Shown: in pieces, positions 1 through 64,000 of the stretch
How positions within the stretch are numbered: position 1 is the first letter of the stretch
How the letters are laid out: each line of letters begins with the position of its first letter
Source: Odontesthes bonariensis
Taxonomy: Eukaryota; Chordata; Actinopteri; Atheriniformes; Atherinopsidae
Assembly (NCBI RefSeq): GCF_027942865.1
Contig: NC_134524.1
Span: 3,482,536 to 3,546,535, forward strand
Reading direction: 5' to 3'
Length of the DNA stretch: 64,000 bases
Position numbers and translations under genes: made by a program
Notes under the pieces: generated by a model
Told to the model about the DNA's origin: nothing
Seen by the model: only the letters and a program-made list of their open reading frames with translations
Database searches by the model: none

Positions 1-1360
1 GTCAAAACCGTCCTGAACACAGTCAGAGCTCAGAGCTGCACATCTGCACCTGAAGTTGTGACCCGCAGCAGCCCAAACGTGGCCTCCATCTCCTGTTAAA
101 GGCCTCCTGTTTCACACAAAAAGTGCACGTGTGGTGCGTGCACGTGAGTCATACAGCTTTAAGGTGACTATCTGCTCTGAGCTCCTTTATCCTCCAACAC
201 AGCCTGAACCCTCTCATGTTTTAAGGACACACTGCACACCATGCTGAGATATGCCAAGTTTTCAGCTAACAGCTCTTTGGGAATCAGCTTGTTGCTGCAG
301 AAATCCTGTTTTCTGTCTGTCACACTGTGTTATCTTTGCTGTTTTTCACACATGCAGCTAAAGAAATGGGAACAAATCTTAATTCCAGTCTAAAACCCAC
401 AAAGAGCTTCTAGATTATTCATTTCTGGTGGCATAAAACAGTTTAATCATTTCATTTATATTAATTGTTCCATAATTAGTCATTAGATTATATCTTATAT
501 TCCTTTTTTAAGCTTTAAATTGAATCTTATTTACTTTTTCTTGATGTTGAATAACATGTAATTCTTATTATTGTCGTTTTTTTTCCTACTTTTCTACTTT
601 TAGAAGTGATAACGTTCATTATTTTGGGATTAGGATTTTTTTTAAACTGAATTTCTTATATTAATTTGACTCTTTTGGTAACTGAAAGCAGTTTTAACGT
701 AAATGTACAAAAAAGTTGAAACTATGAAGCTGTTTTTCACAGATGCAGCTAAAGAAATGGGAACAAATGATGTGTCTCTGACAGGCTGCTGGGAACAAAG
801 TGCCTAAAGATCCAGTTTAAAACGGCTTCTTTGCTGAGTTGTCTGTTCTGTGTGGACACAACACTGGTTCATCCCTTGAGTTAGGAGCCTTTTTCCTGCC
901 TGAATGGTTCACAGCTCAGAGTTAAGTGGCTGAACAAAGAAAAAACTGGACTGAAGATGAGTGAAAAGGCAGAAAATGTCCAAAGAAAAACGCTGAAAGA
1001 CCTTCAGAAAGTGTTGAAACTGTTGCTGAAGATCACTTAAGCTGCTTGGATGCAAAATATAAAGAAATAAAAGGCGTCTCATGACCAAAATGCTTCAAAA
1101 ACTACATAAAATACTTAATATGGCTGTCAAAATCATACAAATGTAGTTGGAAATGAACTGTTATACAAGAAATTATAATTAAATGTCTGTTTCTGTTCAT
1201 TTTAGACACTACAGGTGAACAGGGTAATATTTTAAAATAACAGATATCACCATGAAACTTCCTCAGTTGATTATTTATACAAATATGAAAAAAAATGTAT
1301 TACAAGTTTTATAAATTTGTATGTTTACTTATGCAAATGAGGCATCATCTCATTAAATGG
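1..1360. other. Intergenic, no gene seen
   Basis: AT-rich sequence with no ORF or splice-bounded exon I can support. A 37-bp direct repeat with one mismatch lies at 341-377 and 732-768, so a short local duplication has occurred. Confidence 0.6.
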
Positions 1361-1364
1361 TTTT

Positions 1365-2360
1365 AAATTGCGTCGCAGCACTGAAACGGCCCTTTTAAAA
1401 GTTTTTAATGACCTTCTTTTAACTGCTGACGCGGGGAAATCGGCCGTCCTTTTGCTTTTAGACTTTTAGACCTTCGATACTGTGGCTCACAGGATCCTTC
1501 TGACCCGCCTGGAGACACTTGTTGGCATTAAAGGTGCAGCACTCAGTTGGTTTCGGTCCCATCTCTCTACCAGGAGTTCTTCTGTAAATCCTCCTGTGTG
1601 TCTCCTCTGAACTGTGGTGTACCCCAAGGGTCGATATTAGCACCTGCTCTTTTTGCCCTGTACATGCTCCCCCATGGGTCCATTTCTAAAAAGCACAAAG
1701 TCCTTCTTCACTGCTTTGCAGACGACGTTCACATTTATCTTCCTGTAACCACCGACGACAGCCAGTCCGCAGTACAGATGCTGCAGGGTGGTCTCGGGGA
1801 GGTACAGGCATGCTTGAAATTGAACTTTCTGAACCTAAATAAAGATAAAACTGAGATTCTGGTGTTGGGATAAAGGAATCCCCTGCATGGACATGATAGT
1901 GCGATTGGTCCTTTGTTTTAATTTGATAAGCACATCAGCGTGTCATCAAGGCCGGTTTTTACCAGCTGAGGACTCTTGCAAAGATTAAATCTTATCTTCC
2001 TCGGGCTGATTTTGAAACAGCAATCCACGCATTTATAACATGGCGTTTGGATTACTGTAATTCTTTATATATATATATACACACAGACTGAAAACATATC
2101 TCTTTTCCCTGGCCTTCCACTCGCTGAAATGGAGTTTACCTTGGCTTGCTACTTTTATTGTTATTTTATCTATAAATTTATTTTATTTGATCTATATATT
2201 TATTTGATATATATATATATTATTTTATCTCAAAATTTTATTTTATTGTTTATTATTGATAACTCTCTTAATATGTGATGCAGTTGCTTTTCTGAAGCAC
2301 TTTGGTCAGCTGAGGTTGTTTTAATGTGCTTTATAAATACATTTTGAATTGAATTAAATT
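1365..2360 (+). mobile_element. L2-like LINE remnant (reverse transcriptase plus 3' tail)
   Basis: The plus strand keeps scattered reverse-transcriptase blocks: a LLLLDF block and TFDTVAHRILL near 1455-1500, CGVPQGSILAP near 1612-1655, and the catalytic FADD near 1716-1730. This order and wording match LINE-2 type reverse transcriptases. The frame is broken by stops and shifts before 1547, and the open part stops at 1873. The sequence then runs into an L2-type tail with 'gaagcactttggtcagc' and 'gctttataaat' near 2290-2340. It is a dead copy, truncated at the 5' side. Confidence 0.8.
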
Positions 2361-4030
2361 GATTAAATATGCGCACATTTGCATATATTTCCGGAAAATA
2401 GATCTGAACATATGATAAAGCCAGGTGCAAAATTCTTTTTTCATTTTGTTTACACGCAAAGTAAAAAGAAAATTACAGATGGGTTTCAGGATATCTGCTG
2501 TCCTTTCCTAGGAAATCAAATATACTGCCCATAGCCTAAAAAACAGCAATTTTCGCCATATTTTTTATTATAATGTCACATAAATCAGGCCAGGAATAAT
2601 TTATCAACAAATCCTTCAGTAAATATCTTCAGAATACTGCTAAGTGTATAACTGGAAAGTTTGGTGTTAGTAGGTGCTCCATAGGCTGAGATACTAATAC
2701 TGGAAAAATACAAAAAACTGATTTTGAGAAAACTGCATTTAAAGCTTTAAATAGAGGAATTCATTTTGGTAAATTTGGGCGAAACGTGCTGCCGCGAGTA
2801 AACAAAATGTGATGAAATAAACATTTTAATTTATATTTGCAACGTTTTCTTTATAGCAGGTCTAAAGAACACATGTTGAAGGAGTAGACTGGCCCAAAAT
2901 CTAAAAAAAATTGCATGAAAAATCACTGTTTTTGCCTGCCGCGTCTCGCCTTAACAAAGAAAGAACACATTCCTGTGAAGATCCTCAGAAACAAGGAAGA
3001 AGAAGCAGAAAATGTCCAAAGAGAAACTCAGGAAGCTGCAGAACTGCTGATCAGGACACTTTAAAGCTTACAGGAAGGAATGAGTCTTTGTTTTTCAGGA
3101 AATTAAACTTAATTCTTTACTCTGTTGGAGGTGAATTAATGAATTAACTCCTTTATTATCTAAACAGTTGTTTTTCCCCGTCGAGCTCAACACTCAAACA
3201 TGGACTTTTACTTTCGTTCCAGCTGCCGTTTGGATGCATTTATGCCCCAAAAACCTCCCTGTGCCCGCCTCTGGGTAACATCCTGTTTACAGAGTAACAG
3301 AAATGAAGCGTAATCAAGTTACGAGCATGAGAATTCAATTTCCCCAAATTGGAGATGATTCATCAACACAAGACAGACGAGGGCTGCGAGCAGCAAACTC
3401 ACCCGTCTGCCCGATGGTTTCCAGCTCCGGTTCACTTTTTCAGAATCATTACAAACAGCTACCCAGAAAGCCTCATTATTTATCAAAAATATCCAATTTA
3501 ATTTAACTAAAACTCCAAAGATATTCTGTTTAAGAAGCTGTTAAACTACAGGAACGATCATATTCTGTGAAGCTGCCATGTTTATCCAACTAACTTTCTA
3601 TCAGTCAACACTAAAATCAACTAAATATAATCATATGTGTAAAGTTTTAATAGTTTTAATGTATATTCATCACAGTCTACTGTGTGTTTTGGGAGCCATG
3701 TTTTAATAAGAGGAATTAAACATGATTTAAGGATGAAACTGTGAGTTTTCATCCATCTACATAAACTAAAAATAGGAAACCAATAGATTTTCTTATGATT
3801 TTAGCTCAAATCCTTCAAAGTTTTGCTCAGTTACTCTAAAGAAGTGCATCTTTACCAAAGAAGCATAAATTAAACCATCGATTTCTATGGTTAACTTGTT
3901 CATTATGTTATGAAACAAACAAATAAAATAAGATAGATGCTCTATAACCCAATAAAACAGATTTTTTTTTCACGTTAAACATTACATTTTCAAGGCCATT
4001 AGAATAAAAATAAAGCACCTTAAAAACTAA
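2361..4030. other. Intergenic, no gene seen
   Basis: AT-rich sequence. A 78-codon open frame at 2911-3147 has no recognisable domain. On the minus strand a good splice donor (GGTGAGT) sits near 3398-3402, but I could not find a convincing acceptor or conserved exon before it. The block at 3007-3060 weakly resembles 970-1025 (shared 'cagaaaatgtccaaag'). Confidence 0.5.
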
Positions 4031-4039
4031 TTTCCAGTT

Positions 4040-4620
4040 AATCACTCAGCCCTCGTGCTTCCGGGGAAGTTAAACTGAACTCCAGCCGTGAAAACCGGAA
4101 ACACACCTTTTTTTTTTTTTTTAATCCAACTTTACCGGAAACACACCTGTCGGACGGACCTTTTTTTTTTTTACGTCAGGCGGACCGCGACACCTTTCCG
4201 CGTCTTTTCTCCGTCACAAACCGGAAAGAACTTCCTAAAAACTGCGCGTTTCTGCGCGTGAAGTTGATTAAAAACAAACTCACCGCTTTTTGACGGCAGA
4301 TTTTCCACAAAAATGTTCGCTTTTTCTTCCTCGTGGCTTCCCGTCTCCTACTCTTTGCTGCCTCACTCCTTGAATGAGGATTCTAAATGAGCGCGAGTCA
4401 ATCTGCTGAGGTATAGACCCCGCCCGTGCCTCGCGCCTCCTGCCCGTCAGAGTTAAAACTCCAAATATGGTGCGGCCGCTTCCGCCCACATCAGGGACAC
4501 GCCCACCAACTGACACTTCCACGTAAACGGCCGCTGTTACTCATCTGAGCTCGGTTTCACTCGAGAAAGTCCGGAGATTACGTCGCCACGTAACAGTACG
4601 GAGGCCCGTTAGCTCCGGAA
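4040..4620 (-). promoter_or_regulatory. GC-rich candidate promoter with minus-strand splice donor
   Basis: A locally GC- and CpG-richer block in an AT-rich setting. On the minus strand it contains a strong donor, GCG|GTGAGT, with the exon side ending at 4284. This suggests a first (probably non-coding) exon of a leftward gene. In tetrapods the gene head-to-head with AIMP1 is TBCK, so tbck is the natural guess by synteny. I found no TBCK-like coding exon between 1 and 4283. The open frame 4522-4280 has no recognised domain. Confidence 0.35.
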
Positions 4621-4631
4621 AAACTCAAATT

Positions 4632-4632
<1 letters not shown>

Positions 4633-4679
<47 letters not shown>

Positions 4680-4775
4680 GAAATACTTTATTCAACCCTA
4701 TTTGGGAAATTGTTTTGTTGCAGCATACAGTAAAATATGTGAAAACAATTAAAGTAAAAACAAGCAAATTGAATA
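4633..4775 (-). mobile_element. LINE 3' end with (GATA)n tail
   Basis: On the minus strand the sequence reads 'acaatttcccaaatagggt', then 'gaataaagtatttctc', then about twelve TATC units (4633-4679 as GATA on plus). This is the familiar 3' end of CR1/Rex1-type fish LINEs, whose tails are short tandem repeats. Confidence 0.6.
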
Positions 4776-4949
4776 GAATAAAATAAATTAAAATAAAAAT
4801 AGTGAATAAACATTCGCTATGTACAAATTTACCAAATGAAGAGTTTTTTTTTAAATGGATATGTACTATTTATGCTACAATAGATCAAATCTGTTAATGT
4901 TTTAAATAGAAATTACTTTCATTATTAGACTTTATAAAGCAATTCATGA

Positions 4950-5275
4950 TAACAAATGTAAATATTTACTTAATTGCACTATTGTTTATATTTGCACTAC
5001 TCCAAATCCACTGCGTACCATAATTTTAATCGTAAGAATATATGAAGGACCTTTACTTTGCACATAAATATATTTATTTTACTTACTTCTGCATATGCCA
5101 CTTTACTTCTGATGTCAATGTCAGAGACTTTGTATATATATATATCCACATTGGTACTGTCACTCTGTTTACCGCTTACTATAGTTTATTTTTGCTGTGT
5201 ATTAAAGTGTTAATCCTGTGTATGTCCTGTACGTATACAGATTTGACAATAAAGTTGACTTTGACTTTGACTTAA
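4950..5275 (+). mobile_element. Retroelement 3' tail ending in (TTTGAC)n
   Basis: The segment ends 'gacaataaagttgact' followed by TTTGAC repeats. The same ending is found at 16600-16615 (plus) and, reversed, near 7445-7465. It is therefore a dispersed non-LTR retroelement tail. The 77-codon open frame at 5042 is part of this repeat and is not a gene. Confidence 0.55.
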
Positions 5276-6489
5276 TTAATATATGAATGAACGTAAAGGC
5301 GATTGACTAAATGTTTGTCTTCTTTTGAGAATTAAAAGATATTATTGTGAATTGGATAAGAAAGTGAATTAACACAGAAAATTTTATTTTATTGACTTTT
5401 CCCACCAATTTACTTTGAAAAACTGTTAGTATTAAGAGAAATGTCAGAAAAAAAGAAGCAAAAAAAAAATCATTTTTCAAAAGGATGTTCATGAAGATTG
5501 ATGCCAAAAGCAATTTTTAGTTCAATGATAATAATATATATATATACTATGAGTCATTGTTGTCGATTCTTTTTACAATTAAAAACATTGAAAGCAGAAA
5601 AGGAAACAGAAAACAGATTTCTCTTTCAAAATACACCTTTAAAGTTTCTATTAAACTTTAACATTTCCAACCTCCTGAAAAACAGAACATCATGAAGTCT
5701 GTATAGTTTCTAACCAGAAACTGTTATTGAAAACAGACACTGGAGGTGCAGCAGTAACAGAAAGATGTAATAATAAATTCAGTTTTTGCATTGCAGTACC
5801 CGTGTCTTCCACCAGGGGGTGCTGATCGTCTACTTAAACACCAAAACTCAACACGCTGACCTGAATCTTATCCTTCCTGAATGAATATAAAGACACACTC
5901 ATCACATACCAACTCCTGAAATGACTCAGAAAATTGTGTGTTAATGTTTGTTGATGCTTTATTAAGTATTTTTCATTCTAATTTTATCAATTTCTTTAAA
6001 AACAAAATGAGAAACACCAAAAATATGTTTAAATCAGAACACAATTCAGACTTTTGGGGTCAACAGAAATCAGTTATCAACATGTTTCACAACTTATATT
6101 GAAAATACGAATAAGTGAATTAATATATATCTATACAGTCATGAAAAACAGTTCCAAAATTTGATTAAATTAAGTAAACAAATGAGCTTATTGCATGAAA
6201 AGTTAAATTAATTCTATCAGAGAGCTCAAACTGCAGTATACTATGAGATTGGATAGTTATGTTGCAGTAGCTGGGGCTCAAACCATGCTCATTTCAAATG
6301 TATAAATGACTGCTTTCTCCCCTCATTCTTCTTCTTTGGTTTGGAGTGGAGGCATGTGACCTCTGACCTCCAGCCAAAGACGACGCCGGCTCCAGCTGGA
6401 GATGGAAGAAGACAGCTGACAGACGGAGTATCTGAGACGAAACGCAGCCCGTGAGCTTTCTGTGTGTGAGCGTCCGGCCGACCGACAAC
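5276..6489. other. Intergenic upstream of aimp1
   Basis: AT-rich up to about 6290, then less so. The stretch 6300-6489 directly before the aimp1 start codon is the likely core promoter and 5' leader. No TATA box is evident. The minus-strand open frames 6289-6684 overlap aimp1 exon 1 and are shadows. Confidence 0.5.
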
Positions 6490-6539
6490 ATGAACAACAC
6501 GAACAACACGAACAACACGGACAACCTGTTCCCCCCCAG
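6490..6539 (+). CDS. aimp1: aimp1 coding exon 1
   Basis: Encodes the start Met and 15 further residues, largely a 9-bp repeat (AACAACACG) giving NNT triplets. It ends in AG|GTAAAA, leaving two bases that pair exactly with the single leading base of exon 2 (AG+C = Ser). The phase fit and the Asn-rich start (human begins MANND) support it. The short length and the 9 kb intron make it the least certain exon. Confidence 0.6.
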
Positions 6540-9500
6540 GTAAAAACCTTGATTCCTCTCCGGGTCGCTCCTCTCGCTCTGGAGCATTAAAGTCCTGCAG
6601 GTGATGAAGCAGATCCCTGCAGAGGGCACGTAAAGGTCCGATTAGCCTGATTTCTACCTCTTCATTGCTGCTAAAGAACCTCACATTAGATTGTTTTTAC
6701 ATATCTAAATATCTAATGTTGCTTTAATTACGTTTTCCTTTACCACTGGTATGTTTTTCCTCGTTTTTCAGCCAGTTTTATCTTTATTTTCCAAGTAAAC
6801 AATCAAAATAAACGTATAGGCAGTTAAATACTCGGTAAATATTTAATTTAATCGTTAATCTAAAGCAGATCCAATGCTGGGCCTCGATCACGACGTCCAA
6901 TCGGCTGAAACCTTTCTCCTTATACAATCCTGAAACTTGTTGGGTGTTTCTTTCACATATTTAGTTGTCTTGTATTATTTGGTTTGCTTGCTGCAGATCA
7001 GATTCTGCATGTGTGGGTGTGTGTTGCCGCAGATATTTTTAGCTTCATGCCTGTTTGCAGCTGTTGTTTCTCTCTCTATATGTCAGGAGCTCAGCAGCTG
7101 CTGTGTGCGTGTTTGTGTTTCAGTAATATGGGGACACATTGTTTCCATCTACATTGTGGGGATTAAGAATAATAAAGCATGAAATGTGCTTTTTTTTTTT
7201 TTTTTAGCTTTTTGGGTTTAAATTATAATATAACATCACAACATGCGTCACAAGTTTAATATAAAACCTGTGGTGTAAATATTACATATTCACATGAATT
7301 GTTCCCCACGGTCACCACTAGATGGCAGACGTGTATTCTTTGAATCAAACTCACAAATTAAGACGTCTTTCAGTGTAACATTTTTGATGAAAAGGTGAAA
7401 TTATGGTATAAATTTTGGCTTTAGGGTCAGAGTTTGCTCACAGTCAGACTTTATTGTCAATGCTGCCATATGTGCAGGACGTACACAGAATTGAAATAGT
7501 GTTTCCTTCTTATACCTGGTGCAAAACAGCAATAAACATGAAGTAAAATATAATTTATATATATAAAGTAGGAGGTAAAATTGGAGTGATGGATTGTAGA
7601 GAGTGGGGAGTTCAACACAAAGGTGAGGAAGGCACCAAGATGGTAATGACAGGGAAAAGGTGGAGGTAGATGGAGCACGGGGGGGGGGTCTGAATGGAAA
7701 CCATTCAGTGGGGTCACATGGCACTGAAAGGATCAGATTGTTGGCTAAATTACAATCAGACTGAGTTATTAAGTGCATGTAGACACCTTAATCTGACTAA
7801 GAACTGGATTGGATCAGATTATTGGCTAAATTACAATCAGACTGAGTTATTAAGTGCATGTAGACACCTTAATCTGACTAAGAACTGGATTGGATCAGAT
7901 TATTGGCTAAATTACCATCAGACTGAGTTATTAAGTGCATGTAGACACCTTAATCTGACTAAGAACTGGATTGGATCAGATTATTGGCTAAATTACAATC
8001 AGACTGAGTTATTAAGTGCATGTAGACACCTTAATCTGACTAAGAACTGGATCGGATGGGATTCAGACCCCGAGATAACTGGGTTAAAGTCACTCTAAAC
8101 CTGCTTGTAGACGCTGAAGCACGTGGTGAATCAGACTTTGCGTTCTGCGCATGCTCCAGATGTTTTCCCGGGGTCGTGACCCGGAAGTCCAAGGAGACGA
8201 TATTCCTGTTGTTGTCGCCGTCAGAAAGAAACAAACAACGCGATGGAGAACGCTCCGTTGGGCATCGAGTTTGTGCAACAAGCAGCTCATCACAGACCAA
8301 ATGTAAACAAAAAAAATAATTTCAAGATTTTTCAGTGAAACTAAAGGCTTTTCTAAAAAGGTGAGTTTTCACCATGTATGACCGTCATTAACTTTGGGTC
8401 CCACTCAACATTTTTCCCATTTAACGTTTCTCTTTGTCTTTAACCGTTTTTAAGATGCAGCCAAAATAAAAAAGTGGGTTAGATTCTTAAATTAAAAATA
8501 TGTTCAACAGGAAAATAAACGGAACCAGCCTGATTTTTCTTTATGCACTAGATAATCTATTATAATCAGATTATTTTTGATCGCTGGGGGGGATTTTCTC
8601 TCTGGTAAAGTAGAGATAAGAGTGTCAGTTAAGTGTGTTTGTGTATGTAAACGCTGACCAGACTGATGTGTGCGTCAGTAGCTGGCGGTTTATCATTATC
8701 CAAACATACAGTGCGTGTTTAAAGCTTTAATGGGATACGTGTCGGCTCTCCGTCACAGATAAGGTCTATCTAAACTGTGCTGACGGCTCTTTCTATGCTG
8801 TGTTGTCTCAGTTTATGTTAATGAAGCGCTCCACTGATCCTCACCGAGTTAAACTGTCATTTCAGTCGTGGTTTAAGAGGTAAAAAACACAAAATGTTTA
8901 TAGCAGAGGACGGTGCACCATGAAATGTATAAAAAACAATTAATTTATTTACAAATATTATTTAAGATAAAGGACCGAGAGTATGGCTGGGTTCGAAACC
9001 GCCTACTACTCCCACTACTCCCACTACTCCCACTACTCCTACTAACTTTTACTTTTTTTAAGTTCCCGGATGCATACTAGATTCTCCTAAATGTTGGGTA
9101 TGCATCATGAGGTTACTACTCATACTCAAACTACCCAAGATGCAACGAAACGTGACGTCGCCGATCGTCATTTCCCGTCAAAACGACAGTTTCAAGCTAG
9201 CTACAACGAGGGTAGGTTCACTTCCTGTTTTCAAAACAAAAGCACCAATTGTATGGTAATGGCTTTCCCTATGATAAAAGGCAACGGGTATTTTATTTTG
9301 TGAAAATAACAGGAAGTGCGTTGCTCACTGCGGCTAGCTTTAGAAGCGCCGAATTCGTGGGAACAAAATTGTAAACAGCCGGTATTTTGTCAGGTTTTCA
9401 ACACGTTGGGGATCTAAACGACTACTTTCTCACCTGAAAATGTTTCAAATGTTGCTAAAGTTTACAGAGTTTAGAGCTTAAGAGAAATCAGCTTCAGGCC

Positions 9501-12500
9501 GGCTGATGTCAGCTCGGGCAGGAGCGCAATGCATTGTGGGTAAACGCTCTGCATACTGTCTGATCGATGAGTATGCAGTATGTAGTATTTAGTATGCAGT
9601 ATGGAAGTATGTAGTATGTAGTAGGCGGTTTCGAACACAGCCTATCACTCTCTTCAAGTATCACTGCATTAGCATAGCATGCTAAAGCTAGTTGTGTAAA
9701 CAGATATCATGATCCTGAGAGCTGTGCTGTTGGGGCATCTGCCCCCTGGTAGGGTCTCCCAAGGCAAACTAGTCTCAGGGGAGGGATCAGACTAAGAGTG
9801 ATAAAGACCTTTATCTATAAAGACCCTTTATGGAGCGGCACCACACAGTTAAAGTGATGGAGAAGGACAACGGGGGCCCAAAGCTCCATCATCCAGGGAT
9901 AGGAGCTCCACCAACCAGGGGGAGGAGCTCCATCATCCAGGGGGAGGAGCTCCACCAACCAGGGGGAGTAGCTCCATCATCCAGGGGGAGGAGCTCCACC
10001 AACCAGGGGGAGGAGCTCCATCATCCAGGGGGAGGAGCTCCACCATCCAGGGGGAGGAGCTCCACCAACCAGGGGGAGGAGCTCCATCATCTAGGGGGAG
10101 GAGCTCCATCCTCCAGGGGGAGGAGCTCCATCAACCAGGGGGAGGAGCTCCACCATCCAGGGGGAGGAGCTCCACCAACCAGGGGGAGGAGCTCCATCAT
10201 CCAGAGGGAGGAGCTCCACCATCTAGGGGGAGGAGCTCCATCATCCAGGGGGAGGAGCTCCATCATCCAGGGGGAGGAGCTCCACCAACCACGGGGAGGA
10301 GCTCCATCATCCAGGGGGAGGAGCTCCACCAACCAGGGGGAGGAGCTCCATTATCCAGGGGGAGGAGCTCCACCAACCAGGGGGAGGAGCTCCATCATCC
10401 AGGGGGGAGGAGCTCCACCATCCAGGGGGGAGGAGCGCCATCATCCAGGGGGAGGAGCTCCATCAACCAGGGGGAGGAGCTCCATCATCTAGGGGGAGGA
10501 GCTCCATCATCCAGGGGGAGGAGCTCCATCAACCAGGGGGAGGAGCTCCACCATCCAGGGGGAGGAGCTCCATCATCCAGGGGGAGGAGCTCCACCAACC
10601 AGGGGGAGGAGCTCCATCATCCAGGGGGAGGAGCTCCATTATCCAGGGGGAGGAGCTCCACCATCCAGGGGGGAGGAGCTCCACTATCCGGAGGGAGGAG
10701 CTCCAACATCCAGGGGGAGGAGCTCCACCAACCAGGGGGAGGAGCTCCAACATCCAGGGGGAGGAGCTCCATCATCCACTGGGAGGAGCTCCACCAACCA
10801 GGGGGAGGAGCTCCATCATCCAGGGGGGAGGAGCTTCACTATCCGGAGGGAGGAGCTCCAACATCCGTCATTTCAATCTAATCATTTTAGTTCAAATGTT
10901 CTGGAATTTTTTTTTATAAATTATAGGTAGAAATATTTACATAAAGTGGCTTTTTCAATTAACACCTTGAAAATCAGGGTAAAATCTTCTGGTCTCTGTG
11001 TAAACCATGAAGCTATACAACCCAAATCCACCCGTCACAAGTCACTGATGTTAGCCTACAGAGTCCTTAATGGAACAGCTCCCATCTTCTTGAATGCTCT
11101 TTCAAAGGCTTACGTCACGACTCTGTCACTCCGGTTGCGAAGCAGTGCCTATGTAACCGGAGTGATTCGACTCTGGCTAAAAGCGTTCCTCTCTGCGTTG
11201 TGTTGTGAACAAAGTAACAGGACAACCTCTGCTTGCCAGCCAGAAGAAGGGGGGTTTATTCTGTATGTGAACAGATATATTAAAATTAAAGCCACTTCGC
11301 CACCTCTCACACACACCTACTCAGCGATCCCAGAGACCAACTGACAAGATTGGCGCAATTGACAGGATGTGACATCACCAATAAGTTCCGGTGACGCAAT
11401 AAAAACAAAATGAAAATAAAAGCTCCCAATGAAAAATATTACAAAACAATTGAAATTAACAACAAAATGAGAACAAGAGAAAAATGTATTTATGGTGAAA
11501 TGAACAAAACAAAACTATTAGCTGGTTACATCGGTTACACCTACACCACACTTAAAGGGACAGTTCGCCTCTTCTGACATGAAGCTGTATGACATCCCAT
11601 ATCAGCAGCATCATTTCTGAACATCTTCTTACCCCCTGCTGCGTCCTGTGAGCAGAGTTCCAGCCTCGTTTTGGTGTTGATGAAGGTAGTCCGGCTAGCT
11701 CACTAAATTTTTCACATCTTGGCTAAAAACCTGCTTATTTAGGATGGCTTTTAATGCCCAGTAGTATGATGACACTTTTATCTTATTTTATCTTATTTGA
11801 TTTTGTTGTCTTTTATTGCTTTCACTGTTCTCTTATTGTTTTTATTTGTTTTTACTTCTTCTTCTCTTTATTTATTACCTGCTGTAAAGCACTTTGGTAC
11901 ACCGTAAGGATCATCTGTAAAGGGCTGAATAAATAAAATACATTTATATTTTGTTGGCTGGGGTTTAAAAAATAAAGCGTTTTGCTTCTCAAAACAATAT
12001 GCGTTCAACAGAGTAATACATTTGCATCACAAAATCGTTCTCCAGGAAAAAGTCAGACCTCACAATCGCTTGGCCCTATTTTCTCTCCCTTCGTATCACT
12101 GCCTGCTGTGTAAACTGTGCAGACCGAAGTGCAGCCCGAGCAGCAAACTCCGTAACAGGCGCGGCTGTCGGCAGGCGGCAGCAGGCAGTGATACAAAGGG
12201 AGAGAAAATAGGGCCAAGCGATTGAGAGGTCTGACTTTTTCCTGGAGAACCATTTTGTGATGCAAATGTATTACTCTGTTGAACGCATATTGTTTTGAGA
12301 AGCAAAACGCTTTATTTTTTAAACCCCAGCCAACTAGCCGGACTACCTTCATCAACACCAAAACGAGGCTGGAACTCTGCTCACAGGACGCAGCAGGGGG
12401 GAAGAAGATGTTCATAAATGATGTTGCTGATATGGGATGTCATACAGCTTCCAGAACAGAGGCGTCCCTGAATATCTTCAACAAGCTCTTCAGAGAGCAT

Positions 12501-15500
12501 CCCCTGTCCTGTTCTTCCCTCTATGCCTGAACTCTATCTCCACCCTGACACCTCTGAGTCTGACTGGTGTTTTTTTTCCTCACTGAAGCTTATTGTTAGC
12601 TTTGATGTTAGCTTTAATGTTACATCCTCATGTGTAAGTCGCTTTGGATAAACTTTGATGCTAAACGCATCAACAACATAACATCAACATATCAGCCAGG
12701 AAATGCTTTGAAGTGTTTAATTTCTGTTATGATAGAATCTTAAATCTGACACTTTACACTTACCCTGTGGCGATCCTTCTCGTCCTCTGAGATATCATCT
12801 GTGTAAATATTTAATCCACTCTTTGATGACATCACCACCCGTTTCATTTGCATGCCGTCCATCATTTCAGAGGCGGATGTTGTTTTAGCCACGCCCACTG
12901 GAGTGTCACTCTGTGCAGGTCACATCATAAAGAGACACAGGAGCTCATTATGTTCGTATCAAAGACGTCAAGATGGACTGTATCTCTGAAATGCTTTGAG
13001 ATGACATTTGATTTGGTTTTATTTATAAATAAAACTGAACTGAACTGAATGTTCACTTGAGCTTCGAGTTCAGCTGGTTTTAGTTGATCCTGAACCTATA
13101 AACTTCTCCAACTTAACTTCAGACGCTGAATTTTCATCTTTAACAACCGTAATGCCACAAAACTCAAATGAGAATCAAAACTAAATGCAATGACTTTTAA
13201 ATCTCATAAAACCAATATTTTATTACTGATAAATCATAGAAACTCGGGCTGGGCAACGATTAAAATGTTTAATCTAATTAATCACAGGATTTCCCTGATT
13301 AATCACGATTAATCTCATTTGTATGCAAAATCCAAAAATGAATCCAAAAGTAGTGTATAGCCTTTAGCATTTAGCTTTATTTTAAATGTGCTGCCATATG
13401 AATGAAAGTGCCATAACATTTGTTGTGCAAACACACTTTTAACATCAGCATCTTTCTGTAGTTTTTATGTAGAAGCCTCGCTCCACTGTCTGTTTCCTTG
13501 AATGACTTGCTGCTATCAGTTGTGTGTTTTGCCTTTAAGTGATATTTTAGACTGGAACTACTACGCTGAGAAGACAATTCAACTTGGCAGTGTTTACAGA
13601 TGACTTTGGTTCTGTCGACTCCGCCGTCTGGAAGAACTTTAACATGAAAATGGCCGAGTAAAAGTTCCGTACCCTTCTCCATGTTTGGTGGATCCGCCGA
13701 TTACTTTCTTTTCCTGTTCCACAGCAGACAGCAACAGACTTTTACAAAATAAAAGCCTGTGAGCAACAGACTTTTACAAAATAAAAGCCTGTGAGCAACA
13801 GACTTTTACAAAATAAAAGCCTGTGAGCAGCAGACTTTGTAGGATAAGCACCTGTTGGGAAGCTTTTATTGCACATCATGGTTTTCACAGGTTGTTTCTC
13901 TCCTTCAACGTTTTTACTGTATAAAAACACCACATGAACACGAGCTGAACTTGTGTAATCTGACAAGAGGTTTGGCCTAAATTCCTTCTACTTGACCTTA
14001 AATTTAATTAATCTTGTCCTAATTGACTGTTATAAATTGGCTTTGTTCTTAGACTTTTTGTATTCATATTCTGTATTTTACTAGATAATCTATGTTCCTA
14101 GTTTGTACTTTTCCACTCTGCTCATACAAACACAATGTGTGTCCAAGACTTTAAGATGACGTAGCGGGATAAAATAACTGGGTCAGATAAAGCGTCTCTA
14201 TTAGGACAGATAGGTCTGGGACAGTAGATATATGCCTGAAAAACAACACTCACATGTTGTTTATCACATCCAAAGAACATGACGAAGACGGTGGATGGCC
14301 TGCTCACATCACCAGCAAATGTCCAATTATACTTTGTCGAGTGTAAGTACAACCTCTGTGAGATAAAGGTGAACATAAATATGAAATGTTTCCGGAAATC
14401 GGAGCTCTGTCACTCCGAGTCCAGCGCTGCTATAAATTGGAACTTTATTTGTCAAGAAGTAAGTTTTATTGTTTAAAAATTCATGCAAAATTAAAATATT
14501 TCCAACTTTTTTATTTTTTATTTTGTTTCTGATTCTGAAAATATTCCAAATATGTTTTCAAGTTATTTCTCCAATAAAACATAATTGTTTACATATTGAA
14601 CATTTATTTCGAAATATCAGGACTTCCTTTCTCAAGACGAAAGAACTTAGGATATTAGAAGTGATATATTCTTTATTTTGATATAAATAGATAGATAGAT
14701 CTCCATCTTTTTTATTCTTAAGAGTTCATTTATATTGTTATTAAAATATTATTATATTATATTGTTACTATTTAATTTTTTTAATAAAATATCATAAGAA
14801 TGTCTGAAGATATTAAATATATAAATAAGTATGTGATATAATATATTATATTCTGTTGATCTTTACACTAAAATATTTTGAATTCATTCTAAAATATTAT
14901 TTTTTTCCCCCAAAATTCTGAAAATATTATTTCTTAAAATATTCCATCATCATTCTGATTGTTTTTTGTGACATTTTGATGAGTTCATATTTTTCTTTTT
15001 CACATATCCTCAAAATATTCCCATTTACATTTAAGAAAATAACATCCTTCTCAATATTGTAATTTTTTTGTAAAATATTACAGAATTTTTCAAATATATA
15101 CCATTTATAAAACATTTAGAAGATGTTACGGGTGTCTCTTATTAATTTCATTAAATATAAATATCACATCCAAAGAACAACCTCTGTGAGATAAAGGTTA
15201 ATATAAATATGAAATGTTTCCGGAAATCAGGGTTCGGTCTGACGGAGGCGCTGCTAAACTTCACATGTGACCGCTATTAAACACTTTGTTTAACTTAAGA
15301 TTTCTCCAGCTTGTTCTTGGGCTTCCAATGAAAGAATCGAGCTAACATTGACCTACAATTAGACTTTGAGAACTTTGTCTTAAAATGTTTTTGTGTTTTT
15401 TTTTTTTTTAAAGAATATGATAATAACTATCACTAACTCTCACTCTTTAGACTTTAAATAAGAAATTTACCTTCTGTCTCCACTTTAATTCTCTTTTTAT

Positions 15501-16303
15501 CTGTTTTTCTGTCTTCAGCCTGGAAGCGGCTCTCCTGAAGCTCGATCCAGAGGACGGCGAGCAGATCATGGAGTATTTTAAAACCCACGCCCTGCTGAGC
15601 AGAGAGAAAGCTCGTAAGGCCAGAAACATGCGAAAGTTACTCATGCTAATTACAGTGCTAGCTTGTTAGCTTAGTAAATCATCAGTAACTGACTGATCCT
15701 TAAAAATAGATCTCAGCCTATTTAAAAGCAAAAAAATGTCACTTCAATGGGTTATTTTACGGCTTTAATTTAAAGCTCACATGTCTGTAACTGAATCAGA
15801 GTTGGATAAAAACAGCACTGCGCCCCCTTGTGGATGAGATGAACGCTTATTTGTTGCAGTGCTGCAGGCGTCGGTCAGAGAGCAGAAGAAGCTGCTGGTG
15901 GAAAACGCCAAACTAAAAAAGGACATCGAACAGCTGAGAACTCAGCTGCAGGACAAGCAGAAGAGGCGGACTGGTATGAAGTCACACACAAACACACAGT
16001 CTGGTTTATTAGGACTGTGGGGACTCGGTTCAGTTATTGGACCGATTCAGGGGGAGCCATTATTTAAATATAAATAATTCCCAATCCGTAAACATCACAT
16101 CAGAAAACCCAACCCAAAAAATAAATAAATAAATTTAAAAAAAATAAAACCCAACCCTAAATCTAACAATGCCTAATCCTAAAACAAAGTATTTGACCTT
16201 TAAGAATGACTTCATCCACTGGGTCAAAAGTACTGTCCCCACATCACAGGAAGTCCCCAAAAGTTGGTGTGAAATCACCTGTCCTCATTATGTCATTAAA
16301 ACA

Positions 16304-16368
<65 letters not shown>

Positions 16369-19300
16369 CATGTTTACATCTATTCCCTAAACCCTTAATT
16401 CCAACTGTTAAATACAATTCTGTTTATACTGCCATAAATATACAGATTTGCCACTGTCGTTTTTATATATCTTTTAGCTTGTATATATATTTTTAATATT
16501 TTTTACCTCCTGCTTTATATATATTATATTTTACTTCATGTTTATTGCTGTTTTGCACTATTTCAATTCTGTGTATGTCCTGCACATATGGCAGCATTGA
16601 CAATAAAGTTGACTAGAAGAACACGAGGAGACATTAAATAAAGAAATAATAAACCAGAGTCACAGACAGCGAGACAAACAGGAGGAAATCAAGAGAAACA
16701 CAACAAATGAATAAATTAAACTGAAGCTGAGTCTAGACGTGTCATAATTCTTCAGAATATTTTCCTACTTTCAGCCCAGTTTAAGCAGAAAATGGGCTAT
16801 TCAGACCTAACGCTAAGTCCTCGTTGATCCAGTCACAAGTGAACGGCTCTCAGTACAGGATGAGGATGGATGAAGGACCCATTCAGACATGGTCCAGGAC
16901 TCTGTTGTCCACATTCGTTTGTCAGTCTGAGGAGAATGTGTCCTCGGACCACCTACAGACCTGATGAGACAGAAATCCTTCTGCTTTTATGTTAATTTCT
17001 GCAGCGACGATGAACAAAGCAGCTGTGAGATCAGCTCCACATCAGCTCTGTTGGTCCTGCCCTTTAACTGGCCTGAACCCAAACAATCCGAGTTTAGGGT
17101 CAAAGACTTTCTTTCTTGTATTCTCTCATCATATCTGCAGCCATTCACTCACTTAAGTTCACAACTATGATCCTCTTGTTTTCACTTCACTGAAGCGTTA
17201 ACTGTCCTCACAGAGACTGAAACACACGGACACCCGCAGCTGTTTCCAGAGGTGGGTAGAGCAGCCAAAAATTGTACTCAAGTAAAAGTACTGTTACTTC
17301 AGAATAATATGACTCAAGTAAAAGTAAAAAGTAGTCATCCAGATAATTACTTGAGTAAGAGTAAAAAAGTGCTCGGTGAAAAAAACTACTCAAGGACTGA
17401 GTAACTGTTGAGTAACGTCTGATTTATTTGTTAACACAAGCATTCAATCAGACAGACAAAAATACTAAATAATCATCTTTAGGCAAATTAGAGTTCATCC
17501 AATTGATAAAATAAATTAAAATAAATTAATTAATTACAAAATAGCTTAAATTAAAATAATCCAGGTAAATTCAAGAACTTCATTAAAAAATAAAAGAGAC
17601 TTAGGAAATGTTTAAAACATCTGTAACCCATATGTAACCTAAAAAACAAACATTCACCTATCCATGGGGGGAAAAAACGAGTTTAGGAAACTTAGCGCTA
17701 CATGTTTCCTCAAGTTAGATGTTGAGTTTCTGCTGAAATGTGCGTTTGTTTTGGTTGACACAGAAGACACATAATGTAGCTGCTGTTTCTCACTCTTTGT
17801 AAGGTAAACATGCTTTCAGTATGAGGCCTCGTCTGCGTCTTCATTTCCCACCGTTGGTTCTGACATTTTTCATCTGTTTCTTTGTTTGTTTGCTACGACT
17901 GCTAATGCTAAAGCTAACCCGTCCCGCCGCTGAGATCGAGTACGGTCACGTGACCAGACTGCACGGCTGCGTCTGATTGGTGGAACACAGTCAGGTGGTA
18001 GAGCCTTTGGTGGAAGTCTCTCTCTCTGTCAGAATAAAACATTAAAATGAGGCGTACGCGGGGGATAAAAATAATGAGGCGTAGAATACCAAAGAGGTAA
18101 GAAGAGAAGTAACCAGCTCATTGTAGCCTAATGTAGCGGAGTAAGAGGACAGTTTCTGCTGCACACATCTACTCAAGTAAAAGTAAAAAGTATAGGGATT
18201 TAAAACTACTCCTTGAAGTATAATTTGTTTTAAAACTTACTCAAGTAAATGTAACTTGTTACTACCCACCTCTGGCTGTTTCACACATTTCAACAACAAA
18301 TCTGTTCATCAACTGAATCAAAGCTTTATCAAGTCAAACCTGGTCAGCAGGGTTACACCAGCCATAGACTTAAAGCTGAAATGCTGCTTTTATTCCTGTT
18401 GATTTAGCATAATTTCTCTCTTTCAGCCAAAGCTTTCTTCTCTCAGGCTCCGCCTCCTAAGAATCTGAGCTCCGCCCCTTCCACATCTGCCAATCAACCC
18501 ACCTCCCCGGCTGCTGTTCCAGCGAATCCTTCTTCCTCCTCTTCATCACAGGAGGGCAGAGAGAAGCAGAGGAGGAGGAGGAGAGGGGAGCGGAAAGGTG
18601 CTATGTCGGGTCCCACCTCAGATTCTATCTCTCTGGGGGCGGAGACTCAGATTGACGCATCACGTCTGGACCTGCGAGTCGGACGAATCCTGAGTGTCCG
18701 CCGTCACTCATTGGCTGAAGCCATGAGCATCCAGGAAGTGGACGTGGGAGAAAACGCCCCCCGGACAGTCGTCAGCAAGCTGGGAGAGAAGACACACCTG
18801 GACGAGGTGACTTTAACTCAAAATATTAATGTTTATGTCTCAAATATTTCAAATTTCTTCTCAAAAATATTTTCACTTTATCCTTCAAGATAATGACCCA
18901 TAAAGCTTATTCTTAATATATCAAGAATTTCTCCTTAAAAATTGGAACTTTATTTCTCCAAGAAGGAACAGTTTTATTGTTTAAAAATTAACACAAAATT
19001 AAAATATTTCCAACTTCTGAAAATATTCCAAATTCACGACTCATTATGTTTTCAAGTTATTCCTCTAATAAAACATAATTATTTACATATTGAACATTTA
19101 TTTTTGAAATATCAGGACTTCAGTTTTCAAGAAGAAAGAACTTAGGATATTAGAATATTTATAAGTGATATGTTCTTTATTTTGATATAAATAGATAGAT
19201 AGATCTCCATCTTTTTTATTCTTAAGAGTTCATTTATATTGTTATTAAAATATCATTATTATATTATATTTTTGCTATTTTATTTTTTTAATAAAATATC

Positions 19301-21621
19301 ATAGGAATGTCTGAAGATATTAAATATATGAATAAATAAATATAAAATATATTATATTATATTCTGTTGATCTTAACACTAAAATATTTTGAATTAATTC
19401 TAAAAATGTTCTTTTTTCCCCAAAAAGTCTGTAGATATTATTTCTTAAAATATTCCATCATCACACATTTTCATGAGTTCATATTTTTCTTGAAATATTT
19501 TCACATATCCTCAAAATATTCCTATTTACATTTTAAAAAAACATCCTTCTCAACATATTGTAACTTTTTTCTAAAATATTATAGCATTTTTAAAATAAAA
19601 AACATTTAGAAAGCATTTAGAAGATGTTACGGGTGTCTCTTATATGATATAGAATAACAGAACCGTATTTATATATTTATTTATTTTAAATTAAAACGTG
19701 CACCACTTCTCTCCGCAGCTGCAGGGCTCTCTGGCTGTGTTGCTTTGCAACGTCAAGGCCTCTAAGATGAGGGGCGTGGCCTCTCAGGCGCGCCTCCTGT
19801 GTTGCTCCACCTCTGATGACTGCGTCGAGCTTCTGGCTCCGCCTACAGGCTCCGTCCCTGGAGACAGAGTCACCTTCCTCAGCTACCCCGGTAACCATGA
19901 CGACATCATGACTGATACACTCATAAGCAGTCTTAGAACAGAGCAGGCTAACAAGGCGTTGCCCCGGTAACAGGAGCAGGTGTCTGTGTCACTGATATGT
20001 ACGCTCACTATGGCTTCTTAAAATCGCACTATAATTTTGACTGCACTCGACTGTCTCAAACAAACGGTCGCTGTTCGAAAAGTAAAAGTTGTATCCAAAT
20101 AATTCTTGAACCGTCAGCACCCCAAGAGACAGCAGAAGCCAGCAGTGTAATTTTCATTCGGCTACTATGTTTGGCTCGTTTTTTATGGCAGTTTTAGAAT
20201 AATTTTTCACCTCAATTTGATGATTTCAGGCCTTTATAATGGAAATGGAGAGGCGACCTCTGGGCTCAGAGGCAATTTCTAAGAAATATGTGTGGCAGAG
20301 CTCAATGAGTGTGACTTTGGGTGAAAGAGGACAAAAATGCCTACGTTTTGAAGTAAAATTTGTCCAGATCGGGCAGATATTTTGGACATGAGAGACATTT
20401 GTTCGAGGAATTGGTGCAGTGTCGAATTTACAGTGGCGGTTTGAGTGGGAGAGACACCTTTGAGTGGGAGATGCAGTCTTCCTAAAACACAAACTGCCGT
20501 TGTGTCAAAGCTGTATAATGTATCAACAAACCCTTTGGTTCAGTTAAAGCCGAGAGTCTCCTGTCACATATAAACTTTGAATGAGGTCTGTGCGATGCTT
20601 TATGGCTGAGTTATAAGGCCTCCAAAATAGGGTAGTGTCATATGTTGTTCTGTAAACGTCTCTTTTCACTTCCTTAGATCTGCTCTTACGGACAACAGAT
20701 GATGGCTGTGTTCAAAACCGCATACATACTACATACTACATACTACATACTACATACTACATACTACATACTACATACTACATACTTCCATACGGCATAC
20801 TGATATACGCAGAGCGTTTTCCCACAATGCATTTCGCTCCTGCCCGAGCCAAAATGAGCCGGCCTGAAGCTGATTTCTCTTAAGCTCTAAACTCTGTAAA
20901 CTTTAGCAACATTTGAAACATTTTCAGGCGAGAAAGTAGTCGTTTAGATCCCCAACATTTTGAGAATCTGACAAAATACCCGCTATTTACAATTTTGTTC
21001 CCACGAAATCGGCGCTACTAAAGCTAGCCGCAGTGAGCAACGCACTTCCGGTTATTTTCACAAAATAAAATACCCGTTGCCTTTTATCATAGGGAAAGCC
21101 ATTACGATACAATTTTGTTTTGAAAACAGGAAGTGAACCTACCCTCGTTGTAGCTAGCTTGAAACTGCCGTTTTGACAGGAAATGACGATCGGCGACGTC
21201 ACGTTACGTTGCATCTTGGGTAGTTTGAGTATGAGTAGTAACCTCATGATGCATACCCAACATTTCGGAGAATCTAGTATGCATCCGGGAACTTCTCGCT
21301 TACTCAAACTCGCATACTAACTCAAAAAGTTAGTAGGAGTAGTAGGAGAAGTATGCGGTTTCGAACACAGCCCTCGTCATACATCCACCAAATTTACTCG
21401 TTTGTCAAACGGTTCACGAGTCTTCCTTCGCTCTCTGTGTGTTTGTGCGTTCAGGAGAACCGGACCGGGAGCTGCAGTCCAAGCCGAGGCTCTGGGAGCT
21501 TCTGCAGCCCGACCTGAAGGTGGACAGCAAGGGCGTGGCCAACTACAAAGGCTGCGCGTTCGAGGTGAAGGGGAAGGGGCTGTGCAGGGCGCCCTCCTTC
21601 ACCAACTGCACCATCAGATAA
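6490..21621 (+). CDS. aimp1: aimp1, aminoacyl-tRNA synthetase complex-interacting multifunctional protein 1 (six exons)
   Basis: AIMP1/p43 is a scaffold of the cytosolic multi-tRNA-synthetase complex. Its N-terminal helix is known to bind arginyl-tRNA synthetase, and its C-terminal EMAP II domain is a tRNA-binding OB-fold that can be released as a cytokine. The coding sequence joins 6490-6539, 15519-15613, 15860-15973, 18427-18806, 19719-19890 and 21455-21621, giving 325 codons plus TAA (human protein 312 aa). Every join has GT-AG ends and matching phase. Residues 17-86 form the predicted coiled coil (LVENAKLKKDIEQLRTQL). About 87-160 is a Ser/Pro linker with an Arg run. About 162-325 is the EMAP II domain, with IDASRLDLRVG, EVDVGENAPRTVVS, KMRGVASQA, APPTGSVPGDRVTF and YKGCAFEVKGKGLCRA. 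Whether this is the aimp1a or aimp1b paralogue cannot be told. Confidence 0.92.
6540..7440. other. aimp1 intron 1, proximal part
   Basis: No exon or recognised repeat apart from a T-run at 7191-7205. The overlapping open frames at 6937-7182 have no domain similarity I recognise. Confidence 0.5.
7443..7570 (-). mobile_element. Retroelement 3' tail (reverse orientation)
   Basis: The reverse complement of the tail at 16490-16618: both contain 'gttttgcac', 'caattctgtgta' and 'gcacatatggcagcattgac'. It is a dispersed non-LTR retroelement end. Confidence 0.55.
7706..8302 (+). mobile_element. Terminal-inverted-repeat DNA element, truncated copy
   Basis: Begins CAGTGGGGTCACATGGCACT, the same terminus found inverted at both ends of the copy at 29909-30543. 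Similarity to that copy (opposite orientation) runs to about 8302 and then stops, so the far end is missing. The element contains the 81-bp tandem repeat and a segment with ACGTGGTGAATCAGACTTTG shared by both copies. Confidence 0.65.
7730..8053 (+). repeat. 81-bp tandem repeat, four copies
   Basis: The unit starting GGATCAGATTATTGGCTAAA recurs at 7730, 7811, 7892 and 7973 with only a few substitutions. Since 81 is a multiple of three, the array is open and translates as four 27-residue repeats (WLNYNQTELLSACRHLNLTK). In the other element copy this subterminal sequence is present once, so the array grew after insertion. Confidence 0.85.
8303..8984. other. aimp1 intron 1, no feature seen
   Basis: No exon or recognisable repeat. 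Confidence 0.5.
8985..9642 (+). mobile_element. PIF/Harbinger-like MITE, copy 1
   Basis: Ends are inverted: GGCTGGGTTCGAAACCGCCT at the left and the reverse complement GGCTGTGTTCGAAACCGCCT at the right. The flanking 3-bp TAT (8982-8984 and 9643-9645) is a plausible target duplication. Near one end it carries ATGTAGT/ATGCAGT microsatellite units. Related copies lie at 20704-21372, 46655-47312 and 52767-53468, with a fragment at 26486-26721. Confidence 0.75.
9650..9892 (+). mobile_element. Fragment of a LINE 5' region
   Basis: Contains GGTAGGGTCTCCCAAGGCAA, 'gggatcagactaagag' and 'gatggagaaggacaac'. From memory these belong to the leader before the endonuclease domain of a widespread fish LINE; the family name is not certain. 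The same segment occurs inside the two long TTAA foldback elements at 26060-26990 (reversed) and 42040-42215. Confidence 0.55.
9893..10866 (+). repeat. 22-bp G-rich minisatellite, about 44 units
   Basis: Unit CCAGGGGGAGGAGCTCCACC plus AA or its ATCAT variant, repeated without interruption. Each unit has a run of five or six G and a GAGCTC palindrome. It grew inside the LINE 5' fragment. Open frames across it (9830-10492 plus, and two on minus) are by-products of a repetitive sequence with few stop codons. Confidence 0.93.
10960..11180 (+). mobile_element. L2-like LINE fragment
   Basis: Encodes HKSLMLAYRVLNGTAPIFLN, typical of the C-terminal part of L2-type ORF2. Similarity decays after about 11180. 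Confidence 0.55.
11699..11952 (+). mobile_element. L2-type LINE 3' end nested in the foldback arm
   Basis: Interrupts CCGGCTAG/TTGGCTGG, which is continuous in the other copies. Contains 'gtaaagcactttggtacac' and ends 'gctgaataaataaaat', a standard L2-type tail. Confidence 0.7.
12052..12235. repeat. Inner hairpin of foldback copy 1
   Basis: Arms of about 57 bp (GTCAGACCTCACAATCGCTT ... and its near-complement) enclose a ~70-bp spacer. The same hairpin is at 25881-26043 and 42233-42395. Confidence 0.8.
12466..12690 (+). mobile_element. Retroelement 3' end
   Basis: Contains 'gtgtaagtcgctttggata', a common fish retroelement tail motif. No open frame. Confidence 0.35.
13246..13725 (-). mobile_element. 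hAT-type transposon remnant with BED zinc finger
   Basis: The left end GGGCTGGGCAACGATTAAAA is a known hAT-type terminus in fish. Minus-strand frame 13682-13377 encodes a BED finger: CKHC near the middle, then YHLKAKH (Cys-x2-Cys ... His-x4-His). BED fingers are the DNA-binding N-termini of hAT transposases. The catalytic domain is absent. Confidence 0.7.
13731..13826 (+). repeat. 32-bp tandem repeat, three copies plus a partial
   Basis: Unit GCAACAGACTTTTACAAAAT ... repeats at 13731, 13763 and 13795, with a degenerate partial from 13827. Confidence 0.85.
14262..15229 (+). repeat. Direct repeat pair with a 72-bp length difference
   Basis: ATCACATCCAAAGAAC plus CCTCTGTGAGATAAAGGT and ATGAAATGTTTCCGGAAATC occur at 14262-14400 and again at 15162-15229. 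The first copy has 72 extra bases (14279-14350) exactly between the two blocks; that insert begins ATG and ends in a GTAAGTAC donor-like motif. Confidence 0.7.
14434..15142 (+). repeat. AT-rich ~705-bp dispersed repeat, copy 1 (aimp1 intron 1)
   Basis: Starts AAATTGGAACTTTATTT and ends AGATGTTACGGGTGTCTCTT. It matches 18939-19643 along its length with small indels. No coding frame or terminal inverted repeat is seen. Confidence 0.8.
15519..15613 (+). CDS. aimp1: aimp1 coding exon 2
   Basis: Acceptor 'tctgtcttcag', donor CTC|GTAAGG. Encodes LEAALLKLDPEDGEQIMEYF and the following THALLSREKA, which aligns with the human EADQIIEYLKQQVSLLKEKA region. Confidence 0.88.
15860..15973 (+). CDS. aimp1: aimp1 coding exon 3 (coiled coil)
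   Basis: Acceptor 'tttgttgcag', donor CTG|GTATGA. Encodes LLQASVREQKKLLVENAKLK, then KDIEQLRTQLQDKQKRRT, a leucine-zipper-like helix very close to human AIMP1. Confidence 0.92.
16306..16366 (+). repeat. (CA)n microsatellite
   Basis: An uninterrupted CA/AC run of about 30 units in aimp1 intron 3. The histidine/threonine open frames across it are artefacts. Confidence 0.95.
16490..16618 (+). mobile_element. Retroelement 3' tail
   Basis: Ends 'gacaataaagttgact'. It is the same tail as at 7443-7570 (reversed) and resembles the end at 5275. Confidence 0.55.
16619..17246. other. aimp1 intron 3, no feature seen
   Basis: No exon or recognised repeat. Confidence 0.5.
17247..18274 (+). mobile_element. 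hAT-type MITE, copy 1, with 8-bp target duplication
   Basis: 1028 bp, ends CAGAGGTGGGTAG / CTACCCACCTCTG. Flanked by a perfect 8-bp direct repeat GCTGTTTC (17239-17246 and 18275-18282), the hallmark of hAT insertion. Subterminal 'actcaagtaaaagta' motifs repeat at both ends. It has no transposase, so it is non-autonomous. A second copy of the same length is at 27971-28998. Confidence 0.9.
18427..18806 (+). CDS. aimp1: aimp1 coding exon 4 (linker and start of EMAP II domain)
   Basis: Acceptor 'ttctctctttcag', donor GAG|GTGACT, phase 0 at the end. The first half is low-complexity Ser/Pro, then an Arg-rich patch (EKQRRRRRGERKG). The second half opens the tRNA-binding domain. An in-frame ATG at 18603 (Met146) lies between the two halves. 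Confidence 0.9.
18939..19643 (+). repeat. AT-rich ~705-bp dispersed repeat, copy 2 (aimp1 intron 4)
   Basis: Matches 14434-15142. It fills most of intron 4 and stops 75 bases before exon 5. Confidence 0.8.
19719..19890 (+). CDS. aimp1: aimp1 coding exon 5 (EMAP II core)
   Basis: Acceptor 'cttctctccgcag', donor CCG|GTAACC. Encodes LLCNVKASKMRGVASQARLL and SVPGDRVTFLSYP, the OB-fold core of the EMAP II domain. Confidence 0.93.
19891..20703. other. aimp1 intron 5, no feature seen
   Basis: No exon or recognised repeat. Minus-strand frame 20492-20226 has no known domain. Confidence 0.5.
20704..21372 (-). mobile_element. PIF/Harbinger-like MITE, copy 2
   Basis: Same family as 8985-9642 but inverted. 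It has about eight ACTACAT units next to its left end (20730-20790). The ends are GGCTGTGTTCAAAACC and its complement. It ends only about 80 bases before aimp1 exon 6. Confidence 0.75.
21455..21621 (+). CDS. aimp1: aimp1 coding exon 6 (C-terminus)
   Basis: Acceptor 'gtttgtgcgttcag'. Encodes GEPDRELQSKPRLWELLQPD through FTNCTIR and TAA at 21619-21621. It aligns along its full length with the human AIMP1 C-terminus. Confidence 0.93.
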
Positions 21622-21755
21622 GCTTCTGGTTCATGGTTCTTCTTATGTGAAGCGCCTGCCCAGATCAGCAGAAAAACTCTCATTTTACCTTTGATGGGAA
21701 CCACAGTCCTTTTGGTTCACGTGAGAACGACTACGCTGCAACAAATACACAGTTT

Positions 21756-21947
21756 TTTTGGGGGGCTTTTTTATGCCTTTATTATATATAGGACAGTGAA
21801 GAGAGACAGGAAGCAAGGGGCAGAGAGAGGGGAATAACACGCAGCACAGGGCCGTCCGATGCGGGATTCGAACCGGGGCCAGCTGCACGAGGACTATAGC
21901 CTCTGTACATGAGGCGCCTGCTGTACCCACTACGCCACGGACCGCCC
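21756..21947 (-). mobile_element. tRNA-derived SINE with perfect target duplication
   Basis: On the minus strand it starts GGGGCGGTCCGTGGCGTAGT (A-box region), has a perfect B box GGTTCGAATCC near 21865-21875, and ends in an A/C-rich tail after 'aataaaggcataaaaaag'. It is flanked by an exact 17-bp repeat CAACAAATACACAGTTT (21739-21755 and 21948-21964), so it is a young insertion. It lies in the aimp1 3' region. Confidence 0.9.
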
Positions 21948-21993
21948 CAACAAATACACAGTTTAGGAGCAGAGGAGTTTGTTTAGCGTGGGT

Positions 21994-21999
21994 TTTATT
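21994..21999 (-). promoter_or_regulatory. Candidate poly(A) signal of gimd1
   Basis: AATAAA on the minus strand, 312 bases past the gimd1 stop. If this and the plus-strand signal at 22137 are both used, the two convergent 3' UTRs overlap. Confidence 0.3.
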
Positions 22000-22136
22000 T
22001 CATCATTTCGTATTTAAAACGTTACAGCTACGGCTCAGGGTTCTGGGACCCTCCTGCCACCAGAGTCAGTCAGCAATCTGACGAACAAAGAACACCAGAA
22101 ATACTTTGTAAATGCTCCTTAAATGCATGAATACCG

Positions 22137-22142
22137 AATAAA
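22137..22142 (+). promoter_or_regulatory. Candidate poly(A) signal of aimp1
   Basis: AATAAA 516 bases after the aimp1 stop, the first clear plus-strand signal outside the SINE. If used, the aimp1 3' UTR contains the whole SINE at 21756-21947. Confidence 0.35.
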
Positions 22143-22310
22143 TCTTCTACCACAAACGATCAAATCTAGTTGCAAAATGTTTTTCTTGAACTGTATTTTA
22201 CACACAACTGCTGAAATAATATAGAACAATTAATTAATCTGGGAGAAATAAATATAACGTCTCTGTGACATGATTTTAAGTTTGACAGGGAAAAAGCTCC
22301 AGAGTTTGTG

Positions 22311-22586
22311 TCAGAGTTCGACCCCCGTCCTGACTCTCAGAGCTTGGTGATGGTTCTTTGCGGACAGGTTGAGCAGCCGGTCTCTCAGAGGTCGACCTCT
22401 GGTTGATGGCCAATCACAGCTGTTGTCCAAGAAACAGACTCCGCCCGAGACCTTCTCAGCCAGGGCTCTCAGCCAATCAGCGGTTCGGCTGAGGTAGACA
22501 GTGGGATTAAGCTCCGCCTCTGTCAGATGGTCAGCATGGGTGATTACGAGTAAGGCGTGATTATACCATACTGGGCCGAAGAGACT
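22311..22586 (-). CDS. gimd1: gimd1 coding exon 3
   Basis: Acceptor 'tgttttggctctcag'. Encodes SLFGPVWYNHALLVITHADH to the C-terminal RVRTGVEL and TGA at 22313-22311. The intron before it (22587-22824) is A-rich with an 'acacaaaa' pattern. Confidence 0.87.
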   Translation of the reverse strand, partial: SLFGPVWYNHALLVITHADHLTEAELNPTVYLSRTADWLRALAEKVSGGVCFLDNSCDWPSTRGRPLRDRLLNLSAKNHHQALRVRTGVEL

Positions 22587-23315
22587 CTGAGAGCCAAAAC
22601 AAACACAAATATGACCTGTAAATAAATAAAGACACAAAACATCCAACGAGAGACAAAAAACTACAAAAACACAGCAGGAAGAATGAAAAGGGACTCAAAA
22701 TATCCACAAAAACTATACCAAATGAAACAAAGGGCACAAAACCAAAGGACGAACTTAAAAAACAACCTAAAAGTTAAACAAAAAGGCTGAAAACAATCCT
22801 TTGGTTGTTTGTGTGTTTGTGTACCTCTGTGTGCTGCTGCAGGTGTGTGTTTTCACGCAGCAGGTCGGCTCTCACAACAATCACGAGCACGTGCACACCC
22901 TCGGGGCAGAGCTTGTGCACACTTTGTGCGTGGGGCCTCTCAGGGGGCGTGTCTATCACTCTCAACCCGAGGTCAGACTCCGCCCCCTGCCTCCTGAAAT
23001 ATTTTGGAAAATTTCGCCCGAGCAGCCGACATTCGGTTTCCGTCGGAACTCCAGGAGCCCCGCGGCCCGTCCGGAAGTCGTGAGCACCTGTGAAAATAAT
23101 ATTTATTGATTTATTTTACACAAAGTTCTTTACAAGAATCACAATGTTCTGAAGAGAAACTGACCAATCAGAGCATTCCCGACAGAGCTCCTCCCACTCT
23201 GCCCGTCGCCTAGCAACAACACATTCAAGACCAGCGCATTCTGCTCGTCAGATTTGTTGCTCAGGATATGAAGTGGGGTGTTTCCATGGATACGGTGCTT
23301 GTCACGGCGATCCAT
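22311..23315 (-). CDS. gimd1: gimd1, GIMAP family P-loop NTPase domain protein 1 (three exons)
   Basis: A small GIMAP/AIG1-type GTPase-like protein whose cellular role is poorly known. The coding sequence joins complement 23165-23315, 22825-23087 and 22311-22586: 229 codons plus TGA (human about 217 aa). Both introns are GT-AG and in phase. Residues 36-44 form the P-loop GDGQSGRSS, with Arg42 where the family has Lys. VIDTP (94-98) is the switch II/G3 motif and THAD (154-157) the G4 position. The block ECRLLGRNFPKYFRRQGAES and the LFGPVWYNHALLVITHADHL segment align with mammalian GIMD1. The start ATG at 23315 follows a pyrimidine-rich 'gtttccttcag', so a further upstream exon is possible. The gene converges on aimp1 and shares orientation with dkk2. 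Confidence 0.85.
22825..23087 (-). CDS. gimd1: gimd1 coding exon 2
   Basis: Acceptor 'tattattttcacag', donor GAG|GTACAC. Encodes AHDFRTGRGAPGVP ... RVIDTPPERPHAQ ... VLVIVVRADLL, residues 51-138. Confidence 0.85.
23165..23315 (-). CDS. gimd1: gimd1 coding exon 1 (P-loop)
   Basis: Encodes residues 1-50 and ends ATTG|GTCAGT. Before the P-loop it holds HGNTPLHIL, an ankyrin-repeat-like phrase. An acceptor-like AG immediately precedes the ATG. Confidence 0.8.
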
Positions 23316-23736
23316 CTGAAGGAAACAACAAAAACAAGGTTTGATTTTGTCTTTTCAGGGTCTGAACAAAGATCTTCGTGTGCTCTCTGTCTACATGTTG
23401 TAGTGTTTTGCTGCCATTTGGGGACCATCTCAGAAATAAGTGGAACAGTCTGAGCTGTGGGAAACTCTTGGTTGTTTTGGGGCTGTTGTTGGACCTTTAG
23501 CTTTGCTGGAAAAGACAGAAGTCAAAGTAGACAAAGATCTGCTTTGGCATGAAGTGAAACTAGATGTTAAACCTTAGCTTCTTTGCTATTTAAAGTTTTG
23601 TTGTCTTTGTTGTGAACTCAGTTGTTGTCAGCCCCTTCTGGCTTTATTTAGCTGAGATAACTTCAAAGTTATTCAGAGGTCAGATATGATGGGAGTGAAT
23701 TGGAATTCGTGCGATTTCAGAGAAAACTACGAAGCC
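23316..23736. other. Upstream of gimd1, no exon seen
   Basis: Possible gimd1 promoter or 5' UTR intron. No TATA box or conserved coding block seen. Confidence 0.4.
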
Positions 23737-24046
23737 TCGGGCTGCACGATGGTGGGCTGGTTAGCATCGTCACTTCACAGCAAGAGGGTTCCAGATCCAC
23801 TTTCCAGCCGGGGCCTTTCTGTGTGGAGTTTGTTCTGTTTATTATGTTCTCCCTGTGTATACGTGGGTCCTAAATCCTGCAAAATAGGTTAATTGGTGAC
23901 TCTAAATTGTCCCTAGGAGTGGTTGTGTGTCTCTCTGTGGCTGCCGACCTGCCCAGGTGCCTCTCGCCCAATGACGGCTGGGATAAGCTCCTGTCCCCCC
24001 CACAGCCCTATGTTGGATAAAGCAGGTATAGAACATGGATGGATGG
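23737..24046 (+). mobile_element. tRNA-derived SINE, older copy
   Basis: Has the fish SINE phrases 'cggggcctttctgtgtgg', 'ggttaattggtgactctaaa' and the (GGAT)n end. Flanks ACTACGAAGCC and ACTACAAAGCC (23726-23736, 24047-24057) form an 11-bp target duplication with one mismatch. The B box is decayed, so it is older than the SINE at 21756. Confidence 0.75.
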
Positions 24047-24057
24047 ACTACAAAGCC

Positions 24058-25635
24058 AGAACAGTGGTGTAAAAGAAGACAGAAACGCCAATGTTTTGGT
24101 GTAGAGAATAACTTAACAGCATCAAACTGATTTGAAACAAAACAAAAACCAATCTGAATACTTTACAAGGTCAAATTATGATTAAGATTAATCAAACTTA
24201 AACTGAGATTGCATAGAAACCTTAAAAGGCATGAAAATAAAAGTCCAAGCCAGCATATGTGCAGGACATACAGCTAAATATACACGGTGAAATATGAAGA
24301 AACAGCAGAGAAATAATGGAATAAAATAACACTCAGTGGAAAAAAAGAATATTAACATCTGAATAGATAGGGCAGTAATAGGCAGTAATTACACAAGGTT
24401 CATTACAGATAAGGTAACGTAGTGTAAATAAAGCAGCCGGTGCAGCCCCTGAGTTTGTTTGTCCAACTTCCTGTCACTCGTTTATACTTTAAATAATGTT
24501 TCTGCTGATGCCGGAGCGGCCGGACTCCAAAGATGGCCGGGTTTCTCTCTCTGTGATGGTTGAGCTGCAACATTTTCGATGTGTTTTCTAAAAGCTTATG
24601 AAACGTTATCAGCAGAATCTTAATAAGTGTGCCCTTTAGTTTTGGTTTGGCACCTTTAAAATAATCCAGACAGCAAACACAATCCTCGTCGCAGTCACAG
24701 AACACTCAACTTTCTTTGGATTTGTCTAAATTGTACAAAATTTGACGACCAAACTGAGGTTTAACTCTATGAATGTGCCTTACATTTAAACACGAATAAC
24801 AGCGAGTCTTACCTGCTCTACCTGCAGAGGAGAACAGAGACACGCTTCCTGGACTGATCAATACGGGAGGTTGTGTGTTTGCGTAGGTGTGGTAACTGGT
24901 TAAAATATAACCGATCCGAGCCGTCTGCCGCGGCCTTATCAGGTCATAAAAGTGTTGCACTTCTCCGCAGTTTGGTGCGTCTACAGTTTTAAAGGAAGCG
25001 AACACCAGACCAACAGGAGTTGATTGAACTGTGAATGTGAAGCAGATCGCTGTGTTGGTAAAGTTGGATTCAAAGCCGTCCTCGGGCTGCCGCACAGAGA
25101 AGCATCTGAAGCATCACCATCTGTTCCCAGTTTTTCCTGAAAGTGAGCTGATAGCATCTTCCCTTCCAAACTACGCCCACAGACGTATCCTGCTGCTGTG
25201 CATGTGACTCCCTCATTGATCATGCAATCTGAAGGGCTTTATTGTGAGAATTAAAACGAGTCCGGCTTCAAACGGTCCTTTGGCTGTTGTTCAGACCAAT
25301 GCTTTCTGTGTTCCTCGGATGCCCCACATCACAGAATGATGTCACAGCACACGGTTTGCTCAACTATTGATTGTTTTACCAGTTGATGAGAAAGTATTTC
25401 GCTGTGTCGTGCAGACAAACTACAGCAACGTGCTCGGAGAAGCTGTGCAGCACGACTTTATGGGGCTGAAAAACAGAATATTCAGCCAAGAACGCGTTAA
25501 CATTTTTCCACTAACTAATAATCTGTACAATGAGCACGTTTAGGACTGATGGTACGGATATATTTTACATTGCAAAGCAAATCTGAAGTGATTTTATTTT
25601 ACTTTATTTGAACATAAATGTGAATCAGACCTGGT
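24058..25635. other. Intergenic, unassigned open frames
   Basis: A retroelement tail in reverse lies near 24250-24330. Minus-strand frame 25095-24706 (129 codons) contains GTAAGA after SAGRAG and could be an exon with a donor, but I recognise no domain and see no convincing acceptor. The rest shows nothing. Confidence 0.4.
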
Positions 25636-25880
25636 TTAAAGGGATAGTTCGCCTCTTTTGACATGAAGCTGTATGACATCCCATATCAGCAACATCATTT
25701 CTGAACATCTTCTTCCCCCCTGCTGCGTCCTGTGAGCAGAGTTCCAGCCTCGTTTTGGTGTTGATGAAGGTAGTCCGGCTAGTTGGCTGGGGTTTAAGAA
25801 ATAAAGCGTTTTGCTTCTCAAAACAATATGCGTTCAACAGAGTAATACATTTGCATCACAAAATGGTTCTCCAGGAAAAA

Positions 25881-26043
25881 GTCAGACCTCACAATCTCTT
25901 GGCCCTATTTTCTCTCCCTTCGTATCACTGCCTGCTGTGCAGACCGAGCAGCAAACACTGTAACAGGTGCGGCTGTCGGCAGGCGGCAGCAGGCAGTGAT
26001 ACGAAGGGAGAGAAAATAGGGCAAAGAGATTGTGAGGTCTGAC
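25881..26043. repeat. Inner hairpin of foldback copy 2
   Basis: Arms GTCAGACCTCACAATCTCTT ... and complement, with a ~50-bp spacer. Homologous to 12052-12235 and to 42233-42395. Confidence 0.85.
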
Positions 26044-26237
26044 TTTTTCCTGTTGCTTCTTTGGGCTGAGGCTGAACGACCCCCTGGGAGCAAAGGCTCT
26101 GCCACCAGGTGGTTGTTGGTGAGCTTCCACCTTTGCCTTGATCCAGGTGGGTGCCCCCGTTGTCCTTCTCCATCACTTTAACTCTGTGGTGCCGCTCCAT
26201 AAAGGGTCTTTATAGATAAAGGTCTTTATCACTCTTA

Positions 26238-26847
26238 AGGCTGAGTTATACTTCTTTTAACTGCCCTTGCGCTTGCGTCTTGCGCGTATGTTAATGACTC
26301 GAGACGTTTATACTTCATTTTGCTTTGTCGGCGGTTGCGTGTGCTGCGTGGCGATTCACCGCCAGGACAGTAGGTGGAGTAGCGGGTTTTTTCAATGACA
26401 AGCCTACTACGATGAAAGGAAATTCACCGCCAGGAGCTCTTTGGCAAGTCTCTCTTCCATAGATTCATGCTTCTTCTTCTTCTTGTAAATAGCCGGTATT
26501 TTGTCAGATTTTCAACACCTTGGGGATCTAAACAACTACTTTCTCGCCTGAAAATGTTTCAAATGTTGCTAAAGTTATATATTTACAGATTTTATAGCTT
26601 AAGGGAAATCAGCTTTTCAGGCCGGCTGATTTCGGCTCGGGCAGGAGTGAAGTGCACTGTGTGTAAATGCTCTGCATACTGTCAGATCGATCAAGTAGTA
26701 GGCGGTTTCGACCACAGCCAGTGGCTTGCGCTTGCATCTTGCGTGAAGTTTAGAAAATTGAGGTGACACACGCAAGCACGCAAGGGGGGGCTTGCAACCG
26801 CGCAAGGGCTTGCGTTGCGGCTTGCGTTACCGACTATAAACCAGGCT
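26238..26847. mobile_element. Harbinger-like MITE with TTA target duplication
   Basis: Left end AGGCTGAGTTATAC, right end inverted (AGCCTGGTTTATAG on minus). TTA at 26235-26237 is repeated at 26848-26850, and joining across it restores the LINE segment 'gactaagagtgata' seen elsewhere. GCTTGCG-rich subterminal motifs flank a nested fragment of the 8985-type MITE. Confidence 0.75.
26486..26721 (+). mobile_element. Fragment of the 8985-type MITE
   Basis: Shares 'gtaaatagccggtattttgt', 'aatgtttcaaatgttgctaa' and the terminal 'aggcggtttcgaccacagcc'. The left end is missing. Confidence 0.75.
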
Positions 26848-27038
26848 TTAGTCTGATTCCTCCCCTGAGACTAGTTTGCCTTGGGAGATCCTACCAGGGG
26901 GCAGATGCCCCAACAGCACAGCTCTCAGGATCATGATATCTGTTTACACAACTAGCTTTAGCATGCTATGCTAATGCAGTGATACTTGAAGAGACAACAC
27001 TGTGATTGTTTGTTTTTGTGCTCACGGTCCTTTATCTT

Positions 27039-27158
27039 AAATAAATAATAAATAATAAATAATAAATAATAAATAATAAATAATAAATAATAAATAATAA
27101 ATAATAAATAATAAATTATAAATAATAAATAATAAATTATAAATAATAAATTATAAAT
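27039..27158 (+). repeat. AATAATAAAT-type tandem repeat
   Basis: About 120 bp of 7- to 10-bp A/T units, lying between the captured LINE segment and the right arm of foldback copy 2. Confidence 0.9.
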
Positions 27159-27589
27159 GATCATTTTCACTTTTCCTGGAGAACCATTTTGTGATGCAAA
27201 TGTATTACTCTTTTGAACACATATTGTTTTGAGAAGCAAAACGCTTTATTTTTTAAACCCCAGCCAACTAGCCGGACTACCTTGATCAACACCAAAACGA
27301 GGCTGGAGCTCTGCTCACAGGACGCAGCAGGGGGTAAGAAGATGTTCAGAAATGATGTTGCTGATATGGGATGTCATACAGCTTCATGTCAAAAGAGGCG
27401 AACTATCCCTTTAAAGGTGATTAAACTAGGCTGCGTAATGTTGTCAGATGGGGGCGGATTGGAGTTCAGTAGAAGAAGTAATCGTCCCAATCGGAAACAA
27501 ACCTTAAAGAGGAAACATCAACAACTGTGGTGGACATCCACAAGACGAAAACGGAAAGCTCTTCTTCAATCGAAGGTGTCAGTCGGATC

Positions 27590-27800
27590 CTGGGGCACCT
27601 TGTTCAGTTGCATTCTGGCTGTTATTCATCACCCTGCTCTGCATCCTTGACGTTTTCTATTTAACTCATCTTGACTTGGGCTTTGGGGAGCTCAGTCAGC
27701 TGCTCCAACAGGTTATCAGGTGTCCCGTTGCCGTGGTTACGCATCACAACAGATTTAAAAAGATACCACAGTTCCCACCAGAAGTCTTTCCAGCAGCACA
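27590..27800 (-). mobile_element. Rex1-like LINE 5' region fragment (reverse)
   Basis: On the minus strand it resembles the plus-strand LINE leader at 52440-52500 (shared 'gatgcgtaaccgtggcaacg' pattern and 'cagctaactgagct' pattern). Heavily diverged. Confidence 0.4.
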
Positions 27801-27970
27801 GCATCCAAACCAGCATAAAAAAAATGTTTCATAAATCTGTGTTTTTACAGAAAAAAAGACTCAGTTGGTGCTGGCTGCTGCCTCTAGGGCGGCGCCATTC
27901 TGGAGCATCTGTACCTTATTCAGCTTTGACAACTTCACGGTTACCACGATAACTTTCCCTCCATCTTTTC

Positions 27971-28998
27971 CAGAGGTGGGTAGAGCAGCCAAAAACTGTA
28001 CTCAAGTTAAAGTACTGTTACTTCAGAATAATATGACTCAAGTAAAAGTAAAAAGTAGTCATCCAAATAATTACTTGAGTAAGAGTAAAAAAGTACTTAG
28101 TGAAAAAACTACTTAAGTACTGAGTAACTGTTGAGTAACGTCTGATTTATTTGTTAACACAAGCATTCAATCAGACAGACAAAAATACTAAATAATCATC
28201 TTTAGGCCAAATAGAGTTCATCCAATTGATAAAATAAATTGAAATGAATTCATTAATTACAAAATAGCTTAAATTAAAATAATCCAGGTAAATTCAAGTA
28301 CTTCAATAAAAAATGAAAGAGACTTAGGAAATGTTTAAAACATATGTAACCCATATGTAACCTAAAAAACAAACATTCACCTATCCATGGGGGGGAAAAA
28401 CGAGTTTAGGAAACTTAGCGCTACATGTTTCCTCAAGTTAGCTGTTGAGTTTCTGCTGAAATGTGCGTTTGTTTTGGTTGCCACAGAAGACACATAATGT
28501 AGCTGCTGTTTCTCACTCTTTGTAAGGTAAACATGCTTTCAGTATGAGGCCTCGTCTGCGTCTTCATTTCCCACCGTTGGTTCTGACATTTTTCATCTGT
28601 TTCTTTCTTTGTTTGCTACGACTGCTAATGCTAAAGCTAACCCGTCCCGCCGCTGAGATCGAGTACGGTCACGTGACCAGACTGCACGGCTGCGTCTGAT
28701 TGGTGGAACACAGTCAGGTGGTAGAGCCTTTGGCGGAAGTCTCTCTCTCTGTCAGAATAAAACATTAAAATGAGGCGTACGCGGGGGGATAAAAATAATG
28801 AGGCGTAGAATACCAAAGAGGTAAGAAGAAAAGTAACCAGCTCATTGTAGCCTAATGTAGCGGAGTAAGAGGACAGTTTCTGCTGCACACATCTACTCAA
28901 GGAAAAGTAAAAAGTATAGAGATTTAAAACTACTCCTAGAAGTATAATGTGTTCAAAAACTTACTCAAGTAAATGTAACTCGTTACTACCCACCTCTG
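27971..28998 (+). mobile_element. hAT-type MITE, copy 2
   Basis: 1028 bp, the same length and ends as copy 1 at 17247-18274, with only scattered differences. The flanks ATCTTTTC and GTGATGTA do not match, so the target duplication is lost or the copy has recombined. Confidence 0.88.
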
Positions 28999-29908
28999 GT
29001 GATGTATTACAGGATGTGTCAGCTACTCAGTCAGATTGCAATCGGAGCCACAAGGAAACCTGAGTGTGTGAAACAAAACTGTGACATCAAGGAAACGGGG
29101 AATCACAGATGGAGACGTGACATCAATGCAGATAGGTGTCCCACACTGAACACGCAAGGACAGGGAAGCTGGGAAACACTGCTGAGAGTGTACGGAAAGG
29201 ACCTGTGCCAGCCAGTGAGTGTGTGTGTTATCTTTGAAACAACCATAACCAAAGTAAGGACAGCTATGCCCAACAGCCATGAACCACAAACAGGGAAGCA
29301 CACGTCCTCTCCTGCCTCGCTGTCAGCGGGCCTCCAAAAGATCGCAATCAGTTCGAGGAAGGTTTCGGGAAACCAAAAGTTACGACATGTGGTGAGACAC
29401 AACAGCAGCACATCTTGCAGACTTTAGACTCATCTCATAAAGATTAAAACAATGTGCTCACCAACAAGGGCCTATGAGAGATGTTTCTGCATCTCCTTCA
29501 GCTGGATACATTTACAATGTTTGTGTGTAGGAGCAACACAACGCAGGTCATATTCTGCTTTGTTTACATCAAAGTTCCACTTGAGCGGTTTTTATCCTCT
29601 AAAACCGTTTTTATCCCTCTAAAAGTTAAAAGTTTTATATAATAAAAAAAAACTCTCATGGTTTCTGATGGCCTGGGCATGACTCGACACCTTTTTATCC
29701 TTTCAATGAATCAGAATCTATGAATAAGCTAATCTAACCACCAGCAGTGCACACTGCGCTTCCCTTTGTGCTACGCTAAGCTAAGCTAAGCTAAGCTACA
29801 TGATACAATTTTGCTGCAAGTGGAAGTTGCAGAATGGTTTTGTATTGACTTTCTGTCCCTTGAGACTCTAATCAGACTGGTGGACCAACATGGCCGTTCG
29901 TACTCACT
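28999..29908. other. Intergenic, unassigned open frame
   Basis: A 142-codon plus-strand open frame (28999-29427) and two overlapping minus frames show no domain I know. Five GCTAA units lie near 29770-29795. Confidence 0.4.
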
Positions 29909-30543
29909 CAGTGGGGTCACATGGCCCTGAAAGGATCGGATTATTGGCTAAATTACAATAAGAATGAGCTGAGCGAGGGTAATTCTCCTTGGATATCTGG
30001 CGGTGAATGAATGGGATCAGAGGCACAAAGCGTGTCATACCCCGGTATGATAGGTGGCGCTGTACCCATTCCAGCTGTTGCTAATAGAGCCACTTCCTGT
30101 TGACCTCTTCACCACCAACAACAACAACAAACTCAGGCATTGGAGAAAGATGGAGAACGCAGAGCCAGATGAAGCTACGTCCCTCTACATTTGGTCTGTG
30201 ATGAGCTGCTTGTTGCGCAAACTCGATGCCCAACGGAGCATTCTCCATCGCGTTGTTTGTTTCTTTCTGACGGCGACAACAACAGGAATATCGTCTCCTT
30301 TGACTTCCGGGTCACGACCCCGGGAAAACATCTGGAGCATGCGCAGCACGCAAAGTCTGATTCACCACGTGCTTCAGCGTCTACAAGCAGGTTTAGAGTG
30401 ACTTTCAACCCAGTTATCTGGGGGTCTGAATCCGATCCGATCCAGTTCTTAGTCAGATTAAGGTGTCCACATGAACTTAATAACTCAGTCTGATTGTAAT
30501 TTAGCCAATAATCCGGTCCTTTCAGTGCCATGTGACCCCACTG
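29909..30543. mobile_element. Terminal-inverted-repeat DNA element, full copy
   Basis: Left end CAGTGGGGTCACATGGCCCT, right end its inverted partner ending CCATGTGACCCCACTG. The inverted repeats are about 50 bp. ACT on both sides (29906-29908, 30544-30546) may be the target duplication. No transposase. The truncated relative is at 7706-8302. Confidence 0.75.
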
Positions 30544-31452
30544 ACTGTCTCCTGGATAAATGCTTGTATAAAACCCCAGCTGTCTTCAGGTTAAATGCAC
30601 AAGAAACTGTTTATAGAACGAACACTGCAGAGTCGTGCCTTCAACATAACTATTTCTCCAAATAACTCTCAGACTGAATTCACTTCCACAGTTTGTTTTA
30701 TATCTTTGGGTGAGACATTCAGGGTTATAAAACCAGATTTTACACCAGGCAGCCTCTCCACTTACCAATGCAAATTGGCCGGACAGCCCCACTTAACAAA
30801 TAGTCGGGACTGGTTCCTCCAATGCTCCACCCAATGAGCTTCACCTGTAGGTGGTCCGCTGCTGATTTAAAGGAGAAATCCTCGGCACCGGTGGCTGATT
30901 TTGCTCATGAAATATCTTGAAAAACCCCAAAATGTCTTAAGGACATGGACAAACTCCAACACATACAACCATGGATGACCAATAAGGACTCAATACTGGT
31001 GGCTAAAAATGTTTTCTAGCTTAGGAGCTAGCTGGGAGTCACATTGCACATCGTCATGAGGCCAGCAATGCTTTCACGTGCTCATAATATCTACCTCAGC
31101 TCTGCCCCTGGTTTGTTTGGCCCTGCAGTTGTATATGATGCATATGTTATTAGCCCCTCTGGTATGTTCTTGTCTTTTGACTTCTTGGAGTCACATGTCA
31201 TGTTCTCGCTCAGTTTAACTGGCTTCCTGTTCTGTTTTGTAGAGTTCGCCATCACGTTTATTCTGTTGAATTTACTTCCTGAGACACACCTGTTTTATCT
31301 CTCAAAATTACTGTTTATTTACCTGCCTGTAAGTCCTGCGTCTGGCCCCTGTTCCTCCTTCTCCTCCAGCCATTAACTGGGAAACCCACTTGTACACAAG
31401 ACATGAAGGTATGAGCCGGTATGTAGCAGCAGCGTAGGGATGAATGTGACCA
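30544..31452. other. Intergenic, no feature seen
   Basis: A 110-codon plus-strand open frame at 31044-31376 has no recognised domain and is probably chance. Confidence 0.45.
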
Positions 31453-31482
31453 GAGGTCCGATTCACGAAGCAGGTTTAGTGA

Positions 31483-31720
31483 AAACTCTGAGTTTATTAA
31501 CCCTGAAATGAGAGAAACTCTGAGTTTATTAACCCTGAAATGAGAAAAACTCTGAGTTTATTAACCCTGAAATGAGGGAAACTCTGAGTTTATTAACCCT
31601 GAAATGAGGGAAACTCTGAGTTTATTAACCCTGAAATGAGAGAAACTCTGAGTTTATTAACCCTGAAATGAGGGAAACTCTGAGTTTATTAACCCTGAAA
31701 TGAGAGAAACTCTGAATTTT
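31483..31720 (+). repeat. 32-bp tandem repeat, about eight units
   Basis: Unit AAACTCTGAGTTTATTAACC plus CTGAAATGAGAG. It derives from the subterminal motif of the host element. Confidence 0.95.
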
Positions 31721-31774
31721 CCGTTTCACAAAGGGAGGTAACTCAAACCAGAGAAAGAGGGGTAACTTAAGCTC

Positions 31775-33315
31775 TCGGTCAGTTACCGCAGTAACAGACT
31801 CTCTGAACCTAACCTGGTCCGTTAGTTACCGTAGTAACAGACTCTCTGAACCTAACCTGGTCCGTTAGTTACCGTAGTAACAGACTCTATGAACCTAACC
31901 TGGTCCGTTAGTTACCGTAGTAACAGACTCTCTGAACCTAACCTGGTCCGTTAGTTACCGTAGTAACAGACTCTATGAACCTAACCTGGTCCGTTAGTTA
32001 CCTTAGTAACAGACTCTCTGAACCTAACCTGGTCCGTTAGTTACCGTAGTAACAGACTCTCTGAACCTAACCTGGTCCGTTAGTTACCGTAGTAACAGAC
32101 TCTCTGAACCTAACCTGGTCTGTTAGTTACCGTAGTAACAGACTCTCTGAACCTAACCTGGTCCGTTAGTTACCTTAGTAACAGACTCTCTGAACCTAAC
32201 CTGGTCCGTTAGTTACCGTAGTAACAGACTCTCTGAACCTAACCTGGTCCGTTAGTTACCGTAGTAACAGACTCTCTGAACCTAACCTGGTCCGTTAGTT
32301 ACCGTAGTAACAGACTCTCTGAACCTAACCTGGTCCGTTAGTTACCTTAGTAACAGACTCTCTGAACCTAACATGGTCTGTTAGTTACCGTAGTAACAGA
32401 CTCTCTGAACCTAACCTGGTCCGTTAGTTACCGTAGTAACAGACTCTCTGAACCTAACCTGGTCCGTTAGTTACCGTAGTAACAGACTCTCTGAACCTAA
32501 CCTGGTCCGTTAGTTACCGTAGTAACAGACTCTCTGAACCTAACCTGGTCCGTTAGTTACCGTAGTAACAGACTCTCTGAACCTAACCTGGTCCGTTAGT
32601 TACCGTAGTAACAGACTCTGAACCTAACCTGGTCCGTTAGTTACCGTAGAAACAGACTCTCTGAACCTAACCTGGTCCGTTAGTTACCGTAGAAACAGAC
32701 TCTCTGAACCTAACCTGGTCCGTTAGTTACCGTAGTAACAGACTCTCTGAACCTAACCTGGTCCGTTAGTTACCGTAGTAACAGACTCTCTGAACCTAAC
32801 CTGGTCCGTTAGTTACCGTAGTAACAGACTCTGAACCTAACCTGGTCCGTTAGTTACCGTAGAAACAGACTCTCTGAACCTAACCTGGTCCGTTAGTTAC
32901 CGTAGAAACAGACTCTCTGAACCTAACCTGGTCCGTTAGTTACCGTAGAAACAGACTCTCTGAACCTAACCTGGTCCGTTAGTTACCGTAGTAACAGACT
33001 CTCTGAACCTAACCTGGTCCGTTAGTTACCTTAGTAACAGACTCTCTGAACCTAACCTGGTCCGTTAGTTACCGTAGTAACAGACTCTGAACCTAACCTG
33101 GTCCGTTAGTTACCGTAGAAACAGACTCTCTGAACCTAACCTGGTCCGTTAGTTACCGTAGAAACAGACTCTCTGAACCTAACCTGGTCCGTTAGTTACC
33201 GTAGAAACAGACTCTCTGAACCTAACCTGGTCCGTTAGTTACCGTAGTAACAGACTCTCTGAACCTAACCTGGTCCGTTAGTTACCTTAGTAACAGACTC
33301 TCTGAACCTAACCTG
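31775..33315 (+). repeat. 43-bp minisatellite, about 35 units
   Basis: Unit CCGTAGTAACAGACTCTCTG plus AACCTAACCTGGTCCGTTAG and TTA. Variants GTAGAAAC and CTTAGTAAC, and a 2-bp deletion (ACAGACTCTGAACC), recur in blocks, showing that groups of units were copied together. Confidence 0.97.
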
Positions 33316-33544
33316 GTTGGGACCAGGTTTTCCTCAGTGAACCTGGAGTTTCTCTTTGATGCTGGCTTTTTAAAGTTGTGGTGCACGCACTAAACTCAAG
33401 GTGAAACTACTCAGAGTTGACTAAACTCACTCAAATCAGCATTTCTGGAACCGAAAACTCAGAGTTTTCTATCTCAGAGTAGATCAACTCAGAGATCAGG
33501 AACAGACTCAGAGTTTGTTGAATCTGCTTTGTGAAACGGACCCC

Positions 33545-34906
33545 AGATGTTCCTTATTTAGAGACCCAACGCAACATCTGCAACACCACAGCTGTGGATT
33601 TTTCTGATGTGTTCTGAACAAAACACACGTAGGAACCTTATTTTTGTCTCTACGTTTATTGTTTTCATCCTACAAGTGTAGAAGTTTTGTGCAGTCTAAG
33701 TTCTCTATTGTGCCCCCTACAGGGAACCTCCAGTAACAGTTGTAGTACTACGGTAAGTTAGTGAATAAATACAGCAATGACGGAGATGTTTCCCTACAAA
33801 AGCACAAGGTTTAAGAACAATAAGGTGGTTCAGGTTCTGGTACCTGGCCTGGTTCTGTACCCACTGAGGCAACGCAAAGTGCGAGTGCCCAAAACATGTG
33901 GAACAACCTGAAGTGCTGTTAAATTTACCTGTTGGATTTTATTGTTATTTATTTATGTAAAGCACTTTGGTCTTTGGTTATAAGGTGCTCTATAAATAAA
34001 CGTGACCTTGACCTCATGTTTGTGTTGATGTTGGTTCAATAGCTTTGACCTTCCGTTAAAAACAGAAGCCAAAAAAACATTTTCATGCATGAGAAACGTA
34101 ACATCATCAGCTTCATCGGTCTGTTAAAGTCAGATTTAGATTAATGCGTGATGGTGCGAGTTTACTCTGTTTTTCTTTCCTGCAAGATGGAAGCACATCT
34201 GCTGTCTCACAATGTCATGTCATACCGTCACAAAGAGTCAGATTAACATGCCAAGTGTGCACCAGTTATGTAAAAGCTTGTGTCTCTGGGGCAAACCCAG
34301 GAAACACAGCAGGGATGATGTCTCCGGACTGGCTTGGGAAGGCCTTGTGTTCCCTGGAGGAACATCTGGGTGAGGTGTTACTCAAATAAATCATTCAAAT
34401 GAAGTAAAATCAGATCAAACCTTAAAGCTGAAACTGTGACCTCGCTTTAAATGTATTGTTTGGTAACTGTAAAACTGACTCAATTCTCTGTTTGATATTA
34501 GATTATTTGTTTATTTCAGAAAAGAAGTTTTAATATTTGTGTTTGAGCTCTAACTCTGTGGCCATTAGGAGCCTTTATCTGTTTGGATCAGGAATAATTT
34601 CCCTGTGTCTTTACAGGCCTGTGGGGATGATTTCCATTTTTGTTAATCTTATCACCACCCACCGGCTACTGGAAAAACATTCCAGAAACATTCTGAACAG
34701 ATGCAGAGCTCCCTATCATACATATCAAATGTTGGCTCAACATTTTTTGAGGTAGTAGTCAGATGCCTTAAAGCCAAATTATAGAATAGAAACCCACAGA
34801 GACTGCAGAACTGGAAGATCCATCTATGTTTACAAAAAGTTCAAATACAAAACAGATTGAGTAGCAACGATTGCTGTTGTTACAACTGTTGTTATGTTTT
34901 TTTGGT
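33545..34906. other. Intergenic with a LINE tail
   Basis: 33930-34015 is an L2/RTE-like 3' tail ('gtaaagcactttggtcttt', 'gctctataaataaa'). Nothing else recognised. Confidence 0.5.
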
Positions 34907-35140
34907 ACATGCTAATTTACCTGCTAGCTACTACAAGCTAGCAAGAAGCTAGCAAGAAGCAAGAAGATCAAAACAAAATGGCCAAAATATGAACAGAAAT
35001 GTTATCGACACACAGCACATGCTAATTTACCTGCTAGCTACTACAAGCTAGCAAGAAGCTAGCAGGAAGCAAGCAAGAAGCAAGAAGCAAGAAGATCAAA
35101 ACAAAATGGCCAAAATATGAACAGAAATGTTATCGACACA
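34907..35140 (+). repeat. Tandem duplication of ~110 bp
   Basis: ACATGCTAATTTACCTGCTA ... ACAGAAATGTTATCGACACA occurs at 34907-35016 and 35017-35140. The second copy is longer through extra AGCAAGA units. Confidence 0.9.
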
Positions 35141-36338
35141 TGTTTGTGGACACCAGAATGTTGAATCAAGGTAATGATCGTCTGCTTTAACATGATTTTT
35201 CAACTTTCCGGTCACATTGTGTTCATGAATGTGTTAAAAAAAAAAACAGATACATGTGTAGGAAATATGTCAGAAAACCCATTTAATCATAAACAAACTT
35301 GTGATTTATACACTGGTACATCAGCTACAGAAAGAGTTGATTCCCTCTTAATATGGTAGAATTAGCTCACATAACAATATAATATATATACACATAACAA
35401 CACCAGCAGTCACCATGAAAGGCTCAATTTAAAGGAAAATAATTCCTCCACAAAAACAGTGCAATCAAAGACATTTTCTGGATAAACTTCAGCCCTTAAA
35501 TATTGAGTTTTGTGACAGATATTTTGTTCCAGAAAAAGTAAAGTCACATTTGGTTAAAGTAAAGAAGAATTACTATTAACATTCACAGATATTAATTTTA
35601 TCAGCTGCAACACCACGATACACCAATTAGAGTTGATAGATATTCCAGCATTGATATGAATGCAGCAAAGAAACTTTTCCAGATGAGTGTTAGCTTGGCA
35701 GATGATGTTTATTTATGGCATATTTACATCATTAGGCTATTATGTGAAAATATACAACTATATAGTTTTTGCGTCATATAATGAAGCTTGCTAATTTTTG
35801 AAGCCAATGAATTTGGCCAATTCTTTGCAGCTAAATCAAATGTCACTTGGTAAAAAACAAAAGCTAAAACCCACTTTAGCACTTAGCAGAGATCATTTTC
35901 CCTCTTATGAGCAGTCATTGTCTTACCTGGAGTAAACAGCAGTTATAGAAGTCTAAGTTTGTAGAATCAGAAACTTTTCTTGCTGAAGGTAAAAGTTATT
36001 CAGAAGAGGGAATTAACTTTTGATGTTTGAGTTGTTTTGGACGGCAAAACAAAATCCTTTTCTGATGGTAGCTTTTAGCTTTAGCTAGCTGCTCAATCTT
36101 CTCCAATCAGGAGAAACTCCAAAGTGCACTTTGACTACTGTTTACTGCAGGAAAACACTGACTACCGATTACACAACACCACTTAAAAAACATATATATC
36201 CTTTTTTAAGTTCAGGCTTTTGTTCATGAGGTCAAGTTTAACTCTAGTTTTAGCTAAATGCTAAATGCTAAGTTTAAGCTAAAGATATATATTTTCTTTT
36301 AGGCTAGTTTTTACAGTGATATCCAGTTGAGAACATAA
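35141..36338. other. Intergenic downstream of dkk2
   Basis: AT-rich, no gene or recognised repeat. Confidence 0.5.
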
Positions 36339-36344
36339 TTTATT
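36339..36344 (-). promoter_or_regulatory. Candidate poly(A) signal of dkk2
   Basis: AATAAA on the minus strand, about 416 bases past the dkk2 stop codon. Confidence 0.35.
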
Positions 36345-36759
36345 TTCTTGCATGCTGGAGGAAGTTACAACAGACACGCATCAGATATTCAACATTAACA
36401 CTTATCCTGTTGGTGTAAATGGAGTCAAACTGGATTTCAAAGTGGTTTCTGTGTGTCTAGACACCAGCGAAGGAAACCAGATCTGAACCACAAAGAGTTT
36501 CACATCCCACTCAGTTTGTGTGTCAATGCTGCCTCAAAGGAAGCTAATTACCATCAAGATACTACATTTTAAAGAGGAGGAGGAGGGGTAATGGGGAGTT
36601 TTCACAGGTGGAAACAGGAATATTATTCACCCCTCCCTTTGTTTAAAAATGTAAGCTTCCTTTCTCTGCCTCCCCTCGCCTCTGGGCTCGATCATTGACA
36701 GAGAAAGGAAGCCGTTCTTCCTCTCGTCCTTCTTCCAACCTTTCCATTTGTCCTTTTGC

Positions 36760-37154
36760 TCAGCTTCTCTGACACACGTGAAGTCTCATCTTTGCCACGG
36801 CTGAAGAGGATTTTGCTGACGATGGCAACGAGGAAGAGGAGAGCATTGAGGTGTGGGGAGCGGAGTGCCGAGACGAGGACGAGGACGCGGCAAACTTGGA
36901 CTTTGCAGCCAGCAGCAAAGACGGAGATGGAGTCAGAGGCTTGGTGCTGGAGTCCTGCAGAGTCCGGCAGCTCAGTCCGTCCCCGCAGGTGCAGCGCTGG
37001 AACAGCTCCAGTCCGTGGTGTCCCTTACGCCGTTGTCGTGTGCAAACCTGTCCCTCTCGCAGCACCGGTTTGCAGATGCGAGTCCAGAAGTGGCGGGCGC
37101 AGCACAAAGTGTCCGAGCAGTCTGAGGATCTTAGGCAGGGATCTCCGACCTGAC
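36760..37154 (-). CDS. dkk2: dkk2 coding exon 4 (second Cys-rich domain)
   Basis: Acceptor 'tgcgtttccag'. Encodes [20 protein letters not shown] through LHVCQRS and TGA at 36762-36760. The insertion lies about 36790-36940 and stays in frame. Confidence 0.92.
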
Positions 37155-40100
37155 CTGGAAACGCAGAAACAGAAAGGTGTGAAGGAAGCGGCAGACTTAC
37201 AAGCAAATGAATCGATAAAAAAACCCAGTAAGGAGAGCTCACCTTTGCTGGAGGATCTCTTGATGCTCACGCTCTCTTTCTTCCTCCAGCCTTTCTTTTT
37301 GGACAGTGGATTCACGTCTTCTCCAGTGATCCTCTGAGATGGAAAACTTTCCACATCAGGAACGCATTTATCTGCAAATAAAGAAGAAAAACAACATATT
37401 TAACTCCGCCTTCCAGAAATAAATCATCCTGGATTAGAATCGATTGTCTTTAAAGGATAATCTTACTGATGCTGCAGCGGTTGCCCGGGCAGCACATGCC
37501 ATCCCTATGGCAACGCCTGTTCCTCCTGCGGCAGGTCTGGCAGCGGGAGTGGACGGGACCTTTGGTGGGAACGTGGCAGTAGCTCCCCTCGCTGCACTCC
37601 AGGTCGCTCATGCACTGGTAGAGCTGCGGAGAAACCCAGAGATGTCACCATGAGCCTTTAAATCCGACTGTAACAACACTCAGAAACCCCAAGATGTCAC
37701 CCTGAGCCTTTAGATCTGACTGTAACAACACCCAGAAACCCCAAGATGTCACCATGAGCCTTTAGATCTGACTGTAACAACACTCAGAAACCCCAAGATG
37801 TCACCATGAGCCTTTAAATCCAACTGTAACAACACCCAGAAACCCCAAGATGTCACCCTGAGCCTTTAGATCTGACTGTAACAACACTCAGAAACCCGGA
37901 GATGTCACCATGAGCCTTTAAATCCAACTGTAACAACACCCAGAAACCCCAAGATGTCACCCTGAGCCTTTAGATCTGACTGTAACAACACTCAGAAACC
38001 CGGAGATGTCACCATGAGCCTTTAGATCTGACTGTAACAACACTCAGAAACCCGGAGATGTCACCATGAGCCTTTAAATCCAACTGTAACAACACCCAGA
38101 AACCCCAAGATGTCACCCTGAAACTTTAAATCTGACTGTAACAACACTCAGAAACCCCAAGATGTCACCCTGAGCCTTTAGATCCGACTGTAACACTCAG
38201 AAACCCCAAGATGTCACCATGAGCCTTTAGATCTGACTGTAACAACACTCAGAAACCCGGAGATGTCACCATGAGCCTTCAAATCCAACTGTAACAACAC
38301 CCAGAAACCCCAAGATGTCACCCTGAGCCTTTAGATCTGACTGTAACAACACTCAGAAACCCCAAGATGTCACCATGAGCCTTTAAATCTGACTGTAACA
38401 ACACTCAGAAACCCGGAGATGTCACCATGAGCCTTTAAATCCAACTGTAACAACACCCAGAAATCTGGAGATGTCACCTAGAGCCTTTAAACCCGACTGT
38501 AACACTCAGAAACCCGGAGATGTCACCATGAGCCTTTAAATCCGACTGTAACAACACCCAGAAACCCCAAGATGTCGCCATGGGCCTTTAAATCCGACTG
38601 TAACAACACTCAGAAACCCAGAGATGTCATCATGAGCCTTTAAATCCAACTATAACAACACTCAGAAACCCCAAGATGTCGCCATGGGCCTTTAAATCTA
38701 CCTATAACAACACTCAGAAACCCCAAGATGTCACCCTGAGCCTTTAGATCTGACTGTAACAACACCCAGAAACCCCAAGATGTCACCATGAGCCTTTAGA
38801 TCCGACTGTAACACTCAGAAACCCGGAGATGTCACCATGAGCCTTTAAATCCGACTGTAACAACACTCAGAAACCCCAAGATGTCACCATGAGCCTTTAA
38901 ATCCGACTGTAACACTCAGAAACCCCAAGATGTCACCATGAGCCTTTAAATCCGAATGTAACACTCAGAAACCCGGAGATGTCACCCTGAGCCTTTAGAT
39001 CCGACTGTAACACTCAGAAACCCGGAGATGTCACCTAGAGCCTTTAAATCCGACTGTAACAACACTCAGAAACCCCAAGATGTCACCATGAGCCTTTAAA
39101 TCCGACTGTAACACTCAGAAACCCGGAGATGTCACCATGAGCCTTTAAATCCGACTGTAACACTCAGAAACCCCAAGATGTCACCATGAGCCTTTAAATC
39201 CGACTGTAACACTCAGAAACCCCAAGATGTCACCATGAGCCTTTAAATCCGACTGTAACACTCAGAAACCCGGAGATGTCACCTAGAGCCTTTAAATCCG
39301 ACTGTAACAACACTCAGAAACCCCAAGATGTCACCATGAGCCTTTAGATCCGACTGTAACACTCAGAAACCCGGAGATGTCACCATGAGCCTTTAAATCC
39401 GACTGTAACACTCAGAAACCCGGAGATGTCACCATGAGCCTTTAAATCCGAATGTAACAACACTCAGAAACCAGGATATGTCACCTTGAGCCTTTAGATC
39501 CGACTGTAACACTCAGAAACCCCAAGATGTCACCCTGAGCCTTTAGATCCGACTGTAACACTCAGAAACCCCAAGATGTCACCATGAGCCTTTAGATCTG
39601 ACTGTAACAACACTCAGAAACCCGGAGATGTCACCATGAGCCTTCAAATCCAACTGTAACAACACCCAGAAACCCCAAGATGTCACCCTGAGCCTTTAGA
39701 TCTGACTGTAACAACACTCAGAAACCCCAAGATGTCACCATGAGCCTTTAAATCTGACTGTAACAACACTCAGAAACCCGGAGATGTCACCATGAGCCTT
39801 TAAATCCAACTGTAACAACACCCAGAAATCTGGAGATGTCACCTAGAGCCTTTAAACCCGACTGTAACACTCAGAAACCCGGAGATGTCACCATGAGCCT
39901 TTAAATCCGACTGTAACAACACCCAGAAACCCCAAGATGTCGCCATGGGCCTTTAAATCCGACTGTAACAACACTCAGAAACCCAGAGATGTCATCATGA
40001 GCCTTTAAATCCAACTATAACAACACTCAGAAACCCCAAGATGTCGCCATGGGCCTTTAAATCTACCTATAACAACACTCAGAAACCCCAAGATGTCACC

Positions 40101-43019
40101 CTGAGCCTTTAGATCTGACTGTAACAACACCCAGAAACCCCAAGATGTCACCATGAGCCTTTAGATCCGACTGTAACACTCAGAAACCCGGAGATGTCAC
40201 CATGAGCCTTTAAATCCGACTGTAACAACACTCAGAAACCCCAAGATGTCACCATGAGCCTTTAAATCCGACTGTAACACTCAGAAACCCCAAGATGTCA
40301 CCATGAGCCTTTAAATCCGACTGTAACACTCAGAAACCCCAAGATGTCACCATGAGCCTTTAAATCCGAATGTAACACTCAGAAACCCGGAGATGTCACC
40401 CTGAGCCTTTAGATCCGACTGTAACACTCAGAAACCCGGAGATGTCACCTAGAGCCTTTAAATCCGACTGTAACAACACTCAGAAACCCCAAGATGTCAC
40501 CATGAGCCTTTAAATCCGACTGTAACACTCAGAAACCCGGAGATGTCACCATGAGCCTTTAAATCCGACTGTAACACTCAGAAACCCCAAGATGTCACCA
40601 TGAGCCTTTAAATCCGACTGTAACACTCAGAAACCCCAAGATGTCACCATGAGCCTTTAAATCCGACTGTAACACTCAGAAACCCGGAGATGTCACCTAG
40701 AGCCTTTAAATCCGACTGTAACAACACTCAGAAACCCCAAGATGTCACCATGAGCCTTTAGATCCGACTGTAACACTCAGAAACCCGGAGATGTCACCAT
40801 GAGCCTTTAAATCCGACTGTAACACTCAGAAACCCGGAGATGTCACCATGAGCCTTTAAATCCGAATGTAACAACACTCAGAAACCAGGATATGTCACCT
40901 TGAGCCTTTAGATCCGACTGTAACACTCAGAAACCCCAAGATGTCACCATGAGCCTTTAAATCCGACTGTAACAACACTCAGAAACCCCAAGATGTCACC
41001 ATGAGCCTTTAAATCCGACTGTAACAACACTCAGAAACCCCAAGATGTCACCCTGAGCCTTTAAATCCGACAGTAACAACACTCAGAAACCCCAAGATGT
41101 CACCATGAGCCTTTAAATCCGACAGTAACAACACTCAGAAACCCCAAGATGTCACCCTGAGCCTTTAGATCTGACTGTAACAACACTCAGAAACCCCAAG
41201 ATGTTACCATGAGCCTTTAAATCCGACTGTAACACTCAGAAACCCGTCCAGTTCGAAGTCAAAGCAAGCGTTTGTTGCTGCTTCCTGCTGGACGTGTATA
41301 GCATGTTTATCTGTGTTTTATAGCGCATTTAAATCAAATTCAGTGTGAATCTGAACTGTATTCACTCTGAATTTGATTTAAATGCGCTATAAAACATGGA
41401 TAATCATGTTTATTGCGTACAGACTGAGCTTCTTGCCTCCAAACATAAAACATTTAACTAGAAATTTCGAATACGCCGTCTCTCCTGCTCTGTAACGAGC
41501 TGAAAGCAGCACTGACATGTCATGTTCGGTCCGAAAGGGCCAAAGTACGTCCTGCCAACCAAGTCTGAAGTGTCCAAACAGCTTTAAAATATTCTAAAAT
41601 AAATCAGAAATATTGTGACAATCCCTCTGATTCAGTTTGGTGCTTTTAATGGGTTTGTTTACATGTTGTAAAAGGTTTGTTAATAAAGTTTGAGACATTC
41701 AAGAGGTGATAAAGTTTCACATTGTAACAGCCTTAATGACCTTTAAAGGGACAGTTCGCCTCTTTTGACATGAAGCTGTATGACATCCCATATCAGCAAC
41801 ATCATTTCTGAACATCTTCTTACCCCCTGCTGCGTCCTGTGAGCAGAGTTCCAGCCTCGTTTTGGTGTTGATGAAGGTAGTCCGGCTAGTTGGCTGGGGT
41901 TTAAAAAATAAAGCGTTTTGTTTCTCAAAACAATATGCGTTCAACAGAGTAATACATTTGCATCACAAAATGGTTCTCCAGGAAAAAATGAAAAATGTAT
42001 GAAAGGATTGTGAGTACGAAAACAAACAATCACAGTGTTGTTTCTTCAAGTATCACTTCATTAGCATAGCATGCTAAAGCTTGATGTGTAAACAGATATT
42101 ATGATCCTGAGAGCTGTGCTGTTGGGGCATTTGCCCCCTGGTTGGGTCTCCCAAGGCAAACTAGTCTCAGGGGAGGGATCAGACTAAGAGTGATAAAGAC
42201 CTTTATCTATAAAGACAAAGAAACAGGAAAAAGTCAGACCTCACAATCTCTTGGCCCTATTTTCTCTCCCTTCGTATCACTGCCTGCTGCCGCCTGCCGA
42301 CAGCCGCACCTGTTACGGTGTTTGCTGCTCGGTCTGCACAGCAGGCAGTGATACGAAGGGAGAGAAAATAGGGCCAAGAGATTGTGAGGTCTGACTTTTT
42401 CTGGATGAGCGATTTTGTGATGCAAATGTATTACTCTGTTGAACGCATATTATTTTGAGAAGCAAAACGCTTTATTTTTTAAACCCCAGCCAACTAGCCG
42501 GACTACCTTCATCAACACCAAAACGAGGCTGGAACTCTGCTCACAGGACGCAGCAGGGGGTAAGAAGATGTTCAGAAATGATGTTGCTGATATGGGATGT
42601 TACACAGCTTCATGTCAAAAGAGGCGAACTATCCCTTTAATGACCTTAAAGGTTGAAAAGATGTAATATTCATGATGATGAAATTCAAAAGGTTTAAACA
42701 TCACATCAGTCCTGTCAATAAAATAAACTTAAATTAAACTGTAAATGTTTTTTTTTTAACGGTTTAACTCACAGAAAAGTCATTATTTGACACTTCTGTG
42801 AGTTATTTAAGTAGAAGAAGTAAGGCGTGAAGGAAACGTGCACGCACTCACCGTCAGGTCCACGTTCGGCTCCCACGCGCTCCTGTTTCCGGGGAGCGGG
42901 TGACCCTCGCGCAGGATCACGGTTCTGATGGAGTTCAGCCTGACGCGCGCCTCCGCGCGCCGGGAACACGCCAGGAGCACGAGCCCGACGCTCACCATCA
43001 GCACCAGCTGATGGCCCAT
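36760..43019 (-). CDS. dkk2: dkk2, Dickkopf-type secreted Wnt modulator (four coding exons)
   Basis: Dickkopf proteins are secreted and bind LRP5/6 and Kremen to tune canonical Wnt signalling. The coding sequence joins complement 42852-43019, 37467-37623, 37243-37371 and 36760-37154: 282 codons plus TGA (human DKK2 259 aa). All introns are GT-AG and in phase. Residues 1-24 are a signal peptide ([14 protein letters not shown]). LNSI and NRSA (N-glycosylation site at Asn45) match the DKK2 N-terminus. CRD1 (60-111) has all ten Cys with [22 protein letters not shown]2 (158-279) has [25 protein letters not shown] and [12 protein letters not shown], then the final LHVCQ. Between Cys 9 (214) and Cys 10 (279) there are 64 residues instead of 16 in human, an insertion of about 48 Ser-rich residues. 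Synteny with aimp1/gimd1 supports dkk2 over dkk1 or dkk4. Confidence 0.9.
37243..37371 (-). CDS. dkk2: dkk2 coding exon 3 (inter-domain linker)
   Basis: Acceptor 'tctttatttgcag', donor AAAG|GTGAGC. Encodes [15 protein letters not shown] and a basic [10 protein letters not shown] stretch, joining CRD1 to CRD2. Confidence 0.88.
37467..37623 (-). CDS. dkk2: dkk2 coding exon 2 (first Cys-rich domain)
   Basis: Acceptor 'gggtttctccgcag', which is also the end of the adjacent minisatellite; donor ATCA|GTAAGA. Encodes [20 protein letters not shown] through [11 protein letters not shown]. Confidence 0.92.
37630..41246. repeat. 49/52-bp minisatellite, about 70 units, in dkk2 intron 1
   Basis: Unit CTCAGAAACCCCAAGATGTC plus ACCATGAGCCTTTAAATCCG and ACTGTAAC(AACA). 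Variants alternate CCCCAAGATG/CCCGGAGATG, CATGAG/CCTGAG and 49/52-bp length. It begins immediately beside exon 2, and its first unit includes the acceptor's pyrimidine tract. Marker variants repeat at a spacing of about 1365-1414 bp, revealing a higher-order duplication. Confidence 0.97.
41315..41395. repeat. Near-perfect palindrome, 36-bp arms, 9-bp loop
   Basis: Arms 41315-41350 and 41360-41395 pair with one mismatch (GTTTTATAGCGCATTTAAAT ...). The loop is CTGAACTGT. Weaker complementarity extends about 25 bp further out on both sides. It lies just upstream (in dkk2 sense) of the minisatellite. Confidence 0.92.
41747..42636. mobile_element. TTAA foldback element, copy 3 (890 bp, complete ends)
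   Basis: Starts AGGGACAGTTCGCCTCTTTT after TTAA (41743-41746) and ends with the inverted partner before TTAA (42637-42640). Inside: left arm, LINE 5' segment (42040-42215, forward), inner hairpin (42233-42395), right arm. It is the same design as copy 2 in the opposite orientation. It lies in dkk2 intron 1. Confidence 0.87.
42233..42395. repeat. Inner hairpin of foldback copy 3
   Basis: Arms GTCAGACCTCACAATCTCTT ... and complement; the spacer is the reverse complement of that in copy 2, as expected from the element's orientation. Confidence 0.85.
42852..43019 (-). CDS. dkk2: dkk2 coding exon 1 (signal peptide)
   Basis: Starts in a CCATGG context two bases after a splice acceptor (TTGTTTTGCAG), so translation begins at the start of the second transcript exon. 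Ends ACG|GTGAGT, phase 0. Encodes residues 1-56. Confidence 0.88.
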
Positions 43020-43532
43020 GGCTGCAAAACAAATGATTCTTCTTATTTTCCTTATTTATTCCCTTTTTTAAAAATCTTTTTAAGCTTAAAACGTCCGACT
43101 TTAGGGACACCAAACCTGTTTTTACACATTTAGAAAACCTCACGTGCAGCTGACCCAAACTCATCCCCTTAACGCCTATTGTCGCATATATGCTGCAAAC
43201 CGTTTGACTCAATCAACCAGCTGAGATAGCATCTTTATTCCCCCAATGCCGGTTAGTCCATATTCACCACGGACCTAGGAACCTTTTATATAAATAAATA
43301 TGTAAAAAAAAAAAAAGGGTGAATAAAAAAAACCTTATTATTGACCAGGATGCCTGCTGTCGCAAATTTGCAACATACCAAAAGTTCTATTTATTTTTTG
43401 TGCAAAAGTGAAATGAATAAACTCAGCATTATTTACCATCTAGCCTACTTAAGGCTAAAACACACACAAAACATGTTTTTATATACAGCTATATAAATTC
43501 AGGCGTTAAGGGGTTAAGATAAAAAATCCTAC

Positions 43533-43755
43533 CTGATGAAGACTTTTTCTTTAGAATCTGGACCCACAGAAACTCCTCACGGGTTGCGTGTAGAATGAAG
43601 TTTTCCGCTCTGAAAGTCGGTAAATGTGGAGTAAAAGGTCCCGGTCCCGTTAAACCTCCCGGTCCCGTTAAACCTCCCGGTCCCGTTAAACCTCCCGGTC
43701 CCGGTTCTGTTTCAGGCTCTCAGGTGAGGATGCTCCATCTGACTGCAGCTGGACA
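43533..43755 (-). other. dkk2: dkk2 5' untranslated exon
   Basis: On the minus strand a strong donor TCAG|GTAGGA ends an exon at 43533; the intron runs 43532-43022. The upstream limit is placed about 30 bases after the TATA box and is approximate. Confidence 0.55.
43643..43704 (+). repeat. 18-bp tandem repeat in the dkk2 5' UTR
   Basis: GGTCCCGTTAAACCTCCC three times plus a partial. It lies in the predicted untranslated exon. Confidence 0.9.
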
Positions 43756-43782
43756 GGTGAGCGGCGCTCGGACCCCGCTCCG

Positions 43783-43789
43783 CTTTATA
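43783..43789 (-). promoter_or_regulatory. TATA box of dkk2
   Basis: TATAAAG on the minus strand in a GC-rich setting, upstream of the donor-bounded 5' UTR exon. Confidence 0.55.
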
Positions 43790-45110
43790 GGCTGCTCCCA
43801 GAGCCACGCGCTAATGTAGTCCACCCACAGCCCCCGGCCACGCGCCCCCTGCCCGCGCCCTTCCTGCGCGCACATCGATACCCGCGCGCCCCTTCAGCCA
43901 TCGATACAGAGACGGGGGGGTAAAGAAAGGTGTGCTGCTGAGCTTTAAGGCCAAACTTTGCGGCTGTTGCTGTGCAGAAAGTTCAGAAGAGTTTTTATTC
44001 TGCTGACTTCCACCATCCGGATGCATTTATAAGACACAACAACACCTAAAAACAACACGAATAAATGCACATCTGAGAAAGATAGTTCATCACAGCTGAT
44101 CTGTGTCATGTAGACATGATGCAGCTTGTAAATCTTTTAAATAAATAACAATAAAAAGTCATTTTTTGGTCCAAACTACAAACTTAAAGCTTAAATCTGT
44201 TAGATTGCACCAACAAAGATCCCATCAAATGAGTTTTTATTCTGATTTCTGCTGACTTCCATCATCAACATTGATTTATAAGACACAAAAGCACATACAA
44301 AACATGCAAATGTTAATGAATGCTCTGAAAATATAGTCATGTTTAAGCTTATATATATATTTTATAAATAATTTTAAAGTCAAACAAATGTTTCAAAGTT
44401 GTGAAATCAGACACCAGAGGATTAAACTCTGAGCTGGTAAAACTTCAAACTTAAATCTGTTAGATTAAACCAACAAAGATCCCATAAAGGTAGGTGTATA
44501 AGTACATTTACAGCTGCTTAAATGACAGGAACAGTGCATGATTGCCAATAAAAAGGGTAAAAACGGGGGCAGTATTATCATTTAGTATTTTACCACATGT
44601 TTAAGTCTTTACAATATTATTAATTAGTACATTTACTGATACTCTGACTGCACATAAACTTCATGTGCAGCAGTTAGATTAGAATATTATGATGGAAAGG
44701 GCTGTAAATTCTGTAAAAGTCTCTGAAATTAAGCCGAACAAAGTGGAAACACTCCAGGTAGTCATGGTTGCATCTTTATTTTACATCTTTTTCACTCAGG
44801 ATAATCTTTATTTAACAACTTTTATCAGGTTCAACTGAAGACAAAACCTTTCAGCCTTAAACAAACACAGGGCATGGAACACATTTCCCTTTTGCTATGT
44901 ATTTTAGACGTATTTAAGGTTTTTAATGTGGATTTTAAGGCTCCTGCAGCATTTCCTCCCCTTGGTTCAACTATTTTTTATCCATGCATGCAGGTTAGCT
45001 TCATATTTATAAGATAAGACATTATAATAAGACATTTTTATTACCTACAAAGCAACAGCAGCACTTATTGACCCCTAAAATCCCTCATGTGAGTAGAATC
45101 TGTGAGCCGG
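43790..45110. other. dkk2 upstream region, no gene seen
   Basis: GC-rich to about 43920 (proximal promoter side), then AT-rich. No further exon or recognised repeat. Confidence 0.5.
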
Positions 45111-45117
45111 GGTTCCA

Positions 45118-45132
45118 CCAGCAGGGGGCGCT
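45118..45132 (+). promoter_or_regulatory. CTCF-like site
   Basis: CCAGCAGGGGGCGCT matches the vertebrate CTCF core consensus CCASYAGRKGGCRSY at all 15 positions. It lies about 1.35 kb upstream of the dkk2 start region, between dkk2 and a repeat-rich block. Confidence 0.45.
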
Positions 45133-45329
45133 GCTGCATTCAGGGGTCACTGGTAAATCCCACTGATAATAGCTGCCTCATATGAAGCGTTGGCAGACAA
45201 TCGGTGCATTTACAGATCAGCTTACCAACCTGGAGCTACGGCTCCTCTTCTTCACTGTGACCTGACACTGGTTCGGTTTGGGCCTCAGGACTTCAGCCGC
45301 TCACATCAGAGTAAAAACTCTGGAATTAA

Positions 45330-45662
45330 AGGGACAGTTCGCCTCTTTTGACATGAAGCTGTATGACATCCCATATCAGCAGCATCATTTATGAACATCT
45401 TCTTACCCCCTGCTGCGTCCTGTGAGCAGAGTTCCAGCCTCGTTTTGGTGTTGATGAAGGTAGTCCGGCTAGTTGGCTGGGGTTTAAAAAATAAAGCGTT
45501 TTGCTTCTCAAAACAATATGCATTCAACAGAGTAATACATTTGCATCACAAAATCATTCTCCAGGAAAAAGTCAGACCTCACAATCTCTTGGCCCTATTT
45601 TCTCTTTAAACCGCAGCCAACTAGCCGGACTACCTTCGTCAACGCCAAAACGAGGCTGGAAA
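45330..45662. mobile_element. TTAA foldback element, copy 4 (truncated)
   Basis: Left end AGGGACAGTTCGCCTCTTTT after TTAA (45326-45329). The left arm is intact, but the hairpin is cut at 'cctattttctct' and joined to part of the right arm, which itself stops near 45660. Confidence 0.8.
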
Positions 45663-46140
45663 TATTGGAAATACTGGAAATATTTGTAATTTTAATGTCA
45701 ACAATAAAAGACACGACCTAGATAATGCCTTTAAAAAGAAGTAATTTTCTCTTTATATGAAATATCCAATTCCTCCTAAAGTAAAAGATTGTATCTGATG
45801 TATACCCCGTTGGGGATTTTCTACATAGAAGATTTAAGTTTGACTCTGAAATAGAAACTACAGATCATCTTTTTTACAGCATGTTAATGTTTTCTGGTCT
45901 GAAATTCATAGTTGGGTCTCACTTAAAGTTTCTAATAAAAACCTTTTTCTTTATTTCATGGACAACCTGGACTCTGATGTCTCTGCTGTCATTAATCTCA
46001 TGATCATTTTGAGCAAATATTTTATTCATACATGTAAATGGAAAGTTCCTCTGTTTACTGTCTTTCTAAAACTACTTTGTTCGATATTTTAAATCACTTA
46101 AATATGTCTCTAATTCAAGCAAGAAAACGACTTTGATCTA
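45663..46140 (+). mobile_element. L1/Tx1-like LINE ORF2 3' remnant
   Basis: Translates in broken frames to phrases such as TDHLFYS, INLMIILSKYFIHTCKWK and LFTVFLKLL, typical of the ORF2 C-terminus of L1/Tx1-clade LINEs. No intact frame. Confidence 0.5.
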
Positions 46141-46654
46141 TCAAAGTATTGCTAAATCTTTGCTGTTTTAAATATGATGCTCAGCCACGTTTGTTCTTAT
46201 TGTACTTTTTTTCCTTTCTTTTTCAAAACTGCAACACTGTCAAGATTACTTCCCTGACTTGTTTTGGGGGGGTTCTCAAGTCACTGGGACTTGGACTCGA
46301 GTCGACTCGAGTTGCTGTTTTGATGACTTGTGACTTGACTTGACAAAAAATAAAAGACTCGAGACTCGACTCGGACTTGGAAGTTAAAGACTCGACTCGG
46401 ACTTGACTTGAGACACGATGACTTGAATGACTTGAGTGTTATTCAGTTCATGTTTTCAGTTTGAATATAAAATTAATAAATTGATTTAAAAAATAATATT
46501 GATTACCCGGTAGGAGCGCAGGCTGAGAATGGCGTCATGATTGGATCCCTACCCTGTCAATCAGCCATGCCCTCTCTGCATACCTTAGTGTTTATTGGAG
46601 AGAAGAAACTCATATCAGATATGCATCAACATGTCAGCGGGACCGAGAGTCGTT

Positions 46655-47312
46655 GGTTGTGTTTGAAACCGCATACTGCATACTACATACTACATACTAC
46701 ATACTACATACTACATACTACATACTGTATACTGCATACTGCACACTACATACTCATCGATCAGACAGTATGCAGAGCGTTTACCCACATTGCATCTCGC
46801 TCCTGCCCGAGCCGAAATCAGCCGGCCTGAAGCTGATTTCTCTTAAGCTCTAAACTCTGTAAACTTTAGCAACATTTGAAACATTTTCAGGAGAGAAAGT
46901 AGTCGTTTAGATCCCCAACGTGTTGAAAACCTGACAAAATACCGGCTGTTTACAATTTTGTTCCCACGAATTCGGCGCTACTAAAGCTAGCCGCAGTGAG
47001 CAACGCACTTCCGGTTATTTTCACAAAATAAAATACCCGTTGCCTTTTATCATAGGGAAAGCCATTACCATACAATTGGTGCTTTTGTTTTGAAAACAGG
47101 AAGTGAACCTACCCTCGTTGTAGCTAGCTTGAAACTGCCGTTTTGACAGGAAATGACGATCGGCGACGTCACGTTACGTTGCATCTTGGGTAGTTTGAGT
47201 ATGAGTAGTAACCTCATGATGCATACCCAACATTTAGGAGAATCTAGTATGCATCCGGGAACTTAAAAAAAATTAGAGTTAGTAGGAGAAGTAGGCGGTT
47301 TCGAACACAGCC
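46655..47312 (-). mobile_element. PIF/Harbinger-like MITE, copy 3
   Basis: Same family as 8985-9642, inverted, with TACATAC units at 46680-46735. The left terminus is diverged (GGTTGTGTTTGAAACC). Confidence 0.75.
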
Positions 47313-47363
47313 ATTGTCTTCGGCTTTCGTAATTACCATTTTGACGGCAAAAGATGAACAGCA

Positions 47364-47453
47364 CAGTGCAAGACATGTGGCATCAACATCTGGGACAGCC
47401 AGACGACAACTTCCAACTTTGTTCGTCATTTAAAGATCCATTCTGACCAGTAA
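47364..47453 (+). pseudogene. BED zinc-finger fragment of a hAT transposase
   Basis: Encodes QCKTCGINIW then TSNFVRHLKIHSDQ and a stop: Cys-x2-Cys and His-x4-His spaced as in BED fingers. An in-frame TGA lies four codons upstream, and nothing downstream continues the transposase. Confidence 0.65.
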
Positions 47454-47703
47454 GTGCTTGTCAAATTAGCTAATATTATCCTGTTAGCCTAGTCGTAGTT
47501 AGCTAACGTTAGCTTGATATGATACGGGGTGGACAGATTGGCCAATGATGTTTACTGACAGTTACTTATATCTTGACTTTGACTTTGACTTTGACTTGAC
47601 TTGACTTGCCCAAGAAAAAATTACTTGAGACTTACTTGAGAATTGAAAGCTAAGACTTGAGACTTACTTGAGACTTGCACATGTGTGACTTGGTCCCATC
47701 TCT

Positions 47704-48289
47704 ACTATTCAAGAGCTCTAATAAAGTTTGTTTAATTAAACGTGAGATATGTGAAGCTGCCCAATTATACGGCTGGCAACACCAGCACTGACCACAGTGA
47801 CGTATGCCGGTTCTCCACCCCGCCTCCACCTTCTATGACGCCTTCTACTTTGACGCTGTTTCAAATCCTGAAACAGAAATCTTTGCTCCTGATCGATTGA
47901 GACAGTGCAAGGGCAGATGTGACAGAGACTTCTTTGTCTGTGTTGGAAATAACTCATCTGATTAGAAAAAAAATGGCATGTGGAGCTTCTCTTTAATTCA
48001 AGCAGCTAAATATGTTGCCACACACTTTACCCCGATACCGCCCAGGGATTATAATCGCTCACAAACACTCGAACAATAAACAACTGGGTGATCCAGAATT
48101 TTCCTTCAGTGAAACAAAGACAAAGCAGAAGTATTTGGCTTTGGAGCCAAAGAAGAAGGGAGTCCAGCTTCAGTCTGTGATGTTAAAAATGTTCAAACCA
48201 GGCCAGAAATCTGGGTATCATTATTCTAATTCAGTTATTATTCAATCTATTATTATTATTAGACTTGAGCTTCAGCAGCCGTATCAGGT
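47704..48289. other. Intergenic, no feature seen
   Basis: The open frame starting at 48012 runs into the L2 remnant downstream and is not a separate gene. Confidence 0.45.
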
Positions 48290-48950
48290 CAGCTATGAAG
48301 TCGGCCGCCTGTCACCTGAAGAATTTCTCGAGGCTCAAAGGACTGATTCAGAAAAGCTGCTCCATGCATTTATCTTCAGTCGACTTGATGAATGTAACAC
48401 TGGAAAAAATTCCCCTCCAAAAATAAGTTAAAAAAAACAACAAATAAAAGACGTTTTTGCTTGAAATAAACAAAAAAATCTGCCAATGGAACTAGTGAAA
48501 ATCGGCTTGTCAAGATTTCTTGAAATAAAATGTGATATTTAGGAATTTTGAGTTAAAAGTGATCTTGAAATTAGCTTAAAAAAACCTCTTCAAATTAAAA
48601 AAAGCTTGTTTCAATGGAAATATGACTCAAAACAATATGTTTTCAAGACTTTTTCATTTAACAAGATATTCCAGATGTGTTGTATTGAAACAAGTCCCTA
48701 TATCTGGCTGAAATGGTACTTGTTAGCAGTTGTGTCTTATATCAAGTGTAATGAGATACTCAATGAGACAAATATAGTTGGTAAGATTTAGATTTTTTCC
48801 AGTGAAAAAGTGGATTTCCTGGTGTGTCTATAAAGCAGCTGATTCAGAACGGTGCTGCCTCACTAAGACCAGAGAAGCGGATCATATCCCTTCAGTCCTC
48901 AGGTCTCCACACAAAGGGCCGATTTAAAGCTACTCCTGTTGGTCTTTGAG
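48290..48950 (+). mobile_element. L2-like LINE fragment split by a MITE
   Basis: Left part encodes SEKLLHAFIFSRLDECN, right part (from 48805) the continuation 'tctataaagcagctgattca'. Removing 48398-48804 restores the usual L2 order. Confidence 0.7.
48398..48804. mobile_element. 407-bp MITE with CACTGGAAAAAAT termini
   Basis: Left end CACTGGAAAAAATTC, right end the inverted 'attttttccagtg'. Interrupts the L2 fragment. The target duplication is not clear. Confidence 0.75.
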
Positions 48951-49700
48951 ACAAAGAAGATAGTCAGTTTATACTAAAGCATAGTTAAGCTGTTCACAAA
49001 TGTGTTTCAAGTTCTATTGAACGCTGTCCATCTGGTAATAATCACAGCCAGTGATAATTTCCACTTGCTGTTTTTTCTCTTGGGGAACATTCATAGTGTT
49101 GGCTCATAAAAATCTGAGCTGTGAGAAGCTAAAGGATACGTTCCTGTGGTAGCCAACGGTTTCACGCTGTGACAAACAGTTTGACTCTGTGCAGTAATAG
49201 TAAGTGGGGGAGGGGGTTTCTAAAACATCCAACATCTATAACATATATCTCTGTTAAATTCTGCTGACTGCTGCGCCCAAAGTTTCTGCTCACAGTTGAC
49301 TCGCTAGTTAGCATGTTTGTCCTTTAGCTCCTTTTGAATCATGCTAACACGTTTTTGAGGGAATGTTTCATTTTTCAGTGTCAATTTTTGAGGCTTGTAC
49401 AGACATGTTTTCACACGAGACAGCACCACCCAGTGTAATTATATCTTTTCAGCTTCTGTTGTTCCTCTAATTTAGCTTCACACTGACTCTGTTATGTTTA
49501 GCATGCTAGCATCCCGTTAGCATCCTGTTAGCTTGAACAACTTAGCCAGACAGAAGCTTCTTAGAATTTTATGATAATATCAGAAGACAGCACAGAGCAC
49601 ATTATATCAACCGTTCTGTTATTAGCTATATTTTTAAATGCCTCCTCTTAGAGGAAAGTTTATCCATGTTTGTTAGCTTTTGTTAGTTTACTCAAATTAC
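48951..49700. other. Intergenic, no feature seen
   Basis: No exon or recognised repeat other than scattered 'gttagc' words. Confidence 0.45.
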
Positions 49701-50345
49701 CTGTTATAGTTATACCAATCCTACTGTTAGCTAAATTTACTTTTGCTCTATTATAGTTATACCAATCTTACTGTTAGCTAAATTTACTTTTGCTCTATTA
49801 TAGTTATACCAATCTTACTGTTAGCTAAATTTACTTTTGCTCTGTTATAGTTATACCAATCTTACTGTTAGCTAAATTTACTTTTGCTCTGTTATAGTTA
49901 TACCAATCTTACTGTTAGCTAAATTTACTTTTCCTCTGTTATAGTTATACCAATCTTACTGTTAGCTAAATTTACTTTTGCTCTGTTATAGTTATACCAA
50001 TCTTACTGTTAGCTAAATTTACTTTTGCTCTATTATAGTTATACCAATCTTACTGTTAGCTAAATTTACTTTTGCTCTATTATAGTTATACCAATCTTAC
50101 TGTTAGCTAAATTTACTTTTGCTCTGTTATAGTTATACCAATCTTACTGTTAGCTAAATTTACTTTTGCTCTGTTATAGTTATACCAATCTTACTGTTAG
50201 CTAAATTTACTTTTGCTCTATTATAGTTATACCAATCTTACTGTTAGCTAAATTTACTTTTGCTCTGTTATAGTTATACCAATCTTACTGTTAGCTAAAT
50301 TTACTTTTGCTCTGTTATAGTTATACTAATCTTACTGTTAGCTAA
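49701..50345 (+). repeat. 47-bp minisatellite, about 13.7 units
   Basis: Unit TTATAGTTATACCAATCTTA plus CTGTTAGCTAAATTTACTTT and TGCTCTG. Nearly all units differ only at CTG/CTA TTATAG, so the array is homogeneous and probably young. Confidence 0.96.
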
Positions 50346-50349
50346 AATG

Positions 50350-50470
50350 ACCTGATTGATGTTCTGTATCTGTATTTCTGTGTTTGATTTTTTCTGATTG
50401 TTGTTTTTGTGTTGTAAAGCACTTTGGATCGCCTTGTTGCTGAAAAGTGCTATATAAATTATTTTCACTT
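50350..50470 (+). mobile_element. LINE 3' tail
   Basis: 'gttgtaaagcactttggat' and 'agtgctatataaattatttt', a standard L2/RTE-type tail directly after the 47-bp array. Confidence 0.6.
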
Positions 50471-52309
50471 CACTTCAGAGAAATGTATTTAGCTGTTCAG
50501 CATGTATGACTGAACAGGGCTGCAGTGCAAGGGGGCCTATAAGGTCCAAAAATATCAAGGGCCCAATGTATGGACCAGAAAACCGGGTAAAACAGCTACA
50601 CAAAGCCTAAATGACCAGGAGGGGACACAAATAAACCACAGAGACACATAAATTGCCTTAAAAGACACAAAGCAAAACCAAAAGATACAAAAATTGAACC
50701 CAGAGAAACAAAATGACGACCACGAAATGATCTAAAAGTTACTCGGAAAGACACAAAATCCCAACAAAGACACTTAAAAGATCCACAATCCCAATGAAAA
50801 GACACACACCATAAAAAAAACCAAAACAACTCTGACACAAAATAGCCACAAACATATAATGACACAAAAAACAACATAAAATAAAGGAAATGACAATGTG
50901 AGGACAAAAAATTACTGTGAAAGATGGGAAATGACCGTAAAAAAAAGCACAAAAAGAACCATAAAAAGGTCAAAAGAGACACTTGTTTTATGGGCAACAG
51001 ATGCTGCTCAACATTTGGTTGAGATTAACTTAATTTTACAACGAGCAGTGAATGTTTTCACGCTTTGATGAAGCGTTTCAGGCTGCAGGAAAAGTCCAGA
51101 AATCTTCCGGAGGAACGTTAACTGAGTGTAAACACACACCTGCCAGCACGTACTCCTCTCCCATGTCGCTGTATCTCGATGCAAACCAAACTTGTGACCT
51201 TTTGTCAGAAACATTTAACATTTCCACAAATGATAGCGCCTGCGGGTGTGTTTTAAATGTGTCGACACCTTCTGAGCCGCAGCCTGATGACAGATAAGAT
51301 AAACATGAACACACTTCCTGCCACACGAGTGTTAGCTCGTCTTTTATAAATAAGCCACAGCTGAATCGGCACAGTGCTGTGGTGTCACCGGGATCACGTT
51401 TACGTCACACACACTCACATATGACCAAGCTTAAGTAAGGACAAAGGTAGTCAAAAAACGAGGAACACTTTCAATTTAATAGTTCAAAAATTAATAAATC
51501 TAAAAAAGTCGAATATGAATAACAATTAAATCATACAAAAACAAATTTGGGCCCAACTAAAATGAGGTCAACTAATTGAACACTAACAACACAACCAAAA
51601 AAACTGACGGAGTATAGGGACGGAGTAACCTAAATCTGTCACGAGGGAGCATAATAAAAGGGAAAAACTACAAAATTAACTACAGCAAGATATAAAACAA
51701 ATAAAGCAAAACTAACTTTAACTTAGCACAAATAACAAGTGAATGTTAAAGTGACAAAATTAAAGAACTAAGGTCAAATTTAACACATAAAGTCCCCCCC
51801 CACCAGTCTTTTAGAAAGAGTGGTATGTTCCAGGCTTCCTCCTCCAGCTGATCTGAATTTGCAGCAACCTCAAAGCAGAAGAACAAGTGTAAGTAAATCA
51901 TTCAAAAAATGATCTAAAATGCAGATGTAGAATGAATAAATACTAACACGATGTGGTGGTGGTAAGAGCATCCACCACACCCTTCAAAGCTTTCCTTACC
52001 TGCAGCAGTGATCAAAGTTTAACTGATGTGAAACCGAACAAAATACAGTAAAAGTAATAAATAAGGAAGACCTGATATAGAGATTTTATTATTAAATTAG
52101 AGTTAGAAGTAAGGTTAACTAAACACGAGTTCAACTTGTTCATCTTTTAACAAAAATACACTTTGAAGACTTTGTTTTAAAGGTTTTCTTTCAATGCAAA
52201 ATGTCCTTTTAAAGGCAGATATTTAAAACTTTTAAGGTCCAAATAAATGTTGTAATTCTGCTGATGAAGAGCTGAAACATCTGGAATCATAAGTAACTAC
52301 AACAGATTA
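50471..52309. other. Intergenic, degenerate 'gacacaaaa' repeat
   Basis: 50590-51000 is a degenerate array of 'gacacaaaatgacc'-like words. The 133-codon minus frame there (50997-50596) is a low-complexity artefact. The rest shows nothing. Confidence 0.5.
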
Positions 52310-53660
52310 ACCGAATGCTCCTTTAGCCAATCGTTGAACTTTAAGTTCAGTCTCATGTCGCTGTTTGGTCGATACATTCAGCGACAGCTTTGCTTCTTCT
52401 TGAGGTTTTTTCGAGAACTTCTGCTGGTAAATCCGGCAGTTTTCAACATCTTTTATGATGCGTAACCGTGGCAACGTGCACCTGTTGCAACAGCTAACTG
52501 AGCTTTCCAAAAGCCCAAGTAATGCTTGGAATAAGAGGCCAAATCCGGATGGGTTGATGAGGAGACGTCTAAGAGGCAGAGTGGGAACACAATGGAGGAA
52601 AAGGAGGAGGAAGTTTAAAGCATTTCCTCCCTCGATCATCAGGAGAAACGTGAGATCGATGGTGGATAAAACGGACGAGCTTGGAGCCCTGATGAGGACA
52701 CACCAGGAATATCAGGCAGAGACCCGGCTGCAGGAACAGCTCTGACAGCTCTCTGCTCAGCTTTAAGGCTGTGTTCGAAACCGCCTACTTCTCCCACTAC
52801 TCCCACTACTCATACTAACTTTAAGTTCCCGGATGCATACCAGATTCTCCTAAATGTTGGGTATGCATCATGAGGTTACTACTCATACTCAAACTACCCA
52901 AGATGCAACGTAACGTCGCCGATCGTCATTTCCTGTCAAAACGTCCGTTTCAAGCTAGCTACAATGAGGGTAGGTTCACTTCCTGTTTTCAAAACAAAAG
53001 CACCAATTGTATGGTAATGGCTTTCCCTATGATAAAAGGCAACGGGTATTTTATTTTGTGAAAATAACCGGAGGTGCGTTGCTCACTGCGGCTAGCTTTA
53101 GTAGCGCCGAATTCGTGGGAACAAAATTGTAAACAGCCGGTATTTTGTCAGGTTTTCAACACGTTGGGGATCTAAACGACTACTTTCTCACCTGAAAATG
53201 TTTCAAATGTTTCTAAAGTTTACAGAGTTTAGAGCTTAAGAGAAATCAGCTTCAGGCCGGATGATTTCGGCTCGGGCAGGAGCGAAATGCTACATACTCA
53301 TCTGATCGATGAGTATGTAGTATGTAGTATGTAGTATGTAGTATGTAGTATGCAGTATGTAGTATGTAGTATGTAGTATGTTGTATGGAAGTATGTAGTA
53401 TGTAGTATGTAGTATGTAGTATGTAGTATGTAGTATGTAGTATGTAGTAGGCAGTTTCGAACACAGCCTAAGACTATCCGGGCAGACAGAGACCGCAGAC
53501 AGAGCGCTAACAGGAAAGGAGGAGGATCACAGAGCTGGTTAACAACAGATGCTGTAATCCTGGACGTGTCACTGAGAAAGAGCGTCTCTGCAGCCCAGAT
53601 GTTGAACTGCTGGCTGTGAGTTTCTGTCCATGTTGTCTACTGAGAGAGTTCACCTGAGTT
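52310..53660 (+). mobile_element. Rex1-like LINE 5' half (leader and endonuclease start), split by a MITE
   Basis: Encodes NVRSMVDKTDELGALMRTHQ before the MITE, and ADRDRRQSANRKGGGS with a later CWL after it (52767-53468 removed), the start of a CR1/Rex1-type endonuclease domain. Frames are broken. Confidence 0.6.
52767..53468 (+). mobile_element. PIF/Harbinger-like MITE, copy 4, with TAA target duplication
   Basis: Ends GGCTGTGTTCGAAACCGCCT and its inverted partner; TAA at 52764-52766 and 53469-53471. TATGTAG units are greatly expanded at 53300-53450. Confidence 0.85.
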
Positions 53661-56061
53661 ACCAGCTGACGCTGTGTGTGACATCATCAGCTGAGCTGTT
53701 GCTAAGCTACAGAAACAACAGCCCAACCCACTGATGGAGACCTCTGAAGGTTTCTACCACACCTTCCTCTCTGCTACACTTTGGCTGGTTTATGTTTTAT
53801 TCTATCTATCTATAAGTACAGAAAATCTTTCATAAGAATTTGAAGATTAATAAAGTATTATTGAAATTAATTGAATTGAAGTTGTCGTCACAATAAAGTT
53901 GTTGCTCCATGAAAGAACAGCAAAGTATAAACAGCTGACATGTCTTTTTTTTTTTAATAATTAGCTATGTGAACAAATGACTACCCATTTGTTAGGATTG
54001 TTCCATTTTGTATGTTTCACATCCAAGTAAAGACTCTTTCTTAGCCTAAGAAGGACGTGACTTTGAAGGAATCGTCCAACCTAGGAAGCATCATTGACTT
54101 TGAGAGACACCAAGTTAAGTCAATAAAAATACTTTTACTAAAACACAACTAGGTTCACTCTAAGGAAAATTATTGTCTGAATACAAACAGGAAGTGACAA
54201 AACTTCATGTTATGGGTAAAAAAAAACACGATTAGTACAAAAATACATTCTTTTTACGAGGCTCGTGAGAATTCACACGCAGTTACTCTTATGACCACTA
54301 GAGGTCACATATAGTTTGAATTGGATGCATGAACAAACACAGCACGGGGACAGTCGTGCAGTTTAGTTTTAATTTACTTCGTTTAAGACCTTTGTTTCCA
54401 TATTTATTCCATATTTCATGATTTTTCATTTTAGCCAACAGTTGCACCCACAAAGAGTAAAGTTGTATGGATGATATTTCAGGAGGCAGAGATCAGGGTT
54501 AAGAGTGTTTAAATCAGCTTTTATACAAGCAAAGGTATCATTTTCTGTTTTTATAAAGGTAACAATGACTAAATGAATAATTAAAAGACTGATTTCTTCA
54601 CAAGTGTCCAGAAATACTTATTACTCAATGATACTCAAAGATACAAACTGACCATTAATCAGATACGACGAGGCCAGAGAAACAAGATCAATTTGCATAG
54701 ATATAAGGCTGAAGTACATATTACTGGATGTTACACTCAGCTTTATGAGAAGAAAAGAAAGTTAGAGGAAAAACCTCCCGATGAGAAGGATCCCGGCCTC
54801 ACAGGGCAACAATGAAGAGGAAACAATGAAACATCGTTTATTTCCCTGGGAGAAAATAACCCAACTCACATGGCAGGACGAGGCTTTTATTGAGCCGAGT
54901 ATCGAGGCTGCTGGCTGTTTCATTCATTTCATTCACCACAGGGACTCCATTCATACCGAGGGAAGAGTGTGTGTCAGCTTACTTCTGCTGGATTACATCC
55001 ATGTCACAGCTTTTCTGCACATCCAGCTTCACTTTAAAACAGTTAACGAGCCTTTAAGATAAGGTCAGGGGACCTTTTCCACTTCTTCTGAACAGATTTG
55101 AATAAAATCAAAGATGTGGGAAAAGATTTTCCCGTCTTATTGATCACCAAAACGATCGTTTGGTTGCAGGTGATCTTCTGAGGAGGCTGAACTCTGACCT
55201 CTGCAACCGCGGCAACCGCCCACGCATCCATAAAATGTTTCGTTTGAATTCTTCCAGTAAATTCAGCAGGTTGAACTGAATGATGAAGCAGCCGGTGTTA
55301 TGCCGAGAAATGCATCCCCATTCGCGGGAGCGCGCGTAAACCGTTTCAGGCGTGTGGATTATTACATTTTTCCAATAAAGTTACAGTGATGATATTGAGC
55401 TGACAATGATTTTTCATTCGTTCATTTTTTCTTCATGTAGATGATGTAGATGTACAGTACACTTATGATAATCCCAAAATTGTACAGTTTAGAGCATCCC
55501 TTACACCTATTATTATATTATTGTACAAATATTCCAAAGTAAGGGCCGTGAGTATCACTTTTGCAGTAAGCCAGAAAGCCGGTTGGAGACATTTTCTATG
55601 AATAGTCTTTACTCAGTGCAGCCCAGATAAAATAATCCAAAAATGAACCTACAACTATGAAATTTGACTATTTTAATTTAATTTTAGAGACAATTTTGGA
55701 CTTGTTGAAATACGCATCTGTTAATTTAATCAGGTAAACAAATTCTAATGTAGTTATATCGTTCCATTCCAGACTCTCTTTAAAGCAAGGGACCAGCAGG
55801 GCATGCATTTTTTGGCAGGCATGCACTTTTCGGCATAACACCGGCAGCTTCACCGTGTTGATAATGAGGCGCAGTTTCTGCACGACTGATGGGACAACAG
55901 CGCCACCCTGTGGAGTTTATGTGTAGCTGCAGCTGCAGAAAATGAAAGGCTTTAAAATCCCTCCGTTTATCTGCAAAAACCAGCAGCGAATCAGAGCGTT
56001 TGGAGCAGAAAAACCTGACAGAAAGCTGCAGAGAACATGTTTCATGAATATTCATAAACTC
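53661..56061. other. Intergenic, no gene seen
   Basis: The open frame 54781-55062 (93 codons) has no recognised domain. No repeat recognised apart from the LINE margin at the left. Confidence 0.45.
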
Positions 56062-56745
56062 TTCTTATGTTCATCATCAACAGAATTAAAGGTTTCCAGG
56101 AGAAACTCATCCATGCATTCATCTCCAGCAGACTCCATCACTGTAACGCTCTTTTAACTGGACTTCCCACAAAGAGCATTAAACATCTGCAGCTCATCCA
56201 GAACGCTGCTGCTGGAGTTTTAACCCGGACTAAGAGATCTGAACACATCACAGCAGCTTTAAAATCTTTACTCTGGCTTCCAGTCAGTCACAGAATAGAT
56301 TTTAAAAGCCTGCTGATGGTTTACAGTCTGTGATCTGTTCAGAGAATATAAAGCCAGCAGAGCTCTTAGATCCAAGGACTCAGGTCAGCTGGTCCAGTCC
56401 AGAGTCCAGACTAAACATGGAGAAGCAGCATTTAGCTGTTATGCTGCGAACAAGTGGAACAAACTGCCAGTGGAGATTAAACTTTCACCAAATGGAGACA
56501 TTTTTAAATCCAGGTTAAAGACATTTCTGTTCTCATGTGTCTATGCATGAAATCTGCACGCTATCTTTGAACTTATCTGGACTGTTGCTTGTTTTTAATC
56601 ATTTAAATGATTTTATTTAATTCTCTTTATATTATTTTATGTATTTTAATGCTTCTTCCACTCCCTGCTGCGATGCTTTTATTTTATGTAAAGCACTTTG
56701 AACTGTTTTGTACATGAAATGTGCAACAAATAAAGTTGATTTGAT
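56062..56745 (+). mobile_element. L2-like LINE 3' end
   Basis: Encodes KLIHAFISSRLHHCNALLTG and HLQLIQNAAAGVLTRTKRSE, the classic L2 ORF2 C-terminal region, then 'gtaaagcactttgaactgt' and an AATAAAGTTGATT tail. One frameshift after 56333. Confidence 0.85.
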
Positions 56746-57504
56746 GTCTGTTGGATATTTTTCCTTCGTGCTGTTAATAACTTTGTTTTATGTTCATGCT
56801 GCTTTAGATGTTTGTTTTCAGAAAAACATCCTGTTATTACTTTAGTTAAGTTAGTTTACCTGATTAATTATGAGGGACATTTGCTGCTTAGAGCAACTCT
56901 CCAGATAAGAAGGATTAGGAGCAGCATGCACCGGGGAAGGCAGATGGTTCTTTACTTGAAAAAGAGAAGTAACAAGAGGAAGGGAAAGTTTGTTTTTGTT
57001 TTTTTGCAACCCCCCACCTCCTGTAGTTGCTTGCAGGGTCATTTTAAGGGTTATTTAAGATAATCCTGCAAGTAGTAGAGCTAAGGAAATATAACTGGTT
57101 TGAATTCATATCAGTAATTGTTGATATAATAAGCCCAAACTACTCTGTAAAAGAGAGCTGCTGGTGTTCTGAGTCTGTTTTGAGCCGGATTCCTCACCAA
57201 CGCTCATGTGAGTCACAGTTCAAAGAGAAAGAACTCAACAGTCCGTCTGTAATCTCACGGATAATCAGATCATAAACCGTTTGGCAGCTAAAGGATCGAC
57301 AGTTTATGATGAAGTTAACTGCAGTGGTTCAGAGATCGATTACAGTTGGTCGAGTCCAGCTTCTGCAGGGAAGGTAGTTTGACCTTTGAACTCTGATCTG
57401 AGGAGGAAGGCAGAAACTCTGCTGTACAACAGCCGGACATGTTCACATTTACATGTGAATGAACCGGAGACGTGAGGTCTGGATGCAGAGTCTGTTTTCT
57501 CCTG
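56746..57504. other. Intergenic, no feature seen
   Basis: No exon or recognised repeat. Confidence 0.45.
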
Positions 57505-58045
57505 TGAAAAGTACAGAGAGCTGGTGGACCGCTTTGTGGCATGGTGTGGGAACAATCATCTCATCTTGAATGTTAACAAAACAAAGGAGATGATTGTAGA
57601 TTTCAGGAGAAACAGGGTCAGATCAAACCCTGTTTCCATCATGGGAGAAGAAGTGGAGGTGGTTGAGGAATATAAATACCTTGGTGTTCATGTGGACAAC
57701 AGACTGGACTGGAGACACAACAGTGAAGCAATCTACAAGAAAGGACAGAGCAGACTGTACTTCTTGAGGAAGCTAAGGTCCTTCAAGGTTTGCAACAAGA
57801 TGTTGCAGATCTTCTACAAGTCTGTTGTTGAGAGCGTCATTTCCTCTGGCGTCATCTGTTGGGGCAGCAGCATCAGAACCAGGGACCTAAAAAGACTCAA
57901 CAACTTGATAAGGAAGGCTGGTTCTGTTCTGGGGACGACTGTGGAACCTCTGGAGACAATAATGCAAAGAAGGATTTTGCATAAAATCAAGAGAATTATG
58001 GACAACCCCGGGCATGATCACCCCACCCAACCAACAAGGACTTCC
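57505..58045 (+). mobile_element. Rex1-like LINE reverse-transcriptase C-terminal fragment
   Basis: An open 191-codon frame encodes RFVAWCGNNHLILNVNKTKE, YKYLGVHVDNRLDW and RLYFLRKLRSFKVCNKMLQI, then KIKRIMDNPGH, the region after the catalytic block of CR1/Rex1-type reverse transcriptases. The catalytic motif is absent. Recent enough to stay open. Confidence 0.85.
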
Positions 58046-58215
58046 TGTTCAGGGTCACTCACATGCTTTTATCCACCAGTGATCTCACATTTCCCATGAT
58101 GATTGAGGGAAGAAATAAGGGTTTAAACTTCCTCCTCCTTTTCCTCCATGTTGTTCCTGCTCTGCATCCTAGACGTCTCCTCTTCATCCCATCCGGATTT
58201 GGCCTGGAGCTCAAG
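58046..58215 (-). mobile_element. Inverted Rex1-like LINE 5' segment
   Basis: On the minus strand it encodes SIIMGNVRSLVDK and the preceding leader, homologous to 52530-52670 on plus. It is joined head-on to the RT fragment. Confidence 0.65.
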
Positions 58216-60124
58216 CTACTAAAACTCCCATTTATTCATTTATTTCTATTAAAAACTGAATGTAGAACAAACTTATTTACAGAGTCTGAAGAAAAAAAGA
58301 GTAGAAACCATAAAAAAGAAGCAACATAAACAAAGATTCTCCGCTTAAACCACAGCTATAAATGGGCTGAATTTAAAGAAAAACACCGACTCCAAAGAGA
58401 GGAGCTGATTATACACTTATCAGGTATAAGAGGGAACACCAGAGAATTAGAATAAAATCAAAACTGTTCAGTTTAATCAAATTAAACAGTAAAATGGAGA
58501 ATTAGTTTAATTTACAGGCTACATTAGAGATAAAATAAGAGGAACTAAAGACCAGAACAAACTGAAACCAGCTACAGATTCATGGAAAACACAGAACCAA
58601 AACTGAGCTAAGCTTCATTATTTTATATGTGCTTCAGACGTTAAACTCGATGATTTTCAGCAGCAGCTCAGAAAGATGAAGCTTACATCCTGAAACTGAT
58701 GGTTGTATTCTACTTTCTGAGGGTCCATGAATCTTATTTATCACATAAAGACTGAATATCTTATTGTAAACATGACACTTTCCATGTTTTTGGGAAAAAT
58801 TGTTGTTTTTATTTTGCAAAATGCAAAATTGTCCAACATCTGAACAACAGTTAATGCATCAATGTTTCCACTAAATGCAAATAAACACAGAGAGGCAGCT
58901 GTTAGAAGACTTTCTGCTGCAGGTTTCCTTCTGATTTATCTGTTTTTAAACACATATTCAGCGTCAGAATGTTCATCAATCAGCCTAATAATGAATTATG
59001 AGGCATTAAGAGCGACTCGTCATTTATATTTATCATTTAATATTTATATGTATATAAAATATATAATACTCACAAGAGTTCCTGATTATTTATTCATAGA
59101 CTAAATCCATCCTGCTCTCTTTTTAGGAGGTGTTTAATGTTGTATAATGAATATATGTGATGAACGGCAGTGGTCCCAGCATTGAGCCCTGAGGCATTCC
59201 TACACTAATAGGTCTAAATAACTTTTAACATTGTAGGATTCACTGTGTCACAAGCTTCATGTAAACATAAAAAAAGGGCTGCAAAGTGTTGCTTGGTGTC
59301 CCAGGATTCTATTCATTCATTCTTAGGCCGGAAATATACCTGCTTTTGATCATGGATTACACGTGTTTATCCCGGCTGCCTCTTTGTTTGGAGCATCCCT
59401 CGTGCACATCCTCAACAATTAGTGCTAAGCATTTGGGATTTTCTCCGCTTGCAAAGCTCATTTTGCGTAAAAAGGGCAAAATGAGGGGTAAATTTCAGTT
59501 ATTTTGTTTGTTAAATAACCCCGGTAGCTGCATCTACCCAAAATTTAATTGAACCCGTTCATTTTATTTACGCAAACACAAAAGCTGTTAAATAAAGACA
59601 TTACCCACCCACCACCCCCCCCCCCCCCCTCGCTCTGGCGCCCCCTCTCGTGCAGCGCTTTGATTTCTCACTCGCATCCTCTTATTCTTTGTGCTCATTC
59701 CTATGGAACTCAAAGCCCAAAATATGATGAAATGTTGACTTTATTGGCAGTTTTTAACGATGTTCTCAAAGGTTTGCTGGTTCCGGCTGTTCGACTCGGG
59801 GTACGCTGCGCACGGGGAGTTTTTTTTTTTTTTTCTTTTTTAAGGCGTCACACAAAGCTTTAGTCCAAGCTCGTAATATGTGGACAAAATAATGTCTGCT
59901 TTGGAATTTAGTAATATGCTATTTATTTAATACAATTTTAAAGAAGATATGTATTCTTAAAAAGAGAGAGAAATGTTACTTGTTTAAGTTAGATAACAAA
60001 GGAAGATTATTTTGATTTAGTATTTATACTATTTTGGTTGATTATTTATATTTCAAGAAAATGTTTTTTATTCTTATGTTGAATTCAACTGAGGTTAAAA
60101 AAAAGAGAGAAAGCCTGAGAATTT
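58216..60124. other. Intergenic, no gene seen
   Basis: AT-rich, with a C-run near 59611-59629 and a T-run near 59820-59834. No recognised coding exon. Confidence 0.45.
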
Positions 60125-60270
60125 TATGTTCAAGTTAAGGATATTAAATAAAATGATTTTCATGTAATAACCACTGTGTTGCTCTACTTTTGGAGAATCA
60201 TTGCACGCGTTGTATGTGTGAGGGGGTACTCAGGCCAAAAAAGGTTGGGAAACACTGATGTAGAGCTATT
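60125..60270 (+). mobile_element. DNA transposon terminal fragment
   Basis: 'ggccaaaaaaggttgggaaa' followed by 'cactgatgtagag', a common fish transposon end. Family not assigned. Confidence 0.35.
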
Positions 60271-60279
60271 ATTATTATT

Positions 60280-60720
60280 CCCCCATCGCTCTGGCGCCCC
60301 CTCTCGCGCAGCCCCTCTCGCGCAGCCCCCCCTATGCGCCACACAGAGCGCAGACCCCCTGTTTGCGCCACTGCTTGTTCCCATCAGCCTGCAGCTGCTC
60401 TGCAGAGCGACACAATCTTCTTTCCATCTCACATCTCTCTTGAATGATGGCGGGCTGCAGGGCCTCCTGCGCGCGGATGATCGCGCACGCGCTCCCGTTC
60501 ACAGGAGCAGCAGCGCCGGAAGCGACTCGAGTTTGGACCTAACAACCTGAAAGCGGCCACGTCAGATCTTGTGCGCGCTCGCTCTGCTCAGACGCGCAAC
60601 ATCCGTCTCTGAGCGCGAGAGCAGCGGAGACGGACCCGCCTGCACGCGCTCCAAACAGACAGGAAGAGCCGGTGAGCGCGAGCTCGTCTTCCTGCCTGTA
60701 ACCACGCCGTGAGTGGGTCC
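60280..60720 (+). promoter_or_regulatory. CpG-rich candidate promoter and first exon of a rightward gene
   Basis: Dense CpG and GCGCGC/CGCGC words, in contrast to its flanks. A strong plus-strand donor GAGCCG|GTGAGC (intron starting at 60672) suggests a non-coding first exon before it. The downstream exons and identity are outside, or not recognisable in, the window. Confidence 0.5.
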
Positions 60721-60991
60721 CATTTCACCCGTTTTTAAAGGTAATCTGGCTGTTTATTTCGCTTTGAAGTGTCGCCTGTGAGCAGAGAACGTGAAGACTG
60801 GAAGTTTAAAAGAAAAGAAAGAAGGATCAGGCCTGAAAACTGTGAGTCTGAGATGTTTCCCTCTGGTTTAGGGTCTTCTTCTGGGTCTACTCTGTGTGTT
60901 TCAGGCCATTTTGTGTCATTTTTGTGTCATTTTTGCTGCAACTTCTGTTATTTTGTGACCCGATAAATGTTCAGTTTCATTCAAAGTTCTG

Positions 60992-63269
60992 CACAGTTCC
61001 AGTTAACCCGTACAGTTCCAGTTAACCCGCACAGTTCCAGTTAACTCGCACAGTTCCAGTTAACCCTCACAGTTCCAATTAACCCGCACAGTTCCAGTTA
61101 ACTCGCACAGTTCCAGTTAACCCTCACAGTTCCAGTTAACTCACACAGTTCCAGTTAACTCGCACAGTTCCAGTTAACCCTCACAGTTCCAGTTAACCAG
61201 CACAGTTCCAGTTAACTCGCACAGTTCCAGTTAACCCGCACAGTTCCAGTTAACTTCACAGTTCCAGTTAACCAGCACAGTTCCAGTTAACTCGCACAGT
61301 TCCAGTTAACCCTCACAGTTCCAATTAACCCGCACTGTTCCAGTTAACCCTCACAGTTCCAGTTAACCCGCACAGTTCCAGTTAACCCTCACAGTTCCAG
61401 TTAACTCGCACAGTTCCAGTTAACCCGCACAGTTCCAGTTAACCTGCAAAGTTCCAGTTAACCCGCACGGTTCCAGTTAACTCGCACAGTTCCAGTTAAC
61501 CAGCACAGTTCCAGTTAACTCACACAGTTCCAGTTAACCAGCACAGTTCCAGTTAACCAGCACAGTTCCAGTTAACTCACACAGTTCCAGTTAACCAGCA
61601 CAGTTCCAGTTAACTCGCACAGTTCCAGTTAACCCGCACAGTTCCAGTTAACCCTCACAGTTCCAGTTAACTCGCACAGTTCCAATTAACCCGCACAGTT
61701 CCAGTTAACCCGCACAGTTCCAGTTAACCAGCACAGTTCCAGTTAACTCACACAGTTCCAGTTAACCAGCACAGTTCCAGTTAACCAGCACAGTTCCAGT
61801 TAACTCGCACAGTTCCAGTTAACCCGCACAGTTCCAGTTAACTCGCACAGTTCCAGTTAACCCTCACAGTTCCAATTAACCCGCACTGTTCCAGTTAGCC
61901 CGCACAGTTCCAGTTAACCCTCACAGTTCCAGTTAACCCGCACAGTTCCAGTTAACCCGCACAGTTCCAGTTAACCCGCACAGTTCCAGTTAACTCGCAC
62001 GGTTCCAGTTAACCCGCACAGTTCCAGTTAACCTGCAAAGTTCCAGTTAACCCGCACGGTTCCAGTTAACTCGCACAGTTCCAGTTAACCAGCACAGTTC
62101 CAGTTAACTCACACAGTTCCAGTTAACCAGCACAGTTCCAGTTAACTCGCACAGTTCCAGTTAACCCGCACAGTTCCAGTTAACCCTCACAGTTCCAGTT
62201 AACTCGCACAGTTCCAATTAACCCGCACAGTTCCAGTTAACCCTCACAGTTCCAGTTAACTCGCACAGTTCCAGTTAACCCTCACAGTTCCAATTAACCC
62301 GCACAGTTCCAGTTAACCCGCACAGTTCCAGTTAACTCGCACAGTTCCAGTTAACCCGCACAGTTCCAGTTAACCCTCACAGTTCCAGTTAACCCGCACA
62401 GTTCCAGTTAACCCGCACAGTTCCAGTTAACTCGCACAGTTCCAGTTAACCCTCACAGTTCCAGTTAACTCGCATAGTTCCAGTTAACCCGCACAGTTCC
62501 AGTTAACCCGCACAGTTCCAGTTAACTCGCACAGTTCCAGTGAACCCTCACATTTCCAGTGAACCCTCACATTTCCAGTGAACCCTCACAGTTCCAGTGA
62601 ACCCTCACAGTTCCAGTTAACCCGCACAGTTCCAGTTAACCCGCACAGTTCCAGTTAACCCGCACGGTTCCAGTTAACCCGCACAGTTCCAGTTAACTCG
62701 CACAGTTCCAGTTAACCCTCACAGTTCCAGTTAACTCGCATAGTTCCAGTTAACCCGCACAGTTCCAGTTAACCCGCACAGTTCCAGTTAACCTGCACAG
62801 TTCCAGTTCCAGTTAACCTGCACAGTTCCAGTTAACCCGCACAGTTCCAGTTAACTCGCACAGTTCCAGTTAACCAGCACAGTTCCAGTTAACCAGCACA
62901 GTTCCAGTTCCAGTTAACCTGCACAGTTCCAGTTAACCAGCACAGTTCCAGTTCCAGTTAATTCGCACAGTTCCAGTTAACTCGCACAGTTCCAGTTAAC
63001 CCGCACAGTTCCAGTTAACCCTCACAGTTCCAGTTAACCCGCACAGTTCCAGTTAACCTGCACAGTTCCAGTTCCAGTTAACCTGCACAGTTCCAGTTAA
63101 CCCGCACAGTTCCAGTTAACTCGCACAGTTCCAGTTAACCAGCACAGTTCCAGTTAACCAGCACAGTTCCAGTTCCAGTTAACCTGCACAGTTCCAGTTA
63201 ACCCGCACAGTTCCAGTTAACCCGCACAGTTCCAGTTAACCCGCACAGTTCCAGTTAACCCGCACAGTT
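60992..63269 (+). repeat. 19-bp minisatellite, about 120 units
   Basis: Unit CACAGTTCCAGTTAACCCG, with CTCG, CAG and CTG variants at the 3' end and occasional doubled GTTCCA. GTTAAC makes each unit carry a palindromic hexamer. It lies in the presumed first intron of the rightward gene. Confidence 0.97.
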
Positions 63270-64000
63270 ATAATAGTATTAGTAATAGTAATTTGATACT
63301 TTTCAGATGATTTTTGTCTGGTTATTTAGTTTTTATTCGATCATTTGGCATCTCAGCAGCATTCTTGCATGTCTAAAGTTAACTTCTTGTGCAGTTTTGC
63401 AACTCTTTGCATCTCTGTGGTAATTTTCCCTTTTTAACTTTTTATTTTAAATATTTTTTTTAGTTTCACTTCTGACACGTTGCATATCTTCCTCGTCCTC
63501 ACCTGGATTTAAAATGTTACCCGGTTCCTCTCTAACAGAACCTTCTGTTCTGCTGTAAACTTTTCTCATTTTCACACTTCTTCATCCCAACAAACCAGAG
63601 AAGACTTGAGCGCTGCAGTCACCACAGAGCTGAGAAAACGGTGCGTTTCCGCAGGAAGCTCTCAACCTTTGCTGACTTCCTGTTGCCTTCTGCAGCTGCG
63701 CCCACGCTCGTGACCTGCAGCGAATACTTAGAGCAGCTGTCTGCAGGAAGAAAAAGGGTCGACAGTGAAGTTTTACAGGCTGCAGGACTTTAAAGTCGAG
63801 ACTTTGGAGCTCCTTCGGTGTATTTTTCTACAGTGAACTGCTGTGTGACTTCATCACTTCTGCAGGGATAAGAAGACGTGCTGCAGCACCGTGGAGGACC
63901 TGCAGGCCGACATCACTTCCCCTCCAACTGGGACCAGTCTGGATCAGAGGACTTTCTGCAACGTGGAAGAAAATGCAGAAGAAGACTTGAACTGAAGGAG
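63270..64000. other. Right end of window, no confident exon
   Basis: Several acceptor-like 'tctgcag' sites occur. A plus-strand frame of about 38 codons after 'cacttctgcag' (63868) runs from DKKTCCSTVEDLQ to a stop near 63993. It could be 5' UTR or a small exon; I do not recognise it. Confidence 0.3.

What the first reader, a model, noticed from the sequence alone, without database searches (positions are those of the whole stretch)
36785..36945. Ser-rich ~48-residue insertion between the last two cysteines of the DKK2 C-terminal domain
Seen: between Cys9 (214) and Cys10 (279) the frame runs 64 residues, rich in Ser, Ala and Lys ([22 protein letters not shown]), and stays open to the correct LHVCQ end. 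Known: human DKK2 has 16 residues here, and this domain is the LRP5/6- and Kremen-binding part of Dickkopf proteins. Inference: a loop expansion in a lineage of fish that could change receptor binding or create a cleavage or glycosylation site. A hidden short intron is the main alternative.
Basis: partly seen in the sequence, partly recalled or inferred. Interest (0 to 1): 0.7.

Follow-up and report, generated by a model that had tools for sequence, protein, structure and literature searches.

The report
Long serine-rich loop in duplicated Dickkopf-2
A gene for the Wnt-blocking protein Dickkopf-2, probably from a fish, appears to encode a 48-residue serine-rich extension in a flexible loop of its receptor-binding domain; it is a diverged second copy, and the ordinary copy elsewhere in the same genome keeps the usual short loop.

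Summary
The minus-strand gene at 43019..36760 is an intact 282-residue Dickkopf with a 64-residue Cys9-Cys10 loop (36966..36775) against 16 in mouse DKK2. A hidden intron is unlikely: every frame-keeping GT-AG pair that spares all ten cysteines needs one poor acceptor, the segment has exon-like G+C, and serine codons concentrate in the coding frame. The canonical one on contig C4 (beside AIMP1, PAPSS1, SGMS2) keeps a 16-residue loop; the window copy (C24, beside diverged AIMP1 and SGMS copies and complement factor I) is a divergent duplicate, most likely a teleost genome-duplication ohnologue. Its CRD2 does not group with C4 dkk2, so an older paralogue is not excluded. The insert replaces a hairpin tip that seems unmodelled in a DKK1 crystal structure and carries an N-glycan in human DKK1; the nine LRP6/Kremen residues tested are kept. 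Most likely it is a tolerated disordered loop expansion that leaves core binding intact. It has no N-glycan sequon, furin or dibasic motif. Translation and receptor effects are untested, and no dkk2 from another fish was available.

The parts
42852..43019 (-). Exon 1: signal-like N-terminus and NSIR (NXI[R/K]) motif, then NRSA
   Evidence: sequence; NXI(R/K) motif described in PMC6078440 (passages)
37467..37623 (-). [quoted passage not shown]
   Evidence: Pfam Dickkopf_N E 1.3e-16
37243..37371 (-). Exon 3: linker, 129 nt, the same length as exon 3 of dkk2 on C4
36760..37154 (-). [quoted passage not shown]
   Evidence: Pfam PF21481 E 2.6e-20, PF21479 E 4.9e-19; PDB 2jtk E 2e-32
36967..36969 (-). 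Cys9 codon of CRD2 (residue 214)
36775..36966 (-). 64-residue Cys9-Cys10 loop holding the roughly 48-residue Ser/Ala/Lys-rich insert
   Evidence: coil of mostly pLDDT < 50
36772..36774 (-). Cys10 codon of CRD2 (residue 279)
15451..21618 (+). Diverged AIMP1 copy (syntenic marker), several exons; the outer exons are named from recall
   Evidence: tRNA_bind Pfam hits in two of the exons; AIMP1 structures E 3e-19 for one exon

Best explanation
The window holds an intact, divergent second dkk2 gene (dkk2b), most likely a duplicate kept after the teleost whole-genome duplication. After duplication, slippage-prone TCN codons and point change expanded the tip of the last beta-hairpin loop of CRD2 from 16 to 64 residues. 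The tip is disordered and lies outside the named Kremen contacts, while the loop base (R-L-H before Cys10) and the other LRP6/Kremen residues tested are kept, so the protein should still fold and bind LRP5/6 and Kremen as a Wnt antagonist. The basic, Ser-rich loop next to the LRP6-facing edge would at most tune affinity, O-glycosylation or retention near the cell. Shown: intact frame, insert, the canonical 16-residue copy elsewhere, synteny, kept contact residues. Inferred: translation of the insert, that the animal is a teleost, the timing of the duplication, retained binding and the tuning role.
Against: CRD2 of the window gene is closer to dkk1 on C2 (52 of 63) than to C4 dkk2 (47 of 63); recalled human DKK2 and C4 dkk2 group without it at 99/98 in CRD2 and 91/94 in both domains, and holding window and C4 dkk2 together is rejected in CRD2 (p 0.026) and weakly in both domains (p 0.045); grouping it with the DKK1 rows or with DKK4 is not rejected in any of the three alignments (p 0.37-0.5 and 0.21-0.38). 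With DKK1 as outgroup the rate asymmetry vanishes (5 to 6 and 3 to 9). SGMS lies on opposite sides of the block on C24 and C4 and on the other strand, and an APS-kinase (PAPSS) gene was found on C4 and C2 but not on C24. No transcript data; no dkk2 from a second fish. The AF2 model is single-sequence (mean pLDDT 60.4, pTM 0.42).
Confidence: 0.68

Rival explanations
1. The insert is coding, but the gene is an older paralogue from the early vertebrate duplications (a lost fourth DKK1/2/4 gene or a fish counterpart of DKK4), not a dkk2 ohnologue.
For: At several CRD2 sites where DKK2 differs from DKK1 the window gene has the DKK1 residue (6 DKK1-like against 5 DKK2-like of 15 differing sites); at some of these recalled human DKK4 agrees with DKK1. 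AU rejects window + C4 dkk2 in CRD2 (p 0.026) and does not reject window + DKK4 (p 0.308). SGMS on C24 is about equally far from the C4 and C2 copies (66% and 64%). Dkk4 is stated to be present only in mammals and reptiles (PMC6078440 section 8), so such a gene could have been overlooked.
Against: Linker exon, CRD1 and the NRSA motif of exon 1 point to dkk2 (human DKK2 letters recalled). CFI, at human 4q25 near DKK2 (recalled), lies on C24. Linker match to DKK4 is reached by 9.7% of shuffles. Window with both DKK2 rows is not rejected (p 0.156 in CRD1, 0.277 in CRD2; already together in the tree of both domains, support 48/5).
Confidence: 0.22
2. A short intron hides in the loop and is spliced out, giving a normal-length loop.
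For: The minus strand is pyrimidine-rich and holds one fair acceptor-like site at 36815 (score 3.3).
Against: Of 75 GT-AG pairs of 40 nt or more tested from Cys6 on, 11 restore the ...CQRS end and 7 of these keep all ten Cys; all 7 use the acceptor before 36784 with score -13.4. The best-scoring pair of 50 nt or more (36895/36816) shifts the frame and loses Cys10. Known acceptors score 3.6, 12.5 and 9.0. G+C is exon-like. C4 dkk2 is open through this stretch without an intron. The splice matrix is recalled and rough: it scores the real exon-2 donor only -0.2.
Confidence: 0.05
3. The copy is on its way to becoming a pseudogene and the insert is neutral decay (compatible with either origin, so these odds overlap the others).
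For: Divergence of the copy and of the neighbouring AIMP1 copy; low-complexity insert.
Against: No stop or frameshift in four exons, intact splice dinucleotides, all CRD cysteines kept; pN 0.13-0.19 against pS 0.56-0.84 in CRD2 compared with the other two copies (synonymous sites saturated against C4, and the pairwise ratio mixes both lineages).
Confidence: 0.05

Closest known systems
Vertebrate DKK2 (mouse 2jtk; C4 dkk2 of this genome)
   Same: Four exons (C4 copy), NXI(R/K) motif, CRD1, linker, CRD2 with ten Cys, LRP6/Kremen residues tested
   Different: Loop Cys9-Cys10 64 instead of 16 residues; CRD2 shares several residues with DKK1 rather than DKK2
DKK1 (3s2k, 5fww; C2 dkk1 of this genome)
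   Same: CRD2 50 of 69 identical to human DKK1 and 52 of 63 to the own dkk1
   Different: Loop 17 residues in human (recalled) and 21 in the own copy; CRD1 and linker differ; other contig
Polyserine insert in MyoD1 of Acanthopterygii (PMC10204381)
   Same: Ser-rich low-complexity insert in one copy of a duplicated developmental gene in fishes
   Different: Intracellular transcription factor; the insert lies between domains, not inside a disulfide-bonded hairpin
14-residue insertion in avian and reptilian Dkk2 (PMC10606412, passages)
   Same: Lineage-specific length change in Dkk2
   Different: Much shorter; its position was not seen (supplementary figure)

Membership tests
Dickkopf DKK1/2/4 family | Dickkopf_N CRD1 with ten cysteines | tested here: met
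Dickkopf DKK1/2/4 family | CRD2 subdomains 1 and 2 with ten cysteines | tested here: met
   PF21481, PF21479; ten Cys; PF21479 matched only to position 36 of 50, where the insert begins
Dickkopf DKK1/2/4 family | LRP6 and Kremen contact residues of CRD2 | tested here: met
   9 of 9 residues tested are kept; Kremen contacts from PMC5014086 section 8, LRP6 ones from a passage of PMC9532339 and partly recalled; Lys222 is Arg
DKK2 orthology group | Synteny with AIMP1, SGMS2, PAPSS1, CFI | tested here: met
   3 of 4: AIMP1, an SGMS gene and CFI lie beside it; APS-kinase (PAPSS) genes were found on C4 and C2 only. Human map positions and the SGMS1/2, PAPSS1/2 labels are recalled or inferred
DKK2 orthology group | CRD2 groups with DKK2 | tested here: inconclusive
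   Sister to C4 dkk2 rejected (p 0.026); clade with both DKK2 rows not rejected (p 0.277); clade with both DKK1 rows not rejected (p 0.392)
DKK2 orthology group | Cys9-Cys10 loop of about 16 residues | tested here: not met
   64 residues; 16 in C4 dkk2. A length usual in the family, not shown here to be defining
DKK4 | DKK4-like linker and CRD2 placement | tested here: inconclusive
   Linker score reached by 9.7% of shuffles; CRD2 clade with DKK4 not rejected, p 0.308
Secreted Wnt antagonist function | Binding to LRP5/6 and inhibition of Wnt signalling | not testable with these tools
   needs expression

The most novel reading that the evidence does not exclude
The window gene is a third, unrecognised DKK1/2/4-type gene of fishes that predates the teleost duplication, keeping ancestral CRD2 residues lost from DKK2, and it has evolved a long cationic Ser-rich hairpin loop that gives it a receptor or matrix interaction no other Dickkopf has.
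Probability: 0.1. Interest if true: 0.6.

Novelty: new variant of a known kind. Interest (0 to 1): 0.4.

Why it matters
The CRD2 of Dickkopfs is compact, disulfide-locked and strongly conserved. A natural version with a fourfold longer loop, beside a canonical copy in the same genome, is a ready-made test of whether the hairpin tip is inert packing or a tuning element for LRP6/Kremen binding. It also shows where duplicated signalling antagonists may tolerate low-complexity growth. In sticklebacks, Dkk2 overexpression strongly reduces new tooth formation (PMC10730089, abstract and passages), so a second divergent dkk2 could matter for how that pathway is divided in fishes.

Tried and rejected
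Relatives from public collections: viral contigs and genome contigs gave none. The loop alone has no match in PDB (E <= 1) or Pfam (E <= 1) and no second protein-level copy in the window (which also listed one 17-nt chance-like DNA match). Literature: no relevant paper for 'dkk2a', 'dkk2b', 'dkk2 paralog' or 'dkk2-like' (3 hits, all unrelated by title); for a serine-rich Dkk2 insertion in fish 1 hit, unrelated by title; one search gave 0; two searches listed 17 and 5 papers, of which I opened those cited here. So I know of no print record in this library, which lacks most subscription journals. Gene conversion of CRD2 from dkk1 was considered: no recent event (window against C2 dkk1 dS about 1.0), and a site where DKK1 has Ser and the window gene Thr speaks against it; an old event is not excluded. 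Searches for VDAC, SLC20, CaMKII and LEF1/TCF families, for the GIMD1-like ORF and for the insert DNA in the whole genome were asked for and never answered. The Ser-codon p value of 0.0002 rests on a frame noticed because it is Ser-rich; the any-frame value is 0.001. The splice matrix was typed from recall and is approximate. The rows below DKK (toxins, prokineticin, colipase, IGFBP, draxin) I take as the shared small-disulfide fold and draw nothing from them.

Full report
What is there. On the minus strand the window carries a complete Dickkopf gene: exons 43019-42852, 37623-37467, 37371-37243 and 37154-36760, 849 nt, 282 residues. It has a signal-like N-terminus with NSIR (an NXI[R/K] motif), CRD1 (Pfam Dickkopf_N, E 1.3e-16) and CRD2 (PF21481 and PF21479, E 2.6e-20 and 4.9e-19); the best solved relative is mouse DKK2 CRD2, 2jtk, E 2e-32. 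CRD2 cysteine spacings are 5, 4, 0, 8, 9, 16, 1, 5 and 64. Mouse DKK2 has 16 residues there.

Is it coding? An open frame is no argument by itself: 0.51 of 5000 dinucleotide shuffles of the 192 nt are also open, and one of the two other frames is open too. Three other results are arguments. Serine codons number 21, 4 and 9 in the three frames, and 0.0002 of shuffles reach 21 in the coding frame (0.001 in any frame). G+C of the insert is 58.3%, like CRD2 up to Cys9 (62.2%) and unlike introns 2 and 3 (31.6% and 44.3%; exon 3 at 45.7% is an exception among the exons); 4.2% of all 144-nt windows are as G+C-rich. Of 75 GT-AG pairs of at least 40 nt, 11 restore the CQRS end and 7 of those keep all ten cysteines, all through one acceptor with score -13.4, against 3.6, 12.5 and 9.0 for the gene's real acceptors. 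The splice matrix is recalled and rough: the real exon-2 donor scores only -0.2. No transcript was seen.

Not the only dkk2. The window's own genome (945 Mb, 187 contigs, unnamed; window = C24:3482536-3546535) gave 10 matches to the CRD2 protein at E <= 10, three of them strong: the window gene, C2:17830425 and C4:13170997. Translated, C4 encodes a nearly mammalian DKK2 CRD2, 57 of 63 identical to mouse DKK2, with a 16-residue loop (KVWKDATSSSKSRLHM); C2 encodes a DKK1-like CRD2 with a 21-residue loop. Two weaker matches look like dkk3 and draxin (names recalled). So the normal dkk2 loop exists in this genome and the long loop belongs to a second gene. That the animal is a teleost fish is inference from the doubled gene block and from recall.

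What kind of second gene? C24 has an SGMS gene (3473242 -), AIMP1 (3502230 +), dkk (3519298 -) and complement factor I (3581186 -). C4 has AIMP1 (13134942 +), dkk2 (13170997 -), PAPSS1 (13236664 -) and SGMS (13245726 +). C2 has dkk1 (17830425 -), SGMS (17948603 -) and PAPSS2 (17985836 +) (CFI identified, the sphingomyelin synthase family; the labels SGMS1/2 and PAPSS1/2 are inferred from linkage and recall). AIMP1 and dkk keep order and strand between C24 and C4; SGMS does not. Exon 3 is 129 nt in both the C24 and C4 genes, and the window linker aligns best to that of C4 dkk2 (48 against 23, 23 and 9.5 for recalled human DKK2, DKK1 and DKK4; the own dkk1 linker was not scored). CRD1 is also closest to C4 dkk2 (33 identities, 28 or fewer for the other four rows). 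This favours a teleost-duplication ohnologue, dkk2b. Against that, CRD2 is closer to the own dkk1 (52 of 63) than to C4 dkk2 (47 of 63); (C4 dkk2, human DKK2) excludes it at 99/98 in CRD2 and 91/94 in both domains; and window + C4 dkk2 as sisters is rejected in CRD2 (p 0.026) and in both domains (p 0.045). Window + both DKK2 rows is not rejected (p 0.156 in CRD1, 0.277 in CRD2; already together in the tree of both domains at 48/5), but neither is window + both DKK1 rows (p 0.50, 0.39, 0.37) nor window + DKK4 (p 0.21, 0.31, 0.38). The rate test gives 12 to 2 against the window copy with mouse DKK2 as outgroup (p 0.013), but 5 to 6 and 3 to 9 with DKK1 outgroups. I therefore put dkk2b ahead of an older paralogue, mainly on synteny, linker and CRD1, without certainty.

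How it may have arisen. All Ser codons but one are TCN, with all four third bases, and only a 6-bp, 2.7-copy remnant is detected as a tandem repeat inside the insert, as expected of an old slippage tract blurred by substitution. Polyserine insertion in one copy of a duplicated fish gene is known for MyoD1 (PMC10204381, passages), whose authors cite a higher rate of low-complexity gain in duplicated genes.

Verdict. Translation, species range and receptor effect remain untested. The odds given to the rivals overlap in part, since decay is compatible with either origin.

Noticed in passing
37630-41245: A 52-bp minisatellite of about 71 copies fills much of intron 1 and runs up to the polypyrimidine tract of the exon-2 acceptor (37623); 61 units end in TGTTACAG, acceptor-like but each scoring below the real site (0 of 61 reach it).
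   Followed up: partly
9821-10927: Long array of GEELHHPGGGAPPSRG-type repeats open in several frames on the plus strand.
   Followed up: no
41720-42663, 45309-45606, 25628-26039 and others: A dispersed repeat with the reading [30 protein letters not shown] recurs several times in the window and its flanks.
   Followed up: no
57476-58096 (+): Open stretch with Pfam ALKBH8_N (E 3.2e-13), which I recall as common at the end of non-LTR reverse transcriptases.
   Followed up: no
23142-23354 (-): ORF that looks like a GIMD1-type GTPase start (name recalled; no Pfam hit; whole-genome search not answered).
   Followed up: no
15451-21618 (+): AIMP1 copy strongly diverged from the C4 copy (57% over 62 residues), so the region as a whole may evolve fast.
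   Followed up: partly
L006 (C7:1753329): Draxin-like domain (name recalled) whose corresponding last Cys-Cys interval is 19 residues and opens with six alanines, hinting that this interval also varies in other members of the fold.
   Followed up: no
36782-37153 (+): Acidic antisense ORF of 123 codons opposite CRD2 and the insert; I take the acidic run to be TCN serine codons read backwards.
   Followed up: no
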